The notes beneath the pieces are model-generated. The model was not told the origin of the DNA. It saw nothing but the letters and a program-made list of their open reading frames with translations, and searched no databases. The position numbers and the translations under genes are program-made. DNA of 64,000 nt. Origin: Thioalkalivibrio sp. ALJ16 (GTDB lineage Bacteria; Pseudomonadota; Gammaproteobacteria; Ectothiorhodospirales; Ectothiorhodospiraceae). The stretch is from the NCBI RefSeq assembly GCF_000377345.1, contig NZ_KB898043.1, positions 1 through 64,000 on the forward strand. The letters run 5' to 3'. Positions 1 to 64,000 of the stretch are shown here, one piece after another. The stretch's first letter is position 1; every line of letters begins with the position of its first letter.

Positions 1-2
1 TC

Positions 3-254
3 CAGCCCTCGGTGGGCCGGGTCGGTGACTCCTACGACAACGCCCTGGCGGAGACCATCAACGGGCTGTACAAGACCGAGGTCCGGGCCTACTGGGGGCG
101 TCTTAACGATCTACGCGACGTCGAGTGGGCTACGCTCCAGTGGGTCGACTGGTTCAACCGGCGACGCCTGTTGGAATCCAACGGGTATCGACCGCCGGCA
201 ATGATCGAAGCGCAGTACCATCAACCACTTCAGGGGTCCGTTCGTGCAGCGTGA
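3..254 (+). CDS. IS3-family transposase OrfB, C-terminal part (5' end outside window)
   Basis: The reading frame is already open at the window edge and ends at a TGA at 252-254. The translation contains the IS3-type integrase-core stretch GRVGDSYDNALAETING, in which the E of ALAETING is the third acidic residue of the DDE triad, followed by the usual tail (WNRRR-like WFNRRRLLESNGY and the PPA..E..Y..Q pattern). Only about 83 codons are visible, so activity cannot be judged. It is followed within 12 bases by an IS3-type terminal repeat, so the right end of the element is present. Family is certain; subgroup is not. Confidence 0.88.
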   Translation, partial: QPSVGRVGDSYDNALAETINGLYKTEVRAYWGRLNDLRDVEWATLQWVDWFNRRRLLESNGYRPPAMIEAQYHQPLQGSVRAA

Positions 255-265
255 CCCAAACCAAC

Positions 266-293
266 GGGTCTCCGGGAAACCCGGGGCGGTTCA
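266..293 (+). mobile_element. Right terminal inverted repeat of the IS3-family element
   Basis: Directly after the transposase stop the sequence runs GGGTCTCCGGGAAACCCGGG and then GCGGTTCA. This is the usual right-end sequence of many IS3-family elements, whose left ends begin TGAACCGCCCCGGG. The left end is outside the window, so the repeat pairing and the target duplication cannot be checked. Confidence 0.65.
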
Positions 294-463
294 TGATGTC
301 CCCAGGCGCGGCTTCAGGAGCCGTCCAGGAGATAGAGGCATTGGAGTCGAGGAATGAAGAGCTCAAGGAAAAGATCGAATTGCTAGAGGAGAAATTGGCT
401 GAACGGATGGATGACGATGATCGAGAGCAGGATGCGGGCCGCCGTTTGTTCTTTCGAAACTGA
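293..463 (+). CDS. Short coiled-coil ORF beside the IS end (possible gene fragment)
   Basis: A 56-residue frame begins exactly at the IS boundary (ATGATG) and reads through a strongly heptad-like, charged stretch (EIEALESRNEELKEKIELL) before an acidic cluster DDDD and a stop. Because it abuts the IS terminus, it may be the 3' remnant of a gene cut by the insertion. I do not recognise the protein and see no convincing ribosome binding site. Low confidence that it is expressed. Confidence 0.3.
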   Translation: MMSPGAASGAVQEIEALESRNEELKEKIELLEEKLAERMDDDDREQDAGRRLFFRN

Positions 464-793
464 GTTGGTGGTACCCAGTACCTCCGATCTCTCCGAGGGA
501 CACTCGTGTTTGGCGGGCGAGTGATCATATTAGGGTCTGATTGGGGAGGGGGCCTCCGCAGGATGAACCGGTGTCCCATACGGAATGAGAGAACGAGGAG
601 GTACCCATCATCTCGGCTAGTGTTTCGCCCGCGTGCCGGAAACGGTCTGGCAGCGCCCGGACCTGGAGTTTATCCGTTGGCACAACGAACAGGTGTACCG
701 CGGCTGAGGGCGGGGCCCTGGTCCGTGTCCACGCGCAATGCCGCAACTTAATGAACACCCACGACTGACCGTCGAAGGAAACAGAATCCGACC
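464..793. other. Non-coding stretch upstream of the hsd operon
   Basis: No convincing gene is visible on either strand here; the open frames overlap each other and lack family features. The hsd operon promoter must lie in or before this stretch, but I cannot point to a good -35/-10 pair. A GAAGGAAA sequence about 13 bases before the hsdM ATG may act as a distant ribosome binding site. Confidence 0.4.
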
Positions 794-3241
794 ATGGCCC
801 TGAAGAAATCCCAGCTCTATTCGTCTCTGTGGCAGTCCTGCAACGAGCTTCGCGGTGGCATGGATGCCTCGCAGTACAAGGATTACGTGCTGACGCTGCT
901 GTTCATGAAGTACGTCAGCGACAAGAAAGATTCGCTGATCGAGGTGCCCGAAGGTGGCAGCTTCGCCGACATGGTCGCGGTGAAGGGCGACAAGGAGATC
1001 GGGGACAAGATCAACAAGATCATTGGCAGGCTCGCCGAGGCGAATGACCTGAAGGGCGTCATCGACCAGGCTGATTTCAACGACGAGACCAAGCTCGGCT
1101 CCGGCAAGGACATGCAGGACCGGCTCCAGAAGCTGGTCGGCATTTTCGAGACGCTGGACCTGGGGGCAAACCGTGCCGACGGTGACGACCTGCTGGGTGA
1201 TGCCTACGAGTATCTGATGCGCCACTTCGCCACCGAGTCCGGCAAGAGCAAGGGACAGTTCTACACCCCGGGCGAGGTATCACGCGTGATCGCTCAGGTG
1301 GTCGGCATCGGGAGGGATACGCGCCAGGACGAAACGCTTTATGACCCCACATGCGGATCGGGGTCCCTGCTATTGCGTGCGGCCTACGAGGCGCCCAACG
1401 GCATGAGCATCTACGGCCAGGAGAACGACAACGCCACCTGGGCGCTGGGCAAGATGAACATGATCCTGCACGACTACCCGACCGCCGAGCTCTGGAGGGG
1501 CAACACGCTCTCCGCACCGTACTTCCGCAACTCGGAGGGTGGGCTGAAGACCTTCGACTACGCGGTGGCCAATCCCCCGTTCTCGGCGAAGTCGTGGACC
1601 AACGGCGTGGACCCGGCCAACGATGAATTCGGTCGCTTCGAATACGGCATCCCGCCCGCCAAGAACGGCGATTACGCCTTCCTGCTGCATCTGATCAAAT
1701 CGCTCAAATCGGCAGGCAAGGGCGCGATCATCCTGCCGCACGGCGTACTGTTCCGGGGCAACAAGGAGGCGGATATCCGCCGCGAACTGGTTCGGCGGGG
1801 CCTGATCAAGGGCATCATCGGCCTGCCGGGCAACCTGTTCTATGGCACGGGCATCCCGGCCTGCATCCTCGTCATCGACAAGGAACACGCCGGCTCCCGC
1901 AAGGGCATCTTCATGATCGATGCCAGTCGCGAGTTCATGAAGGACGGCAACAAGAACCGCCTGCGCTCCCGCGACATCCACAAGATCGTGGATGTGTTCC
2001 GCAACGTTCGGGAGATACCCGGTTATTCGCGTCTGGTCCCGGTGGCCGAGATCGCCAGCGAGGCCAATGCCTACAACCTCAACATTCCGCGTTACATCGA
2101 CTCGGCCCAGACCGAAGACCTGCATGATCTCGATGCCCACTTGAACGGCGGGATCCCGGAACGGGATGTAGAGGGGCTGGGAGATTACTGGGCGGTGTTG
2201 CCGTCGGTGCGGGGGGCGCTGTTTGCTGCGGGGGATCGCCCGGGCTACCTGACCGCGCGGGTGCCGACGCGGGAGGTGAAAGATGCGATCCTCAACCATC
2301 CCGACTTCCAGGCCTTCGCCGCCACCGTGAGCGAAGTGATGGACGGTTGGGAGCAGGCCCATCGCCCGGCACTCCTGGCCCTGGAACCCGGCATTCAGCC
2401 ACGTGATGTCATCTACCACCTGGCGGAGGATCTGCTCCAGCGATTCGCCGAGGTGCCCTTGCTGGACCGCTACGCGGTGTACCAGCGTCTCATGGATTAC
2501 TGGGCCGAGGGGATGCAGGACGATGTGTACCTGATTGCCACGGACGGCTGGGAGGAGGCCGCCCGTGCCCGCGGTGTGATTAAGGACAAGGAGCGCAAGA
2601 TTGAGGAAGAACCCGACCTGATCGTCGGCAGCGGTAAAAAGGCCAAAAAGTACAAGCTCGACCTGATCCCGCCGGCACTCGTTATCGCCCGCTACTTCGC
2701 CGACGAACAGGCCCGGCTCGACACCCTGCAGGCCGAAGCCGAGACCGCCAGCCGCGAGCTGGAGGAATTCATCGAGGAACAGGACGGCGAGGAAGACCCA
2801 TTGAGCGAGGTCAAGAACGACAAGGGCAAGGTCACCAAAACCGAGATCCCCAAGCGCCTCAAGGCCCTCAGGGACGAACCAGACAGCGAGGAAGAGATCG
2901 CCGCCCTCAAACAGTGCAAGAGCCTGATGGATGCCGAAGCCGCCGCCAAGAAGGCGGTCAACAACGCCGACACCGAATTGAACCAGGCGGTGCTCGCACG
3001 TTATGGCGAACTGAGCGTGGATGAGGTTAGAACCCTGGTTGTGGACGACAAGTGGCTGGCCGACATCCGCGCAGCCATCCAGGCCGAGGTGGACCGCATC
3101 ACCAACCAGCTCGCCGGCCGCGTGCGCGAACTGGAAGAGCGCTACGCCGAGCCCCTGCCAGACATCGAGCGCGAGGTGGAGGCACTGGCCGCTCGAGTCA
3201 CCGGCCACCTGGAAAAGATGAGGATGCGGGTCGATGGCTGA
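794..3241 (+). CDS. hsdM: Type I restriction-modification system, DNA methyltransferase subunit M
   Basis: 815 residues. It transfers a methyl group from S-adenosylmethionine to the N6 of adenine in the site chosen by HsdS. An HsdM N-terminal helical domain (about residues 1-140) is followed by the methylase core with the GQFYTP motif (about 154), the SAM-binding DPTCGSGSLL (about 184) and the catalytic NPPF (about 259). The protein is longer than the usual 500 residues: residues about 450-815 form an extra, highly charged, helical and coiled-coil tail, an arrangement seen in a subset of HsdM proteins. It overlaps hsdS by 8 bases, so the two are translationally coupled. Confidence 0.95.
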   Translation: MALKKSQLYSSLWQSCNELRGGMDASQYKDYVLTLLFMKYVSDKKDSLIEVPEGGSFADMVAVKGDKEIGDKINKIIGRLAEANDLKGVIDQADFNDETKLGSGKDMQDRLQKLVGIFETLDLGANRADGDDLLGDAYEYLMRHFATESGKSKGQFYTPGEVSRVIAQVVGIGRDTRQDETLYDPTCGSGSLLLRAAYEAPNGMSIYGQENDNATWALGKMNMILHDYPTAELWRGNTLSAPYFRNSEGGLKTFDYAVANPPFSAKSWTNGVDPANDEFGRFEYGIPPAKNGDYAFLLHLIKSLKSAGKGAIILPHGVLFRGNKEADIRRELVRRGLIKGIIGLPGNLFYGTGIPACILVIDKEHAGSRKGIFMIDASREFMKDGNKNRLRSRDIHKIVDVFRNVREIPGYSRLVPVAEIASEANAYNLNIPRYIDSAQTEDLHDLDAHLNGGIPERDVEGLGDYWAVLPSVRGALFAAGDRPGYLTARVPTREVKDAILNHPDFQAFAATVSEVMDGWEQAHRPALLALEPGIQPRDVIYHLAEDLLQRFAEVPLLDRYAVYQRLMDYWAEGMQDDVYLIATDGWEEAARARGVIKDKERKIEEEPDLIVGSGKKAKKYKLDLIPPALVIARYFADEQARLDTLQAEAETASRELEEFIEEQDGEEDPLSEVKNDKGKVTKTEIPKRLKALRDEPDSEEEIAALKQCKSLMDAEAAAKKAVNNADTELNQAVLARYGELSVDEVRTLVVDDKWLADIRAAIQAEVDRITNQLAGRVRELEERYAEPLPDIEREVEALAARVTGHLEKMRMRVDG

Positions 3242-4616
3242 GCGCAGCGAGGCAGTGCAAGAGCAGGTCGTGCGGGATGCGTTGGCCGCCTACGCGGTGA
3301 AGCCCGAGAGCGCGACTGCTGAGGACGTGCCGCTTGGGTATAAGCGGACTGAGGTAGGGGTGATTCCGGAGGATTGGGTCGTACTTAGGCTGGGGGATAG
3401 AGCGACGTTTAAGAAAGGCTTCGGTTTATCGAAAGCGGATTTGAGTGAAAGCGGCTCACATCAGTGTATACATTATGGCCAGTTATATACGCTTTATGGA
3501 GAAGTTATAAATGAGGTTGTTAGTCGGACGGATCGTTCGATAAGGAACGCTACGGTTTCCCGAGAAAAAGACGTTCTAATGCCAACATCGGATGTAACGC
3601 CAAGAGGCTTGGCTACTGCAAGTTGTTTAGCTCAGGGTAACGTTTATCTGGGTGGCGACATCCTCGTGATTCGGCCAGATGCGAATGAGTTGGTAGGGGA
3701 ATACTTGGCATACGCAGTTAAGGTTTTTCGCCATAGAATCATGCGTCTGGTGAGTGGAACCACTGTCTATCACCTCTATCCGAGAGACATGGCGCAATTT
3801 AGGTTTCCTGTTCCTAATGTTGGAGAACAACACGCCATCGCCACCGCACTGTCGGACGCGGACGCGCTGATCGAATCCCTCGACCGCCTGATCGCCAAAA
3901 AGCGCGCCATCAAACAGGCCGCCATGCAACAACTCCTCACCGGCCAGACCCGCCTGCCGGGTTTCACCGGGGAATGGGAGACGAAGCGATTGGGTAACGT
4001 TGCCTCCTTTCACAAGGGAAGCGGTCTTTCCAAGGCGGACTTGCTCGTCGATGGGAGCAGTCCTTGTATTCACTACGGAGAGTTATTCACGCAGTACGGC
4101 GAGAGGATTACCAGCGTAAACAGTCGAACAGATCGCAAGGCCGCTTGCTTCAAGTCAATCGAGAACGACGTTCTTATGCCGACATCGGATGTCACTCCTA
4201 GCGGCTTGGCAACAGCAAGCTGCATCGCCAATTCTAATGTCATTCTTGGAGGAGATATTCTCATTATTCGGCCGACTGGATCGGAAATCGACGGAACATT
4301 TCTCGCCTACAAGATCCGAATGGATCACCGGCAGATAATGCAGCTCGTATCCGGAACGACCGTGTTTCATATATACGGTCGAGATATGGCCGAGTTTACA
4401 TACAAGGCTCCGGCGATCGAGGAACAGCAAGCTATCGTTTCGGTCCTCTCCGACATGGACACCGAAATAGAGTCTCTGGAGCGCCGCCGCGTCAAGGCCC
4501 GCCAGATCAAGCAGGGCATGATGCAGCAGCTCCTCACCGGGCGGGTGCGACTGGTGGCGCCGGGGCCGACGGTAGGCGGCGATAGTGTGGCCGTCGAGCA
4601 GGAGAGCGCCGAATGA
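3234..4616 (+). CDS. hsdS: Type I restriction-modification system, specificity subunit S
   Basis: 460 residues with the classic layout: an N-terminal arm, target recognition domain 1 (about 35-200), a conserved helical spacer ending KQAAMQQLLTG, target recognition domain 2 (about 245-410), and a second spacer ending KQGMMQQLLTG. The two recognition domains are clearly homologous; both contain LSKADL, CIHYG, DVLMPTSDVTP, GLATASC, GGDIL and LVSGTTV. Two near-identical domains suggest that the two half-sites are the same, i.e. an inverted-repeat bipartite target. The DNA of both recognition domains is visibly more AT-rich than the spacers and neighbours, as expected for exchanged domains. It overlaps the next gene through ATGA. 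Confidence 0.95.
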   Translation: MAERSEAVQEQVVRDALAAYAVKPESATAEDVPLGYKRTEVGVIPEDWVVLRLGDRATFKKGFGLSKADLSESGSHQCIHYGQLYTLYGEVINEVVSRTDRSIRNATVSREKDVLMPTSDVTPRGLATASCLAQGNVYLGGDILVIRPDANELVGEYLAYAVKVFRHRIMRLVSGTTVYHLYPRDMAQFRFPVPNVGEQHAIATALSDADALIESLDRLIAKKRAIKQAAMQQLLTGQTRLPGFTGEWETKRLGNVASFHKGSGLSKADLLVDGSSPCIHYGELFTQYGERITSVNSRTDRKAACFKSIENDVLMPTSDVTPSGLATASCIANSNVILGGDILIIRPTGSEIDGTFLAYKIRMDHRQIMQLVSGTTVFHIYGRDMAEFTYKAPAIEEQQAIVSVLSDMDTEIESLERRRVKARQIKQGMMQQLLTGRVRLVAPGPTVGGDSVAVEQESAE

Positions 4617-5764
4617 ATCGCGTCTCGGTCAACCCTGAACTCATCACCTGGGCGCGTGAGCGCGCCGGACTGGAGCCGCTCGAGCTGACTGGACGTTTCC
4701 CAAGACTGGCGGAATGGGAGAGCGGTGAGGTGCATCCGACACTGCGCCAGCTCGAAGGCTTCGCGCGGGCCGTTCATGTGCCCGTGGGGTATCTCTTTCT
4801 CCCGGCGCCGCCGGTGGAGGCATTGCCGATTCCGGATTTCCGCACCCTGGGCGATCGCGATGTCGCGCGACCGAGCCCGAACCTGCTGGATACGCTGTAT
4901 CTGTGCCAGCAGCGCCAGGAGTGGTATCGCGACCATGCTCGTCTGCATGGGTTAGAGCCGGTGACGTTCGTGGGTAGCGCGCAGGCGGGCAGTGACGTGG
5001 TGGAAGTCGCGGGGCGGGTGCGCGAGACGCTGGGCCTGTCCGTGGCGGAGCGCCAGCGGCTGCCCAGCTGGACGGAGGCCTTGCGTCAGCTTGTCTCTCG
5101 GGCTGAGGAGGCGGGGGTGCTGGTGATGGCCAGCTCGATCGTCGGCAGTAACAGCCACCGCAAGCTGGATGTGGCAGAGTTTCGCGGCTTCGCGCTGGTG
5201 GACGACCTCGCGCCGCTGGTGTTCATCAATGCCGCAGACAGCAAGGCGGCGCAGATGTTCACGCTGGCCCATGAGTTGGCGCACCTGTGGCTGGGGGAGA
5301 GCGGTGTATTCGATGTCGAGGCAGGCCGTCTGCCGAACCAGCGCGTCGAGCGCTGGTGCAACCGCGTGGCGGCCGAAGTATTGATGCCGCTGGAGCGATT
5401 GCACGGGGTGCACCAACCGGGCGTTGCCGTGCCGGAGGAGATTCAGCGTCTAGCGCGGCGGTTCAAGGTCAGCACCCTGGTGGCGCTGCGTCGGCTGTTT
5501 GATGGCGGTCTGATCGATCAGGTGACGCTGTGGGAATGCTACCGCCAAGAGCTGGAACGTATTCGCGCCCTGGATCGTGGCGGTTCCGGTGGGGGTGATT
5601 TCTACCGGACCATGGGCGCGCGCACGGGAAAACGCTTTGCCCGGGCCGTGATGTCCAGCACTCTTGAAGGACAAACGCTGTTCCAGGACGCCTTCCGCAT
5701 GTTGGGGGTGCGCAAGACCTCCACGTTCTATGAAGCGGCACGGGCAATGGGGGTGATGCTGTGA
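4613..5764 (+). CDS. Xre-type HTH / ImmA-IrrE metallopeptidase fusion
   Basis: 383 residues. The N-terminal 70 residues resemble a reduced Xre helix-turn-helix (WARERAGL, LAEWESGEVHPTLRQLEGFA, VPVGYLF). The centre holds an ImmA/IrrE zinc peptidase domain with the HExxH motif as HELAH at about residues 220-224, followed by a downstream AAEVLMP helix typical of the family. Members often cleave or regulate partner repressors or toxins. It starts at an ATGA overlap with hsdS, and its stop overlaps the GTG of the PIN-type gene behind it (GTGA). That pairing looks like an antitoxin/toxin-like module sitting inside the hsd operon. Family is clear; its target is unknown. Confidence 0.85.
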   Translation: MNRVSVNPELITWARERAGLEPLELTGRFPRLAEWESGEVHPTLRQLEGFARAVHVPVGYLFLPAPPVEALPIPDFRTLGDRDVARPSPNLLDTLYLCQQRQEWYRDHARLHGLEPVTFVGSAQAGSDVVEVAGRVRETLGLSVAERQRLPSWTEALRQLVSRAEEAGVLVMASSIVGSNSHRKLDVAEFRGFALVDDLAPLVFINAADSKAAQMFTLAHELAHLWLGESGVFDVEAGRLPNQRVERWCNRVAAEVLMPLERLHGVHQPGVAVPEEIQRLARRFKVSTLVALRRLFDGGLIDQVTLWECYRQELERIRALDRGGSGGGDFYRTMGARTGKRFARAVMSSTLEGQTLFQDAFRMLGVRKTSTFYEAARAMGVML

Positions 5765-6264
5765 GCTATCTCCTCGATGCCAACGTATTCATCCAGGCCA
5801 AGAACCTTCACTACGGCCTGGACTTCTGTCCGGCCTTCTGGGACTGGCTGGTGGTGCAGAATGCGGCGGGCCGGGTGTTCAGCATCGACAAGGTGGCCGA
5901 TGAAATCGCCGCTGGCGAGGACGAGTTGTCGGATTGGATGCGCGAACACGGTCAGGACCTGTTCCGCAGGACCGATATGGGGGTGGCGTCCCGTTTTGGT
6001 GAGGTCAGCGCGTGGGCGACCGCGCAGGATTACGAGCCCGCCGCGATCAATACCTTTCTGCAGGTTGCGGATTACTATCTGATTGCCCATGCGCTGGCGG
6101 ATGGGGGCGTGGTAGTGACACACGAGGTGCCGGCGAACTCCGCCAAGCGTATCAAGATCCCGAATGCCTGCATTGGGCTCGATCTTCGCTTCATGACGCC
6201 GTATGAGATGTTGCGGCAGGAGCGGGCGAAGTTCGTTTTGGGGCCGGGGGCGACTGCAGTCTAG
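5761..6264 (+). CDS. DUF4411 family PIN-like protein (putative toxin)
   Basis: 167 residues, starting at GTG in a GTGA overlap with the peptidase gene. It opens with the PIN-type acidic motif YLLDANVFI, has further acidic residues (the ADYYLIAHA region, about residues 100-110) and a late conserved stretch VTHEVPAN followed by KRIKIPNAC, which matches the DUF4411 family. DUF4411 proteins occur paired with Xre/ImmA proteins and are presumed RNases of toxin-antitoxin type. The catalytic role here is inferred from family and gene pairing. It lies between hsdS and hsdR with no gap. Confidence 0.8.
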   Translation: MSYLLDANVFIQAKNLHYGLDFCPAFWDWLVVQNAAGRVFSIDKVADEIAAGEDELSDWMREHGQDLFRRTDMGVASRFGEVSAWATAQDYEPAAINTFLQVADYYLIAHALADGGVVVTHEVPANSAKRIKIPNACIGLDLRFMTPYEMLRQERAKFVLGPGATAV

Positions 6265-6275
6265 CAGGATATCCA

Positions 6276-6518
6276 ATGACGCCAAGCCGATCCGAAGGAC
6301 ACGTTGAGCAGGCCCCGGAAGCTCTCAGGAACGCCGTAGCCAATGCCCTAGAGCACAAACGGCGGGTGGGACAGTACGCCATGGTCTGGCGCGACGGCCA
6401 GACGTTCCGCCTGGCCCCGGAGCAGCTTTGCAGCGCGGGGTACTATTTATCGGGCGCCCCCACTTCGCCAGCCACAGTAAGCGAGCCGGAGCCGGACGAC
6501 GACGAGGATCCGAAATGA
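6276..6518 (+). CDS. Small conserved-looking protein before hsdR, function unknown
   Basis: 80 residues. The start ATG is preceded by AGGA at good spacing, and the stop overlaps the hsdR ATG (ATGA), so it is part of the operon. It has an N-terminal helix, a short beta-like part (VGQYAMVWRDGQTFRL) and a very acidic C-terminus ending DDDEDPK. No known domain recognised. The tight coupling to hsdR suggests it is real and co-expressed; the charged tail could mediate a protein contact. Confidence 0.65.
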   Translation: MTPSRSEGHVEQAPEALRNAVANALEHKRRVGQYAMVWRDGQTFRLAPEQLCSAGYYLSGAPTSPATVSEPEPDDDEDPK

Positions 6519-9500
6519 GCACTGTTGGCCAACGCGAACGCGTCACCCAGCAGCAGGTGCTGCGCTTCTTACAGGACGAGCTGGGCTATTCGTACCTGGG
6601 CGACTGGAAAGATCGGGACGGTAACCATTGCGTCGAGGAAACGCTTCTACGTGAATGGCTATCCGGGCGGGGTCTGGACGATAACCGCATCACGAAGGCG
6701 TTGCGTGAGCTGGACCAGGCGGCTGCGATTAGTGGCAGCCAGACGCTGTATGGCACGAACCGAGCGGTCTACGAGAAGCTGCGCTACGGAGTGCGCGTAA
6801 AGCCCTCGATCGATGCACCGACGGAAACGGTCTGGTTGATCGACTGGGAGCATCCGGAGCGTAACGACTTTGCCGTGGCGGAAGAGGTCACAGTGGCGGG
6901 GCCGAACACCAAACGCCCGGACGTGGTGCTGTACGTGAACGGGATCGCCCTGGGTGTGCTGGAGCTGAAGCGCTCGACGGTATCGGTGGCAGAGGGTATC
7001 CGGCAGAACCTCGATAACCAGAAGCAGGATTTTATCCGGCCGTTCTTTGCCACGGTGCAACTGGTGATGGCGGGTAACCCGACCGAGGGGTTGCGATACG
7101 GCGTGATTGAGACGCCGGAGAAGCACTGGTTGCAGTGGAAAGAGGACTCGGTGAACGAGGATCCGCTGCTGCGCGGCCTGGAACAGATCTGCCGCAAGGA
7201 TCGGCTGCTCGAGATCATCCACGATTTCATCGTGTTCGATGCGGGTACCAAGAAGACGTGCCGGCACAATCAGTATTTCGGCATTCGCGCGGCGCAGGAG
7301 TTTGTTCGCCGGCGCGAGGGCGGGATTATCTGGCACACCCAGGGGAGCGGCAAGTCTCTCACGATGGTCTGGCTGGCCAAGTGGATTCGGGAGAACGTCA
7401 CCGATGCACGAGTGCTGGTGATCACGGACCGGACCGAGCTGGATGAGCAGATCGAGAAGGTGTTCAAGGGGGTGGACGAGCAGATCCATCGGACCCGCAG
7501 CGGCGCGAATCTGATCCGGGTTCTCGGAAGCAGCGAGGAGTGGCTGATCGGTTCACTCGTGCACAAGTTCGGTAGTTCGGAGGAAGGGGACGTCGATGAG
7601 TTCGTCCGCGACCTGAAGGGGCATCTGCCGAAGGGGTTCAGGGTGCCGGGTAATCTCTTCGTGTTCGTCGACGAATGCCATCGCACCCAGTCGGGCAAGC
7701 TGCACGATGCGATGAAGGCGGTGCTGCCCGATGCCACGCTGATCGGCTTCACCGGAACCCCGCTCTTGCAGAAGGACAAGCGCAAGAGCATCGAGATCTT
7801 CGGCCCATACATCCATACCTACAAGTACGATCAGGCCGTGAGTGATGGTGTGGTGCTGGATCTGCGCTACGAAGCTCGGGACATCGACCAGCAGCTTACG
7901 AACCAGCAGAAGGTGGATGAATGGTTCGAGCTGAAGACCAAGGGGCTCAATGACTACGCCCGTGCCCAGCTCAAAAAGCGCTGGGGCACCATGCAGAAAG
8001 TGCTGAGCTCGCGCGATCGGCTGGAGAAGATCGTGGCCGATATCCTGTGGGACATGGCGACACGCGACCGGTTGGTCAGTGGTCATGGTAACGCGATGCT
8101 GGTGGCGGGCAGCATCTACTCGGCCTGTCGGCTCTACGAGATGTTTCAGAGCACCGAGCTGAAGGGCAAGTGCGCGATCGTGACCTCCTATGCCCCCTCG
8201 ACCGCGGACATCAAGGGTGAATCGACCGGGGAGGGCGAGACGGAGAAGCTCCATCAGTACGAGATCTACCGTCAGATGCTGGCCGCGCACTTCGACGAGC
8301 CGCCAGAGACTGCGATGGGGAAGGTGGAGACCTTCGAGAAAGAGGTCAAGAAACGATTCATCGACGAGCCGGGGCAGATGAAGCTGCTGATCGTGGTGGA
8401 CAAGCTGCTCACGGGGTTTGATGCGCCGCCCGCAACCTACCTGTACATCGACAAGAACATGCGGGATCACGGCCTGTTCCAGGCGATCTGCCGGGTGAAC
8501 CGGTTGCATACGGAGGACAAGGAAGTCGGCTACATCATCGACTACAAGGACCTGTTCAGGTCGCTGGAGCAGTCGATCCAGGATTACACCGGTGGGGCCT
8601 TTGATGCGTTTGATTCGGAGGATGTCGAGGGCCTGCTGGAAGATCGGCTGACCAAGGCGCGTGAGCGCCTCGATGAGACGCGCGAGGCCATCCACGCGCT
8701 CTGCGAGGCCGTGGAGCCACCGGGCGACAGCGCGGCGTATCGTCGCTTTTTCGTGGGCACGAGTGATGATCCCGACACGCAGAAGGACAACGAACCGAAG
8801 CGGGTGGCGTTGTACAAGCATGTGAGTGCCTTCTTGCGTGCGTACGCGAACCTGGCCAACGAGATGGGGCCGGCGGGCTACAGCGATGACGAGGCGGCCG
8901 AGATCAAGGCCGAGGTGGAGCACTACGAGAAGGTCCGCGAGGAGGTGAAGCTCGCCAGTGGCGACTACATCGACATGAAGCTCTATGAGCCGGCCATGCG
9001 GCATCTTCTGGACAGCTATGTCCGGGCGGAGGATAGCGAGAAGCTTTCCGCGTTCGATGACATGACCCTCGTGGAACTGATTATCGACCGGGGAGAGGAA
9101 GCAATTGACGCTTTGCCTGAATCAATCAAGAGCGACACCGAGGCTATGGCCGAAACGATCGAGAACAATGTCCGGCGCTTGATCATCGATGAAATGGCGG
9201 TCAACCCGAAGTACTACGAGCGGATGTCCGAGCTCCTCGATGCGCTTATCGAGCAACGGCGGAAAGAGGCTCTCGAATACCGGGAATACCTTGAGAAGGT
9301 CATCGAACTCACCCGTCAGGCGGCCGGGGGCAAGGGAGGGTCAACCTACCCCTCGGGCCTCGAGACACCGGCCCAAAGGGCGCTGTACGACAACCTGGGA
9401 CAGGATGAGACTCTGGCACTTCGGCTGGATGAGCGTGTGCGCAATGTGAAGAAAGCGGACTGGCGGGGCAATACGTTCCGGGAGCGGGAAGTCCAGCGGG

Positions 9501-9595
9501 CCGTTCGGGCGGTATTGGAGGAGCAGGTCCGTGAGATCGGTGCGTACGATCTCGATGAAGTTATGAAGTTGGTGAAGGCCCAGAGTGAGTACTGA
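6515..9595 (+). CDS. hsdR: Type I restriction-modification system, endonuclease/translocase subunit R
   Basis: 1026 residues. It is the ATP-driven translocating endonuclease of the HsdR2M2S complex. The N-terminal PD-(D/E)xK nuclease is seen as PDVVLY...LELKR at about residues 135-153. The SF2 motor follows: Walker A as QGSGKS (about 275), the DEAD-box-like DECH (about 386), the GFTGTPL motif, and lobe-2 motifs (LLTGFDAP, QAICRVNR). A long helical C-terminal region is expected for HsdM/S binding. I chose the ATG at 6515 because it overlaps the stop of the small upstream gene as ATGA and gives the usual family N-terminus; a longer frame exists but lies inside that gene. Confidence 0.95.
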   Translation: MSTVGQRERVTQQQVLRFLQDELGYSYLGDWKDRDGNHCVEETLLREWLSGRGLDDNRITKALRELDQAAAISGSQTLYGTNRAVYEKLRYGVRVKPSIDAPTETVWLIDWEHPERNDFAVAEEVTVAGPNTKRPDVVLYVNGIALGVLELKRSTVSVAEGIRQNLDNQKQDFIRPFFATVQLVMAGNPTEGLRYGVIETPEKHWLQWKEDSVNEDPLLRGLEQICRKDRLLEIIHDFIVFDAGTKKTCRHNQYFGIRAAQEFVRRREGGIIWHTQGSGKSLTMVWLAKWIRENVTDARVLVITDRTELDEQIEKVFKGVDEQIHRTRSGANLIRVLGSSEEWLIGSLVHKFGSSEEGDVDEFVRDLKGHLPKGFRVPGNLFVFVDECHRTQSGKLHDAMKAVLPDATLIGFTGTPLLQKDKRKSIEIFGPYIHTYKYDQAVSDGVVLDLRYEARDIDQQLTNQQKVDEWFELKTKGLNDYARAQLKKRWGTMQKVLSSRDRLEKIVADILWDMATRDRLVSGHGNAMLVAGSIYSACRLYEMFQSTELKGKCAIVTSYAPSTADIKGESTGEGETEKLHQYEIYRQMLAAHFDEPPETAMGKVETFEKEVKKRFIDEPGQMKLLIVVDKLLTGFDAPPATYLYIDKNMRDHGLFQAICRVNRLHTEDKEVGYIIDYKDLFRSLEQSIQDYTGGAFDAFDSEDVEGLLEDRLTKARERLDETREAIHALCEAVEPPGDSAAYRRFFVGTSDDPDTQKDNEPKRVALYKHVSAFLRAYANLANEMGPAGYSDDEAAEIKAEVEHYEKVREEVKLASGDYIDMKLYEPAMRHLLDSYVRAEDSEKLSAFDDMTLVELIIDRGEEAIDALPESIKSDTEAMAETIENNVRRLIIDEMAVNPKYYERMSELLDALIEQRRKEALEYREYLEKVIELTRQAAGGKGGSTYPSGLETPAQRALYDNLGQDETLALRLDERVRNVKKADWRGNTFREREVQRAVRAVLEEQVREIGAYDLDEVMKLVKAQSEY

Positions 9596-10313
9596 GCTAC
9601 TGCAAATCGACGTGGGCGGATTGGCCGTAGAGGTCCATCGCAAGTCGATCCGCAACCTTCACGTCGGGGTATACCCACCGGAAGGGCGGGTGCGGGTGGC
9701 CGCGCCGGCGCAAATGGACGACGAGGCCATTCGGTTGGCGGTTGTGTCGAGACTGGCCTGGATCCGCCGTCAGCAGCGAATGTTTCAGGCCCAGCCGCGG
9801 GAGTCGGGCCGGGAGATGGTGACGGGCGAGAGCCACTACTTCCGCGGTCAGCGTTATCGGCTGAACGTTATTGAAGGAAGGGGGGCAACTGGCGTTCGTC
9901 TCGTGGGGAATCACACGATGGAACTGATCGCCGCTCCAGGAAGCGATATCGAGGCCCGACAGCGCGTCCTGGAGCGCTGGTACCGAGCAGAGCTCCGGCA
10001 GCGGATCGACGCACTTCTGCCCAAGTGGCAAAGCGTCGTTGGTGTAAATGTGGCCGAATGCCGAATCAAGAAAATGAAGACGAAATGGGGTAGCTGCAAC
10101 ATCGAGGCCCGGCGCATCTGGTTGAATCTGGATCTGATCAGGAAACCTGAGCCTTGCCTTGAATACATCCTGGTACACGAGTTGGTGCACCTGCTGGAGC
10201 GGCAGCATAACGATCGCTTCCGGACTCTCATGGACCGCTTCCTGCCGGATTGGCGGTTACGCAGAGATCAGCTCAACCAGTCGCCGCTCGCCCATCAGGA
10301 TTGGGATTACTGA
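9585..10313 (+). CDS. YgjP-like (SprT-fold, DUF45) metallopeptidase
   Basis: 242 residues, starting at GTG 11 bases inside the end of hsdR. The C-terminal half carries KTKWGSCN and the zinc motif HELVH (about residues 198-202), followed by a third ligand in the ERQHNDRF region, all typical of YgjP/DUF45 proteins. These are often found at the end of type I restriction operons; a role in processing the HsdR or HsdM subunits has been suggested but is not established. The start fits translational coupling with hsdR. Confidence 0.88.
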   Translation: MSTELLQIDVGGLAVEVHRKSIRNLHVGVYPPEGRVRVAAPAQMDDEAIRLAVVSRLAWIRRQQRMFQAQPRESGREMVTGESHYFRGQRYRLNVIEGRGATGVRLVGNHTMELIAAPGSDIEARQRVLERWYRAELRQRIDALLPKWQSVVGVNVAECRIKKMKTKWGSCNIEARRIWLNLDLIRKPEPCLEYILVHELVHLLERQHNDRFRTLMDRFLPDWRLRRDQLNQSPLAHQDWDY

Positions 10314-10420
10314 GGGACTCAAGAGCCAAAATCGATGGCCGGTCGATCGGTCACAATGTCATAGGCGGACTCTCGCCAACGTTTCTCCCGTCACGGCGGG
10401 ATCCAACTTTGAGGTAACGG

Positions 10421-11215
10421 ATGACAGATTTGACGTGGCGCAAGGCCATCGAACGAGTGCTGAGTGACGCGGGTGGCGCGATGCACTACACGGACATCGC
10501 CGAGCAGATCGTGGCAGATGGGCTTCGGAAAAACGTGGGCGCCACGCCTCCGGCAACTGTCAACGCAAATATTTCAGGCTCGATCAGCAAGGAAGGAGAC
10601 AAGTCGCCATTCCGAAAGGTGGATCGGGGCGTCTACATGCTCAAGGATGACGGTATTGCCGCTACACCGAAGCTGAAGGCAGGAGCCACGCCTGATGCCA
10701 AAGAGCCCGACGGGGAAAGTGAAGAGCAATATGATGTCGTTTCCTCTTTCGGGATGTTCTGGCGTCGCGACTTCGTGGTCTGGAGCGGGACACCCAAGAT
10801 TCTGGGCATCCAGCAGATTGGTTCCGAGCCGGTCGACTTCTGTGGGCAGTTCGGTATTTATCTGCTCTATGACGGGCGTGAAGTGGTCTATGTGGGACGC
10901 TCGGTCGACCGGCCCCTTGGCCGACGCCTTTATGAGCACACGCTCGACCGCCTTTCTACCCGCTGGGATCGATTCTCCTGGTTCGGTGTTCTGCCAGTCT
11001 CAGACAAAGGAGCACTGCAGAACCAGCCTGAGGCATACGGAGCCGGGAAAATTATCCCTGCATTGGAAGCCATACTGATTGAAGCCTTGGAGCCCCGCCA
11101 GAATCGCAAGCGTGGTGATGATCTCTCCGCCGTCGAATATCTCCAAAAGGAAGACCCTGAGGTAGAGAAACGCAAAGCGCAGGCGGTACTGGCCAAGCTC
11201 GCTAATAAGTTTTAG
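10421..11215 (+). CDS. HARE-HTH and GIY-YIG domain protein (putative nuclease)
   Basis: 264 residues. The N-terminal 70 residues match the HARE-HTH winged helix (TWRKAIERVL, MHYTDIAEQIV, ending FRKVDRGVYML), a domain common in restriction enzymes and chromatin proteins. After a linker, residues about 140-235 form a GIY-YIG nuclease-like domain: GIYLLYDGREVVYVGRS, then an R-x3-H-like pattern (RRLYEHTLDR), a WDRFSWF strand, and a glutamate in the AILIEALEP segment that could bind metal. It lies 107 bases after the YgjP-like gene, possibly in the same operon. Its last 50 codons recur as a broken copy 7.1 kb downstream. Confidence 0.8.
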   Translation: MTDLTWRKAIERVLSDAGGAMHYTDIAEQIVADGLRKNVGATPPATVNANISGSISKEGDKSPFRKVDRGVYMLKDDGIAATPKLKAGATPDAKEPDGESEEQYDVVSSFGMFWRRDFVVWSGTPKILGIQQIGSEPVDFCGQFGIYLLYDGREVVYVGRSVDRPLGRRLYEHTLDRLSTRWDRFSWFGVLPVSDKGALQNQPEAYGAGKIIPALEAILIEALEPRQNRKRGDDLSAVEYLQKEDPEVEKRKAQAVLAKLANKF

Positions 11216-11221
11216 CCATTT
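11066..11221 (+). repeat. Direct repeat copy A: tail of the GIY-YIG gene
   Basis: These 156 bases match 18176-18331 with about ten differences, all but one or two of them at third codon positions. The repeat spans the last 50 codons, the TAG stop and a few bases after it. Together the two copies bracket the small membrane protein gene and the DUF6361-PLD-helicase module. Confidence 0.9.
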
Positions 11222-11320
11222 ACATCGCTTGGGGATGGGTGGCTCAACTGCTAGGGCGGCAAGGGAGGGGTGGTTTATTAGTGTTGCATGCGTGGATCTA
11301 CACCTAATGAAGGATGTGTC

Positions 11321-11752
11321 ATGTCGTTAGGCGGCGGGTTGGAGATTGTTGATTTAGATGAATCCGATCGGGATGAGAGTTTTGTAAAGCGTACAATTGT
11401 AGACTCAGTCAAAAAGCATTTTAATAGAATTAAGGTGGAGAATCGGAAAAAGGGGTTCCTGTTAATTGCAAGGAAGAAGGATCTCTGGGGCGGCTCTCTA
11501 GTCGCCTTAAGGGCGAATGTGGATATTCGTATAAAAGATGGAAAAGCAAAGGTCCTTATAGAAAAAGAGTTCAGTAAGCGCTGGCTCTTTTGGTTTTATT
11601 TGCTTGTGTGTGTTCTTTTGATCCCGTTCGCTGGCATTGGAATATTATTTTTGATGGCCCAATGGGTTTGGCATTCTTGTGAAAAGCGTAGGTATTCGGA
11701 TGATTTCGATAAGTCGATAAAGATGGCAATGAATCGGATAAGGTTCGATTAG
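11321..11752 (+). CDS. Small membrane protein of AT-rich composition, function unknown
   Basis: 143 residues from the ATG at 11321, which has AAGGA six bases upstream; an in-frame ATG 11 codons earlier lacks one. A soluble basic N-terminal half (about 1-85) is followed by two adjacent hydrophobic segments (LFWFYLLVCVLLIPFAGIGI and FLMAQWVW) and a charged tail. The coding sequence is much poorer in GC than anything around it, with codons such as TTA, ATA and AAT, so it was probably acquired from a different source. It sits just upstream of the three-gene module. I do not recognise a family. Confidence 0.6.
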   Translation: MSLGGGLEIVDLDESDRDESFVKRTIVDSVKKHFNRIKVENRKKGFLLIARKKDLWGGSLVALRANVDIRIKDGKAKVLIEKEFSKRWLFWFYLLVCVLLIPFAGIGILFLMAQWVWHSCEKRRYSDDFDKSIKMAMNRIRFD

Positions 11753-11976
11753 CAGGAATTGATAATTTATTGTGGCGTCTGCGGCTGGTTTTCTCGTTTG
11801 GTTTGCGATGTTCCATATCGAGGTCGGACCTCGATAAGTGCCTGTAAAGGAATTCGTTAAGGGGTTTGGAGTCGCTTCTATGGATCTTAGAGGCGCGGTT
11901 TTGAGGCGGAAATGACTGGCTGGCGCTGTGGCTCGGGCTGACATGATGTGAAGAGGGTGCACGGAGATGGGAACGA

Positions 11977-13209
11977 ATGCTCCAGTCCAAGATTGCCTGG
12001 CTTGACCACGATGCGGAGGCGCGCGAGCGGAGCATGCGCGTGCTGGCGTTGTTCGGGGAGCGTGATACGCGCGACGAACTGGGGCTTGGGGCGATTCGGG
12101 ATAACCTGGCGGATCTGCTGTTTCCGGGCACGAGTACGATCCAGACGCGTTTGCGGTACATGCTGTTGGTGGTATGGGTGTATCAGCAGGTAGAGGCGGA
12201 GCTGGCGCAGGGTGCGCTTGCGGCGGAGAAGGTGCCGGCCCGGGCGGCGGATCTGGAGTTTCGCATTGTGGATGTGCTACGCGAGGCGGACGACCGGGCC
12301 GGTGTTTTCGGGATTGGGTCCGGGCGGACGCTGCAGCGATTGCCCAGCTCGGTGTACTGGGCAGGGCTGGCATCCTGGGGCATTCGGGAGGTGCCGCTTT
12401 CCCAGGAGCGTTACCACCGCAGTGTGGCCGGCCTGGTGGAACGGCGGCGCGAGGTGGGCGCTCTTGCAGGCGAAGGCGAGCCGGCTGCGGATGTCTCAGA
12501 ATATCGCACCTGGCATGCCGGCCTGCCGGAAGCGCCCGAGCGGTTCCCGGCAGATGTGTCGCTGGCGCTGGGCCGTGCGGAGGCAGCGTTCATCCTGGAC
12601 CGGGTACGTGAGTGTCATCCGACGAGTCTGCTGGCCCATCTGTTCGAGCGCTGCGCGCCGGCGGAGGTGGAGTACCCCTGGGAGCACCCGGATCGGGCGG
12701 GGTTCAGCGACCGGCAGCAGGCGTTGCTGGATCAGGCGGAGAAGCTTGCGGTGCTCGCGCAGGGGGCGTTCCTGCTCTACAACCTGGCGCTGTCCGAACG
12801 GCGCGAACGCGAGGACTGGGTCGAGCACTACGAGCAGCGGATGGATGACTGGACCGAAGCGGCCCGGGCACTGCCGTTGGCGGAGTGGAACCTGGACGAT
12901 CTGTTTGCGCTGACGGATGGGGGAACGCTGCGGGTACAGCAGAGGGCGCGCGACTTCCTGCGCGACTGGCGCGAGCGGGTATTGGCCTGTGGCAGCGACG
13001 GGGCACGGCTGCGGGCGGACGAGGCGGCGCGTGATCTGGTGCGTCGGCGCGAATCGCTGCTGAAGAAGGCGCGTTCGCGCTTCACCAACCCGCAGGCGCT
13101 GACACAATGGAGCGGCCAGTCGGGCGCTTCTCGCTACAACTATCGCTGGCCGACGGTGAGCCGGTTCCACCTTGACCTGTACGCGGCGTTGCAGAGGGAG
13201 GACGGGTGA
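11977..13209 (+). CDS. DUF6361 family protein, first gene of a putative defence module
   Basis: 410 residues. The N-terminal pattern fits the DUF6361 family: a WLDHDAEAR start, GERDTRDELGLGAIRDN and then DLLFPGTSTIQTR. No catalytic motif is obvious; the protein is mostly helical and Arg/Glu-rich. The start ATG has GGAG about ten bases upstream. Its TGA overlaps the ATG of the PLD-like gene. Proteins of this family occur next to PLD-like and helicase genes, which implies a shared complex or pathway; the specific role is unknown. Confidence 0.8.
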   Translation: MLQSKIAWLDHDAEARERSMRVLALFGERDTRDELGLGAIRDNLADLLFPGTSTIQTRLRYMLLVVWVYQQVEAELAQGALAAEKVPARAADLEFRIVDVLREADDRAGVFGIGSGRTLQRLPSSVYWAGLASWGIREVPLSQERYHRSVAGLVERRREVGALAGEGEPAADVSEYRTWHAGLPEAPERFPADVSLALGRAEAAFILDRVRECHPTSLLAHLFERCAPAEVEYPWEHPDRAGFSDRQQALLDQAEKLAVLAQGAFLLYNLALSERREREDWVEHYEQRMDDWTEAARALPLAEWNLDDLFALTDGGTLRVQQRARDFLRDWRERVLACGSDGARLRADEAARDLVRRRESLLKKARSRFTNPQALTQWSGQSGASRYNYRWPTVSRFHLDLYAALQREDG

Positions 13210-15011
13210 TGCTCGATCCGAATGGCCGCAGCCTGTACACGAGCCTGCTCACACCACCGCCCGGATACTCGCTGGACCAGGCGCTGGGCACGACCTTCTC
13301 GCTGGATATTCCGACGCTGCTGACCATTCCCGTTCATCTCTCCCTGCTGGGGGCGGAGCGGCGGGATGACGGGATCGCGGTGTACGAGTCGGTCCGCCGC
13401 ACGATGGATCGGGTCACGCTCTATCTCCAGCGCGGCCAGATGCGAGCGCCGAAAGACGGTGAACCCCTGTTCGGGCTGCTGGAGCCGTGCATGGTGGAGG
13501 TGGAGCCGCCCGGCGACGGGGTGTTTCACCCCAAGGTCTGGGTGCTGCGCTTCCGGCCGGACGAGGGGGTGCGGCAACCGCCGCTGCTGCGGGTAGCGAT
13601 TCTGTCTCGCAACGTGACCGACGATCGCTCCTGGGATCTCTCGCTGCAGCTCGATGGCGAGCTGGGCGACGAAAGTATTGAGGCGAACCGGCCGCTGGCG
13701 CGGCTGCTAGAGAGCCTGCCGGGACTGGCTACGCGCGAGGTCGATGCGGACCGGCGGGCGCAGGCGCGGGAGCTGGCTTGGGATCTGATGTCCTGCAAGT
13801 TTGCGTTGCCCCCTGGTGCCGAGAGTCTGGAGTTTACGGTTCCGGGCCTGCCGGGGATGCGTTGGGAACCCGAGAAGAGCGATCGCCTGGCAGTGATCTC
13901 GCCGTTTCTGAAGGATGCCGCGCTGAGTCGGCTGGCCGGTGCCAGCGCTGGTCCGGTGGCGCTCATTTCGCGTCCGGAGGTGCTGGAGCAGGTTTCGCCG
14001 GATGTCTGCGGCGCCTTCGATGGCTGTTACGTGCTGCACGAGGCGGCCGAGACGGTGGACAACGAGGGCGAGATCGACCACGACACCCACGGGCTGCACG
14101 CCAAGGCATGGATTAGCGAACGAGGTACTCGTACCTCGATCACGCTAGGGTCGGCCAACGTGACGGATGCGGCGTTGCTGGGGCAGCACAACCTCGAGGT
14201 GATCGCGACCCTGAAAGGCCCTCGGCGCAAACTGGGTGGCATCGACGACCTGCTGGGCGAAAAGGGCCTTGGGGGCGTGCTGCAGCGCTGGGAGCCCGGG
14301 GAGCGCGCGGCGCCCGAGGATGCAGAACTCGTGAGGGCGCGCGAGCGGCTGGAGTGGGCGCGTGCCGAACTTGCGCGCGGTGGGTTGCGGGTGGTTTGCG
14401 AGGCGGGCAGTTCGGAGGATATGTGGCGGTGGTGGCTGGTCGGGCATGTGGAACTGCCGGAGTCGGTGAATTGCCGCGTGTGGCCGGTGAGCCGGTCACC
14501 CAGTGATGCGGTAGCGCTTGGGGCGGGCGGTGACGCAGGGAGAAGCGAGTTGCCGTATGGCGGCGTGTCGCATCTGACCGGGGTCATTGCCTTTGTGCTT
14601 ACGGATCCGGCGGCGGACCACGCGCTGCGCTTTGCACTGAACCTGCCGATCGAGGGCTTGCCGGCAGAGGAGCGCGAGGCGGCCATCCTGCGTGCCGTGG
14701 TGGAGAATCGGGACGGGTTCCTGCGGTATCTGATGCTGCTACTGGCGAACGACGATGCCGCCGCTGGTGCTTTTATACCGATGGCGGGAAGCGGTCACGG
14801 GCACTGGCAAAGGGTGGTGCTGGACGAACTGCCGCTTTTGGAAGAGATGACTCGGTGCTACAGCCGGGAGCCGGAGCGCCTGCGGGATATCGCCGAAATG
14901 ATCGAGCGCCTGCAGGGGCGCCTGGGCACATCTGACCTGGTGCCGCCGGAGTTCGAGGCGTTGTGGCGGACGTATCAGGAAGCGATGGAGCACCGTGATG
15001 GCCGGCATTGA
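13209..15011 (+). CDS. Phospholipase-D-like nuclease with two HKD half-sites
   Basis: 600 residues from ATG 13209 (a GTG three bases earlier is also possible). Two HxK half-sites are visible: FHPKVWVLRF at about residue 107, followed by SRNVTDDRSWD, and LHAKAWISE at about residue 297, followed by LGSANVTDAALLG. In PLD-family nucleases such paired half-sites build one active site that cleaves phosphodiester bonds. The remaining C-terminal 270 residues are unassigned. The stop codon overlaps the helicase start by 14 bases, so all three genes of the module are coupled. A nuclease acting with a translocase is the likely function (inference). Confidence 0.82.
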   Translation: MLDPNGRSLYTSLLTPPPGYSLDQALGTTFSLDIPTLLTIPVHLSLLGAERRDDGIAVYESVRRTMDRVTLYLQRGQMRAPKDGEPLFGLLEPCMVEVEPPGDGVFHPKVWVLRFRPDEGVRQPPLLRVAILSRNVTDDRSWDLSLQLDGELGDESIEANRPLARLLESLPGLATREVDADRRAQARELAWDLMSCKFALPPGAESLEFTVPGLPGMRWEPEKSDRLAVISPFLKDAALSRLAGASAGPVALISRPEVLEQVSPDVCGAFDGCYVLHEAAETVDNEGEIDHDTHGLHAKAWISERGTRTSITLGSANVTDAALLGQHNLEVIATLKGPRRKLGGIDDLLGEKGLGGVLQRWEPGERAAPEDAELVRARERLEWARAELARGGLRVVCEAGSSEDMWRWWLVGHVELPESVNCRVWPVSRSPSDAVALGAGGDAGRSELPYGGVSHLTGVIAFVLTDPAADHALRFALNLPIEGLPAEEREAAILRAVVENRDGFLRYLMLLLANDDAAAGAFIPMAGSGHGHWQRVVLDELPLLEEMTRCYSREPERLRDIAEMIERLQGRLGTSDLVPPEFEALWRTYQEAMEHRDGRH

Positions 15012-18000
15012 GGGCTTCGATGCCGGGCTGGTACTGGATGGGCTCAAGCCCTTTCAGCGCCGCACTGTGGATTACGCCTTCCAGCGGCTATTCGACCCGG
15101 CCGGCAGCGGGCGCTTTCTGGTGGCCGACGAGGTGGGGCTGGGCAAGACGCTGGTCGCTCGGGGGGTCATCGCGCGCAGCCTGGAGGCGCTGAGCGGACA
15201 GGGGGAGCGCGTCGACATCATCTACGTGTGCTCGAACGCGGCAATTGCGCAGCAGAACATCCGCCGGATGAATGTACTCGAGGACAGCCATTTTGAACGG
15301 GCCAGCCGCTTGACCCTGTTGCCCGAGACGGTTCATCAGCTCAACCGGAATCCGGTCAATTTCATCAGTCTGACCCCGGGGACCACCTTCAACCTTCGCT
15401 CCAGCACGGGGATCGCACGGGAGCGGGTGCTGCTGTTCCATCTGCTCGACGGGATGGAGGGTCTGAGCCCGACGGGTCTGAGCAAGGTGCTCCAGTGCAA
15501 CGTGGGGGAACGCTGGCCGCAATTGCTGCAAGAGGGGCCGGAGGAGATCGAGGCCGACCTGGCCGCCGCGTTTCTAGAGGATATGCGCCAGCAGACGGAA
15601 CTGCGCGGAGAGCTGCAGCGGATGTGCGAGGTCTTTGAACTACCAGAAGCCGAGTGGCCGGCGGAGACGAATGCCGAGCGCAATGCCCTGGTGGGCCGGC
15701 TGCGCCGCAGGCTCGCGCGCGTCTGTCTGGATGCGCTGCGCCCATCGCTGGTGATCCTGGACGAGTTCCAGCGGTTTTCCGACCTGCTGAACGGGGAGAC
15801 AGAAGAAGCCGAACTGGCCAATGACCTGTTCTCGCTGGAGGGTGCGCGGCTCTTGCTGCTGTCGGCAACTCCGTACCGGATGCTGAGCATGCACGGGGAG
15901 TCGGAGGAGGATCACCACCAGAACTTCCTGGATACGGTGGGGTTCCTGTACGGCGACGCGCACGAGGTGGACGGACTGCGTTGGGCACTGGAGACCTATC
16001 GCCGCGGCTGCCGGCAACTGGCAGAGGGCGATCACGAGGGTATTCAGCAGGCGCGTGAGGGGCTTCAATCACGGTTGCTACGGGTGATGTGCAGAACGGA
16101 GCGCGTGGGCCTGACGCGCCGGCGCGATGCCATGCTTTCCGGGGACGAGCACGTCGTGGATCTGGCGCCCCTGGATCTCGAATATGCCCGGAACATCGAT
16201 TCCACGGCGCATGCGGCGGGATTGCCGGATGTCATCGAGTACTGGAAGTCGGTGCCGTTCATGCTCAGCTACATGCGCGGTTATCAGATGCGCCGGGAGC
16301 TGGATGCCATTGCGACCAAGCCACCAAAGAGGCTTCGGCGGGCGATCGCGCGGGGAATGGGGCTCAGTACGATCGACGTCAATCGCATTGAGGCTTATGA
16401 GTCGCTGGATATTCCGCACGCCCGGATGCGCGGATTCATTGAAGAAACCGTGGGTGCTGGTCTGTGGGAGCTTCTGTGGTTGCCGCCTTCGCTGCCCTAT
16501 ACGAAGCTGGCCGGGCCGTGGGCGCGGGCAGGGGAGGTCACCAAACAGCTCGTGTTCTCGGCCTGGAATGCCGTGCCGGATGCGATTGCGACGCTGTGCT
16601 CGTACGAGGCGCAGGCGAGGGCGTTTGGCCAGGTAGGCGGGGAGGTCGGGTACAGCAACACCTACGAACGGGTCCGGCCCCTGTTGCGATTCCAGACCGA
16701 TGCGGATGGGCGCCTGACGGGAATGCCGGCCCTGGCCCGCATCATGCCGGCGCCTCGCCTGGCTCGCGAGGTGGATCCTTTGCGTCTGGCCATCACCCTT
16801 GGCAATGGTGAACCGCCGGCGCTCGACGTACTCCTCGCGGAGGCCACGCGGCAATGCCGTGATCTCCTCGCGGAACTACCACCAGGGGACGATCACGGGC
16901 GAGTCGACGAACGCTGGTACTGGGCCGCGATCGCGATGCTGGAACGGGATGCGCGCCTGATCGAGTGGATGCGGGCCACGAGTGGCTGGATCGAGGCCAT
17001 ACCTGACCGGGAAGACAGCGAGCAGTTTCGTACCCATCGGGACCAGATGATCCGAGCGATGAAGGGGGAGCTGGAACTTGGGCGGCGCCCGCCGGATCTT
17101 GCCGAAGTTCTGGCCCGGTTCGCGCTTGGGGGCCCCGCGGTTTGCGCGCTACGTGCATTGCGGCGGGTGGCTACGGATATCGACTGGAATGATCCGGCAC
17201 TGTTGCTGGGGGCCGCGCGGGTGGCCAACGGGTTTCGTACCCTCTTCAACCTGCCCGAGAGCGTGGTCCTGATCCACAACCGCGATGCAAAGCCCTATTG
17301 GCGGCAGGCATTGGACTACGCGGTGGAAGGCAATCTGCAGGCGGTCCTGGACGAACAGGTGCATCTGTTGCCGGAACAACTTGGAAGGGTGGAGGCATCC
17401 GCGACCGAGCGTATTGATGCAGTGGCACGAGCTGTGACGGAATCACTATCGATGCGGGCTGTCGGACTCAAGGTAGACGACGTTAGAGTCCAGAAGCGTC
17501 GTATGAAAGTCGATACCTTCTCAATTCGGTGCAGGTTCGCGCTGAGATTCGGCGATGTACGGGATGATACCGATGGCACCGTAGCCCGTGCCGATTCAGT
17601 GCGTGCGGCCTTTAATTCACCCTTTCGTCCTTTTGTGCTGGCCAGCACTTCGGTCGGGCAGGAAGGACTGGATTTCCACACTTGGTGTCACTCGGTGGTG
17701 CACTGGAACCTGCCGTCGAATCCGGTCGATATGGAGCAGCGCGAAGGGCGAGTTCATCGCTACAAGGGCCACGCGGTGAGGAGGAACGTCGCCCAGCACA
17801 TCGGCCTGGCCGCCCTTGCGGACTGGGAAGATGGCGGAGACCCGTGGGCTCGTCTGTTCGAGTGCGCCGAAGCGACGGAGTTTGGTCAGCAATCCGACCT
17901 GGCACCGTGGTGGATCTACGAGGCCGGGGACGCACGCATTAAGCGGCGAGTCCTGCTCTTGCCGCTGAGCCGCGATGTGGGGCGCCTCAAGCGCATGAAG

Positions 18001-18132
18001 CGGCAACTAGCGCTCTACCGAATGGTGTTTGGCCAGCCGCGTCAGGAAGACCTGATCGCCTATCTCGATCATGCCCTGCCGGAGGACGCGCCAGAGGACT
18101 GGCAGATTTCTCTACTTCCTCCCCCGACGTAA
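14998..18132 (+). CDS. Large SNF2/DEAD-like helicase of the putative defence module
   Basis: 1044 residues. Motif I is ADEVGLGKTLVARGV (about residues 42-56), motif II is LDEFQRF (about 254-260), motif III is LLLSATPYRML, and lobe 2 ends with VGQEGLDFH and QREGRVHRYKG (about 880-920). This is the pattern of SNF2/RapA-like ATPases that move along double-stranded DNA. About 500 residues separate the two RecA lobes (roughly 305-830), much more than usual, so there is a large extra domain. It is encoded last, overlapping the PLD gene. A motor for DNA recognition or feeding to the nuclease is the likely role (inference). Confidence 0.85.
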   Translation: MAGIEGFDAGLVLDGLKPFQRRTVDYAFQRLFDPAGSGRFLVADEVGLGKTLVARGVIARSLEALSGQGERVDIIYVCSNAAIAQQNIRRMNVLEDSHFERASRLTLLPETVHQLNRNPVNFISLTPGTTFNLRSSTGIARERVLLFHLLDGMEGLSPTGLSKVLQCNVGERWPQLLQEGPEEIEADLAAAFLEDMRQQTELRGELQRMCEVFELPEAEWPAETNAERNALVGRLRRRLARVCLDALRPSLVILDEFQRFSDLLNGETEEAELANDLFSLEGARLLLLSATPYRMLSMHGESEEDHHQNFLDTVGFLYGDAHEVDGLRWALETYRRGCRQLAEGDHEGIQQAREGLQSRLLRVMCRTERVGLTRRRDAMLSGDEHVVDLAPLDLEYARNIDSTAHAAGLPDVIEYWKSVPFMLSYMRGYQMRRELDAIATKPPKRLRRAIARGMGLSTIDVNRIEAYESLDIPHARMRGFIEETVGAGLWELLWLPPSLPYTKLAGPWARAGEVTKQLVFSAWNAVPDAIATLCSYEAQARAFGQVGGEVGYSNTYERVRPLLRFQTDADGRLTGMPALARIMPAPRLAREVDPLRLAITLGNGEPPALDVLLAEATRQCRDLLAELPPGDDHGRVDERWYWAAIAMLERDARLIEWMRATSGWIEAIPDREDSEQFRTHRDQMIRAMKGELELGRRPPDLAEVLARFALGGPAVCALRALRRVATDIDWNDPALLLGAARVANGFRTLFNLPESVVLIHNRDAKPYWRQALDYAVEGNLQAVLDEQVHLLPEQLGRVEASATERIDAVARAVTESLSMRAVGLKVDDVRVQKRRMKVDTFSIRCRFALRFGDVRDDTDGTVARADSVRAAFNSPFRPFVLASTSVGQEGLDFHTWCHSVVHWNLPSNPVDMEQREGRVHRYKGHAVRRNVAQHIGLAALADWEDGGDPWARLFECAEATEFGQQSDLAPWWIYEAGDARIKRRVLLLPLSRDVGRLKRMKRQLALYRMVFGQPRQEDLIAYLDHALPEDAPEDWQISLLPPPT

Positions 18133-18162
18133 CTTCTGGATCCTGATTTCGCAAGAGCTGAG

Positions 18163-18325
18163 AGGCATTGCGTCGGAAGCCATCCTGATCGAAGCCTTTG
18201 AGCCCCGCCAGAATCGCAAGCGTGGCGATGATCTCTCCGCCGTCGAATAACTGCAGAAGGAAGACCCTGAGGTAGAGAAACGCAAAGCGCAGGCGGTACT
18301 GGCCAAGCTCGCCAATAAGTTCTAG
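18163..18325 (+). pseudogene. Broken second copy of the GIY-YIG gene tail (direct repeat copy B)
   Basis: In the same frame as the intact gene this reads ASEAILIEAFEPRQNRKRG, then a TAA where the intact gene has TAT (Tyr), then QKEDPEVEKRKAQAVLAK to a TAG. About 94% of the bases match 11066-11221, and the differences are nearly all silent third-position changes. This implies that the fragment was a separately evolving coding copy before it was truncated and stopped, rather than a recent duplicate. It begins 31 bases after the helicase stop. Confidence 0.85.
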
Positions 18326-18417
18326 CGATTTGCGATGTGTGGCCGGAGGCCTAAAGTCATTGGCTGAGTTGCGCCATGCGCTGGTGCTTGTTCAGTGGGA
18401 GTGGATATTGACGAGAT

Positions 18418-18456
18418 TCCCAGATCCCCATTTGTATGGCTTGAGGGGATCTGGGA
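18418..18456. terminator. Strong stem-loop between convergent genes
   Basis: A perfect 12-bp stem (TCCCAGATCCCC and its complement) with a 15-base loop lies between the helicase operon and the convergent HD-protein gene. There is no good T-run on either side, so it may be a weak or factor-assisted bidirectional terminator or an mRNA-stabilising hairpin. Confidence 0.55.
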
Positions 18457-18471
18457 TTTACGTGGATAGGG

Positions 18472-19443
18472 TCATCCGGCGCGGCGACGAGAGTCGTGGT
18501 TGATGAGGGGCGGAATCCAGACTTTTCGACCTCCGCAAGGGGATTGCCAGTACCGGTGCATCGGCGCCTGAGATGAGCTCTGCAAGGTCGCATCCGTTTG
18601 TGCGCTGCAGCCATCCAGGCCACGCACAACCGTTGCCATCGGTGCTGAATAGCTGTTGCCGTTGCGGTAGGCAACGATGAGTGCCCACAGCGTGTGATAG
18701 GCGTCTGCGTCCATCTGCTTTAGGGAAAGCAGCGGTTCCTGGAGAACGTATTCGATGAGCTCTTCATGGGAGCGAGTAGGTACCCGTTCGGCGAATTCCG
18801 AAGCAAGGACAATCTTGCCGATGTCATGCATCAGGGCCAGTAGTATGCCGGCTTCCGTTTGCAGCGTCGGCAATGCCATGGTCCGACCTACCGCATGTAC
18901 CGCTTCGGCGAGTTCGAGGCTGTGGGCGATCAGCCCGCCGGTCTTGGCATGGTGGCATCGCTTGGATGCCGGGAGCGTGAGGTACTGGATGGCGAATTCC
19001 TGATCCGAGAAGGCCTCACTGACGAATTCTCGGTAGGGCTCAACAGAAAGGTTCTCCACCACATTGACCAGGCGCTGCAGGCTGCCAGGGTCGGGTGCGC
19101 GGTGGACGGGGAGAAGATCCAGCGGCCCCTTCTCGGGCAGTGCCGACCCGACTTCTGGATAAGCCACAACGTGTCGCTGTCCACGCTCTGTATCGATGGT
19201 GTGGAGGGCCAGGGATCGGAACTGACCCCCTCCCAAGGGATGTCCTTCCCAGTCTCGAATCCTTGCGAAGGCCGTGAAATAACCGGTCGAATCGTAGACC
19301 CGAAGTCGGTAGTAGGGTTCTCCGCTAGGAGCTCGGCCTTCGCACTGGATTTCGACCCGTGCGGCGAAAATGACGGGCTCATAGCATGCGATGTCATCCA
19401 TCCCGACCATTCGCTGTAGTTCTTGAACGTCCTTAGCCTTCAT
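18472..19443 (-). CDS. OB-fold/HD-domain protein (YhaM- or TraI_2-like)
   Basis: 323 residues. I place the start at 19443 because GGAGGT lies just upstream; it overlaps the end of the integrase gene by 11 bases. The N-terminal third looks like an OB-fold nucleic-acid-binding domain (RVEIQCEGR, YRLRVYDSTGYFTAF). The centre carries HD-superfamily ligands in the pattern CHHAKTGGLIAHSLELA and MHDIGKI. This combination is found in YhaM-type 3'-5' exoribonucleases and in the HD (TraI_2) domain of mobile-element proteins. It is co-transcribed with the integrase, so a role in element processing is plausible. Exact activity unknown. Confidence 0.75.
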   Translation of the reverse strand: MKAKDVQELQRMVGMDDIACYEPVIFAARVEIQCEGRAPSGEPYYRLRVYDSTGYFTAFARIRDWEGHPLGGGQFRSLALHTIDTERGQRHVVAYPEVGSALPEKGPLDLLPVHRAPDPGSLQRLVNVVENLSVEPYREFVSEAFSDQEFAIQYLTLPASKRCHHAKTGGLIAHSLELAEAVHAVGRTMALPTLQTEAGILLALMHDIGKIVLASEFAERVPTRSHEELIEYVLQEPLLSLKQMDADAYHTLWALIVAYRNGNSYSAPMATVVRGLDGCSAQTDATLQSSSQAPMHRYWQSPCGGRKVWIPPLINHDSRRRAG

Positions 19444-20650
19444 TGCGCACCTCCGTGTGCTCTTCGGCGTTCCCTTGGAGAGAACGCAGGAGACGATCCA
19501 TGGCGGAACCATCCTGGCGTGTCAGGTTAGGGACGTACCGCGAATACACGCGGAACAACATCTCGGTCGTGGTATGGCCCAGTTGCCTGGCGATCCACTC
19601 CGGGTTCTCTCCAGACGCCAACCAAAGCGTGGCGGCGGTATGCCGGCACTGGTAGGGCTGGCGAGGCTCAAGCCCGAGATAGCGGAGTAATGGATACCAA
19701 ACCCGCTGAGTGACGTTCTTGGTGTCCAGTGGCCGGCCGGCCTTCGTGACGAAGACGTATTCCTGTTTGCCAGTGGCTCGGAACTGTCGCTGCAGGGCCT
19801 CTGCGACCACGGAAGACATGGCGACCTCACGCTGTGAGCCGTCGTTCTTGGTGTATTCCGTCCGCCCCTGGTTGTAGGTCTCGCGAATCAGAATCTGGCC
19901 TTTCTCGAAGTCCACGTACTTCCACTTCAGGCCGTGCACTTCACCGGTTCTCAGTCCTGTGAAAAGCCGCACGATGAAGTAGTCGCGGTAGTCGGCTCGA
20001 ACCGTATTGATGATCTTCTGCGTTTCCTCCCACGTGAACGGCATGATCTCCTTACGTGGTTGTTTGAGCCGTTTCAGATTGTTCATCGGGAACGTAAACT
20101 GGAAGCGGTCAGCGGCTTCGGCCAGGACCATCGAGAGCACCCCGAGGGTGTGGTTGATGGTCTTTGGGGACAGGGTCGCGTTGCCTTTCCGGCCTGGAAC
20201 TTTGGCGAGCTCGGACCGGAAGGCAAGGATGTCCGCTTTGCTGATGTCGCTGACCCTTTGATCACCGAAGTAGGGCAGCAGGTGTCGTCGCAGGGAGCCG
20301 CGGTTGGTCTCCAGCGTCTTGAAGCGCCAGGCGACCTCGTTTTCTTGCAGCCACTGTTCCGCGAAATCGCGAAACAGTGGGGTGCTGGCCGTTTCGACGT
20401 CCGCTTCGTTCGGGGCGGCGCCTTCCAGCTCGGCGGCGAACCTGACCGCTCGGCTGCTGTTGGGAAAGTACCGACTGTATTCGAAGGTGCCAAGAGTGAT
20501 CTCGGCTTCGATCTTCTTCGCGACTTTCTCCATGTTTCGCCGGTTGGCTGCGGTGTCATCTAGAGTTGTGCACTCGCGGCACCGAACGCGCTTATAGAAG
20601 AAGTCGAAGTAGAGCTTCCCGGTGTCTTTTCTGGCGCGCACTCTAGCCAT
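19433..20650 (-). CDS. int: Tyrosine site-specific recombinase (island integrase)
   Basis: 405 residues. The N-terminal part resembles the arm-DNA-binding domain seen in many phage integrases (RARKDTGKLYFDFFYKRVRC). It is followed by a core-binding domain and the catalytic domain with the first Arg in GLRTGEVHG, the box RHTAATLWL, LGHTTTEML and the nucleophile in YSRYV. It is encoded next to tRNA-Arg and points away from it, as usual for tRNA-targeting island integrases. The excisionase-like gene directly upstream and the HD protein downstream form one leftward operon. Confidence 0.93.
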   Translation of the reverse strand: MARVRARKDTGKLYFDFFYKRVRCRECTTLDDTAANRRNMEKVAKKIEAEITLGTFEYSRYFPNSSRAVRFAAELEGAAPNEADVETASTPLFRDFAEQWLQENEVAWRFKTLETNRGSLRRHLLPYFGDQRVSDISKADILAFRSELAKVPGRKGNATLSPKTINHTLGVLSMVLAEAADRFQFTFPMNNLKRLKQPRKEIMPFTWEETQKIINTVRADYRDYFIVRLFTGLRTGEVHGLKWKYVDFEKGQILIRETYNQGRTEYTKNDGSQREVAMSSVVAEALQRQFRATGKQEYVFVTKAGRPLDTKNVTQRVWYPLLRYLGLEPRQPYQCRHTAATLWLASGENPEWIARQLGHTTTEMLFRVYSRYVPNLTRQDGSAMDRLLRSLQGNAEEHTEVRNEG

Positions 20651-20876
20651 GACACGCCCCCCCGCTGGCCATGGGGATGGAGGGTACCCCGCCGTCCGTA
20701 TCCATCATGTCCCGTTCGATCGTTTCCCAGATGAAAAGGATCTTGCGACCGCCGAATGGCCGAAAGTAGTGAATTCCCTCAATGAGGACGCTGTCCTTGA
20801 GGCGTTCACGGATCGTGCGCGTGTCGTAGTGGATCCGTTCGGCGAGACCTTCTGTGGTCAGGTACGTGTAGCTCAT
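20643..20876 (-). CDS. Excisionase-like small HTH protein
   Basis: 77 residues, with GAGGGA well placed before the ATG. It opens YTYLTTEGLAERIHYDTRTI, a MerR/excisionase-type winged helix, and continues with GIHYFRPFGGRKILFIWETI, typical of small integrase-associated directionality factors. The end overlaps the integrase start by 8 bases. It probably both controls excision and helps regulate the leftward operon. Confidence 0.75.
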   Translation of the reverse strand: MSYTYLTTEGLAERIHYDTRTIRERLKDSVLIEGIHYFRPFGGRKILFIWETIERDMMDTDGGVPSIPMASGGACHG

Positions 20877-20995
20877 GTATCGTCCCTCTTATCGATGAAG
20901 TCCATTCGTTTCGTGTGTAGCGTATGCGCTTCACACAATGTCAATCGTACACAATCGATGTAGCGTGTCAACTACAAATGGAGTGCTCGGGCGTC
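20877..20995. promoter_or_regulatory. Divergent promoter/operator region between excisionase and Xre repressor
   Basis: This AT-richer gap holds an inverted repeat TGTAG(8)CTACA just before the Xre gene and several TGT/ACA-type dyads (for example TGTGTAGCG facing CTTCACACA). On the minus strand a TTGACA at 20973-20968 is followed after 16 bases by TACGAT, a plausible promoter for the excisionase-integrase operon. The repressor probably binds here and controls both directions (inference). Confidence 0.5.
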
Positions 20996-21241
20996 ATGGC
21001 TATACGCATCAAGCTGAAAGAGCTCGTAGCGGAGAAGGAATATCAGGAGGGACGGGTGGTTACCTTTAAGGAAATCGCCGAAGAGGCTGGGGTCCACCGC
21101 GTTACGCTTTCGAAGATAGCCAACAACAAGGGCTATAACGTTGGTACGGACACCCTGGACCGCCTGTGCAAGTACTTTGGCTGCCGCATCGAAGAACTTG
21201 TTGAGTTCGTCGACGAAGGAGATGCGTCGGACCGTTCCTGA
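20996..21241 (+). CDS. Xre-family transcriptional repressor of the island
   Basis: 81 residues from ATG 20996 (an ATG 18 bases earlier is possible). A complete helix-turn-helix is visible: FKEIAEEAGVHRVTLSKIAN, then the helix DTLDRLCKYFGCRIEELVEF found in short Cro/CI-type proteins. It is divergent from the excisionase-integrase operon across a shared operator region, the usual layout for a lysogeny-type switch controlling excision. Confidence 0.85.
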   Translation: MAIRIKLKELVAEKEYQEGRVVTFKEIAEEAGVHRVTLSKIANNKGYNVGTDTLDRLCKYFGCRIEELVEFVDEGDASDRS

Positions 21242-21296
21242 GGACAGGCCGCCGGGATGCGCTCGGAGGACTTCTAACCGGCCACAAGGCACGGAA

Positions 21297-21390
21297 TTTG
21301 TCACGGAGCCAGGTACTCGTAGGGCACAAGTAGCCCCAGCAGCGTGTTACAGGTTTGTCACAGAAGTGGCACGAGAGTGTCACGGGACGT
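21297..21390. promoter_or_regulatory. Repeated GTCAC sites near the tRNA end (possible integrase arm sites)
   Basis: Three copies of a TGTCACNG(A/G) motif occur at 21299, 21355 and 21378 (TTTGTCACGG, TTTGTCACAG, AGTGTCACGG), and a reverse GTGAC follows the last. They lie between the element genes and the tRNA-Arg gene, where integrase arm-type sites are expected. The assignment is by position and repetition only. Confidence 0.45.
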
Positions 21391-21408
21391 GACCTGACCC
21401 AAAACGAA

Positions 21409-21443
21409 AAAGGGACCAGCGACTGTAAGTCACTGATCCCTTT
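21409..21443 (-). terminator. Intrinsic terminator after tRNA-Arg
   Basis: On the minus strand a hairpin with outer stem AAAGGGA/TCCCTTT and an inner GACTTACAGTC part is followed by a T-run (TCCCTTTTTCG). It lies just after the 3' end of tRNA-Arg. Confidence 0.75.
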
Positions 21444-21453
21444 CTCAGGAATA

Positions 21454-21530
21454 TGGCGCGCCCGGAAGGATTCGAACCTCCGACCACCTGGTTCGTAGCC
21501 AGGTACTCTATCCAGCTGAGCTACGGGCGC
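21454..21530 (-). tRNA. tRNA-Arg (anticodon ACG)
   Basis: A full cloverleaf on the minus strand: acceptor GCGCCCG/CGGGCGC, D-arm AGCTCAGCTGGATAGAG, anticodon stem CCTGG/CCAGG with loop CTACGAA (anticodon ACG), T-arm GGAGGTTCGAATCCTTC, and an encoded CCA at 21456-21454. The neighbouring integrase faces away from its 3' end, so this gene is the likely insertion site of the island. Confidence 0.97.
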
Positions 21531-21604
21531 GTCGTCTGGAGGCGCGCATTATCGCGATTGCCCCCGGTGGATGCAAGCCGTTCGCGCCGATTCGTCTCCA
21601 GCGG

Positions 21605-22330
21605 CTATGGCTTGCCCGGTTTCCCGGCTCTCGGCATGGGGTGATAAGGGGTGCTGCGCACGCGATCGTGTTCGTGCATGCGGTAGTGGACGAAGGCGTC
21701 CGGGTCCTCGAAGTGCAGAAAGGGGTTGCCGGCGTCCTCTTCTTCCAGCGTGGATTCGGGTTTTTCCGCGTAGTTGTGGCCTGGATGGATGCAGGTGTGC
21801 GGCGGGAGGCCGTCACGCAGCCCATTGAGGGTGTGGAACATCTGTTCCGGGTTGCCCCCCTCGAGGTCGCAGCGGCCGCAGCCGAAGACGAACAGGGTGT
21901 CGCCGGTGATCAGGTCGTCGCCCGCCGGCAGATGGAAGCACGCGGATCCCGGGGTATGGCCCGGGGTATGCAGGAAGCGGATCTCGGTGTCGCCCAGGCG
22001 CATTTCGTCGCCGCCGTGGTGCAGCTGTGGGCGCTCGAGTTGCTTGCCCCAGAATTCGGCCTCGGGCTTCAGCAGGTGCAGACGCGCGTTGGGGTAGTGC
22101 TCGAGGATGGCTTCGACCCCGTTGATATGGTCGTGATGACTGTGGGTCAGCAGGATGTCGGATATCTCGACCCCTTGCTCGCGCGCCTGGCGGATGATGG
22201 CCTCCGGCTCCCATGCCGGATCGACCACGGCGCCGCGATGGCTGGCGCGATCCTCGATCAGGTAGACGAAGTTTTCCATCGGTCCCAGTTCCTGGCGATA
22301 GATGTGATAGGGCAGTTGGCTGCGGTCCAT
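21605..22330 (-). CDS. Metallo-beta-lactamase-fold hydrolase (glyoxalase II-like)
   Basis: 241 residues from the ATG at 22330, which has GGAGAG upstream. The metal motif is THSHHDHINGV, further ligands sit in HTPGHTPGS and TGDTLFVFGCGRCD, and a late HPGHNY motif completes the set. This is the glyoxalase II / persulfide dioxygenase-like branch of the fold, most similar to hydroxyacylglutathione hydrolases by motif order. Substrate is not certain. It is divergent from the methyltransferase gene. Confidence 0.85.
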   Translation of the reverse strand: MDRSQLPYHIYRQELGPMENFVYLIEDRASHRGAVVDPAWEPEAIIRQAREQGVEISDILLTHSHHDHINGVEAILEHYPNARLHLLKPEAEFWGKQLERPQLHHGGDEMRLGDTEIRFLHTPGHTPGSACFHLPAGDDLITGDTLFVFGCGRCDLEGGNPEQMFHTLNGLRDGLPPHTCIHPGHNYAEKPESTLEEEDAGNPFLHFEDPDAFVHYRMHEHDRVRSTPYHPMPRAGKPGKP

Positions 22331-22402
22331 GGGCTCTCCGTGAGTCGTAGCGGGTCTGGTATGGTCGAGCGTGAATCCCATCCTGTTACCAGAAGGAGCG
22401 TG

Positions 22403-23032
22403 ATGCCAAATTCCGAGCATGCGTCTGATGTCTCCGTGGTTCCTGGCGAGGTAGACGCGGAGGCCGACTGGGAGGCCCGCTATCAGGCCGGATCCACGCG
22501 CTGGGACCGGGGTATGCCCAGCCCGTCCCTGGAGTGCTGGCTGGACGTCACCGACCTGGCGCCGGGGGGCCGCATTGTGGTCCCGGGCTGCGGTTTCGGG
22601 CACGAGGTTCCGGCACTGGCCGAGCGTGGTTTTCACGCGATCGGCGTCGATGTGGCCCCCACGCCGGTGCGCCACCTGCGGGAACGCCTGGCGGCCGCCG
22701 GTCTGCAGGCCGAGGTCGTACAGGCGGATATGCTGGCCTGGCAGCCGGAAACCCCGGTAGACGGGGTCTACGAGCAGACCTCCTTGTGCGCGCTGGCGCC
22801 CGCGCAGTGGGATGCGTACGCCGCGCGCCTGCACACCTGGCTGCGCCCGGGAGGCGAGCTGTTTGCCTGTTTCATGCAGACCGGTGCCGAGGGTGGCCCG
22901 CCCTTTCACTGTGCCGAGCCGCAGATGCGGGTGTTGTTCCCGGACTCGCACTGGATCTGGAAAGACGCTCTAGGTCGTACCGATCACACCAACGGCAAGT
23001 TCGAGCTCCTGCACCGTCTGATCCGGCGCTGA
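22403..23032 (+). CDS. Thiopurine S-methyltransferase-family SAM methyltransferase
   Basis: 209 residues, with AGAAGGAG before the ATG. The TPMT-family signature is clear: WEARYQAGSTRWDRG near the start, VPGCGFGHEVPAL as the SAM-binding loop (about residues 58-70), DMLAWQPE, YEQTSLCAL and FKxP-like PPFHCAEP. Bacterial members methylate sulfur, selenium or tellurium compounds. Function beyond the family level is inferred. Confidence 0.88.
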   Translation: MPNSEHASDVSVVPGEVDAEADWEARYQAGSTRWDRGMPSPSLECWLDVTDLAPGGRIVVPGCGFGHEVPALAERGFHAIGVDVAPTPVRHLRERLAAAGLQAEVVQADMLAWQPETPVDGVYEQTSLCALAPAQWDAYAARLHTWLRPGGELFACFMQTGAEGGPPFHCAEPQMRVLFPDSHWIWKDALGRTDHTNGKFELLHRLIRR

Positions 23033-23081
23033 GCGGTGTGGCGGTGCCCGCGTCGCTGTCGGGGGCGGCCGCAAAAAGAGA

Positions 23082-23111
23082 ACGCCCGCGCCCTCGGAGA
23101 GGGGCGGGCGT
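23082..23111 (-). terminator. Intrinsic terminator of the DEAD-box helicase gene
   Basis: A GC-rich hairpin (GACGCCCGCCCCTC facing its near-complement) is followed on the minus strand by TTCTCTTTTT. It sits 27 bases after the stop of the helicase gene and between convergent genes. Confidence 0.75.
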
Positions 23112-23137
23112 CGGGTGCTTGCCCAGGGCCGACGGCG

Positions 23138-25090
23138 CTAGCCGTTGGCGACCTTGCGCTTGATCATCAGCGTTCCGTCTGCGCGTGGGCCGGCGGTCTT
23201 GGCGCTGGTGCCGCCCTTGCGCACGGGGCGTTTGCCGGGCGCGGCGGCGTAGGCCGGGCGCTTGCGGTTGGCCGGTGCCGGACCGCGCTTGCCGGCGCTG
23301 GGCTTGTCAAAGGCACGTGGGTTGTTGCCGGGGGCACCCGCGCGCGCCTTGTTGGCGGGCTTGCGCGGGGGGGCGCCACGATCTTCGCCGGCGCTGCTGG
23401 CCTGACCCGGACGCGGTGCCTGGAGGGTGAGTTCCAGGCGGCGGTTGGCCACATGGATGTTGCCCAGGCGGCGGATGGCCGCGGCGTCCAGCGAGGCCGG
23501 GAGGTCCACATGGCTGTGGTCTTCGCGCAGGCCGATGCGGCCGATATCGCGGCCGTTCAGGCCGCCCTCGTTGGCGAGCGCGCCGACGATGGCGCCGGGC
23601 GCGACGCCGTTATTGCGGCCAACCGGCATGTAGTAGCGCACCATGTCGGCTTCGGGTTCGCGATCCTTGCCGCGTGACGGGCGTTCGCCGCGCGGCTTGC
23701 CGTCGCGGCGCGCCGGGCCGTGTTCGCCCCGCGGGTTGCGGGCGGCAGCCAGAACCGGGTCGGCCCCGGCCTGGGCGCTGGCGTCCAGCGGGCTGCCGGC
23801 GGTCGCGAGGGCGATCAGCGCGGTGGCCAGTTCACGCTCGCTGGCCCCGGTGTCGGCCAGCAGGCGGTCCACCAGTGCCGTGTGCGCGCGCGCGGACTCG
23901 TCGCTCAGCAGCGCCTGCACGCGTTCGGCGAAGCGCGCCTCGCGGCGTGCCTGTACCGCCTGGCGATCGGGGATGGGCTGTTCCCGCACCGGCTTGCCGG
24001 TCAGGCGTTCGATATCGCGCAGCATGCGGCGCTTGCGCGGTTCCAGGAACAGAATGGCGCGGCCCTTGCGCCCGGCACGGCCGGTGCGGCCGATGCGGTG
24101 GACATAGACCTCGGCATCGCCCGGGGCATCGAAGTTAAATACGTGGCTGATGCGCGGCACGTCGATACCGCGCGCGGCCACGTCGGTCGCGACGATGACA
24201 TCCAGCCGCCCGTCGCGCAGATCCTGCACCACGCGTTCGCGCTCGCCCTGTTCCATGTCGCCGTTCAGCGCCGAGGCGGCAATGCCGGCCTGGAGCAGTG
24301 CATCCGCGATCTCGACGGTGGAGGCCTTGGTGCGGGCGAAGACGACGGCGCCGTCCAGGGCGTCCTCGGTCTCCATCAGGCGGGTCAGCGCCTCCAGTTT
24401 GTGGCGCGCGTCCACCAGGCAGTAGCTCTGGTCAATATCGGTGCCGGCCTCGTTGCCCGCGCCGATGCGGATCTCGCGGGGTTCGCTCATGTAGCGGTGC
24501 GCGATACGGCGGATCGGTGCCGGCATGGTGGCGGAGAACAGGGTGGTCTGACGCGTGGCCGGGGTTTGTTCGAGGATCCATTCGATCTCCTCGACAAAGC
24601 CCATCCGCAGCATCTCGTCGGCCTCGTCCAGGATCACCATGCTCAGGCCGTTCAGGTCGAGGGTGCCGCGCTTGATGTGGTCAACCACGCGCCCGGGGGT
24701 GCCGACCACGATCTGGGGACCCTTGCGCAGGGCACGCAGCTGCTCGCCCATGGGTTGACCGCCGTAGACCGGTAGTACGTCGATCGACGCGAACGGCTGT
24801 GCAAACGCGGTCAGGGCCCCGGCGACCTGGTTGGCCAGCTCGCGGGTCGGGGCGAGGACCAGCGCCTGCGGGTGGCGCTGGTCGGCGTCAATGCGCTCGA
24901 TCAGCGGCAGCCCGAATGCGCCGGTCTTGCCGGTGCCGGTCTGGGCCTCACCGAGCACGTCGTGGCCTTCCAGCAACGCGGGGATGCAGGCGGCCTGGAC
25001 GGGGGTGGGGGAGGAAAAGCCCATGTTCGACAGGGCGCGGACCAGCGTCTCGGACAGGCCGAGCTGGGAGAACGAGGGGGAATCAGACAT
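23138..25090 (-). CDS. deaD: ATP-dependent RNA helicase of the DeaD/CsdA type
   Basis: 650 residues. All DEAD-box motifs are present in order: Q motif (FSSPTPVQ), AQTGTGKT (about 49-56), PTRELA, TPGR, DEAD (155-158), SAT, ARGIDVPR and HRIGRTGR. A DbpA-like RNA-binding domain follows (VRYYMPVGRNNGV, about 475-555), then a low-complexity Arg/Lys/Pro/Gly tail of about 90 residues, as in DeaD. It unwinds RNA during ribosome assembly and cold adaptation. The 450-base upstream gap would allow a long leader as in other cold-induced helicases, though I see no specific element. Confidence 0.93.
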   Translation of the reverse strand: MSDSPSFSQLGLSETLVRALSNMGFSSPTPVQAACIPALLEGHDVLGEAQTGTGKTGAFGLPLIERIDADQRHPQALVLAPTRELANQVAGALTAFAQPFASIDVLPVYGGQPMGEQLRALRKGPQIVVGTPGRVVDHIKRGTLDLNGLSMVILDEADEMLRMGFVEEIEWILEQTPATRQTTLFSATMPAPIRRIAHRYMSEPREIRIGAGNEAGTDIDQSYCLVDARHKLEALTRLMETEDALDGAVVFARTKASTVEIADALLQAGIAASALNGDMEQGERERVVQDLRDGRLDVIVATDVAARGIDVPRISHVFNFDAPGDAEVYVHRIGRTGRAGRKGRAILFLEPRKRRMLRDIERLTGKPVREQPIPDRQAVQARREARFAERVQALLSDESARAHTALVDRLLADTGASERELATALIALATAGSPLDASAQAGADPVLAAARNPRGEHGPARRDGKPRGERPSRGKDREPEADMVRYYMPVGRNNGVAPGAIVGALANEGGLNGRDIGRIGLREDHSHVDLPASLDAAAIRRLGNIHVANRRLELTLQAPRPGQASSAGEDRGAPPRKPANKARAGAPGNNPRAFDKPSAGKRGPAPANRKRPAYAAAPGKRPVRKGGTSAKTAGPRADGTLMIKRKVANG

Positions 25091-25546
25091 TCAGGGGTAC
25101 TCACGAGGGCCGGAATCCGAGACCCCGGTCAAAAAAACGGATGGCAAACGCAAACCAAGAACTATACAGGAAAAGAGTGGGTAACAACCGAAAAGTTCAA
25201 GAAAACTTTCGTGCTACCGGGTAGGAGTCAGCATTTCGGCATATAGGTAGTCGGTAATAACCTTGTTGTGATTCTGTATGCGTGGTCTATCTTTGCCCGC
25301 TGTTTGGTCGTTTGATTCCTGCAGGATGCAGGAAGACCGGACGCGAACGCGGGACGGAAACGCCGCCAGTTCACCCCCAGGTGAGCGGTGCTCCGGTTGG
25401 TACGCGACCCCCGGAACCGAGGGAGCAGGGGTAGCGGCCGACCCGCGACTGTTGATCACGGAAAAGGTGGCTTGCCCCCGTTGGTCCCGTGCCACAGTCG
25501 CGAGTTCCCGCGCGGTTCCCCTCGTTCGAGCAGAGGAAACAAGCGC
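25091..25546. promoter_or_regulatory. Divergent intergenic region between deaD and the multicopper oxidase operon
   Basis: This 456-base gap has no gene. Its left part is AT-rich (likely promoter of deaD), the right part GC-rich. A perfect inverted repeat TCCTGCA-GGA-TGCAGGA lies at 25317-25333 and may be an operator for the oxidase genes. No riboswitch family was recognised. Confidence 0.5.
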
Positions 25547-26587
25547 ATGCATCGTAGAGAGTTCCTGAAGGGCGGTATGGCCCTGTCTGCAGGCTTCGCT
25601 GTGCCCGGTACGATCGGCCTTCTGGCCTGGTCCCCCCGGGCTGAGGCGGCCGACCTGAGTATCGACCTGTCGGCACGCCGCGGCGATGTCACCATGATTG
25701 ATGGCACAACGGCGCTGATGTTCGGCTTCTCGGCCACCGGGGCGATGAGCTGGCCAGGGCCCACGCTGGTCTGCCAGGAAGGCGACAGTATTACCGTCAA
25801 TCTGGACAACACCCTGCATACGCCGGTGGCGTTCAAGGTCGGGGCGACCAATATCCGTTACCAGGCCAGTGCCCAGAACCAGATCTCTTTTACGTTTTCG
25901 GCCCCGCCGGCCGGGACCTATCTCTACTACGACGACCAGAACAACGGCGTAAACCGCATTATGGGGCTGCACGGGACCCTGGTGGTGATGCCGGCCGGGA
26001 TCAAGGACCGACCTTTTGTCGGCGGGCCGCAGTTCGTGCGCCAGTACAAGTGGATGTTCAGCAACGTCGACCCGGCCTGGGGCGAGCAGGTCCGCAACCT
26101 GGGGGATTACCAGGTCAGCGCCATTGATCCCGACAGCTTCAATCCGCGGTATTTCACCATCAACGGCCAGGCGTACGAGAACACGCACGAGTACAACACC
26201 GAATTGATGGGGCACTACGACGAGGCCGCGTATGTGCGCATGCTCAATGCGGGCGGCATCGTCCATGCGCCGCATTTCCACGGCAATCATGTCGAGATGG
26301 TCACTATCAACTACGAGCGCTTCAGCGCACCCTTCAAGAACAAGGACGCCGTGTCCATGTTCCCGCTGGACGTGCGCGACGTGATCTTTCCCTTCAAGGC
26401 CCCGCCGGATGCCTATCCGCCGGTCTCCACCAATCAGATTCAGCACTTCCCCATGCACTGCCATGTGGAGATGTCGCAGACCGCAGGCGGTGGATCCTAT
26501 CCCCACGGGGCGCATGCGCCGATCGTGATGGGTGCGGCACCGCAGACGGAGTCGGATCTGACTCGAAAAGTGGACGAGTTGTCCTGA
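25547..26587 (+). CDS. Tat-exported multicopper-oxidase-like protein, subunit A
   Basis: 346 residues. The N-terminus HRREFLKGGMALSAG is a twin-arginine signal, with probable cleavage after the AEA at residue 34. Two cupredoxin domains follow. The first lacks copper ligands (GTYLYYDDQNNGV replaces the usual HCH region). The second has APHFHGNHVEM (about 241-251) and FPMHCHVEMSQTAGGG (about 301-316), which correspond to the third and fourth copper motifs of multicopper oxidases. The first and second motifs are missing here but present in the next gene. A signal-less partner 40 bases downstream suggests a heterodimer exported together. Confidence 0.8.
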   Translation: MHRREFLKGGMALSAGFAVPGTIGLLAWSPRAEAADLSIDLSARRGDVTMIDGTTALMFGFSATGAMSWPGPTLVCQEGDSITVNLDNTLHTPVAFKVGATNIRYQASAQNQISFTFSAPPAGTYLYYDDQNNGVNRIMGLHGTLVVMPAGIKDRPFVGGPQFVRQYKWMFSNVDPAWGEQVRNLGDYQVSAIDPDSFNPRYFTINGQAYENTHEYNTELMGHYDEAAYVRMLNAGGIVHAPHFHGNHVEMVTINYERFSAPFKNKDAVSMFPLDVRDVIFPFKAPPDAYPPVSTNQIQHFPMHCHVEMSQTAGGGSYPHGAHAPIVMGAAPQTESDLTRKVDELS

Positions 26588-26627
26588 ACCCCACCTGGAC
26601 AAACGGATTGCAAGGGAGCAAGAAATC

Positions 26628-27677
26628 ATGAGCAGAAATCGAGATGGCGGCGGCATGGGTGGCGGTTGCGATGCCGGGATTACCGGTAATTGCGGGCTGC
26701 ATATCGATGCACCGAACACCCCCAACCGGGTCACACCCGATGTGGAATTTTTCCTGAACACCTTCATGCAGGGCAGTCAGGTCATCAACGGTGTCGAGGT
26801 CCCGATCTGGGGCTTCAACATGGACGGCGGCATGGGCGGTGGCGGCATGGGCGGCGGTGGCGGAGGCGGCGGCATGGGTGGCGCCATGCCTTCGCCCCCG
26901 ATGCGCGTGCGCCAGGGTCAGATCGTGCATACGCATCTGAATGCGATGGCAATGATGGCCCCCCATACGGTGCACCACCACGGGATCGAGCCTGACACCT
27001 TCAACGACGGGGTGGGCCACTACTCGTTCGACGTCCTGGGGCAGTACACCTACCAGTGGCGCGCCTCGCAGGCCGGGACCTACTTCTATCACTGCCATAC
27101 CAATACCGTCCTGCATGCAGAGATGGGCATGTACGGCGCGTTGATCATTGATCCGCCGAGCGGACCGGGCACGGTCTACGAGGGTGGGCCGAGTTACACC
27201 GTGGAGGCCATCTGGGCCGTCGACGACATCGACATGAACTGGCACTGCCTGCCATGGGACGCGGCGCTCTGCGGCGGGGATGCCGGACTGAACGACTTCA
27301 ATCCGGAGATCTTCTGCATCAATGGCGTGGGCGCTGACCTGAGCGAGACCGATCCCTCGGTGGTGGTCAATGCCTCGCGGCTGGATCGCGTACTGCTGCG
27401 CTACATCATGGCGGGATATGTCCCGCAGCGGGTGCGTTTCCCGCAGGAGCTGGGCCCGATCCAGGTGGTCGCCGAGGATGGTCGCCCGTTGCCGCAGATC
27501 GAGACGATCCCGGCCGGTGGGGAGATCATCATGACGGCGGCCGAGCGCTATGACCTGATCTTCGAACCGCAGCAGGCCGGGTCCTTCCCGGTGGATATCG
27601 ATTTCTTCGATTTCCGCGCGGCGAACGGGATGCTGAAGCCGATCGGGTCCATCCGCACCCGTTTCAACATCTCCTGA
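26628..27677 (+). CDS. Multicopper-oxidase-like protein, subunit B (no signal peptide)
   Basis: 349 residues. It has no Sec or Tat signal. A Met/Gly-rich insertion (about residues 64-90, of the type GGMGGGGMGGG) may bind copper. The first cupredoxin domain has HTVHHHGIEPDT (HxHG, about 111-122) and YFYHCHTNTVLHAEMGMYG (about 152-170), the motifs that subunit A lacks. The second domain shows no His clusters but contains several Cys (WHCLPWDAALCGG and IFCING). It probably completes the copper centres with subunit A. Which substrate is oxidised (metal ion, nitrite or sulfur compound) cannot be told. Confidence 0.78.
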   Translation: MSRNRDGGGMGGGCDAGITGNCGLHIDAPNTPNRVTPDVEFFLNTFMQGSQVINGVEVPIWGFNMDGGMGGGGMGGGGGGGGMGGAMPSPPMRVRQGQIVHTHLNAMAMMAPHTVHHHGIEPDTFNDGVGHYSFDVLGQYTYQWRASQAGTYFYHCHTNTVLHAEMGMYGALIIDPPSGPGTVYEGGPSYTVEAIWAVDDIDMNWHCLPWDAALCGGDAGLNDFNPEIFCINGVGADLSETDPSVVVNASRLDRVLLRYIMAGYVPQRVRFPQELGPIQVVAEDGRPLPQIETIPAGGEIIMTAAERYDLIFEPQQAGSFPVDIDFFDFRAANGMLKPIGSIRTRFNIS

Positions 27678-27719
27678 CAGCCGGGGTTCATCCGGATGCC
27701 GGTGTAACCGGCTGCAGTC

Positions 27720-27749
27720 GGCCCGGCCGGATCCCGATCCGGCCGGGCC
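27720..27749. repeat. Perfect 14-bp inverted repeat between oxidase and ankyrin genes
   Basis: GGCCCGGCCGGATC, two bases, then its exact complement. There is no T-run, so it is more likely an mRNA-processing or attenuation hairpin within the operon than a full terminator. Confidence 0.7.
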
Positions 27750-27767
27750 CATTGATGGGAGCGCACA

Positions 27768-28589
27768 ATGAATCTTTTTTACAAGCCGCTGGCCATGGTC
27801 GGGGTTGCCTGGCTAGTCGCCGTGGTCGCCGTTGTGCCCGCCTTCGCGAGCGGTCAGCAGGCGGACCAGCAGCTCTACCAGGCCGTGGCGCGTGGCGACA
27901 TCGACCAGGCCGAGTCGCTGATCGCGCAGGGTGCGGACGTGAACCAGGCCCATCGACCATGGGAACTGACCCCGTTGCTGGTGGCGGTCGGAATCGACGA
28001 GACGCTGACCGATCGCCTGCTGGAGGCGGGCGCCGATGTGAACGCGCGCGAGCGCGAGGGTGTAACCGTGCTGATGAAGGCCGTGCATGGTGGCGATGCC
28101 GGCATCGTTCGGCGTCTGCTGAAGGAGCCGGACCTGGACGTGGATGCCCGTGGTCCGAGGGGCAATACGGCGCTGACTTATGCGGTCCTGTACGGCTATC
28201 CGGCGATGGTGGAAGCGCTGGTGAATCGAGGGGCCGATGTCGATGTCGTACGTGGCGATGGCGCCACGCCGAAGTCACTGGCCCTGCACATGCATGGGCT
28301 GGCGCTGGCTATGCCGGAGGACGAAGCGGGGGACAGCACGGACCATGGCGAGGATGCGGCCCACTCGCATGAACACCACCACGGCCATTCCCATGCGCAC
28401 GACTCCGGGGCAGGCGCGGCCGAGCATCAAGCCATGGATGGGCCGCATGACCACCATCGTTCGCGCACGGAGGCGGTGGATTCGTACAGCCGGGTGTTGG
28501 CGACGCTTGCGCGGGCCGGCGCGACGGACGCGGGCGAGCCACCGCAGCCAGGCGATTCCGGGGGGCATCATGGCCATCATCACCACTAG
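27768..28589 (+). CDS. Exported ankyrin-repeat protein with His-rich tail
   Basis: 273 residues. A Sec signal (MVGVAWLVAVVAVVPAFASG, cleaved near residue 28) is followed by about four ankyrin repeats (for example ADVNAREREGVTVLMKAVHG and RGNTALTYAVLYGYPAMVEA). The C-terminal 90 residues contain long His clusters (HSHEHHHGHSHAH, DHHR, final HHGHHHH), a likely metal-binding region. It is the third gene after the oxidase pair and may supply or buffer copper for it in the periplasm. The neighbourhood, not homology, supports this role. Confidence 0.75.
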   Translation: MNLFYKPLAMVGVAWLVAVVAVVPAFASGQQADQQLYQAVARGDIDQAESLIAQGADVNQAHRPWELTPLLVAVGIDETLTDRLLEAGADVNAREREGVTVLMKAVHGGDAGIVRRLLKEPDLDVDARGPRGNTALTYAVLYGYPAMVEALVNRGADVDVVRGDGATPKSLALHMHGLALAMPEDEAGDSTDHGEDAAHSHEHHHGHSHAHDSGAGAAEHQAMDGPHDHHRSRTEAVDSYSRVLATLARAGATDAGEPPQPGDSGGHHGHHHH

Positions 28590-28687
28590 CCATGCCGCGA
28601 GCGCGCGGCACCGCCTTTCCCGGCCCTGCATTGTCCCACCCTTTGTGTCGGGATATAGTCCACTCAACAATCGATGCTGGATGCGAT

Positions 28688-29041
28688 ATGTCTCTTAATC
28701 CCACGGACCTGTTCAATCTTCTGGCCGACGAGACGCGTCTGCGTTCGCTCCTCCTGATGCAGCAGGAGGGGGAGCTCTGTGTGTGCGAGCTGACGCATTC
28801 GCTGGAGATGTCGCAACCCAAGGTCTCGCGGCACCTGGCTGCCTTGCGGCAGCATGGAGTAGTGAGTACGCGGCGCGAGAGTAACTGGATCTATTACCGC
28901 CTGGCGCCGGATCTTCCGGACTGGGCCGCCGAGGTGCTCAGCTGTACCCAGCGGGCGACGGGGGGTTCGCAGCCGTTTGTGGGCGATTGCGAGCGTCTGG
29001 CTACGGCCCCGAGCCGGGCCGAGTTCCTGAATACGGCCTGA
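28688..29041 (+). CDS. arsR: ArsR/SmtB-family metal-responsive repressor
   Basis: 117 residues from the ATG at 28688. The ArsR winged helix is evident: DETRLRSLLLM, then GELCVCELTHSLEMSQPKVS and RHLAALRQHGVV. The ELCVCEL Cys pair is the As(III)/Sb(III) site of classical ArsR. The arsenic genes usually next to it are absent, and no arsenic operon is seen here. It may regulate the adjacent copper-type operon or genes elsewhere. Confidence 0.88.
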   Translation: MSLNPTDLFNLLADETRLRSLLLMQQEGELCVCELTHSLEMSQPKVSRHLAALRQHGVVSTRRESNWIYYRLAPDLPDWAAEVLSCTQRATGGSQPFVGDCERLATAPSRAEFLNTA

Positions 29042-29062
29042 GTGCCCCGGGTGGGGTACGCA

Positions 29063-29095
29063 AAAGGCCGGGGCCATCGGGCGCCCGGCCTTTTT
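29063..29095. terminator. Bidirectional intrinsic terminator after arsR
   Basis: AAAGGCCGGG and CCCGGCCTTT form a stem followed by TTTTTT on the plus strand; the minus strand has a shorter T-run. It separates arsR from the convergent lipoate ligase gene. Confidence 0.85.
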
Positions 29096-29144
29096 TGTGG
29101 TTTCCGGAATGTACTGCCGCCTGGTGCGGCAGCAACGGCCGCCG

Positions 29145-30224
29145 TCAGTGCGGTTCGCGGTGCACGCAGTTCAGGATCGCGGTCGCAATGTCACCGGCCT
29201 CGATGCCGGGTGCATCCATTCCGATTTCCTTCATGCAGGTGGCCGCCGCGCCACGCAGGGCTTCTTCCTCCAGCGGCTGGCCGTGCAGTGCATCGGCCAG
29301 CCGGTCCATGCCGTCCTCGGGAAATACCGTGAAGTCGCCGGAGAGCAGCAGGTCGGCGATGCGGTCGTCCTTTTCCAGCAGCTGTGCGCGTATCAGGCCG
29401 CCGGGCGCCTTGTGCGCGCCCTCTGTGAGATGCGTCCCGGCCGCGATCTTGACGCCCATTTCCACGAATTTCCGCCCCTTTCGGTAGGTCCACTCGGGAT
29501 CGGTCAGCTCGCTCACCTGCTCCTCGATCGCGGCATTTTCCTCGGCGGTGGGCTCGCTCATCTCGACCTCCACCGCGAGATCCTGTGCCACCCGTTTCAG
29601 GAAGGCGTCGCGCACCGTCTCGCGGGCCGGTATCTCGCCAAGTTCGCGGGACAGCGTAGTGATGTAGTCCTCCATGCCGGCGCGCAGCTTGTCGCGGAAC
29701 TTCTCCGACGGCACCTTGAGGCAGCGCGCCATGGTGGCGGTGTCGAAGTCGAACATGAAGCTGCCGACCATCACCGTCGCGTTGCCGATGCTGGCGGCTC
29801 CGGTACCACCGATCTTGCGGCCGTCCACGTGGATGTCGTTGACCGGACGGAAGGTCGCGTTCACGCCCAGGTCCTGATAGGTGTTGATCACCGGGTCGAT
29901 GAACTTTCTGTAGATGTCGGCGACGATCCGCGGCGCCTTCGACGACGGATAGATGAAGTGGAAGAACATCTGGTTGTGGTCCAGGTAGACCGCACCACCG
30001 CCGACGTGCCGGCGGATGATGGGCAGGTTCTGTTCCTTGCAGAAATCCTCATCCGCCTCCAGGGCGATCTCCTGGTGCAGGCCCACACAGACGTAGGGCT
30101 CGTCCGGGTTGACCAGGGTGAGCACCGGGTCGTCGTCCTTGCCCATGGCCTCGGCGATGCCGTGGTAGACGGCCTGGGAGCGCACGGCCGGCTGCTGGCC
30201 GAAGTCGATTACGCGTAAACGCAT
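29145..30224 (-). CDS. lplA: Lipoate-protein ligase A family protein
   Basis: 359 residues, start with AAGGAAA upstream. The ligase core has PYVCVGLHQ, the RRHVGGGAVYLDHNQ loop that binds lipoyl-AMP, NDIHVDGRKIGG with the catalytic Lys, and an accessory C-terminal domain. It attaches lipoate to carrier domains. In sulfur oxidisers a distinct lipoate ligase serves the lipoate-binding protein of the sHdr pathway; those partner genes are not in the window, so that role is only a possibility. It lies 34 bases downstream of the TonB receptor gene, in the same direction. Confidence 0.88.
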   Translation of the reverse strand: MRLRVIDFGQQPAVRSQAVYHGIAEAMGKDDDPVLTLVNPDEPYVCVGLHQEIALEADEDFCKEQNLPIIRRHVGGGAVYLDHNQMFFHFIYPSSKAPRIVADIYRKFIDPVINTYQDLGVNATFRPVNDIHVDGRKIGGTGAASIGNATVMVGSFMFDFDTATMARCLKVPSEKFRDKLRAGMEDYITTLSRELGEIPARETVRDAFLKRVAQDLAVEVEMSEPTAEENAAIEEQVSELTDPEWTYRKGRKFVEMGVKIAAGTHLTEGAHKAPGGLIRAQLLEKDDRIADLLLSGDFTVFPEDGMDRLADALHGQPLEEEALRGAAATCMKEIGMDAPGIEAGDIATAILNCVHREPH

Positions 30225-30258
30225 AGCGGTTTCCTTGTCTTTTTCGTGAGGCAGTCGG

Positions 30259-32385
30259 TCAGAATTCTGCATTCCAGGTGAGCCCGAAGCCGCGGCCCGG
30301 GGCCCAGATGTCCTGTACACCGTTGGCCGGGTCCAGGCGCGCCTCGGTCATCTCGTTGACATGCTCGCGGTAGGTCTTGTTCGCAATGTTGGTCACGCTG
30401 AACGTGAGCTCATTGGAACGGAAGCCCGCGCTCGGCCCGAAACGGTAGCCCACGGCGAGATCGGCGGTGGCGAACCCTGAAGTATTGCGTTCGCTGTTTT
30501 CCGTAAAGATGTCAGCAGTGCGGCTCTGGCTCGCCACGGCGCGCAGACGCGCATCCCACTGCCAGCCCCGGGCCACGGTCTGACTCAGACCGATACTGGC
30601 CTCTGGCGGCGGCATCTGGGTCAGTGGCTCGTCGAAGCGGCTGTCGCGATTCTGCCCGCGGATCCAGGTGCCGCTCGCGTAGCCGGTGATCGCGTCGGTG
30701 AAGGCATGCTCCAGCAAGGCCTCGACGCCATGGATGCGGGCCTCGTCGAGGTTGATGGTTTCCTTGGTAGGCTGTGGCGCACCTTCGACCACCCGTCCGC
30801 CAATGTAGTCGCGGATCCGGCTCTCGTAAGCCGAGACGGTATAGGAGGTGGCGCCGATCCGGCCGCGGGCTCCGACTTCGAAGGTGCGGTTGCGTTCCGG
30901 ATCCAGCTGCGGGTTGCTCTGCCAGGTAAAGCCGTCGCTGTAGGGGTAGGTCAGGTAGCGCTCCAGCAGGCTGGCGGAGCGGTAACCTTCGGACAGGCTG
31001 AAGTAGGGATTGAAGGCCTCGTCCAGGTGCCAGGTGAGCCCGGCCGACCAGCTGAAGTTGCGGTCGGTCTTGTCCAGCGGTTCGGAAACCCCCATGGCGG
31101 CATCGGCGCTTCCGCGCACTTCGTCATAGCGGGCGCCAAGATTGACGGTTGCCGAGTCAAGGTAGGTCTCGTGCTGGACGAAGACCCCTGTGGATTCAAT
31201 TCGGCCATTCTCGACCAGCGGCGTCGGCGCGGCATTTTCCGGTCGGAACCCGTTGGCCTCGGCGCCGATGAACGAAACGGGACTGGCACGAAGGCGCCAG
31301 GCCTCAGTACCGAACAGCAGAACCTGGTCATCGGCGGGCACCAGTTCTGTCTGCACGCGAAGTCCGTCCGTCGTGAAATCGGTATCCGAGGTACGGTAAT
31401 CGCGTCCGAGTTCCGCGTTCCAGTCGTAGTTGCCCCGCGACAGTTCGTGCCGGTACACCGAGGCCTCGACGCGGGGTGCCCAGGCCCCGGACAGTTCGCC
31501 TTCGTAACGAAGCTCGAAGAGGTCGCGTGTCTGGCGCGGGGTGTAGTGGGTGTTGAGTCCCAGAGGGGGCGCGCCAGCGGGTAGTCCGCTGGGATCGTTC
31601 TCATTAAAGTTTCGCGAGGCGAGGTACCAGACGTCCTTGCGTTCGTCGCGCTGGGCGCGGAACTGGACCTCGTGGCCCGGCGCCAGCTTGCCGCGATAGC
31701 GCAGGTGGTAGGCGTTCTGTTCGGTGCCGGAGTCGCGCAGGCGGTCGCCGTCGCCGTTCTTGTAGTCGTCGGTGTTCAGATACGCGGTGGACAGGTCCAG
31801 CACGTTGCGGTCGTTGGAGACGGTCACGCCGACCGCGCCCCGGATGCCGTCATCCACCGAGGTGACACCCAGGCGCGAGAAACCGCGGGTTTCGGGCTCC
31901 TCGGTGAAGTCGCCGCCGCGGGTGATGATGTTGATCACGCCGCCCATGGCGCCGGCGCCATAGAGTACGGAGCTCGGACCGCGCACGATCTCGATGCGTT
32001 CGATCAGGTCCACGTTCACATAGGACGCCAGCGAACCACGCGCCGGTGGCTGCATGGCGTTGATGCGTACACCGTCCACCAGCACCAGGACCTGGTCGCG
32101 CTTGAGTCCGCGGATGATCGGATCGGAGCCCACCGATCCGTCCACCGCCGTGGCGATGCCCGGCTGGCCACGCAGCAGATCGCCCAGGGTGCGCGCCTCG
32201 CGGTTGCGGATCTCGCTGGACTCGATCACGGTAACGGAAGCGGGGGTCTCGTCAATCAGGGTTTCGTAACCGGTGGCCGTAACCGAAACCGTGCCGAGCG
32301 TTGGTGCACTTTCCTGAGCGGCGGCGAGGGCGGGTGTGGCCAGGAGGCTGGCGAGCGTCAGCCGGCCGAGAGTACGGCGTTTCAT
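30259..32385 (-). CDS. TonB-dependent outer-membrane receptor
   Basis: 708 residues. The signal peptide KRRTLGRLTLASLLATPALA is followed by a plug domain (ETPASVTVIESSEIRNREA, PIIRGLKRDQVLVLVDGVR, VRGPSSVLYGAGAMGGVINI) and a 22-strand barrel ending in the terminal aromatic sequence WNAEF. The plug shape is that of ferric-siderophore, haem or metal-complex receptors. I set the start at 32385, where the signal peptide begins; the open frame continues much further upstream over the marC gene but without family features. The probable substrate, given the neighbours, is a metal chelate or a cofactor precursor. Confidence 0.9.
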   Translation of the reverse strand: MKRRTLGRLTLASLLATPALAAAQESAPTLGTVSVTATGYETLIDETPASVTVIESSEIRNREARTLGDLLRGQPGIATAVDGSVGSDPIIRGLKRDQVLVLVDGVRINAMQPPARGSLASYVNVDLIERIEIVRGPSSVLYGAGAMGGVINIITRGGDFTEEPETRGFSRLGVTSVDDGIRGAVGVTVSNDRNVLDLSTAYLNTDDYKNGDGDRLRDSGTEQNAYHLRYRGKLAPGHEVQFRAQRDERKDVWYLASRNFNENDPSGLPAGAPPLGLNTHYTPRQTRDLFELRYEGELSGAWAPRVEASVYRHELSRGNYDWNAELGRDYRTSDTDFTTDGLRVQTELVPADDQVLLFGTEAWRLRASPVSFIGAEANGFRPENAAPTPLVENGRIESTGVFVQHETYLDSATVNLGARYDEVRGSADAAMGVSEPLDKTDRNFSWSAGLTWHLDEAFNPYFSLSEGYRSASLLERYLTYPYSDGFTWQSNPQLDPERNRTFEVGARGRIGATSYTVSAYESRIRDYIGGRVVEGAPQPTKETINLDEARIHGVEALLEHAFTDAITGYASGTWIRGQNRDSRFDEPLTQMPPPEASIGLSQTVARGWQWDARLRAVASQSRTADIFTENSERNTSGFATADLAVGYRFGPSAGFRSNELTFSVTNIANKTYREHVNEMTEARLDPANGVQDIWAPGRGFGLTWNAEF

Positions 32386-32529
32386 CAGCGAAAGGTCCCC
32401 AATAAGTTTTTCAGGACGCGCTAAAGTACGGTCGCCGCCGGCGGGTGGCAACTTAAACCCGGAAAGGCCGGGAGCATTCGCGCCGGTGGGCCGCCGCCGC
32501 AGCACAGCCGCCAACAGGGAGTCGTCACG

Positions 32530-33162
32530 ATGATCGAGCTGGCAATTGTGGCCCTGACGACGTTCTTCGTGACGATTGGGCCGGTGGATGTGGCCGTGGT
32601 GTTCGCGATCCTGAGCCGGGGCGTGGACCCGGCGCAGCGCCGTGCGATGGCCATTCGCGGCGCGCTGGCCGCAACCGCGATCCTGCTGCTGTTTGCGCTG
32701 GTGGGCGAGGCCGTGCTGTCGCTGCTGGGGATCTCGCTGGCCGCGCTCTACACGGCCGGTGGCATCCTGTTGCTGCTGATCGGGATCGACATGGTGTTCG
32801 CGCGCAGCTCGGGGGGTGTTTCGGCCACGGCGGCGGAGACCCAGGAGGCCCGCATGCGCAAGGACCTGTCGATCTTTCCGCTGGCCACGCCGCTGCTGGC
32901 CGGACCGGGGGCCATGGGCGCGGCGATCCTGATGATGAGCCGCGCCGAGGGCGAATGGGCCGCCCAGGTGGTGGTGATCGGCGCCCTGCTTGCGGTGATG
33001 CTGCTGGCGCTGGTGTGCCTGCTGGTCGCCGCCCGCCTGCAGCGCTGGCTGGGCGTGACCGGTGCCCACGTCCTTACCCGTATCCTCGGCGTGCTCCTGA
33101 GTGCGCTGGCGGTGCAGTTCATCTTTGACGGCCTGCAGCGCAGCGGTCTGTTGGCGGGCTGA
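32530..33162 (+). CDS. MarC-family integral membrane protein
   Basis: 210 residues with six hydrophobic segments. It shows the MarC (UPF0056) signature: TIGPVDVAVVFAILS near the start and PLATPLLAGPGAMGAAILM around residues 117-135. Function of the family is unknown; despite the name, no drug resistance role is established. It is divergent from the TonB receptor. Confidence 0.88.
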   Translation: MIELAIVALTTFFVTIGPVDVAVVFAILSRGVDPAQRRAMAIRGALAATAILLLFALVGEAVLSLLGISLAALYTAGGILLLLIGIDMVFARSSGGVSATAAETQEARMRKDLSIFPLATPLLAGPGAMGAAILMMSRAEGEWAAQVVVIGALLAVMLLALVCLLVAARLQRWLGVTGAHVLTRILGVLLSALAVQFIFDGLQRSGLLAG

Positions 33163-33176
33163 CGCGGCGGGTACGC

Positions 33177-33204
33177 GGGCCCTCCGCCCGGTGGCGGAGG
33201 GCCC
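33177..33204. terminator. Hairpin between convergent marC-type and GlcG/HbpS genes
   Basis: A perfect 12-bp stem (GGGCCCTCCGCC with its complement, 4-base loop) in the 58-base convergent gap. The T-content after it is poor (CCTTCAAG), so it may act in both directions with weak efficiency. Confidence 0.6.
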
Positions 33205-33220
33205 CTTCAAGGGTTGTGCG

Positions 33221-33721
33221 TCAGAGCAGGTCTTCGGCGATGGCCTCGACCCCGGCCGCTGCGCATTCGTGGTCGACCTGGCCGCTGGGCGCACCGGAGA
33301 TCCCGATGCCGCCGACAATACGGCCGTTCGCCGTAATCTGCTTGCCGCCACCCAGGATGCTCACCTGAGGCAGGTGCTGAATCCCGTACCCGGCAGCGCC
33401 CGGCTCGGTGATTTCGCGCAGATCAAGGGTGTCCGTGCGAAAGCTGACCGCGGTCCAGGCCTTGCTGATTGCGGTGTCCACGGTGTGCGGACCGGCAAAA
33501 CGATCACGCTTCAGGGCCTGGGGTGTACCGTGGCGATCCACGACCGCGGCGGTGACCTGGGTGTCGCGGTCGCGGCAGGCCTCCACCGCGGCCTCCACCG
33601 CCTTCATTGCGATCTCGGGGATCAGGGTCGGGGTGTTGAAGGTACCCTCGCTGGCCTGCAGAGGCGCTGCCGCCAGGGCGAGGAGGAGTGGAGTGGCGAG
33701 AAGGGTTCGGGGCGTGAACAT
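33221..33721 (-). CDS. Exported GlcG/HbpS-family haem-binding-like protein
   Basis: 166 residues; AGGAGG lies just before the ATG. The signal peptide (TPRTLLATPLLLALAAAPLQ) ends near residue 23. The mature part is a complete GlcG/HbpS domain (AVEAAVEACRDRDTQVTAAV, VDRHGTPQALKRDRFAGP, STLGGG-like ILGGGKQI, GGIGISGAPSGQVDHECA). Members bind haem or cobalamin or act with redox sensors; role here unknown. Confidence 0.85.
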   Translation of the reverse strand: MFTPRTLLATPLLLALAAAPLQASEGTFNTPTLIPEIAMKAVEAAVEACRDRDTQVTAAVVDRHGTPQALKRDRFAGPHTVDTAISKAWTAVSFRTDTLDLREITEPGAAGYGIQHLPQVSILGGGKQITANGRIVGGIGISGAPSGQVDHECAAAGVEAIAEDLL

Positions 33722-33910
33722 GACGGGCCTCCTGAGAGACGGGGGTTGCATCCTGTCCCATAGATGGCCGCATGGCGTTCTTCCACTTGCGCGGGTACGA
33801 ATCGTGATCCGCCGCGCTCGAGAGGCATGGAAGTTACCGGACTATCCATCCATTACTTTCAAATTGTCATAAAACGCTTGAAATAACGTCGGGCGACCAC
33901 CCGGGTGGCT

Positions 33911-34672
33911 TCAGGCGGCGCCACTGGCGCCTGTTCGTTTGTTGCGGGCCACATCCCGAACGGCATGGCGGAAGGCCGCGCGCAATGGTGCGTTCAGGTG
34001 GGAGCGCGCACGACCCGGCGGGATGCCCTTGTGGCGGCAGAACAATGCCAGGGCGTAGGCCAGGTCGTCGCGCGACAGGGCCGCCTCGCGTTCGGCGGAG
34101 GGGCCTTTGCAGGCACCACACTGATTCACGCGTACGTGGAAGGCCGTGTTCGCGAGCATGATGCCGAAGCCCAGCTGCACGGCCAGCAATTCCGCGATGT
34201 GCGGGGTGTTGTCTTCGGCGGCGGGCGCGGGCCGTTCGGCGGTGGGCAGCAGGCGCAGCGCGATCTCGCGGGCGAAGTGGGCGATCAGGGCCTCGGAGTG
34301 CGGGACCAGTTGCGGGTCGTAGGGGATGCGCACGGTCCCCGTGGCGGGTACGGCCTCGGCCACCGGCGTGGCCAGCGTGTCCCACGCAATGGGCTGGTCC
34401 ATCAGGGCTCCGGCGTGCGCGAGTCGGAAGGGGCTGTCGGCAAGCCCGGCATGCGCCAGCACCCGGTCAAACACGAGCTGGGCCATTTCCGGGGCGTTAT
34501 CCGCGCGGCCGGGAAAGTGCGCTGCGGTCGGGCATACCAGATCGGCGTGCTCGAGCATGCGCCGCCACTGGGGTTGAGCCTCGGACCAGTCGAAGACGGC
34601 CTGAATCCAGGCACGGCTCTCCGGATCGAGCGCCGGTGCGCGCTGGAACAGCCGGGGTAACAGGGTAAGCAC
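33911..34672 (-). CDS. Conserved-looking protein of unknown function
   Basis: 253 residues from a GTG at 34672 with GAGGA upstream; an ATG at 34705 is the alternative. The protein is helical with a late NQCGACKGPSAER motif and a basic C-terminus. The two Cys in CGAC could form a redox or metal pair. No family recognised. The same frame is open into the upstream hydrolase gene, but only because that gene is frameshifted. Confidence 0.6.
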   Translation of the reverse strand: MLTLLPRLFQRAPALDPESRAWIQAVFDWSEAQPQWRRMLEHADLVCPTAAHFPGRADNAPEMAQLVFDRVLAHAGLADSPFRLAHAGALMDQPIAWDTLATPVAEAVPATGTVRIPYDPQLVPHSEALIAHFAREIALRLLPTAERPAPAAEDNTPHIAELLAVQLGFGIMLANTAFHVRVNQCGACKGPSAEREAALSRDDLAYALALFCRHKGIPPGRARSHLNAPLRAAFRHAVRDVARNKRTGASGAA

Positions 34673-34752
34673 GCGCGATCGTCCTCGGGGCGAACAGGTC
34701 GCCATTGTAGGACAGGCCGGGCAGGCGTCGCGATGGGGCCGGCGCGGTGAGT

Positions 34753-35428
34753 TCAGGCCCCTGTTTCGGCGTCGGTGTCGGAAAGTGGAGCGGCAAGCCA
34801 GCGGGCGAACCAGGAGGCGGCGAGGCGGGCGGCCTGGTCCAGGGTTCCGGGCTCCTCGAACAGGTGCGTGGCGCCGGGCACAATCGACAGCTCGCAGGGC
34901 GCCTGCATCCGGTCGCGGGCCTGCTGGTTGAGTGCGATCACCATGTCGTCCTCTCCCCACAATCAACAGCGTTGGGCAGCGCACTGCGGGCAGGGCGTCG
35001 CCGGCGAGGTCCGGGCGCCCGCCACGCGAGACGACCGCGCGGATCATCTGTGGCCGGGCGACGGCCGCACGCAATGCAGCCGCGGCCCCCGTGCTGGCAC
35101 CGAACAGGCCCTGCGGCAGATGTCGGATACCGGGCTCGGCTGCGGCCCAGTCGCAGGCCTGCGCCAGCCGCCGTGCCAGCCGGTCGATATCGAAGCGGTT
35201 GGCGTAGCTGCGGTCCTCTTCTTCGGTCAGGAGATCGAACATCAGGGTTGCGATGGCGCGATCCTGAAGTACCTCGGCGACCTGATGGTTGCGCGGACTC
35301 AGGCGGCTGCTGCCGCTGCCGTGGGCGAAGATCACCAGTCCAACGGGGTGTTCGGGGCAGGCCAAAATACCCTGATGGAGGGCGCCATCGAGACGCAGGG
35401 CGAGGGTGACGGGATTAGCGCGAGACAT
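34753..35428 (-). pseudogene. Alpha/beta hydrolase (dienelactone hydrolase-like), frameshifted
   Basis: The N-terminal part reads in one frame (VGLVIFAHGSGSSRLSPRN, then GLFGASTGAAAAL with the nucleophile Ser in GAST) up to CPTLLIVG. There the expected EDDMVIALN and the catalytic His segment PGATHLFEEPGT continue in another frame. Removing a single G from the GGGG run at about 34955-34960 restores one open frame of about 224 residues. This is either a real inactivating mutation or a sequencing error in a homopolymer. The start overlaps the phosphoribosyltransferase gene by 14 bases, and such PRTase-hydrolase pairs are common. Confidence 0.8.
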
Positions 35429-36068
35429 CGGGTTTGCGCGCGCCGGTGGCGGAGGCCAGCAACAGGATGACCTCGTCATCCGTGGTCTGCTCGAAATTCT
35501 CGTAATAGGCGCCCACCGAGCCTCGGTAGTACTCGGGGGTATCCAGCGTGACCAGCTCGTCCACCTCGACCTCGAGCAGAGCGGCCGTATCGGCCGGTGC
35601 CACGGGAATGGCGACCACCAGACGTCCGGGTTGGCGCTGGCGGGCGTCGCGGATGGCCGCGCGCATGGTCAGGCCCGTGGCGATGCCGTCGTCGACGATG
35701 ATCGCGAGCTTGCCCTGCACGTCCGGGCCGGGTCCCGCGCAGTAGAGCTGACGACGGCGCCGGGCCTCGCTGCGCTCGCGGGCCTCGGCCCGTTGCAGCC
35801 AGTCCTGGTCCACGCTGGCGGCCTCGCGCGCATTGCATACGCGCTCGCCGTATTCGGGTACCGCGCAGATGGCGTATTCGGGATGGAACGGGTGGCCGAT
35901 CTTGCGCGGGATCAGCAGGTCCAGCGGCATGCCCAGATGGCGCGCTACGGCGACGCCGAGGGGTACGCCACCGCGGGGTAGGGCATAGATGACGCCGGGC
36001 TGCCCCCGGTAGTGCTCAAGCGCAGCCGCGAGTTGTTCGCCGGCATCATTGCGATCCCGAAAATGCAT
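35415..36068 (-). CDS. Phosphoribosyltransferase (type I PRTase fold)
   Basis: 217 residues from ATG 36068. Key features are IYALPRGGVPLGVAVA near the start, and the PRPP-binding loop IIVDDGIATGLTM (about residues 122-134). It belongs to the PRTases usually fused or coupled to dienelactone-hydrolase-like proteins, the very partner encoded downstream here. Substrate unknown. Confidence 0.85.
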   Translation of the reverse strand: MHFRDRNDAGEQLAAALEHYRGQPGVIYALPRGGVPLGVAVARHLGMPLDLLIPRKIGHPFHPEYAICAVPEYGERVCNAREAASVDQDWLQRAEARERSEARRRRQLYCAGPGPDVQGKLAIIVDDGIATGLTMRAAIRDARQRQPGRLVVAIPVAPADTAALLEVEVDELVTLDTPEYYRGSVGAYYENFEQTTDDEVILLLASATGARKPDVSR

Positions 36069-36155
36069 CTGGCCCCCGGTGTCAGGAAGGCGTCCGTGTG
36101 TTGATTTTAGATCCATCCGGGCACCCCTGCGGGGCAGGCGTGCCCGGCGCATAAA

Positions 36156-36188
36156 AAAGGCCCGGGGCCATGCGGCGCCCGGGCCTTT
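36156..36188 (-). terminator. Intrinsic terminator of the DUF2892 gene
   Basis: AAAGGCCCGGG pairs with CCCGGGCCTTT around an 11-base loop; on the minus strand it is followed by TTTTTT. It lies 19 bases after the stop of the gene at 36207. Confidence 0.85.
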
Positions 36189-36206
36189 CTCGCCTTGCGG
36201 AAGAGG

Positions 36207-36410
36207 CTAGTTGAAGGCCTCTCCTGGCTTCACCCCCATGGCCTTGAGGATGATCGCCAGCGGGCAGAAGCCGGTGAAGGCGGATTGCAGCAGGTTGAAG
36301 CCGACAAACAGCGTCAGGATCAGCCACATCGGCGTGAAGACCCACGCGAGGATGGCGCTGATGATCACGACGGTGCCGGCAAAGGCGAGGACTACGCGGT
36401 CAATGCTCAT
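36207..36410 (-). CDS. DUF2892 inner-membrane protein, copy 1
   Basis: 67 residues with two membrane segments (FAGTVVIISAILAWVF and MWLILTLFVGFNLLQ) and the family sequence SAFTGFCPLAIILKAMGVKPG. In YgaP-type proteins this domain anchors a rhodanese, and stand-alone copies are often close to sulfide or thiosulfate genes. A close paralogue lies directly upstream. Its promoter region holds a perfect AT-rich palindrome. Confidence 0.85.
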   Translation of the reverse strand: MSIDRVVLAFAGTVVIISAILAWVFTPMWLILTLFVGFNLLQSAFTGFCPLAIILKAMGVKPGEAFN

Positions 36411-36431
36411 GGGGCTTGTCTCCTGACTGAT

Positions 36432-36449
36432 TATTAGTAAGTACTAATA
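36432..36449. promoter_or_regulatory. Perfect palindrome upstream of DUF2892 copy 1 (candidate operator)
   Basis: TATTAGTA-AG-TACTAATA, 8-bp arms with a 2-base spacer, lies 22 bases before the start codon in strikingly AT-rich sequence for this genome. ArsR/BigR-type or TetR-type repressors use such dyads. A half-like TTATTAGCACT lies at about 36772 ahead of copy 2. Confidence 0.65.
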
Positions 36450-36533
36450 TACGGGTCTGGTGGGTGAATGCAAGGGGCCAGCGCCTGTACCGAAGCACTC
36501 GCCATGGGTTCGATCCCCGCACCGGACGGGGGT

Positions 36534-36737
36534 TCAGGGAAAGATGTTTCCAGGGCGCAGTCCCAGTGATTTCAGGATCATCACCAGCGGGCAGAAGCCA
36601 GTAAACGACGCCTGAATCAGGTGGACACCCATGAAGGCGGCCAGCAGCAGCCACCAGGGGCTGGCCAGCCAGGTCAGCAGGGCGCTGAGCAGTACAACGA
36701 TGCCGGCAAACAGCATGAAGAATCGATCGGTGGTCAT
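36534..36737 (-). CDS. DUF2892 inner-membrane protein, copy 2
   Basis: 67 residues, the same length as copy 1 and clearly paralogous (SFTGFCPLVMILKSLGLRPG). Two membrane segments. I chose the ATG at 36737 because it gives the same N-terminus layout as copy 1 (MTTDRFFMLFAG versus MSIDRVVLAFAG). The two copies lie about 125 bases apart in tandem. Confidence 0.82.
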   Translation of the reverse strand: MTTDRFFMLFAGIVVLLSALLTWLASPWWLLLAAFMGVHLIQASFTGFCPLVMILKSLGLRPGNIFP

Positions 36738-37025
36738 GGCGACTCCCTCGCACTGGCGCAACATCCTGTTATTAGCACTCGTTCGCGGCTTCGGCAAGGG
36801 CACAACGGGGCGTGCCCTGACTCGCGCGGGCTCGGGATATTGGGGGTGTCCACCCGCAAATGCGAACAGCAGACGCGTGCTCGCCTGCGGTTGGCGGCAG
36901 GCGCGCAAGAACGGCGGCGCGGCGTCAGTGCCGGGTCGCCGCGACTAGACGAGGGGAGCGAGTGGAAACCGGCGGCGTCTGGTCCTCAGTCTGCGCATGA
37001 AGATCGCGGAAGTTCCCGGAGGTGC

Positions 37026-38330
<1,305 letters not shown>

Positions 38331-38433
38331 GAAACGGCCTCGTGGGTAAGGGGTCGTCCGGATGCGGATCGGATCAATGGTAAACCATCGACCTGCTGGC
38401 GGCAGCGGGTGGGTGCATCACGGTGCGAATGCA

Positions 38434-39423
38434 TCAGGCGCCGTGGTCGCGTGGACGGGTCGTGGCACGGCGCCTGCGCTTGTTTTGATACATGGCTTCA
38501 TCCGCGCTGGTCTGGGCGGCGAGCAGCGAGCCATTGACGGTCCGGCAGGCGAACCCGATGGAGGCTGCCACCCCTGCGCCTTCCATCGCGCAGGACAGGC
38601 GCTCGGCGATTTCGGGGAGGTGGTCGGCCGGGGTGTCCGGCAGCAGCACGGCGAACTCGTCGCCGCCCAGGCGCGCGAGGAGGTCGCGCTCGCGCAGCGC
38701 CGCGAGCAGGGCCTGTGCGGCCGTGGCGATCAGCTGGTCACCGGCGGCATGGCCCTGTTCGTCATTGACGGTTTTCAGATGGTCGAGGTCGATCGCGATG
38801 ATGCCGGCCGGCAGGCTGTGGCTCTCGCAGCGCTGTTCCTCGGCTGCGAGAACCAGCTGCCAACCACGCCGATTGTAGGCGCTGGTCAGTGCATCGCTGT
38901 ATGCCTCCAGGCGCAGGGCCTCTTGTTCGCGTTCGAGTTCGTCCAGCTGGCGCCGTTGCGCCAGCAGGGACTCGATCACCCGCACCGCGGACTCGATGTC
39001 GTCAGCGCGTTCTTCAATGGAGGTGGGCAGGGGCTCCGGGTGCATTGCGCAGAGCACGCCGTACATGCCCTGGTTCTGATCGTGGATGGGGTAGCCGATA
39101 TAGCTGCCGATGGCGATCGGTTCCGGCTGCGCGGCAAGGGCCTCTCGGTATGCCGGTACTTGCCGGGTGTCGGGTGCGATGTGCGGGCCCTGCCCGGAAA
39201 GCATACGGATGCAGAAGGAATGGCTCCAGGCGAACGTGGTACCGGGCTCGATGCCGTAGGCGTGGTCCTCGGCGCGCACCACGATCTGTTCGTTGGCCTC
39301 GACGCGAGTCAGCATCCAGGCATCCAGCGGTACGAGGCCGTGCAGCAGCTTCAGGGTGTGGTCGACCCCCTGATTGAAGGCGGATGCGGCTTGATCGTGG
39401 GTGGTGTCGGAAGATCGGGCCAT
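38434..39423 (-). CDS. GAF-GGDEF protein, probable active diguanylate cyclase
   Basis: 329 residues. The N-terminal 155 residues are GAF-like (WMLTRVEANEQIVVRAED, FAWSHSFCIRMLSGQGP, IGYPIHDQNQGMYGVLCA). After a coiled linker the GGDEF domain has the intact active-site motif LGGDEFAVLL (about residue 254) and ASIGFA. It should make cyclic di-GMP from GTP in response to a signal bound at the GAF domain. A closely related but degenerate copy lies just upstream. Confidence 0.9.
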   Translation of the reverse strand: MARSSDTTHDQAASAFNQGVDHTLKLLHGLVPLDAWMLTRVEANEQIVVRAEDHAYGIEPGTTFAWSHSFCIRMLSGQGPHIAPDTRQVPAYREALAAQPEPIAIGSYIGYPIHDQNQGMYGVLCAMHPEPLPTSIEERADDIESAVRVIESLLAQRRQLDELEREQEALRLEAYSDALTSAYNRRGWQLVLAAEEQRCESHSLPAGIIAIDLDHLKTVNDEQGHAAGDQLIATAAQALLAALRERDLLARLGGDEFAVLLPDTPADHLPEIAERLSCAMEGAGVAASIGFACRTVNGSLLAAQTSADEAMYQNKRRRRATTRPRDHGA

Positions 39424-39512
39424 AGGCGGTTCCCCGAAGTCTGGATGCGGGCATCAGGACCCGTGCATGGAGGGTGCTTGCGCGCCAATCCTGCGGGACA
39501 TGGGCCCCGGGC

Positions 39513-40472
39513 TCAAGCGTCGGCAGGGCGTGCGGTGGGGCGCAGCCCGTTCACCGCGCGCCGGTAGGCGCGCGCCAGACTGCCGGCGCCGGGCTCGCGC
39601 AGCGCGTACCCGAGCAGAACCGGGATGCCCTCGGTGCTCAGGGCATCCGCCAGCCGCTGGGCGCGGTCCGGCAGGGCTTCGTCATCCATCGCGGTGGCCA
39701 GCAGCGCGAAGCGCCGGCCCTCCAGGCGCGCCAGCAGATCCGTGGGGTGAAGCAGCCCCTGCAGCATCAGCACGGCGCGGACCAGTTCGGTGTCGTCCTC
39801 GATGGCCAGTGCCCCCGCTTTCGGGTCGGATGCAAAGAGGTCCAGCACGATCACGCCGGCCGGGTGTCCATGCAGCTGGCATCGGGTCTCTTCGGCCTCC
39901 AGGGCCAGGTTCCAGCCGTCGCGGTTCAGGGTGCCCGTCAATGGATCGCTGTGCGCTGCGAGGGCGGTGCGCTGGCGCAGGCGATCCAGCGTCTGTGCGC
40001 GCAGGTCCAGGCTCAGCACATGCCCGAGCGCCTCGGCCAGAGCCTGAATAACGGGTTGATGGCGTTCGATCGCCGGATCCATCGGCTCCGGGTGCAGGCC
40101 GCAGAGCGTGCCGTGGAGACGGCCGGTCTGATTGAGTACAGGGAAGCCGACATAGCAACCGATACGGAGCTGCTCGTTGATCTTCGCATCCGCATAGGCC
40201 GCCACCGCGCGGGCGTCAGGCGCGATGTTGGGGCCGTCGCCGGCATGCATCCGCGTGCAGTAGGAGTGTTCCCAGCTGAACGCGGAACCGGGGCGGATGC
40301 GGGGCGACTGGCCGCGGGTGTGCAGGACGATCCAGGCGTCGCCTTCGACCCGTGTGAGCATCCACTGATCCATCGGGAGCAGATGCTGCAGGGCCGCGAG
40401 AGTGGCATCGATCGCAGCCGTAAAGTCGACTGCCAGCGGGGTCGCAAGGGTTGTGGGGGAGGGATTGGGCAT
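39513..40472 (-). CDS. GAF-GGDEF paralogue with degenerate active site
   Basis: 319 residues from ATG 40472, which overlaps the glcD stop as TGATG. The GAF part matches the downstream protein closely (WMLTRVEGDAWIVLHT, SYCTRMHAGDGPNIAPD). The GGDEF domain is eroded: the motif is LEGRRFALLA instead of GGDEF, and the metal-binding Asp of the DLDHFK region is lost in LDLFASDPK. It is unlikely to make cyclic di-GMP, and may act as a receptor or a partner for the intact paralogue. Confidence 0.85.
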   Translation of the reverse strand: MPNPSPTTLATPLAVDFTAAIDATLAALQHLLPMDQWMLTRVEGDAWIVLHTRGQSPRIRPGSAFSWEHSYCTRMHAGDGPNIAPDARAVAAYADAKINEQLRIGCYVGFPVLNQTGRLHGTLCGLHPEPMDPAIERHQPVIQALAEALGHVLSLDLRAQTLDRLRQRTALAAHSDPLTGTLNRDGWNLALEAEETRCQLHGHPAGVIVLDLFASDPKAGALAIEDDTELVRAVLMLQGLLHPTDLLARLEGRRFALLATAMDDEALPDRAQRLADALSTEGIPVLLGYALREPGAGSLARAYRRAVNGLRPTARPADA

Positions 40473-41971
40473 CAGAACCGGGGCAGGTCGGGGTGGGGCA
40501 GTTCCCCGCCATGTATATGCTGACGGCTGAATTCGGCACAGCGAGCGAGGGTGGGTATGGCCTTGCCGGGGTTGAGCAGGCCGAGTGGGTCGAACGCCCG
40601 GCGCAGTCGGTGGAACTGTTCGAGTTCCGGGGCGGCGAATTGGGCACACATCCCGTCCAGCTTCTCGACTCCGACGCCGTGCTCGCCAGTGACGGTCCCG
40701 CCAACCGCGACACAGAGTTCGAGGATCTGCTGGCCGAAGGTCTCGGCAGTCTCGAGCTGTCCCGGCTGGTTGGCATCGTAGAGGATCAGCGGGTGGAGGT
40801 TACCGTCGCCGGCGTGGAACACGTTGCAGACCCCGAGGCCATGTTCCGTGGACAGGGTGTTGATCCGCTGCAGCACGGTGCCGAGCTGATGCCGCGGGAT
40901 GGTGCCATCCATGCAGTAGTAGTCCGGGGAGATGCGCCCGGCGGCCGGGAAGGCGGCCTTGCGACCGGCCCAGAAGCGAGCGCGTTCGGCATCGTCGCGG
41001 GCGGTGCGGACCTCGGTTGCACCCAGCTCCAGGAGTTTCCGGCGCACGACCATCACGTCTTCCGAGACCTCGGCGTTGGTGCCGTCGAGCTCGCACAGCA
41101 GGATGGCCGCGGCGTCCACCGGGTAGTCGGCATGCACGAAGGCCTCCGCGGCGCGGATTGCGGCGTTGTCCATCATCTCCAGGCCGGCCGGAATCAGGCC
41201 GGCGGCAATGATTCCGGCGACCGCCCGCCCGGCGGCCTCGACCTCGTCGAAGCGGGCCATCAGCACCTGCGTGCGCTCGGCGCGCGGCAACAGGCGTACC
41301 GTCACCTCGGTGACGATGCCCAGCATGCCTTCGGAACCCACCATCAGGGCCAGCAGGTCGAGACCGGGGGTGTCCAGGGTCTTGCCGCCCAGCCGGATGA
41401 TCTCGCCGTCCAGGGTGACCAGTTCCAGCCCGGTGACGTTGTGTACCGTCAGGCCATACTTGAGGCAGTGCACGCCACCGGCGTTCTCGGCGACATTGCC
41501 GCCAATCGAGCAGGCGATCTGGGAGGAGGGGTCCGGCGCGTAGTACAGGCCCTGGGGGGCCGCCGCCTCGGAGATGGCGAGATTGCGTACCCCGGGCTGC
41601 ACCACGGCGCAGCGGTTGGCGCTGTCGATCTCGAGGATGCGGTTGAACCGCGCCATCGACAGCAGCAGGCCGGTTGCACTGGGCAGGGCCCCGCCCGAGA
41701 GGCCGGTACCGGCCCCACGCGGGATCAATGGAACGCCGTGTTCCCGGCACAGGCGCAGGCAGGCCAGCAGCTGGTCGCGGGTGCGAGGCAGCGCGACCGC
41801 ACCGGGGACCTGGCGGTAGGCGGAGAGTCCATCGCACTCATAGGCCCGGCGTTCGGCTTCCGCGGTGATCAGCGCGTCCCCGGGGAGTTCGTCGCGCAGG
41901 GCGGCGACCACAGCGGCGAGGGCATCGGCAGCGGTCTCGGAATCCGGTGGGCGGGTAGCAGCAGTGTCCAT
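40472..41971 (-). CDS. glcD: Glycolate/D-lactate dehydrogenase FAD subunit
   Basis: 499 residues, the same length as GlcD. It has the PCMH-type FAD domain (PRGAGTGLSGGALP, IACSIGGNVAENAGGVHCLK) and the C-terminal FAD oxidase domain with FHAGDGNLHPLIL and GTVTGEHGVG near the end. It oxidises glycolate or D-lactate; glycolate salvage would suit an autotroph with Rubisco. GlcE and GlcF are not in the window, so it may use a different acceptor. Coupled to the degenerate GGDEF gene (TGATG). Confidence 0.88.
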   Translation of the reverse strand: MDTAATRPPDSETAADALAAVVAALRDELPGDALITAEAERRAYECDGLSAYRQVPGAVALPRTRDQLLACLRLCREHGVPLIPRGAGTGLSGGALPSATGLLLSMARFNRILEIDSANRCAVVQPGVRNLAISEAAAPQGLYYAPDPSSQIACSIGGNVAENAGGVHCLKYGLTVHNVTGLELVTLDGEIIRLGGKTLDTPGLDLLALMVGSEGMLGIVTEVTVRLLPRAERTQVLMARFDEVEAAGRAVAGIIAAGLIPAGLEMMDNAAIRAAEAFVHADYPVDAAAILLCELDGTNAEVSEDVMVVRRKLLELGATEVRTARDDAERARFWAGRKAAFPAAGRISPDYYCMDGTIPRHQLGTVLQRINTLSTEHGLGVCNVFHAGDGNLHPLILYDANQPGQLETAETFGQQILELCVAVGGTVTGEHGVGVEKLDGMCAQFAAPELEQFHRLRRAFDPLGLLNPGKAIPTLARCAEFSRQHIHGGELPHPDLPRF

Positions 41972-42205
41972 GAGGTGGATGGTAGGGGCTTGTTCGTGAT
42001 TAGGGAAACGCGGCCTCCCGTTACAGGGAAACCGTGCCAGGCGCCGTGATTGCGGGCGCCGCGCCCGGATCGGCGGTCGCGGCAGGGGGCGGTATGCAGG
42101 AGCCGTCCCCGGTCCGACATGATCATCTGCAGGTGGACTCCGCTCGCCGCCGTGGACGCCAACGGGCGCCAAACGTAGACTTCCCCGTCGTTCATGACTC
42201 TCTAG

Positions 42206-43504
<1,299 letters not shown>

Positions 43505-43528
43505 CAGATTCGTTCGGAGCGGTTCCCG

Positions 43529-44593
43529 ATGATGATGCCGTCGATTTCGGCCCGTCGCCGCGAGCGGCTGGCGCTGCTGATGCTGCTGACTGCGCTGCTG
43601 GCGTGGGTGCCCATTATGGCGTTCGCGGATGCGGATGAGGAGCAGGAAGGGCTCGTGTTCGACGATACCCCGCGACCGATCGGGCTGCATACCCCGGACT
43701 GGTTCGAATTGAGCTTTCTCGACCTGCGCGAGGATCTGGAGGAGGCCGTCGAGCAGGGAAAAATGGGACTCGCTGTCTATTTCGGCATGGACGACTGTCC
43801 CTACTGCGAGGCGCTGTTTGACAACAACTTCGCGCAGCCGGACATTCGCGATTACCTGTCCGCGCACTTCAACGTGGTGGCCATCGATGCCCTGGGCTCG
43901 CGCGAGCTGACCGATCTCGACGGGGAGACCTGGATGGAGCGGCGCTACGCCGCCGACCAGCGTCTGAATTTCACCCCGTCGATCGCCTTCTACGACGAGG
44001 ATAGCGAGCGCATTCACCAGATGCGGGGATACTATCCGCCCTATCGCTTTCGTGCGCTCCTGGAATACGTGATCGATCGCCATGATCGCGAGATGGGCTT
44101 TCGCGAGTATCTCGACCGGGCGGACCCGCCGCCCAAATTCGATCTCGACGACATCAACGAACGTGACTTCTTCGTGCGCCAGCCATTCGCCCTCGATCGT
44201 AGCCGCATCCCGGCGGATCGCCCGCTGGTGGTGTTTTTCGAGCGCGAGGCCTGTCATGCCTGCGATATCCTGCATTCCGAGCCGTTGCAGGACGCGGCGG
44301 TGCTGGACCGTATCGGGAAGATGGATGCGGTGCAGCTCGACGCCGATGACGGCGATACCCCGGTCCTGACCCCGGGCGGCGAGCGCACCAGCCCGCGCGC
44401 ATGGGCGGAACAGCTGGATGTACACTGGGCGCCAACGCTGATCTTCTTCGACGAGCAGGGCGAGGAGATCATCCGCATCGATTCCGTCGTGCATCTCAAT
44501 CGCCTGCGCAATGTCCTCGACTACGTCCTGACCGGCGGTTACGAGGAATACCCCACCTTTGAACGCTGGCGTGCGCAGCAGCCGCAGCCGTGA
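43529..44593 (+). CDS. Membrane-anchored or exported protein with two thioredoxin-like domains
   Basis: 354 residues. A hydrophobic N-terminus (LALLMLLTALLAWVPIMAFA) is a signal peptide or anchor. Domain 1 has a CPYC motif in FGMDDCPYCEALF (about residues 89-92), domain 2 a CHAC motif in FEREACHACDIL (about 246-249). This doubling resembles SoxW-type thioredoxins that act in periplasmic sulfur metabolism, but no sox genes are seen nearby. Its stop overlaps the GTG start of the next gene. Confidence 0.82.
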   Translation: MMMPSISARRRERLALLMLLTALLAWVPIMAFADADEEQEGLVFDDTPRPIGLHTPDWFELSFLDLREDLEEAVEQGKMGLAVYFGMDDCPYCEALFDNNFAQPDIRDYLSAHFNVVAIDALGSRELTDLDGETWMERRYAADQRLNFTPSIAFYDEDSERIHQMRGYYPPYRFRALLEYVIDRHDREMGFREYLDRADPPPKFDLDDINERDFFVRQPFALDRSRIPADRPLVVFFEREACHACDILHSEPLQDAAVLDRIGKMDAVQLDADDGDTPVLTPGGERTSPRAWAEQLDVHWAPTLIFFDEQGEEIIRIDSVVHLNRLRNVLDYVLTGGYEEYPTFERWRAQQPQP

Positions 44594-45054
44594 CCCGAAC
44601 CGAGGGCCTGCCCGTGCATTTCGAACGCGATTTCGTGATCCGTAACCGCGAGGTGCTGGAGGGCATCGTAGCCCGCTCGCATCGCGTGGCGCTGGGGATT
44701 TTCGTGCTGACCTTCAGTGGCTACGGCGCCGCGGTCTGGCTCTGGATGCAGGACAACATGTGGGGCGCCCTGGTGGTGGCGACGGTGAGCTATCTGGTGT
44801 TCCGTCAGTTCCGCATGCTGGCGCTGGGCGTGGCGCGCATGCCGTTGCGCGGGGATCCGGCGGCCGTCGAGGCCCTGCGGGCGATCGATGTCGCGCTGGA
44901 GCACGACAGGCCGCATCCGGTGCTGGCCGAGGTCGAGGCACACCTGCGGGCGCTGGAGGACGAGCCGCCCAGTGCCGAGGAAGGCAAGTTGACGGGTGAG
45001 GAAGAAGCGGACAAGGCCTCGGAAGATGGGGATCGGCGCGACCCGCGCCCCTGA
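44590..45054 (+). CDS. Small membrane protein of unknown function
   Basis: 154 residues, starting at GTG in a GTGA overlap with the thioredoxin-like gene. Two hydrophobic segments (HRVALGIFVLTFSGYGAAVW and WGALVVATVSYLVFR) are followed by an acidic tail of about 60 residues. No family recognised. Translational coupling points to a shared role with the thioredoxin-like protein. Confidence 0.7.
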   Translation: MTRTEGLPVHFERDFVIRNREVLEGIVARSHRVALGIFVLTFSGYGAAVWLWMQDNMWGALVVATVSYLVFRQFRMLALGVARMPLRGDPAAVEALRAIDVALEHDRPHPVLAEVEAHLRALEDEPPSAEEGKLTGEEEADKASEDGDRRDPRP

Positions 45055-45083
45055 TTCCCGGGTCTGAGGGCCCGGGGAAGGCT

Positions 45084-45407
45084 TCAGAGCTCGACGGGTA
45101 CGCCGAGCTTCTGTTCGATCACGCGGACCAGGGTCGCATGCAGGTCGTCACCATTGCGGTCGTCGATCCAGGCGCCTTCATCCTCGGAGTAGCCGAAGTG
45201 GGCCGGTCCCTCGGGCGATGACAGCCAGATCTGCTGGGCGGCCTCCTGGCGGTTGAGGATCATCTGAGCGCCGTCCTCGAATTCAATGGTCATGACGCCG
45301 TCGATCAGGTCGATATCCAGGTCGTCCAGGGCGCTCTGGTCGCTCAGGCGGGTCTGGATGTCGTCCAGGGTTTGCTCGGCAAATACGGCGAAGGACGTCT
45401 GACTCAT
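45084..45407 (-). CDS. cyaY: Frataxin-like iron donor protein CyaY
   Basis: 107 residues, as expected for CyaY. The acidic first helix (FAEQTLDDIQTRLSDQSALDD) and the strand pair GVMTIEFEDGAQMILNRQEA and QQIWLSSPEGPAHF are typical. It regulates iron delivery to the cysteine desulfurase during Fe-S assembly. The start at 45407 gives the normal N-terminus; a longer open frame reaches into the DUF423 gene. Confidence 0.95.
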   Translation of the reverse strand: MSQTSFAVFAEQTLDDIQTRLSDQSALDDLDIDLIDGVMTIEFEDGAQMILNRQEAAQQIWLSSPEGPAHFGYSEDEGAWIDDRNGDDLHATLVRVIEQKLGVPVEL

Positions 45408-45453
45408 GGGGCTCTCGCTGCGGCTGGGGGTGGGGTCGGCTCGAAAGTATAAA

Positions 45454-45840
45454 TCAGGCACGCCACGCGGCGATCGCCAGCCCCACCCAGCCCAGGATGA
45501 AGGCGGTCCCGCCGAGGGGCGCAATGGCGCCCAGCACGCGCGGGGCACCCAGGCCGAGAGCGTACAGGCTGCCGCTGAACAGGACGATGCCGATCACGAA
45601 GGCGACGGCGCTGGCACTGGCCCAGCCCGGTGCCAGATGGCTCCACAGTGCGGCGACCAGCAGCAGCGCGAGGGCGTGGATGAAATGGTACTGAACGCCG
45701 GTATGCCAGGTGGCGAGGGCGGACGCGGACAGGCGTTCCTGCAGGGCGTGGGCGCCGAATGCGCCGAGGACTACGGCCACCCCCGCGAGCAGGGCCCCAA
45801 TGACGATCAGCGGCCGAATCAGTGGCTCGCCAGCGCCCAT
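45454..45840 (-). CDS. DUF423 membrane protein (YgdD-like)
   Basis: 128 residues with four membrane segments. The family sequence LGAFGAHALQERLS is at about residues 24-37, and GTAFILGWVGLA near the end. Function unknown. Its ATG overlaps the upstream gene's stop as TGATG. Confidence 0.92.
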   Translation of the reverse strand: MGAGEPLIRPLIVIGALLAGVAVVLGAFGAHALQERLSASALATWHTGVQYHFIHALALLLVAALWSHLAPGWASASAVAFVIGIVLFSGSLYALGLGAPRVLGAIAPLGGTAFILGWVGLAIAAWRA

Positions 45841-46175
45841 CAGGCGTCGTCGCCCATCTCGCTGTCGAGGTCCTGGCCGGCGACCCAGCCATGTTCACGG
45901 GCCCGCTCGATCGCCGCGGCGTGGATGCGCTCGTGGCGTTCACGCAGGTCCGGCGGCAGGTTGCCAATGCGCAGGTCGTACTTGTCCCATTCGGCGTTGA
46001 CCTGGTCGTGGAGGTGCTGGATGCGGGAGACATCCCAGCCCTCGCAGGTCTCGGTCTCGGGCAGGAGGCCGAAGACCCACGCATCGCGGATGAAATTGCC
46101 GATGGAGGTCATGCCGCCGTACATGTCGTTGTAGATGCCGACGTAGGTTCGGTTGGAGCGTCTGGGTGCATTCAT
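45840..46175 (-). CDS. Small protein of unknown function
   Basis: 111 residues, start ATG 46175. It is soluble, aromatic near the N-terminus (YVGIYNDMYGGMTSIGNFIR), with WVFGLLPETETCEGWD in the middle and a basic helix. No family recognised. It is coupled to the DUF423 gene (TGATG). Confidence 0.7.
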   Translation of the reverse strand: MNAPRRSNRTYVGIYNDMYGGMTSIGNFIRDAWVFGLLPETETCEGWDVSRIQHLHDQVNAEWDKYDLRIGNLPPDLRERHERIHAAAIERAREHGWVAGQDLDSEMGDDA

Positions 46176-46241
46176 GGCGCATAGTGTAGGGCTGCGGTGC
46201 AGCCAGGCAAAGCGATTTCTGACAACAGGAAGGCAGGTCAC

Positions 46242-46802
46242 TTGAAGGGAGCCAATGACACAGCGGCGCGGGTGCGCATCCGCGGTCTGCTGAAACTGAT
46301 GGTGCTGGCCGGCGGGGCCGTGCTGCTGGTGGTGGTGCTGAGCTATGCCCTGTCGCGTCCCGGCGATACCCGGGGCGAGACCCTGCGGGTGGATCTGGGC
46401 GCCATCGAGCCGGGTGCGGCCAAGCGCTTGACCTGGCGCAACCGCCAGATACTCGTGGTTCACCGCGATGCCGCCTGGCAGGCGGCCCTGGCGCCGGACG
46501 CCGAGCTGGCGGACCCGCGCGCCCGCAGGGGTCAGCAGCCAGACGGGCTGGATCTGCCCCTGCGCAGCTACCGTCCCGAGTGGCTGGTCGTCATCGGTGA
46601 AAGCACCGATCTGGGCTGCGAGCTGGATTTGGTGCATCCGCATGAGGCCGAGGACTGGAGCGGTGGATTTGTGGACCGCTGCCGCGGGGGCCGTTATGAC
46701 GGGGCGGGGCGGGTGTATGCGGGGCAGGATGCACGCCGCAACCTGCCGATACCGGAATACCGCTTCAGCGCCACCGATCAGCTGATCCTCGGCGGGAATT
46801 GA
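46242..46802 (+). CDS. Rieske-fold membrane protein lacking cluster ligands
   Basis: 186 residues from TTG 46242, which has AGGAAGGCAGG upstream; a GTG at 46197 without a site is possible. One N-terminal membrane anchor (LLKLMVLAGGAVLLVVVLSY) precedes a domain laid out like the Rieske subunit of the bc1 complex. The C-terminal GGRYDGAGRVYAGQDARRN and IPEYRF match the region after the second ligand motif. But the ligand boxes are lost: the CTHLGC box is STDLGCEL, and the CPCH box is VDRCRGGRYD. It cannot hold a normal 2Fe-2S cluster. Confidence 0.7.
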   Translation: MKGANDTAARVRIRGLLKLMVLAGGAVLLVVVLSYALSRPGDTRGETLRVDLGAIEPGAAKRLTWRNRQILVVHRDAAWQAALAPDAELADPRARRGQQPDGLDLPLRSYRPEWLVVIGESTDLGCELDLVHPHEAEDWSGGFVDRCRGGRYDGAGRVYAGQDARRNLPIPEYRFSATDQLILGGN

Positions 46803-46821
46803 TGGCGGCAATGCGGCCGGT

Positions 46822-47586
46822 TTACGCCGGTGCCGACACGGAGCACCCCGAGTAGATATCGAAACGGACGCTCTTGCCTCGCACCGAGGCCTGCGGGGCA
46901 TCGGGACCAAGCGCCGGGGCGTGCAGCGGTCGTTTGACGATCACCCGTCGTTCCACGTTCGCGCGCAGCGTGGCCAGTGTCTGCTCGGCATCCGGATCGG
47001 CGGTATCGTGCATCAGCGCCTGGATCAGCTGCATGTCTTTCTTGACGGCCGCACGTTTGTTGCGCGGCGGAAACATGGGATCAAACACTGCGGCGTCCGC
47101 GCGCGGGTGCAGCTGCGCGGGGTCGGCCGCGCCGGAAAACAGGTGAATCCGCTCCACCAGAGGGGCCAGTTCGGCGTGGCTCGCGGCGCGCGCCAGGGCG
47201 TCGGCCAGCAGTTCGTAGACGACCGGATGGCGCTCCCACGCGGTGACCCGGAATCCGTGCGCCGCCAGCAGCAGGGTATCGCGGCCAAGGCCCGCCGAGG
47301 CATCGATCACGTAGCTATCGCGCGGCAGTTTGCCCAAGGCCCGGATCAGCCCCTCGCGCTGGTGACCGGCGTGGGCCAGCCGGTAGCCCTGGCGCCCGCC
47401 GACAAAATCCAGCTGCAGGCGCAGCGCGGGCTGGGTGTCTTCGCGCACCAGGGCAAGCCCGTCGGCGGTCGCCTCCAGCACCAGCTGCGCGGGCCCGGTA
47501 TGGCGGTAGTCGCAGGCGCCAAGGGCCGCCTGCAGGCGGTCGGCCCGCGCCTCGCCGCCGGCCATCGCGCGGATCGTCAGCGCCAT
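46822..47586 (-). CDS. rsmJ: 16S rRNA (guanine-1516-N2)-methyltransferase RsmJ
   Basis: 254 residues. It has the SAM-binding DASAGLGRDTLLLAAHG (about residues 94-110), VTAWERHP, and the DPMFPPRNKRAAVKKDMQ motif characteristic of RsmJ. It stands directly after slyX (3-base gap), as one unit. Confidence 0.95.
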   Translation of the reverse strand: MALTIRAMAGGEARADRLQAALGACDYRHTGPAQLVLEATADGLALVREDTQPALRLQLDFVGGRQGYRLAHAGHQREGLIRALGKLPRDSYVIDASAGLGRDTLLLAAHGFRVTAWERHPVVYELLADALARAASHAELAPLVERIHLFSGAADPAQLHPRADAAVFDPMFPPRNKRAAVKKDMQLIQALMHDTADPDAEQTLATLRANVERRVIVKRPLHAPALGPDAPQASVRGKSVRFDIYSGCSVSAPA

Positions 47587-47589
47587 GGC

Positions 47590-47808
47590 TCAGTAGTGGG
47601 GCGGGGGCGGTTCGTCGCCCTCGGGGCCGGCGCTGTGGGCCTCGAGCTCGCGCAGGCGATCGCGCAGCCACTGAACCTGACGGCGCAGTTCGGAATTGGC
47701 CTGTTGCAGCTCGAGCTGGACGCGGGCCTGCTCTTCCTGCGTGTATTCCTGGTGCGCCAGGCGGATCTCGAGGTCCTCGAGGCGGCGTTGCAGACTGTCG
47801 GGTTGCAT
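47590..47808 (-). CDS. slyX: SlyX family protein
   Basis: 72 residues, all coiled coil (EDLEIRLAHQEYTQEEQA) and ending in the usual PPPPHY tail. Function poorly known. It lies between the dehydrogenase gene (6-base gap) and rsmJ. Confidence 0.93.
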   Translation of the reverse strand: MQPDSLQRRLEDLEIRLAHQEYTQEEQARVQLELQQANSELRRQVQWLRDRLRELEAHSAGPEGDEPPPPHY

Positions 47809-47813
47809 GCGGC

Positions 47814-48800
47814 TTATTCCACCACGTTGCGCGGCGTACCGGCCGCGAAGGCTTGGATGTTGGCGGCAATCTGATCGATGACCCGCTGCCGGGCCGAGCG
47901 CGCAGCCCAGGCGGTATGCGGGGTCAGGACCAGATTCGGGATGTCCGGTGCCAGCAGGGGGTGATCGGGTGGGGGCGGCTCGGGTTCCAGGACGTCGATA
48001 CCCGCCCCGCCCAGGTGCCCGTTGCGCAGGTGCTGCGCCAGCGATTCGGGGTCCACCAGCGCGCCGCGCGCGGTGTTCAGCAGCAGGCTTCCCGGCGGCA
48101 TCCGTCGCAGCGCGGCGGCATCGATCAGGTGCCGCGTCTGCGCGGTAAGCGGGCAGTGCAGGCTGACCACGTCGGCCTGTGCCAGCAGGGTGTCGAGCGG
48201 GATCCGTGCGCAGGCGTCATCCGCGGATGCGGCGGCGTGTGCCGGGTTCAGGCTTGCGGCCACCAGGACCTCCATCCCGAAGGCCCGGGCCATGCGCGCG
48301 GTCGCCTGGCCGAGCACACCCCAGCCGATGATGCCCAGGCGCATCCCGGCAAGGGTGCGAATGGGGTGGTCGAGGAGACAGAACTGGTCCGAGGCACTCC
48401 AGCGCCCCGCGCGAATATCGGCGCGATAGGCGTCGAGGCGCGTCACCAGGGTCAGCAGCATGGCAAAGACATGCTGCACCACGGAATCGGTTGCGTAGTC
48501 GCGTGCATTACAGACGATGATGCCCCGCCGACGGGCATTCTCGACATCAATATTGTTGGTGCCGGTCGCGGCCCCGCAGATCAGGCGAAGGTCGCGGGCG
48601 GCGTCCAGCGCGTCCGCGTCGATCACGACCTTGTTGGTCACGATCACCTCGGCACAGGCGATGCGCGCGTCGCGCTGCTGCGGACTGCTGCGGGAGTGGA
48701 AGCGCCATTCGGGCAGGGTGTTCTGCAGCGCGGAAAGGTCCAGATCATCGCGATCGACTGTGGCCAGATCCAGAAAGACGCCGCGTTGAAGTGGGCTCAT
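47814..48800 (-). CDS. D-2-hydroxyacid dehydrogenase (glycerate/hydroxypyruvate type)
   Basis: 328 residues from ATG 48800. The NAD domain has GIIGWGVLGQATARMARAFG (about 155-174), LLNTARGALVD with the catalytic-loop residues, and LTPHTAWAAR with the catalytic His. The C-terminal PPPPDHPLLAPDIPNLVLTP resembles HprA-type hydroxypyruvate reductases. The glcD gene nearby would make a glycolate-to-glycerate route plausible. First gene of a three-gene run with slyX and rsmJ. Confidence 0.9.
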   Translation of the reverse strand: MSPLQRGVFLDLATVDRDDLDLSALQNTLPEWRFHSRSSPQQRDARIACAEVIVTNKVVIDADALDAARDLRLICGAATGTNNIDVENARRRGIIVCNARDYATDSVVQHVFAMLLTLVTRLDAYRADIRAGRWSASDQFCLLDHPIRTLAGMRLGIIGWGVLGQATARMARAFGMEVLVAASLNPAHAAASADDACARIPLDTLLAQADVVSLHCPLTAQTRHLIDAAALRRMPPGSLLLNTARGALVDPESLAQHLRNGHLGGAGIDVLEPEPPPPDHPLLAPDIPNLVLTPHTAWAARSARQRVIDQIAANIQAFAAGTPRNVVE

Positions 48801-48830
48801 GCTGTGGTTCCGTGCCGGACAGACCCAATG

Positions 48831-48855
48831 AAAAGGGCCCCGCACAGCGGGGCCC
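48831..48855 (-). terminator. Intrinsic terminator after the BI-1 gene
   Basis: A 9-bp GC stem (GGGCCCCGC, ACA loop) followed on the minus strand by TTTTCATT. It lies 30 bases after the stop of the gene at 48885. Confidence 0.75.
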
Positions 48856-48884
48856 CCGTCGGTCCTGCCAGCTGCAGGGGGCGC

Positions 48885-49574
48885 CTAGTTGTCACCCATG
48901 AAGGCATGGAACAGGTTCAGCAGGTGCAGGAACATCACGTAGAGGTTCGCGTACAGCGAGACCGTCATCATGATGTAGTTCGCCTCCGGGTCGTGGATCA
49001 TGCGGCTGGTGTCGAACAGGATGGCCGCCGACAGCAACAGCACCACCGCGGCCGAGATCGCCAGCGACAACGCCGGGATGGCCAGGAACAGGTTTGCCAC
49101 GATCGCGAGCAGGGCGACGATCAGGCCGACCACCAGGAACCCGCCGAGGAAGCTGAAGTCCTTCCTGGTCGCCAGCGCATAGCCGGACAGTGCGACAAAG
49201 GCCACCGCGGTGGCGGTGAAGGCGTTGCCGACGATCTGCGGGCCGTTGGGCAGGCCCAGGTACATGCTCAGGATCGGGCCAAGGAAGAAGCCCAGCGTGC
49301 CGGTGAAGGCGAACGTCAGTACCAGGCCCAGCGGCGAATTGCGCGCGAAATGGATCGCGAACGGGCCCCCGATCAGCACGGCCAGCAGGACCAGCCAGTG
49401 CACGGCCGGAGCGCCGACCGCCATTGCCACGAACGCCATGACCGCGCTGAACGCGAGCGTCAGCGACAGCAGCATGTAGGTCTGACGGATGACCTTGTTG
49501 GTGGAGATGGTCTCGCTGATGGAGCCGGTAGCGGACGGGTTGCGACTCGAGCGGACGATTTGGTCTCGGGACAC
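48885..49574 (-). CDS. Bax inhibitor-1/YccA family membrane protein
   Basis: 229 residues with seven membrane segments. It has the BI-1 family pattern: LSLTLAFSAVMAFVAMAVG first segment, then TGTLGFFLGPILSMYL, and FDTSRMIHDPEANYIMMTVS near the end with the conserved Asp pair. YccA in E. coli inhibits FtsH; other members leak calcium or protons. Family clear, function not. Confidence 0.93.
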   Translation of the reverse strand: MSRDQIVRSSRNPSATGSISETISTNKVIRQTYMLLSLTLAFSAVMAFVAMAVGAPAVHWLVLLAVLIGGPFAIHFARNSPLGLVLTFAFTGTLGFFLGPILSMYLGLPNGPQIVGNAFTATAVAFVALSGYALATRKDFSFLGGFLVVGLIVALLAIVANLFLAIPALSLAISAAVVLLLSAAILFDTSRMIHDPEANYIMMTVSLYANLYVMFLHLLNLFHAFMGDN

Positions 49575-49695
49575 GGGTCAACTCCTCAAGTGGATTCGGG
49601 ACGGCGTCTAGTGTAGCGACTCCTGCAGCGGGCTGCAGCGAATCGCCGATCCGCTGCGGGGGCATCGGCCCGGCCGAGCGGCCGGGCCCCGCGCA

Positions 49696-51768
49696 TCAGC
49701 GAATCGGCTCGCCCACCTTCTCGGAAACCGTCTTCACGGCGTGATCGGTGGACTTGAAGATATTGTCTTCGCCAATCACCTCGTCCAGCCCGGTGCGCTG
49801 CATCACTTCCATCACCTGGGCCTTCACCCCGGCGAAGACCAGCGTGATGCCGCGTGCCTTCAGGCGGTGGACCAGTTGATGGATGACCTCTTCGCCGGAG
49901 GCGTCGATCTCGTTGATGCCCTTGCCGACGATAATCAGGTACTTGGCCTGCGGGTGCCGCGCCACCAGGTCCAGCACCGCATCCTCGAAGTAGGGCACGT
50001 TGGCGAAGTAGAGCGAGCCGTCAAAGCGCATCATGCCGACCTTTTCGTTGGTCTCAAGGCCGTAGCGCTGCGCCTCGCGCAGGGTGCCGTCTTCGTAGCG
50101 GGCCAGCTCGGAGACCCGCGGCTGCATGGTGCGGTACAGGTACAGCACGATGGCCAGGCCGGCACCGACGAGGATGCCGTAGTCCAGGTTCGGGGCCATG
50201 GCCAGGGTGGCGATGAACGTGACGATCGCGGCGGCGCCGTCGTGCTTGTTGGCCACCCAGGCGTGTTTGATGGCCTTGAAGTTCACCAGCCCGGCCACGG
50301 CCATCATGATGATCGCGGCAAGCACGGCTTGCGGCAGGTGATAGATCAGCGGTGTCAGGAACAGCAGTGCCAGGCCGATGATGACCGCCGTAAAGACCGA
50401 TGCCAGGCCCGACTTGGCGCCCGAGTTGAGGTTGACGGCCGAGCGCGAGAAGGAGCCGCTGACCGGATAGCCCTGGGTGAAGCCGCCGGCAATATTGGCC
50501 AGACCCTGACCCATCAGCTCCTTGCTGGGATCCAGGCGCTGGCCGGTACGCGCGGCCATGGCCTTGGCGATGGCGATGGCCTCGGTGAAACCCACCAGTG
50601 CGATGACGAACGCGGTCGTCAGCAGGGTGGTCAGCGTTCCGAAGCCGATGTCCGGCAGCGAGAAGCTGGGCAGGCCCTGCGGTACGTTGCCGACCACGGC
50701 GCCACCCCCATTCAGGTGAATGCGGTCCTCTTCGATGCGCTCGACCCGCCAGGATGCCCGTTCGGCGCGTTCGCGCTCGGCATCGGTCAGGTGCTGTTCG
50801 GCGATAAAGCGGGCCGGTTCGTCGTTTTCGCCGGGCACGCGGCGCAGGCTGATGTCGCGGATCTGGTCACGCAGCTCGGCGAGTTCCGGGCGCAGCTCTT
50901 CGCGTTCCAGACGCAGCTGGTCCACCTCGTGACGCAGACGCACCGCCTCCGCACCTTCCTGCTCGCGGAGTTCGGACTCGATGTTGCGGATACGCTCGTC
51001 CAGATCCGCAAGGCGCGCGGTGTCACTCTCGATGTTCTGGGCAAGGGTGACCACCTCGGCCGGGGCAATGCGGTCCAGCGAGGTCTCGGCCTTGCGCTCG
51101 TACCCCAGCGCCCAGCTCAGCAGGATCGCGGCCACAACGGCTACCAGCACGCCGGGCACCTTGGGGATGAAGCGCTTCATCAGCACCATCAGCGCGATGG
51201 CGCCCATGCCGAAGGCGAATGTTGGCCAGTGGATGCTGCCCAGCTCCAGCAGCATGCCCCACAGGCCCAGCAGGAAATGACCGCTGGTATCAATCGGGAC
51301 GCCCAGCAGCTTGTTGACCTGGGACAGGGCAATGATAATCGCCGCCGCATTGGTGAAGCCCACGATGACCGGATGCGAGATGAAGCTCACCAGTGCGCCC
51401 AGCTTGAACAGTCCCAGCATCAGCTGGATCACGCCGACGATGAAGGCCAGCGCGATCGCGAGTACCACGAACTCCGCGGAACCCTCGGCGGCCAGCGGGA
51501 TCAGCGCGGATGCAGTCAGCAGCGAGACCACGGCCACCGGACCGGTGGCCAGCTGGTTGGACGATCCCCACAGCGCCGCCACCATGACCGGCAACAAAGA
51601 CGCATACAGGCCGTACACCGGCGGCAGGCCCGCGAGTTGGGCATAGGCCATCGACTGCGGGATCAGGACCAGCGCGACCGAGATGCCGGCGATGAGGTCC
51701 GCATTCAGGGTTTGCTTCGTCGGGCGCCAGCTCAGAAAGGGGAATACTCGAAGCAGGATTGAATTCAT
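49696..51768 (-). CDS. SulP-family anion permease with STAS domain and coiled-coil insertion
   Basis: 690 residues, compared with about 550-580 for many relatives. The transport domain has ADLIAGISVALVLIPQSMAY and QLAGLPPVYGLYASLLP near the start and GQGLANIAGGFTQGYPVSGS later, and a STAS domain ends the protein (about 570-690, LIIVGKGINEIDASG). Between membrane segments, about residues 220-365, lies a charged insertion with a long coiled coil (IESDTARLADLDERIRNIES and LRHEVDQLRLEREEL). It probably transports sulfate or bicarbonate; which is not clear. Confidence 0.92.
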   Translation of the reverse strand: MNSILLRVFPFLSWRPTKQTLNADLIAGISVALVLIPQSMAYAQLAGLPPVYGLYASLLPVMVAALWGSSNQLATGPVAVVSLLTASALIPLAAEGSAEFVVLAIALAFIVGVIQLMLGLFKLGALVSFISHPVIVGFTNAAAIIIALSQVNKLLGVPIDTSGHFLLGLWGMLLELGSIHWPTFAFGMGAIALMVLMKRFIPKVPGVLVAVVAAILLSWALGYERKAETSLDRIAPAEVVTLAQNIESDTARLADLDERIRNIESELREQEGAEAVRLRHEVDQLRLEREELRPELAELRDQIRDISLRRVPGENDEPARFIAEQHLTDAERERAERASWRVERIEEDRIHLNGGGAVVGNVPQGLPSFSLPDIGFGTLTTLLTTAFVIALVGFTEAIAIAKAMAARTGQRLDPSKELMGQGLANIAGGFTQGYPVSGSFSRSAVNLNSGAKSGLASVFTAVIIGLALLFLTPLIYHLPQAVLAAIIMMAVAGLVNFKAIKHAWVANKHDGAAAIVTFIATLAMAPNLDYGILVGAGLAIVLYLYRTMQPRVSELARYEDGTLREAQRYGLETNEKVGMMRFDGSLYFANVPYFEDAVLDLVARHPQAKYLIIVGKGINEIDASGEEVIHQLVHRLKARGITLVFAGVKAQVMEVMQRTGLDEVIGEDNIFKSTDHAVKTVSEKVGEPIR

Positions 51769-52165
51769 CGGGTCGCTCGCTTGGCCAGTTCGTGAAGATC
51801 GACAACGGCCGGACCCATGCTGCGGCCCCGGAAAGGCCAGGGGCGGTCGGCTGCCAGGGCCGTCGTCATTGTGATGGCAGCCAGATCTGGGCCCGGCAGG
51901 AGACGGGCACAGGCGGAAAGGAAAGGCAGATTATAGAGCGGCAGTACATTTTCTTCTATCTAAGCTGTTCTATGTAACGCATATTCCGCGGACTATGAAT
52001 GAGCCGTGCACAGGGGTGCCCGGTTCGTGCGGGCCTGGAGCGGGCAGCGTGAAAATCGGCTTGTCTTGCAAGGCCGCGGGTGCTCGGCCAGCAGCCGGTG
52101 CTGCCTGCGGAGGTCGCGGGTCATTGCAGACCGGGGCGGTCAGCGGGTGGGTGTGGGAGTCATGG
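51769..52165. other. Intergenic stretch between the SulP permease gene and tRNA-Ser
   Basis: No convincing gene. On the minus strand TATAAT at 51935-51930 could be the permease -10, though the -35 is poor. Around 51950-51980 the sequence is AT-rich, with a repeated TTCTATNTAA. The rest, towards tRNA-Ser, is GC-rich and without visible features. Confidence 0.45.
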
Positions 52166-52255
52166 TGGCGGAGAGGGAGGGATTCGAACCCTCGAGGGGC
52201 TTTCACCCCTGCCGGTTTTCAAGACCGGTGCAATCAACCGCTCTGCCACCTCTCC
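52166..52255 (-). tRNA. tRNA-Ser (anticodon TGA)
   Basis: Minus-strand cloverleaf with acceptor GGAGAGG/CCTCTCC, anticodon stem CCGGT/ACCGG around loop CTTGAAA (anticodon TGA), a long variable arm as for serine tRNAs, T-arm GAGGGTTCGAATCCCTC and encoded CCA. Confidence 0.97.
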
Positions 52256-52385
52256 GAGGCTGGGCATTGTCTGGCAAGGGGGCGGGGCTGGCAACCGCCG
52301 GCGCATCGTGGCCCGCGGGTGGCTCGCAAGCCGGCGCAAGAGGCTTGACGGACGAAGCCGGTGGCCCTAACCTTTACGGCGCTTC

Positions 52386-52460
52386 GGGCGGTTAGCTCAG
52401 CGGTAGAGCACTGCCTTCACACGGCAGGGGTCACTAGTTCGAACCTAGTACCGCCCACCA
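52386..52460 (+). tRNA. tRNA-Val (anticodon CAC), insertion site of the satellite-like element
   Basis: Cloverleaf with acceptor GGGCGGT/ACCGCCC, anticodon stem CTGCC/GGCAG with loop TTCACAC (anticodon CAC), T-arm CTAGTTCGAACCTAG and encoded CCA. Its 3' part, 52412-52460, recurs exactly at 60802-60850. The element therefore restored an intact tRNA gene on integration. Confidence 0.97.
52412..52460 (+). repeat. attL: 49-bp direct repeat within tRNA-Val
   Basis: Identical to 60802-60850 over all 49 bases; the preceding base (C versus T) and the following bases differ. It covers the 3' part of the anticodon arm, variable region, T-arm, acceptor strand and CCA. Confidence 0.97.
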
Positions 52461-52471
52461 AAAAGTCCAGC

Positions 52472-52510
52472 AAAAAGGGCGACTTACGGATCTCCGGGGT
52501 CGCCTTTTTT
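52472..52510 (+). terminator. Terminator for tRNA-Val supplied by the element
   Basis: GGCGAC pairs with GTCGCC, flanked by an A-run and a T-run (CCTTTTTT). It replaces the original downstream terminator, which is now beyond attR at 60864-60897. Confidence 0.75.
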
Positions 52511-52523
52511 GTTTCCTCCTGAC

Positions 52524-52556
52524 GGTCACACGCTTCGTGTCACCAATATGTGACCC
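52524..52556 (+). repeat. Left subterminal GTCAC repeat (probable integrase arm site)
   Basis: Contains GTCACACGCTTCGTGTCACC followed by a six-base spacer and GTGACC. The same three-part pattern lies inside the right end at 60665-60697 in the same orientation. Likely binding sites for the integrase or its directionality factor. Confidence 0.7.
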
Positions 52557-52571
52557 CTAGGAGGGCATGCC

Positions 52572-52898
52572 ATGTACAGCTTTACCGAATGGGCCGACCA
52601 CTACGGCCACACCGATACCCCCGAAGCCCGCCGCGGCTACCAGGCGTATCGCGAGAACCTGGATATCTTGCAGACCTTCGCCAGGACCCCGCCGGAGTTC
52701 GACCGCTTCTATGTCGTCCAGGACCGCGACTTGCCCGATGGGAGCCGCCTGCTGGGCGATATCGTCGCCGGGCCGTTCGACACCCGTGAGGAGGCCCAGG
52801 ACGCACTCAAGGAGCGCCTCGAGTATGGGGTCTATATCGGACGCTGGACGGACGAACGGGAGCCGCTCTACCTTCAGGAACGGCGCAGCCTGCGGTAG
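52572..52898 (+). CDS. Small protein at the left end of the element, function unknown
   Basis: 108 residues; TAGGAGGGC before the ATG is a good ribosome binding site. It is acidic and aromatic (FTEWADHYGHTDTPEARRG, FDRFYVVQDRDLPDG) and has no hydrophobic segment. It is the only rightward gene of the element and has its own terminator. Such a cargo position near the att site often carries host-interaction or anti-phage genes; no family recognised here. Confidence 0.75.
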   Translation: MYSFTEWADHYGHTDTPEARRGYQAYRENLDILQTFARTPPEFDRFYVVQDRDLPDGSRLLGDIVAGPFDTREEAQDALKERLEYGVYIGRWTDEREPLYLQERRSLR

Positions 52899-52917
52899 CG
52901 GATGCAGAACCCACCGG

Positions 52918-52942
52918 GCCCGGCCTTGCGCCGGGCTTTTTT
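52918..52942 (+). terminator. Intrinsic terminator of the left-end gene
   Basis: GCCCGGC and GCCGGGC with a five-base loop, followed by TTTTTT; 20 bases after the stop at 52898. Confidence 0.85.
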
Positions 52943-52946
52943 GTGT

Positions 52947-53190
52947 CTACCCGATCCAGCAGGTCGGGCCGGTCGCGGGCGAGACGGCGGAGAACGTAAC
53001 CGTTGTCGTTTCTCTCTGATTCAAACTTGGTATTACCAAGTTCGTTCTCCCTCTCCTTCGCCCGGTTGTCGTTTCCCTCTGGTGCGCCTGGCTTGCGTGC
53101 TGGATTCTCCCTCGCGGCCCGCACGGCTTCCTTGGCCGGGATCGACCCCTGGCGCCCGCGGTTCTTGAGGATCTGCGCGCCCTCGGGAAC
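52947..53190 (-). pseudogene. Probable remnant of a phage/plasmid protein
   Basis: On the minus strand one frame reads KPGAPEGNDNRAKERENELG and then GYVLRRLARDRPDLLDRV. The LRRLARDRPDLLERV-type motif is common near the end of phage and plasmid accessory proteins. The frame runs into the hairpins at both sides and has no start site of its own, so it is likely a truncated gene. Confidence 0.4.
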
Positions 53191-53194
53191 AAAA

Positions 53195-53227
53195 AACCCC
53201 GGTGGGCTGGTACGTCCCACCGGGGTT
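53195..53227 (-). terminator. Intrinsic terminator of the leftward satellite operon
   Basis: A perfect 12-bp stem (AACCCCGGTGGG with its complement) and a T-run on the minus strand. It lies 77 bases beyond the stop of the small-terminase-like gene, so the leftward operon ends here. Confidence 0.88.
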
Positions 53228-53303
53228 CGGGCCGGAGCCCCCCGTCCGCGCAGACGGGTTGCCGGGATTTAGGAGCACGGCTCCCGGCGGGCCGTGTGCG
53301 GTT

Positions 53304-53651
53304 CTACCGCCCCTGAAGATTCTCTAGCTGCTCGGCAAGGCCGGCCATCGTCTCGTGAATGATCGTCTCGACTTGCTCGGCCTCCGCCGCTGTCAGCAAG
53401 CCACGGCGCTCGAGGTCATCCGGTAGCAGCTTCAGCCGGCTCGACACACGGGCAAAGGCGGTGGCCACGGCTTCCTCGACTTCGGCCACCGGGATCAGCG
53501 TGCGGGCGCGCTCTCCGGCTTCCATCTCGCGAATATCAGCCAGGGCCGATTCCTTGCGGGCCCGGGCCTGCTCGAACTGCGCCGCGTGGTCGCTGGTTTT
53601 CGACCCCTTGGGCCGCCCTGCGCCGGGTCGTTTACCGCCGTGTCCGTTCAT
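53304..53651 (-). CDS. Probable phage terminase small subunit (Nu1/TerS-like)
   Basis: 115 residues from ATG 53651. It begins NGHGGKRPGAGRPKGSKTSD, a basic DNA-binding start common in terminase small subunits. The rest follows the Nu1-like C-terminal pattern: ARKESALADIREMEAGE, LIPVAEVEEAVATAFARVSS, LPDDLERRG and a final helix. In satellites such a protein redirects packaging of a helper phage. The match is by pattern only. Confidence 0.5.
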   Translation of the reverse strand: MNGHGGKRPGAGRPKGSKTSDHAAQFEQARARKESALADIREMEAGERARTLIPVAEVEEAVATAFARVSSRLKLLPDDLERRGLLTAAEAEQVETIIHETMAGLAEQLENLQGR

Positions 53652-53654
53652 GTG

Positions 53655-53671
53655 CTTGATTACCAATCAAG
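53655..53671. promoter_or_regulatory. Perfect inverted repeat just upstream of the terminase-like gene
   Basis: CTTGATT-ACC-AATCAAG, 7-bp arms, in an AT-rich patch 3 bases before the start codon. A repressor bound here, or a hairpin covering the ribosome binding site, could control this gene alone. Confidence 0.5.
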
Positions 53672-53754
53672 TTTAAAGTGCGGAATTTAGGCAACCAACG
53701 CGGTTCTGCGGGCACCCGCCTGCTAGGGCCTCACAGGGTCCCATAAGCATTTCC

Positions 53755-54111
53755 TTATGCCGCATCGCTCGGCAGCCGGCCAGCCCGCGCCAGTTCTTCC
53801 TTCACGCGCGCCACGTAGCGCTCGGAGCGATTCGCGAGCATCGCCACCATGCGAACCTCCAGCTTGTTCTTCAGTGCCACCTCGACCCGGTGCCGTGTGT
53901 TGTCTCGCAGGGCGGGCATGGTGAGCGTGTCGCCCCCGAACCTTTCACACAGCAGCCCGACTTCCTCGTCCGTCAGGATCTCCCGCAGCCAATGACCGGG
54001 GGGAGGGTCTGCCGGGACGTAGAACGACGTGCCGGCGCGCTGGAGGCTGAGATCGTAAGCGGCGCGAAACCCAACGAGTTCGGCGATTTCCTCGATAACG
54101 CGCGTGTTCAT
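53755..54111 (-). CDS. Mor-like regulator of the element
   Basis: 118 residues. The middle (LLCERFGGDTLTMP) and the C-terminal helices (VEVALKNKLEVRMVAMLANR, SERYVARVKEEL) follow the layout of the Mor/GpC transcription activator family: a dimerisation sheet with GG, then a helix-turn-helix. It would then activate the late part of the operon. Its start overlaps the previous gene by 4 bases (ATGA). Confidence 0.5.
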   Translation of the reverse strand: MNTRVIEEIAELVGFRAAYDLSLQRAGTSFYVPADPPPGHWLREILTDEEVGLLCERFGGDTLTMPALRDNTRHRVEVALKNKLEVRMVAMLANRSERYVARVKEELARAGRLPSDAA

Positions 54112-54746
54112 GCGGCCTCCAGGTGCAAACCGGCCTCGGAGGCTTCCCGGCGGATCTGTGCGGCTTGTTCTTCGAGGTCCGCGATCTCCGCCTTCAGCCG
54201 TTCGATATCGGCTGCGCGGGATTCGCCAGCGGGGGCGTGGGTCTCCGCGAAGGTGCGCATCCGCTCGACCAGTTCGTCACGGAACAGCCAGGCGATCAGC
54301 ATTGCCGTATCCGTTCCGTCGATCTGGTTGTCCTGGTGCTCCTGGTTGGCCGGGCCTGGTCCGGGCGCAAACAGGTCGAGCACCAGTTGCTTGCGCCAGT
54401 TTTCTTGCATGCGACTGCGCAGCACCGCACCGTGCGGCCCCAACAAGTTCTTGTTGTCCGGGATCGCTGCCCCCGTCTGAAGCATCGCCTCGGCTGTCCG
54501 CGACTCCACAAACGCGCCCTTAAGGCGCTTCTCATACCGCCCGGCCATCTCGTCGATCGACAGTTGGGCACGGTGAAGGATCTCGCCAACGTTCGGGCCG
54601 GAGCTGGTGATCGCCTTCAGCTCATCGCGCTTGGCCTGGATCTTTGCCATCAGGCCATCGTGCGCGCCCTTCATCTCGTCCTGGATGGCTTTCTGGCTTT
54701 CGGCCAGAGAACCCAGCTTGCTCTTGAAATCGGTTTTCGCAGGCAT
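54108..54746 (-). CDS. Coiled-coil protein of unknown function
   Basis: 212 residues, almost fully helical, with N- and C-terminal coiled coils (LAESQKAIQDEMKGAHDG; ADIERLKAEIADLEEQAAQ). The central part (LLGPHGAVLRSRMQENWRKQ) is less regular. No family recognised. It lies 1 base after the upstream gene and overlaps the Mor-like gene. Confidence 0.65.
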   Translation of the reverse strand: MPAKTDFKSKLGSLAESQKAIQDEMKGAHDGLMAKIQAKRDELKAITSSGPNVGEILHRAQLSIDEMAGRYEKRLKGAFVESRTAEAMLQTGAAIPDNKNLLGPHGAVLRSRMQENWRKQLVLDLFAPGPGPANQEHQDNQIDGTDTAMLIAWLFRDELVERMRTFAETHAPAGESRAADIERLKAEIADLEEQAAQIRREASEAGLHLEAA

Positions 54747-54747
54747 G

Positions 54748-55146
54748 TCACTTCCTCCCGGTGTTCGTGTCGAGCATGTAGTAGGTGATCGCGGCCAGGC
54801 TGTACCGGATGCCGTCTCGGGTCTCCGTGTAATCGGGTCCGGTTCCGGCCCGGCGCATGCGTTCCAGGTCGCCGACGGTGCAACCGAGCGCGGCGGCGCA
54901 GTCGAGTTCGGTCCAGTTCGGATCGTTCTCGCGTCGAATTTCCGCTTCGGCCTGCTCCATGCTGAAGTTGACCGGGAGTAGGTTCAGGACCGACCGGCGG
55001 TCAATTTTCTTCGCACTCCTGGGGGCCTTCACCCGCCGGACGGGGCCGGCCTTCGGCTTGTCCCGCTTCGGGGCGGGTCGGTCCAAGTACGCCTTGGCCG
55101 GCCCGCTCGGGATCATCGGGTCGCGTTGGGCGAATCGTCTTGTCAT
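54748..55146 (-). CDS. Small basic protein with a likely HTH, function unknown
   Basis: 132 residues. A basic N-terminal half (KRDKPKAGPVRRVKAPRSAK) is followed by WTELDCAAALGCTVGDLERM and PDYTETRDGIRYSLAAI, which resembles a MerR/excisionase-type DNA-binding fold. Possibly a regulator. Confidence 0.6.
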   Translation of the reverse strand: MTRRFAQRDPMIPSGPAKAYLDRPAPKRDKPKAGPVRRVKAPRSAKKIDRRSVLNLLPVNFSMEQAEAEIRRENDPNWTELDCAAALGCTVGDLERMRRAGTGPDYTETRDGIRYSLAAITYYMLDTNTGRK

Positions 55147-55376
55147 GGGCGGGGTCTCGCTTGTTGTGCCGCGTGTTCAGCGCAGGCGGCTACGTTCAGG
55201 ACCGCCAGGGGGCGGGGGTCATCGCGGCGGCTCGGGTCTGGGTTCGCCGCCAGGGCAAGCGTCATCCGATTGGCCACGTCCTGCAGGGCATCGGCGTACT
55301 CGCGGGCGGACAGGTTGCTTCTGCCGAGCGTCGCCACTTCCAGGACCGCCGCCTCGACGACTCGGTCGTGTGTCAT
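55143..55376 (-). CDS. Small protein of unknown function
   Basis: 77 residues from ATG 55376; its end overlaps the next gene by 4 bases, its start overlaps a short upstream ORF as ATGA. It is helical (AREYADALQDVANRMTLALA). No family recognised. A longer frame in phase starts at 55490 but has no better site. Confidence 0.6.
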   Translation of the reverse strand: MTHDRVVEAAVLEVATLGRSNLSAREYADALQDVANRMTLALAANPDPSRRDDPRPLAVLNVAACAEHAAQQARPRP

Positions 55377-55462
55377 CGCGCGGCCCTCTGGTGTCGGCTC
55401 AGCATGGCGCGCAGGTACGCGACCAAGAACCTCCACTGGCTTTCGATCTCTGCTGGATTCAT
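55373..55462 (-). CDS. Very short ORF, possible 29-residue peptide
   Basis: Reads MNPAEIESQWRFLVAYLRAM and nine more residues; its TGA overlaps the ATG of the next gene, and GAGG lies 9 bases ahead. The composition is amphipathic with aromatic residues. Either a real peptide or a leader for translational coupling. Confidence 0.35.
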   Translation of the reverse strand: MNPAEIESQWRFLVAYLRAMLSRHQRAAR

Positions 55463-55526
55463 GCGCGGGCCTCGGTTCACTCATAGACAATGATAAATGA
55501 TCTGGCTTCGTATGAATAGTGACACA

Positions 55527-55772
55527 CTATGACGTAGGCGTGGTCGATAGGTCGCGGCGGTAGGCCGGCGGCATCCAGTGCTTCAGCTCCCCGGCATGGA
55601 TCGCCGCGCTTGTTTCCATCGGCGCGTGCGTCACTAGGCGGCGCAGATCCCGCTCCATCCGCTGCGCGGCCTGGTGGTGGCCTGCGGCGTACAAGCTCAG
55701 GCGGGCACTAGCGGCCTGGCGGATCTCCCGCAGCACGTCGCGCGGATCGCGGATCGGTTGAACGTTGCTCAC
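55527..55772 (-). CDS. Small protein of unknown function
   Basis: 81 residues starting at GTG 55772, which overlaps the stop of the upstream gene. One long helix rich in Ala and Arg (VLREIRQAASARLSLYAAGH), then a short tail with MPPAYRRD. No family recognised. Confidence 0.55.
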   Translation of the reverse strand: MSNVQPIRDPRDVLREIRQAASARLSLYAAGHHQAAQRMERDLRRLVTHAPMETSAAIHAGELKHWMPPAYRRDLSTTPTS

Positions 55773-56512
55773 GCGGTGGCCTCCCTCAGCCAAGCATTCG
55801 CAGCACGCCGTCCGGCGTTGTCTCGCTTAATCTCGGACGCCTCAGCATCAGCGGCCGCCAGCCATTCCCGGCGGTATCCCGCCAGCATCTCGTGCCGGTC
55901 CGTGCGGCCGACCAGACACCGCTCGATAAAGAACCGATCCTCACGTAGTAACGGCAGGCCCGCCAGCGGGTCATGGCGCACACGCTCGGCAGCGGCCACC
56001 TCTGCCTCCGTGCTGTGTGTGGTCTCACTGGATGAATCATCCAGTGATGGGCGCAGTCGGGCGCTCTCACTTAGATCACGCAGCCAGGCATCGGCTAGTG
56101 CGCGTTCGTCAGGCATCACGTCACCTTGCCGCCACCGGCTGGCCACGGACCGCGCGAACCACGTCAGTTCGTCCAGGGTCAGCAGGCCAGCCGCCAAGTC
56201 TTCGCGATCCTCGTTACTCAGCAGCGCCACCAGGCAGTCCGGTGCCAGTTCGGCAGCTTCGGCGGCCTGTTGCAGGGCCTGATTCCGTGCAACGAGACCC
56301 CCTCCGGAAACCCCCTCTCGTTGCACGCGTTGCAGGGCTTCGGTTGCCGGCTCGTTGCGCCCTTCGTTGCGCTGTAAAACACGTTGCGCTGCGGCCTTCA
56401 GGCTGGTTGGTTGCGCGCCTGTTGCATGGCTGGTTGCGCCTCCAGGGGTGTCTCGTTGCATTGTTGCGCCCCCCGGGGGTGCAACCGTGCAACAAACGGT
56501 GTCCCGGTTCAT
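55769..56512 (-). CDS. Element protein of unknown function
   Basis: 247 residues from ATG 56512, overlapping the ATPase gene end. The N-terminal 60 residues are low complexity with repeated PGGAT; the central and C-terminal parts are helical (LTLDELTWFARSVASRWRQG, LADAWLRDLSESARL). No catalytic motif seen. Confidence 0.6.
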   Translation of the reverse strand: MNRDTVCCTVAPPGGATMQRDTPGGATSHATGAQPTSLKAAAQRVLQRNEGRNEPATEALQRVQREGVSGGGLVARNQALQQAAEAAELAPDCLVALLSNEDREDLAAGLLTLDELTWFARSVASRWRQGDVMPDERALADAWLRDLSESARLRPSLDDSSSETTHSTEAEVAAAERVRHDPLAGLPLLREDRFFIERCLVGRTDRHEMLAGYRREWLAAADAEASEIKRDNAGRRAANAWLREATA

Positions 56513-57486
56513 CGTGCACCCCCTTTGTTCGGGGTGACCCCCAGGGCCCGCAAGTGCCGCGAGACGGTGGAGCGATTGCACTCCAGCTCGGTCGCTATCT
56601 CCACCGGGCGCAAGCCGTCCTCGTGCAATGCCAGGACGCGCTGTCGGGTCGAATCCTCGACACTGCGGCACGTCCATTCCAGGCGCCCCGCTCGCAGCTC
56701 CAGCCGCGCCTCGAAGGGCTCCACGTCCTCGCCATGGATGCCGCGCGCCTTCTCGAAGTGGATCTCGAACGCGGCCCCCTGGTCAGGCGTGTACTCGGCA
56801 GGTCGGCGCAGGTTAATCACCGTATCCAGGACATCCTCGCGTCGGCTGGTGCCTCGCTGCGCACCGCCTTTGCCCGCGTGGTGAACGAACAGCACAGACC
56901 GACCGGCAGCACGATGTCGTAGTGCCCAGGTCTGGACGGGCAGCCAGGATTCCGCCTCGTTTTCCTTGCCGCCATGGGCAAGGGTGCTGAGGTTGTCCAC
57001 TACGATCAGGCTGGTGTCATCGGGCAGGGCGGCGTCCACCGCCGCCTGGCCTTCTTGGCTCGCTAGGTTGGGCATTCCGTCGCGGTGCAGGTCGGGCGTC
57101 AGTAGGTGGAATGCGCCAGGGCTTGCCTCCGCATCGCTGGCGGCCACGATCCCGGCCAGCCGCTCCTGCATGGCGGCGGCGGGCATTTCACCATCAAGAT
57201 AAACGACAGTGGCCGGGGCCGGCGCATGCCATCGCCCGAAAAGCGACCCGCCGGACGCGACCGCGTAGGCGACGTGTAGCGCGACAAAGGTCTTGCCGAC
57301 TCCGCGCGGCGCAAACAGCATCGCCAGCCCTTGCCGGGGCAACCAAGGAGACAGTAGGTTCTCGCGGGGCGGGAACTGCATACTCAGGAAGTCACCCAGG
57401 CTAACAGGGTGCAACGTCGGCTCGGTTTCAACCGGGCACGCCTCTGGCGCACGTTCGATTGCCGTCGCAATAGGGTTGCCGGTCAT
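56509..57486 (-). CDS. RepA-like hexameric ATPase with C-terminal HTH
   Basis: 325 residues. Walker A FAPRGVGKTFVALHVAYA (about residues 58-75), VVYLDGEMP, Walker B SLIVVDNLSTLA (about 158-169) and VLFVHHAGKGG define the AAA_25 (RepA/DnaB-like) family. The end holds a helix-turn-helix (GLRPVEIATELECNRSTVSR). It is the probable replicative helicase of the element, coupled by overlap to the primase gene. Confidence 0.85.
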   Translation of the reverse strand: MTGNPIATAIERAPEACPVETEPTLHPVSLGDFLSMQFPPRENLLSPWLPRQGLAMLFAPRGVGKTFVALHVAYAVASGGSLFGRWHAPAPATVVYLDGEMPAAAMQERLAGIVAASDAEASPGAFHLLTPDLHRDGMPNLASQEGQAAVDAALPDDTSLIVVDNLSTLAHGGKENEAESWLPVQTWALRHRAAGRSVLFVHHAGKGGAQRGTSRREDVLDTVINLRRPAEYTPDQGAAFEIHFEKARGIHGEDVEPFEARLELRAGRLEWTCRSVEDSTRQRVLALHEDGLRPVEIATELECNRSTVSRHLRALGVTPNKGGAR

Positions 57487-58448
57487 GCCCCACCCCCTGC
57501 GGCCAGCAGGGTGGCCAAGTCGTTCCAGTCGCTACCCCCCGCTCCCGGCGGAAAATCAGGAATCGCCAGGCGCGCACCAGCCGCAGCCGCAGCCGTTCGG
57601 GCCTTGGCAATGCCAACATCATCTGCATCAGCGCAGACCACGATGTCCGCATCCGGCCACCGTTCCCGCACCGCCAGCGCGACGGGCTCCAGATTGCCCG
57701 CGTCGATGGCCGCCAGAACACGAGCAGCGGGGTCGGCTTCGGCGAGGGTACAGGCGGTGGCGAAGCCTTCGGCGATCAAGGTCGGGCCGCCGTCACCCAA
57801 CGCAACCGGGATGCAGCAGCCCCGCTTACGCCCGCCAGGCAGCAGCAGTTTGTCGCCGTCAGGGCCGATCGTTTGCAGGCTTGTAATCGTTGCATCGCTG
57901 GGGTCGATAACCGGCAGCACCAGGCGGTCACCACGCTGGCGGGCGTGATGCGGCCCGACCCGCTTGTTCACCAGATACGGGTGATTCGGATCGGCGGGGT
58001 CGGCTGCGCGCCATTGCTGCCGTGCTCGGTCGGCTGCGCGTTCGTGCCGCTGTTGCGTCTCTTCGTCCCGCTGGCGGCGGGCATCGTCCATCCTCTGCCG
58101 CAGGGCCTCGCGGTCGGCAGGGGTCAGGTCACCACGGGACCGGGCGCACCAGGTTGCGGAAACTCCATGCTTCCAAGATCCGTAAGCGGCTGCGGGAATG
58201 CCGTCCAGATGCAGAACGCACCAGCCGTTGCGCGTGCCGGCCTTGTCGCCGTCAACGCGGTAGCGGACCAGTGAGCCATCCGCGCGCAGATCCTCCGGGT
58301 TGTACGGCGCCACGCCATCGCGGGCCATCGCGGCCAGGATCTCCTGCAGCGGATCGGTGCTGCTATAATCACCGTATCGGTGCCAGCCGATGCCCCCCGC
58401 CCCGTGCGCCGCCCCCCTGGCGCCGGGGCTTTTTCGTGTCCCAATCAT
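57483..58448 (-). CDS. Toprim-domain primase of the element
   Basis: 321 residues. The Toprim domain has LIAEGFATACTLAEAD (catalytic Glu at about 225) and DIVVCADADDVGIAKA (DxD at about 267-271), and SDWNDLATL near the end. The N-terminal part (GIPAAAYGSWKHGVSATWCA) matches the zinc-free front of P4-type primases. It makes primers for the adjacent helicase. The ATG overlaps the AlpA stop (ATGA). Confidence 0.87.
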   Translation of the reverse strand: MIGTRKSPGARGAAHGAGGIGWHRYGDYSSTDPLQEILAAMARDGVAPYNPEDLRADGSLVRYRVDGDKAGTRNGWCVLHLDGIPAAAYGSWKHGVSATWCARSRGDLTPADREALRQRMDDARRQRDEETQQRHERAADRARQQWRAADPADPNHPYLVNKRVGPHHARQRGDRLVLPVIDPSDATITSLQTIGPDGDKLLLPGGRKRGCCIPVALGDGGPTLIAEGFATACTLAEADPAARVLAAIDAGNLEPVALAVRERWPDADIVVCADADDVGIAKARTAAAAAGARLAIPDFPPGAGGSDWNDLATLLAAGGGA

Positions 58449-58645
58449 TCCGCACCTTCCTTGCCGCGCAGCCAGGCGTCCAGGGCCTCGCGACGCCAGC
58501 CGACGCAGCGGGCGCTATAGCGGATCTTCCTCGGGAAAGTTGGATCCTTCTCGGAAATACTGTGCAGCTTGCTTCGCGACATTCCGAGATAGGGCGCGGC
58601 TTGCTTGGGCCGCAGGACTGCGGCGGCGTTTTTTTCCTCGGTCAT
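58445..58645 (-). CDS. AlpA-family regulator/excisionase
   Basis: 66 residues; GAGG is well placed before the ATG. The AlpA winged helix is seen in LRPKQAAPYLGMSRSKLHSI, PTFPRKIRYSARCVGWRREA and LDAWLRGK. In P4-like satellites and PICI such proteins drive integrase expression or excision. Confidence 0.9.
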   Translation of the reverse strand: MTEEKNAAAVLRPKQAAPYLGMSRSKLHSISEKDPTFPRKIRYSARCVGWRREALDAWLRGKEGAE

Positions 58646-58736
58646 TCGTGGTTGCCTCAAGTTGTTCGTGTGAGGCATACGGTGCCGAGCGGGCTTCCGC
58701 CCTTGTGGATACAAGTGCCGCGCGGGCAATCGACTT

Positions 58737-59336
58737 CTATCCGGTGCGTTCCTTCCACACGGCCTTGATATGGCCGGTCAGGTCGATATGCGCATCATCG
58801 GCGTCTGGATTGCCTTCAATCCGAGCGACGCCATGCAGCCAGTGAGCGAATTCCGCAAACGCCGGGCGGCTGCGTTCGGCGTCAGGTGTCACGGCTGCGT
58901 AGCAGCGCCAGGCATCCTCCACGGCGTGACGGCGGCCCCGTTGCTGGCGGGCGCCCATTGGTCGCGGCTGGCTGGATCGCCGGTCCGCTATCTCCGCGAT
59001 CCGGTCAAGCTGGTCGAGTAGCAGCGACACGTCCTGTTGCCCCTGTGGCGGGAACTTGGGGTCAAGCCAGGGCACTTGCCACCGCAGGCCGGCGCCCCAC
59101 AGTTCGCCAAGTGAGTAGGGGTTCATGCTGGCCAAAGCCTCGCGCAGTTCCCGCGCCTTCGTCGCGACTCTGGCGTGTTCGCGGTCCCGTTCTTGGCCGG
59201 GCGGTGACTGGTCGAACGCTCGCAGGCTTGAAGTCGCAGCCTGTAGCGCCCATTCGACGTGTGCCCGGTTCTCGCGCGTATCGTCCGCACCCAATACCCG
59301 CAGGCCAGCTTCAACCGCGCTCACGGTTCGCCTCAC
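58737..59336 (-). CDS. Element protein of unknown function
   Basis: 199 residues; the start is GTG at 59336 or 59324. Its start overlaps the integrase end. Helical with a Trp-rich middle (ELWGAGLRWQVPWLDPKFPP) and WKERTG at the end. No family recognised. Confidence 0.55.
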   Translation of the reverse strand: MRRTVSAVEAGLRVLGADDTRENRAHVEWALQAATSSLRAFDQSPPGQERDREHARVATKARELREALASMNPYSLGELWGAGLRWQVPWLDPKFPPQGQQDVSLLLDQLDRIAEIADRRSSQPRPMGARQQRGRRHAVEDAWRCYAAVTPDAERSRPAFAEFAHWLHGVARIEGNPDADDAHIDLTGHIKAVWKERTG

Positions 59337-60663
59337 CGCTGCCTGCCGGCGCCACGGCCTGGCCGTACTGCCTCATGATTTCGCGGGCGGTGTCCGGGCA
59401 TAGGTGCCCATAGTGACCTTCGATCATGGCTGCCGACTTGTGCCCGGCCAGCTTGGCGACCGTCAGCAGCGGCACCCCAGCGGCCACCAGTGTCGAGATG
59501 AAGTGATGCCGCAGCGCGTAGAACGTCAGATCGTCGGGCAGTCCGCCCAAACGCTTCACGCGGCGCCACGGCTTGCCATGTGCCTTTTTGTCCATGCGCC
59601 GGCCTGTAATGGGTGATGGGAACACTAGGCCGGTGGCTGGTTTCCCTTGCTGTGCCCACCAGGCCCGCACCACGTCGAGGGCACCGGGCGGCAAATCCAT
59701 TTCCACGCGGGCCGGTTCGGGGTGGTGGCGGGTCTTCGCCGGTATTTTTACCAGGCGCCCGAAGGCCGGGTTCAGTTCCAGCCAGGTGAGGGCGTACAGA
59801 TCGCCCGGGCGTAGTCCCGTGTACAGGGATAGATAGGCGAACGGGATAAACCAGTGGGGGTACGCCACCGCGTCCAGGTCGGGCAGCTCCGGCTTCCCGT
59901 GTGCCCGACTGTTGCGCCGCTGCTGGCGCAGTTCGTCCGCGAAGGAATCCAGGCCGACATGCAGGCGGTGGATCTCGTCATCGGTCAGCAGGCGACGGGT
60001 CGCGGCCCGCCGTTCGCGCAGGGCCTCGGTGCGTTCGGTTTCCGCAGGCTTGTCGAGCGCCACGTCCCGCAGCGGATCGTCTTCTATGACGCCATCCCGC
60101 ACCGCCTGGCGCAACAGCGTGCGCAAGGCTCCGTAGGCTCGCTTTATGGTTGCGGGTGCGCGCCCCAGTCCCTCCCTCCAGGACTGCCACGCCATCACGT
60201 CGGCGCGGGTCAGTGTCGCAAGGTCGCGGTCGTACCAATGGTTAAAGTTCGTCCGCAGGATCGCCAGCGTTTCACCGCCCGCCGTTCGCCGCGCCTGATA
60301 GCGGGCATACGGGCCTTCGATATACGCCCGCAGGGTGCGGGTGCCCGCCAGGGCCTTTTCCTCGCGTGCCTCGCGTTTCCGGCGTTCCTTCTCCGCCAGC
60401 ACGTCCGCACCCTCGGTTCGCCAGGCCAGGGCCTTCTCTGCGGCCTGCTGAGGCTTGAGCGCCGGGTATCGCCCGATAGTCGCGGTCCGGCGCTTGCCGG
60501 TCGGGTCTGTGTACCGATACCGCCAGCTCCCGCCCTTGGCCGTTCGGATCAGGTGCAGGCCGGTCACACGGTCACACCATAGGGTCGCGCGGCCCTCGGC
60601 AGATTCCAGGAACCGCCGGGCGGCGGCGTCGGTGATGCTGGTATCAAGGGCCTTGGCAGCCAT
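59311..60663 (-). CDS. int: Tyrosine integrase of the tRNA-Val element
   Basis: 450 residues. N-terminal DUF4102-like arm domain (GLHLIRTAKGGSWRYRYTDP, ATIGRYPALKPQQA), core-binding domain, catalytic Arg in LYTGLRPGDLYAL, ALRHHFISTLV, LAGHKSAAMIEGHYGH with the Tyr nucleophile. P4-type integrases with this domain order insert into tRNA 3' ends, exactly as found here. Located 138 bases from attR. Confidence 0.95.
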   Translation of the reverse strand: MAAKALDTSITDAAARRFLESAEGRATLWCDRVTGLHLIRTAKGGSWRYRYTDPTGKRRTATIGRYPALKPQQAAEKALAWRTEGADVLAEKERRKREAREEKALAGTRTLRAYIEGPYARYQARRTAGGETLAILRTNFNHWYDRDLATLTRADVMAWQSWREGLGRAPATIKRAYGALRTLLRQAVRDGVIEDDPLRDVALDKPAETERTEALRERRAATRRLLTDDEIHRLHVGLDSFADELRQQRRNSRAHGKPELPDLDAVAYPHWFIPFAYLSLYTGLRPGDLYALTWLELNPAFGRLVKIPAKTRHHPEPARVEMDLPPGALDVVRAWWAQQGKPATGLVFPSPITGRRMDKKAHGKPWRRVKRLGGLPDDLTFYALRHHFISTLVAAGVPLLTVAKLAGHKSAAMIEGHYGHLCPDTAREIMRQYGQAVAPAGSGEANRERG

Positions 60664-60664
60664 C

Positions 60665-60697
60665 GGGTCACCCGTTTCGTGTCACCATTTGGTGACC
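60665..60697 (+). repeat. Right subterminal GTCAC repeat (probable integrase arm site)
   Basis: GTCACCCGTTTCGTGTCACC, four bases, GGTGACC; it matches the left copy at 52524-52556 in order and orientation. It also lies over the integrase promoter region, so it may serve in autoregulation. Confidence 0.7.
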
Positions 60698-60801
60698 ATG
60701 AAGGTAACACAAACGTGAACTACGGTGCCCTACCTTGCACAAACCGTTTCCGTAAGTCTATGATTGTAGGCGTGTGGCCCTTGGTAGGGCTGGACATTGG
60801 T

Positions 60802-60850
60802 TGCCTTCACACGGCAGGGGTCACTAGTTCGAACCTAGTACCGCCCACCA
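60802..60850 (+). repeat. attR: 49-bp copy of the tRNA-Val 3' end
   Basis: Exact duplicate of 52412-52460, with the 5' half of the tRNA missing on this side. Followed by the original tRNA terminator. Confidence 0.97.
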
Positions 60851-60863
60851 GATCTGAATCAGG

Positions 60864-60897
60864 AAAAGCGGCCTTGGGAAACCAGGCCGCTTTTTTT
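60864..60897 (+). terminator. Original tRNA-Val terminator, displaced by the element
   Basis: AAAGCGGCCT pairs with AGGCCGCTTT, followed by TTTTT. Its place 14 bases after the duplicated tRNA end shows that it belonged to the uninterrupted gene. Confidence 0.85.
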
Positions 60898-60990
60898 GTG
60901 CCTGCCGCGTGCAGGTCGATGTGGCGTGAAGGGCCCAGACCGTGGATTTCGGGCACGCGGACGGCGGTTCAAGAAAGGGGAAGAGTCGCG

Positions 60991-61343
<353 letters not shown>

Positions 61344-61432
61344 TGGGTCGCTGGTACACGAGGCGGAAACCTCGTGCCCACGGCGGAGCGAATCCTAGCA
61401 GATCCGGAGCCGGTAGGGGTAGCGCGGCTGTC

Positions 61433-62077
61433 TCAGGGCATCAGCCGCGTGATCTCCCAGGTATCCCCGGCGCGGTGGAACTGGAAGCGGTCGTGGAGCC
61501 GGTTCGGGCGACCCTGCCAGAATTCGAACAGCTCCGGCTGCAGGCGATAGCCGATCCACGCCGGATCGCGCGGGATGTCGCCGTCGGGGTATTGCTGTTC
61601 CAGCGCGTGCACCCGCTGTTCCAGTGTCTGGCGGTCGGGGATCGGGTGGCTCTGGGTCGATGCGGCGGCGGCGAGCTGGCTGCCGCGCGGGCGCTGGTGG
61701 AAGTAGTCGTCCGCCAGTTCGGCAGGCAGGGCGCTGACCGGCCCCTCCACGCGGATCTGGCGTTCGGTCTCGGGCCAGTAGAACAGGAGGGCGGCCCGTG
61801 GGTTCTCGTTGAGGTCCTGACCCTTGCGGCTGCGTGAATCGGTGTACCACGCGAGGCCCTCGGCATCGACGTGCTTGAGCAGGACGGTGCGCGCGGAGGG
61901 CTGGCCATCGGCATCGGCGGTGGCAAGGATCATCGCGGTAGGGTCCGGGTTGCCGGCTTCGCGCGCGGCCTCCAGCCATTCGTTCAGAAGGGCGAGGGGG
62001 CTTGCATTCAGATCGGTGCGGCGCAGCTCCGCGTGAGTGTAGTCACGGCGGGTATGGCGGTGGTCGGCGGTGCTCAT
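61433..62077 (-). CDS. pdxH: Pyridoxamine 5'-phosphate oxidase
   Basis: 214 residues, normal length. The FMN-binding pattern is complete: SARTVLLKHVDAEGLAWYTD, SRKGQDLNENPRAALLFYWP, QIRVEGPV, QSHPI, and the C-terminal PxRLHDRFQFHR signature (NRLHDRFQFHR). It makes pyridoxal phosphate. Divergent from the CDGSH-glutamate synthase gene. Confidence 0.96.
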   Translation of the reverse strand: MSTADHRHTRRDYTHAELRRTDLNASPLALLNEWLEAAREAGNPDPTAMILATADADGQPSARTVLLKHVDAEGLAWYTDSRSRKGQDLNENPRAALLFYWPETERQIRVEGPVSALPAELADDYFHQRPRGSQLAAAASTQSHPIPDRQTLEQRVHALEQQYPDGDIPRDPAWIGYRLQPELFEFWQGRPNRLHDRFQFHRAGDTWEITRLMP

Positions 62078-62199
62078 GGGGCTCCCGGGGCTAGGGTCTG
62101 GCGTTCATCATACGGCGCTGTGGAAGAATCGGAAATTTGTTCGTTTTTCACTGTCAGAGTTCTGAATCTCCCATTCAAACGCAATGCAAGGAGTACCTG

Positions 62200-63762
62200 A
62201 TGGCCGAGCCGATCATCGCCGCCGTGGAACCCAAGGGCGTGGAGCTCAAAAAGGGCGAGGAGTATGCCTTCTGTCGCTGTGGGCGCTCGCAGGACCAGCC
62301 CTTCTGCGACGGGTCGCACCAGGGGACCGGGATCGAGCCGCTGGTGTTCACGGCCGAGGAGGATGGCGAGGCCTACCTGTGCCAGTGCAAGCAGTCCGGC
62401 AACCTTCCGTATTGCGACGGTAGCCATGCGCAGTTCGATGCGGATGCGGTCGGGGGACCGGCCGACGGGTCCGATGCGCCGGAGGAGGAAGCGGACTCGG
62501 ACACGGGCATGCCAAAGGCGCGGAACAGCGAGGCCGAGCCGCATGTGGAGTGGATCCATGCGCTGGCGCGTGATGGGCTGGAAGGGATCGGGCACCATGG
62601 CCCGACGGTCGCGATGGGGGTGCCGCGCGACCGGCTGCCGAGCTGGGACGAGATCCAGCTTCTCGCGGCGCAGCTGGCGTCACGGCCGCTCGACGACGAT
62701 GCGGAGGTGGGCACCCGTCTGGTGATCGGGCCGGAAGCGAAGCGGCCGCTGGAACTGGACGTCCCCCTGCTGGTGTCGGACATGAGTTTCGGCGCGTTGT
62801 CCCGCGAGGCGAAGATCGCGCTGGCGCGCGGGGCGCAGCGCGCCGGTACCGGCATTTGTTCCGGCGAGGGCGGCATGCTGGATGCGGAGCAGGCCGAGAA
62901 TTCGCGCTACCTGTTCGAGCTGGGGCCGGCCGGCTTCGGTTATTCCGATGCCATCATGGACCGGATTCAGGCCTTTCATTTCAAGGCGGGGCAGGCAGCC
63001 AAGACCGGTGTGGGTGGCGTGCTGCCGGGTAGCAAGGTCAGTGACGAGATCGCGGAGGTGCGGGGGATCGAACCGGGCCAGGACGCGCTCTCGCCCGCGG
63101 CCAGCGCGAAACTGGAAACGGCTGCCGATTTCCGTCGGTTTTCCGACGAGGTACGGGAGAAGACGGGCGGCGTTCCGATCGGCTTCAAGCTATCGGCCAA
63201 CCACATCGAGGCCGACCTGGCCTTTGCCCTGGAGGCGGGGGCGGACTATCTGATACTCGACGGGCGCGGCGGCGGAACGGGTGCCGCGCCGGCACTGCTG
63301 CGCGATCACATCAGCGTCCCGACCATTCCCGCGCTGGCGCGCGCCCGCCGCTTTCTGGATGCAAACGGCGCGTCGGGGCGGGTCACGCTGCTGGTAACGG
63401 GCGGTCTGCGCACCCCGGCGGACTTCATCAAGGCCATGGCGCTGGGTGCGGACGGGATTGCGCTGGCCAATTCCGCGATCCAGGCCGTGGGCTGTGTGGG
63501 GGCCAGGATGTGCCACACCAACCGGTGCCCCAGCGGCGTCGCGACCCAGGACCCGAAGCTGCGCCGCCGGCTTGACCCGCAGGAGGGCGCGGAACGGCTG
63601 GCGCGATTCCTTGGTGGATCGGCGGCGCTGATGCAGGTGCTGGCCCGCGCCTGTGGCCACGCCAATCTCGAGGATTTCGGGCCGAACGATCTGACCACGT
63701 TCGACCGCGACCTGGCGCGTCTGGCCGGGATTCAGTACGCGGGTGTGCTGGAGGGTTCCTGA
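62200..63762 (+). CDS. Fusion of two CDGSH iron-sulfur motifs with an FMN-binding glutamate-synthase domain
   Basis: 520 residues; AAGGAG sits 7 bases before the ATG. Two mitoNEET-type motifs begin the protein: CRCGRSQDQPFCDGSH (residues 25-40) and CQCKQSGNLPYCDGSH (61-76), each with the three Cys and one His that hold a 2Fe-2S cluster. From about residue 125 on there is a GltB-like FMN domain (VSDMSFGALSREAKIAL, GEGGMLDAEQAE, DGRGGGTGAAP, LVTGGLRTPADFIKA) and a CHTNRCPSGVATQD motif for a further cluster. The glutaminase part is missing, so ammonia or another electron task is likely. Actual reaction unknown. Confidence 0.9.
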   Translation: MAEPIIAAVEPKGVELKKGEEYAFCRCGRSQDQPFCDGSHQGTGIEPLVFTAEEDGEAYLCQCKQSGNLPYCDGSHAQFDADAVGGPADGSDAPEEEADSDTGMPKARNSEAEPHVEWIHALARDGLEGIGHHGPTVAMGVPRDRLPSWDEIQLLAAQLASRPLDDDAEVGTRLVIGPEAKRPLELDVPLLVSDMSFGALSREAKIALARGAQRAGTGICSGEGGMLDAEQAENSRYLFELGPAGFGYSDAIMDRIQAFHFKAGQAAKTGVGGVLPGSKVSDEIAEVRGIEPGQDALSPAASAKLETAADFRRFSDEVREKTGGVPIGFKLSANHIEADLAFALEAGADYLILDGRGGGTGAAPALLRDHISVPTIPALARARRFLDANGASGRVTLLVTGGLRTPADFIKAMALGADGIALANSAIQAVGCVGARMCHTNRCPSGVATQDPKLRRRLDPQEGAERLARFLGGSAALMQVLARACGHANLEDFGPNDLTTFDRDLARLAGIQYAGVLEGS

Positions 63763-63840
63763 GCGCGCAGCGGTGTCTCCGAGCGGGTGGGTGGTCCGCG
63801 GTAGTAGCCGGCTGCTGCTCACGCTTGAGGCGGCCCGGAT

Positions 63841-63854
63841 TTGATCTGGATCAG
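63841..63854 (+). promoter_or_regulatory. FNR/DNR-type binding site upstream of the globin gene
   Basis: TTGATCTGGATCAG matches the consensus TTGAT-N4-ATCAA in nine of ten positions. It is 53 bases before the globin start, a distance that fits class II activation. Confidence 0.75.
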
Positions 63855-63907
63855 GCTCGGGGCAGGCGGCGTGCGGTAAACTGGCGCGATACCAGAAGGG
63901 AGCCGCG

Positions 63908-64000
63908 ATGAGCTACTCCGACGTACACCAGAGTTATGGACGCTGCCGGCGTTCCGGCAATTTCGTGGATCGCTTTTACGAGCGCTTCCTGGCCGCCGAC
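63908..64000 (+). CDS. Globin-family protein, 5' part only
   Basis: 31 codons are visible before the window ends; AAGGGAG lies before the ATG. The beginning (SYSDVHQSYGRCRRSGNFVD, then RFYERFLAAD) has the shape of bacterial globin-fold sensor or single-domain globins (helix A, then F-x-D-x-FY-x-RFL). The FNR-type site in front supports a role with low oxygen or nitric oxide. The family is judged from a short piece. Confidence 0.7.
   Translation, partial: MSYSDVHQSYGRCRRSGNFVDRFYERFLAAD

Follow-up and report, generated by a model that had tools for sequence, protein, structure and literature searches.

Three coupled genes of Thioalkalivibrio sp. ALJ16, very probably a complete and ordinary copy of the anti-phage system Azaca

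Three overlapping genes lie in a defence-gene region of a 64,000-nucleotide stretch of DNA from Thioalkalivibrio sp. ALJ16 (the window). The question raised by this locus is whether the genes are those of an anti-phage system named before. The original prediction read them as the nuclease, motor and accessory protein of an anti-phage system among defence genes, and it could not name a described system. PADLOC matches to Azaca agree with the first part of this reading and overturn the second. The three coupled genes are very probably a complete, ordinary copy of the named system Azaca (zacA-zacB-zacC), and the mechanism proposed for them below has about an even chance of being right. On the sequence matches, the identity of the genes as zacA, zacB and zacC is near certain. 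Azaca is already known, so the locus is of low interest as a discovery; the observation itself was sound.

Gene layout and identity

The genes are adjacent and co-directional on the forward strand, with overlaps at 13206–13209 and 14995–15011. zacA (11977–13209) encodes an all-helical accessory protein of 410 residues, zacB (13206–15011) a predicted PLD-type nuclease with two HxK half-sites, and zacC (14995–18132) an SNF2-like SF2 motor whose second RecA lobe carries a large insert. The zacA/zacB junction overlap is TGATG, and zacB starts at GTG 13206 or ATG 13209. zacC starts at GTG 14995 or ATG 14998 and overlaps the end of zacB, whose stop is at 15011, by 14 bases. Coordinates, lengths and junctions were as first described, and the motor has the predicted 1044 residues when counted from the ATG.

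ZacA matched the PADLOC ZacA model (PDLC03828) with E 1.9e-125 (residues 3–406 of 410 against model positions 2–395 of 396), and this was the sole family matched. It also carries the predicted DUF6361 domain (Pfam PF19888, E 3.1e-67). ZacB matched PADLOC ZacB (PDLC03829) with E 6.1e-172 over residues 2–597 of 601, and ZacC matched PADLOC ZacC (PDLC03830) with E 0 and 1152 bits over residues 11–1042 of 1045. The runner-up for ZacC among 24 PADLOC families was PDC-M27C (E 1.7e-19). For each gene the Zac model was by far the best PADLOC match and was covered nearly at full length. As all three genes match one named system, the novelty that had been considered for the locus is refuted, and the list of unnamed defence systems has one candidate fewer.

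Azaca was reportedly described by Millman et al. in 2022. Millman et al. (2022) is cited for Azaca in PMC10952713, PMC12926258 and PMC13321033. PMC12278908 names ZacC as the helicase of Azaca, and PMC10952713 gives a PLD-like domain for the system. Nuclease activity is the heading for Azaca in one table of PMC10855318, and one review table (PMC12926258) gives its mechanism as "unknown". Among the literature matches listed, no title was devoted to Azaca.

Conserved motifs and predicted folds

Residue numbers of ZacB are counted from the GTG start, which places the half-sites at H108/K110 and H298/K300; counted from the ATG, they stand at 107 and 297, as had been predicted. F107-H-P-K110 with R135-N136, and H298-A-K300 with G315-S316 and N318, were invariant in 20/20 aligned sequences, including that of the window. 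The canonical HKD motif has an aspartate five residues past the lysine. At this position the first half-site showed R in 13/13 sequences, and the second showed E in 10/13, D in 2/13 and K in 1/13. Because the canonical HKD motifs are incomplete, the catalysis predicted from the ZacB sequence is likely, not certain. The Pfam PLDc_2 match stayed under its cut-off (14.9 bits vs 27). A ZacB profile search against PDB sequences gave 7clg_A, annotated as "Putative helicase" (E 2.3e-5, profile positions 299–396), and a weak match with the restriction endonuclease 2c1l_A (E 0.079).

In ZacC, GLGKT 48–52, DEFQR 256–260, LLLSATP 287–293, QEGLDFH 889–895 and EQREGR 914–919 were invariant in 20/20 aligned sequences. 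We take residues 287–293 to be motif III, 517–522 motif IV and 885–895 motif V. The AlphaFold2 model of ZacC, built with 15 sequences, was of moderate confidence (pLDDT 78.8, pTM 0.67). In it, a strand at 517–521 carries motif IV, and motif V follows a strand at 881–884. The original prediction put some 500 extra residues between the RecA lobes; motifs and model instead distribute the extra residues over several places. A helical stretch (about 128–247) is located within RecA1, and about 220 residues separate motif III from motif IV. The largest extra block (about 546–860) lies inside RecA2, between motifs IV and V, where the model shows it as mostly helical with a hairpin. The helical block and hairpin between these two motifs therefore place the main insert of modelled ZacC inside the second RecA lobe, which is an addition to the earlier description. 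In INO80/SWR1-type remodellers the second RecA lobe is likewise split by an insert.

The best Foldseek matches of the ZacC model were SNF2-type motors (SWR1, SRCAP, INO80, ALC1, Chd1, CHD4, ISW1 and RapA). RapA was among the 27 matches at E <=0.001, one of which was UvrD1 (9dci_A). TM-scores were low among the 50 matches listed (0.14–0.23 by query length) and the rmsd was large; the match therefore concerns the motor lobes. The ZacC profile gave no match among PDB sequences at E 1e-6, and a single-sequence PDB search gave two Dicer-related helicases (E 0.003 and 0.007).

The ZacA model, obtained with 16 sequences, was all-helical (pLDDT 85.5, pTM 0.82), with poor regions at residues 1–31 and 168–173. 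Foldseek against the PDB returned no match at E 0.001 (best E 0.83), which adds to the description of the locus an accessory protein whose predicted fold has no significant PDB match. In a profile search against the PDB, 7sat_C (PorL/GldL, E 0.002) and 3e4e_A (E 0.07) appeared; both were read as chance, and 7sat_C covers a helical stretch. Residues and domains for testing are supplied by the conserved half-sites of ZacB, the position of the insert in ZacC and the predicted ZacA structure.

Distribution, surroundings and the upstream reading frame

A sample of 369 genomes of the class was searched for ZacA, ZacB and ZacC one at a time (cut-offs E 1e-10, E 1e-10 and E 1e-60, respectively). Each was found in seven, the same seven, at adjacent coordinates; the genome of the window is one of them. 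This bears out the co-occurrence that the original prediction had proposed as a check. In the phylum sample, ZacA was found in 5 of 398 genomes; two of these five belong to the class sample as well. Azaca is rare, yet its genes stay together.

Twenty related loci, picked by a ZacA or ZacC match, were searched by phmmer at E 1e-5; a 21st locus (L015) was excluded as a remnant only. ZacA and ZacC were each present in 20/20, ZacC as two frames in L035, whereas ZacB was present in 19/20. The locus with no phmmer ZacB match (L045) has in that place a 623-residue open frame with HPK and HAK half-sites. Since one of the genes had served to select the 20 loci, co-occurrence is judged more fairly by the count in 369 genomes. 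Aligned relatives matched their own PADLOC models, ZacA in 21/21 (E 1e-5), ZacB in 20/20 (E 1e-10) and ZacC in 20/20 cases.

The A-B-C order was observed in related loci and in annotated records. It was found on plasmids of Halomarina (haloarchaeal), Cronobacter, Phaeobacter and Bradyrhizobium, and in one unverified phage record (MT835621). ZacC matched 45 plasmid records at E 1e-40, five of which were examined. In the fifth, the B. elkanii plasmid pBel61, the annotation gives the same layout, with the middle gene called hypothetical.

The type I R-M genes and the tyrosine integrase named in the original prediction are located on either side of zacABC. By PADLOC, the R-M operon lies upstream (M 794–3241, S 3234–4616, R to 9595) and holds two further genes, for an M78 peptidase and a DUF4411 protein. 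It is followed by a YgjP-like peptidase gene and by the gene of a HARE-HTH protein (10421–11215). On the 3' side of zacABC, an HD-type gene, the integrase and then a tRNA-Arg were found. A 163-bp direct repeat on the forward strand brackets the module. Its left copy (11059–11221) is the 3' end of the HARE-HTH gene; its right copy (18169–18331), which starts 36 bp past zacC, is the remnant of a gene's 3' end and contains an internal TAA. The two copies are identical at 151/163 positions (93%). No exact repeat of the tRNA-Arg region (21361–21560) of at least 13 bases was found elsewhere in the window. The window begins at base 1 of the contig, and therefore the other end of the island may sit on another contig.

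In Thioalkalivibrio ALE14 (locus L010), relatives of the HD gene (39%) and of the integrase (51%) also follow Azaca. Among nine neighbour genes of relatives, picked by eye and with no control set, six matched PADLOC at E 1e-5: HmaC, PDC-M01B, Orf5/HEC-06, a partial MkoA-like gene and two type I HsdR-like genes.

The small AT-rich membrane ORF upstream had been proposed as a possible fourth part. The ORF exists (11321–11752, forward strand, ATG start, 143 residues, one hydrophobic stretch) and is AT-rich, with 46–49% GC vs 61–69% for zacABC in 500-base bins; its role as a fourth part did not hold up. An Azaca variant with a membrane-bound fourth part could account for a hydrophobic ORF 224 bp upstream of zacA, and hydrophobic ORFs also stand upstream of zacA in L010 (343 bp), L011 (195 bp) and L033 (945 bp). 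With the window, these make 4/21 loci with such an ORF within 1500 bp, three of them within 350 bp. Against this variant, a gap of 224 bp parts the ORF from zacA, and the ORF was found in 1/30 genomes of the genus, its own. No homologue was detected by tblastn (E 1e-4) in 13 related loci, by phmmer (E 1e-5, ORFs of at least 100 residues) in 20 loci, or in the plasmid collection. ORFs with at least two hydrophobic stretches by hydropathy count, the level at which the comparison with control tiles was made, occurred in 1/21 upstream regions vs 7/174 control tiles. No PADLOC, Pfam or PHROGs family matched the ORF, and its one NCBIfam match had E 0.03 and 13 bits (cut-off 550). We consider the four-part variant very unlikely. 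The ORF is probably not part of Azaca, was judged to lie outside it and is best read as island cargo.

Proposed mechanism and comparison with named systems

The three-gene Azaca module suggests a nuclease-motor mechanism, for which we see a balanced chance. It draws on what was observed, namely gene identity and order, the invariance of the catalytic motifs and the predicted ZacA and ZacC models. The activities of nuclease and motor, their assembly into a complex, the choice of target and protection in this strain are what we infer. ZacC, as an SNF2-type dsDNA translocase, would engage invading or replicating phage DNA and would carry or activate ZacB. ZacB, with its two PLD-type half-sites, would cut DNA under the control of ZacC. 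The all-helical ZacA may be a scaffold or sensor that couples ZacC and ZacB, or it may set the target. A methylase is not a recurrent fourth member of the zacABC module, so phage DNA would probably be told from self by DNA structure (ends, replication intermediates, damage), as is reported for the nuclease-helicase pair of Hachiman, and not by a methylation mark.

A different outcome would be a choice within the Azaca explanation and not a rival identity. It takes the DNA degradation by Hachiman as its support: the summary of PMC12278908 states that Hachiman degrades both phage and host DNA, and Azaca likewise combines a motor and a nuclease with no methylase in the module. We regard this outcome as possible, at somewhat less than even chances. 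A bolder reading sees in the Azaca family a nuclease-motor machine of a new mechanistic kind. In it, the SNF2 motor, with its second RecA lobe split by an insert of about 300 residues, would dock the PLD-type nuclease and the all-helical DUF6361 protein, which has no significant relative among solved folds, and the machine would sense the state of the DNA and not its modification. We hold this reading only tentatively and think it unlikely.

DISARM shares with Azaca a PLD-type nuclease and an SNF2-like motor, and zacB and zacC could on that ground be relatives of its nuclease DrmC and helicase DrmD. ZacB weakly matched three DrmC PADLOC models (best E 9.1e-4), and ZacC gave local PADLOC matches to DrmD (E 9e-14) and DrmA (E 1.3e-10) and 58.6 bits with NCBIfam DISARM_DrmD (cut-off 610). 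Beside the Zac matches, which are much stronger and span nearly the whole length, these DrmA, DrmC and DrmD matches are local and weak. DISARM is defined by DrmB (DUF1998) and the DISARM methylase together with DrmA and DrmC. Neither DrmB nor the DISARM methylase was among the PADLOC matches listed for 13 window genes (the best 25 families for two type I R-M genes), and the match between ZacC and DrmA is a local one. A DISARM relative is thus extremely improbable, in line with the original prediction, and the genes are better placed in Azaca.

Hachiman (nuclease HamA, helicase HamB) resembles Azaca in combining a motor and a nuclease without a methylase, and it offers a plausible model of activation. 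According to PMC12278908, HamB is Ski2-like, and the motor is the sensor and the nuclease the effector. As an identity it was rejected: zacA, zacB and zacC matched no HamA or HamB PADLOC model and no Pfam DUF1837. Mokosh is defined by MkoA/MkoB or MkoC, and it was rejected as well: at E 0.05, none of the three genes matched a Mko model of PADLOC. PMC10952713 groups Mokosh and Azaca under the PLD-like domain.

With Azaca itself, the three genes share all gene families at nearly full length, the A-B-C order, the tight coupling and the nearby defence genes. No difference of substance was found; the copy described here lies in an integrase-bearing region and is flanked by the 163-bp repeat copies.

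A direct repeat around zacABC

The zacABC genes (11977-18132) and the small ORF upstream (11321-11752) lie between two copies of a 163-bp direct repeat, which match at 151 of 163 positions. The left copy (11059-11221) covers the 3' end of the HARE-HTH gene (10421-11215), and the right copy (18169-18331) is a remnant of the same gene end, including a stop. The module may have been acquired by recombination at the end of the HARE-HTH gene, or by duplication of that end.

Neighboring genes

The HARE-HTH protein gave no match to PADLOC models, and one relative was found in the plasmid collection at a cut-off of E 1e-15, in Solidesulfovibrio magneticus RS-1 (38%). By eye, the C-terminal half of the HARE-HTH protein looks GIY-YIG-like. 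In the type I R-M operon, hsdS and hsdR are separated by two genes (4613-6264), one for an M78 (ImmA/IrrE-like) peptidase and one for a DUF4411 protein, which are perhaps an embedded toxin-antitoxin pair.

Azaca in related loci

In Thioalkalivibrio ALMg11 (locus L015, 8733-9349), tblastn detected only zacA codons 1-91 and, directly 3' of them, zacC codons 929-1045 in two pieces. This is the deletion scar of an Azaca operon. The zacC of locus L035 (10424-13565) is split into two frames near residue 487, which may reflect a broken gene, a sequencing error, or a frameshift.

Another related locus, L050, is MT835621, an unannotated and unverified phage record. At 4789-14272 it encodes a type I HsdR-like protein, and after that gene come zacA, zacB, and zacC.
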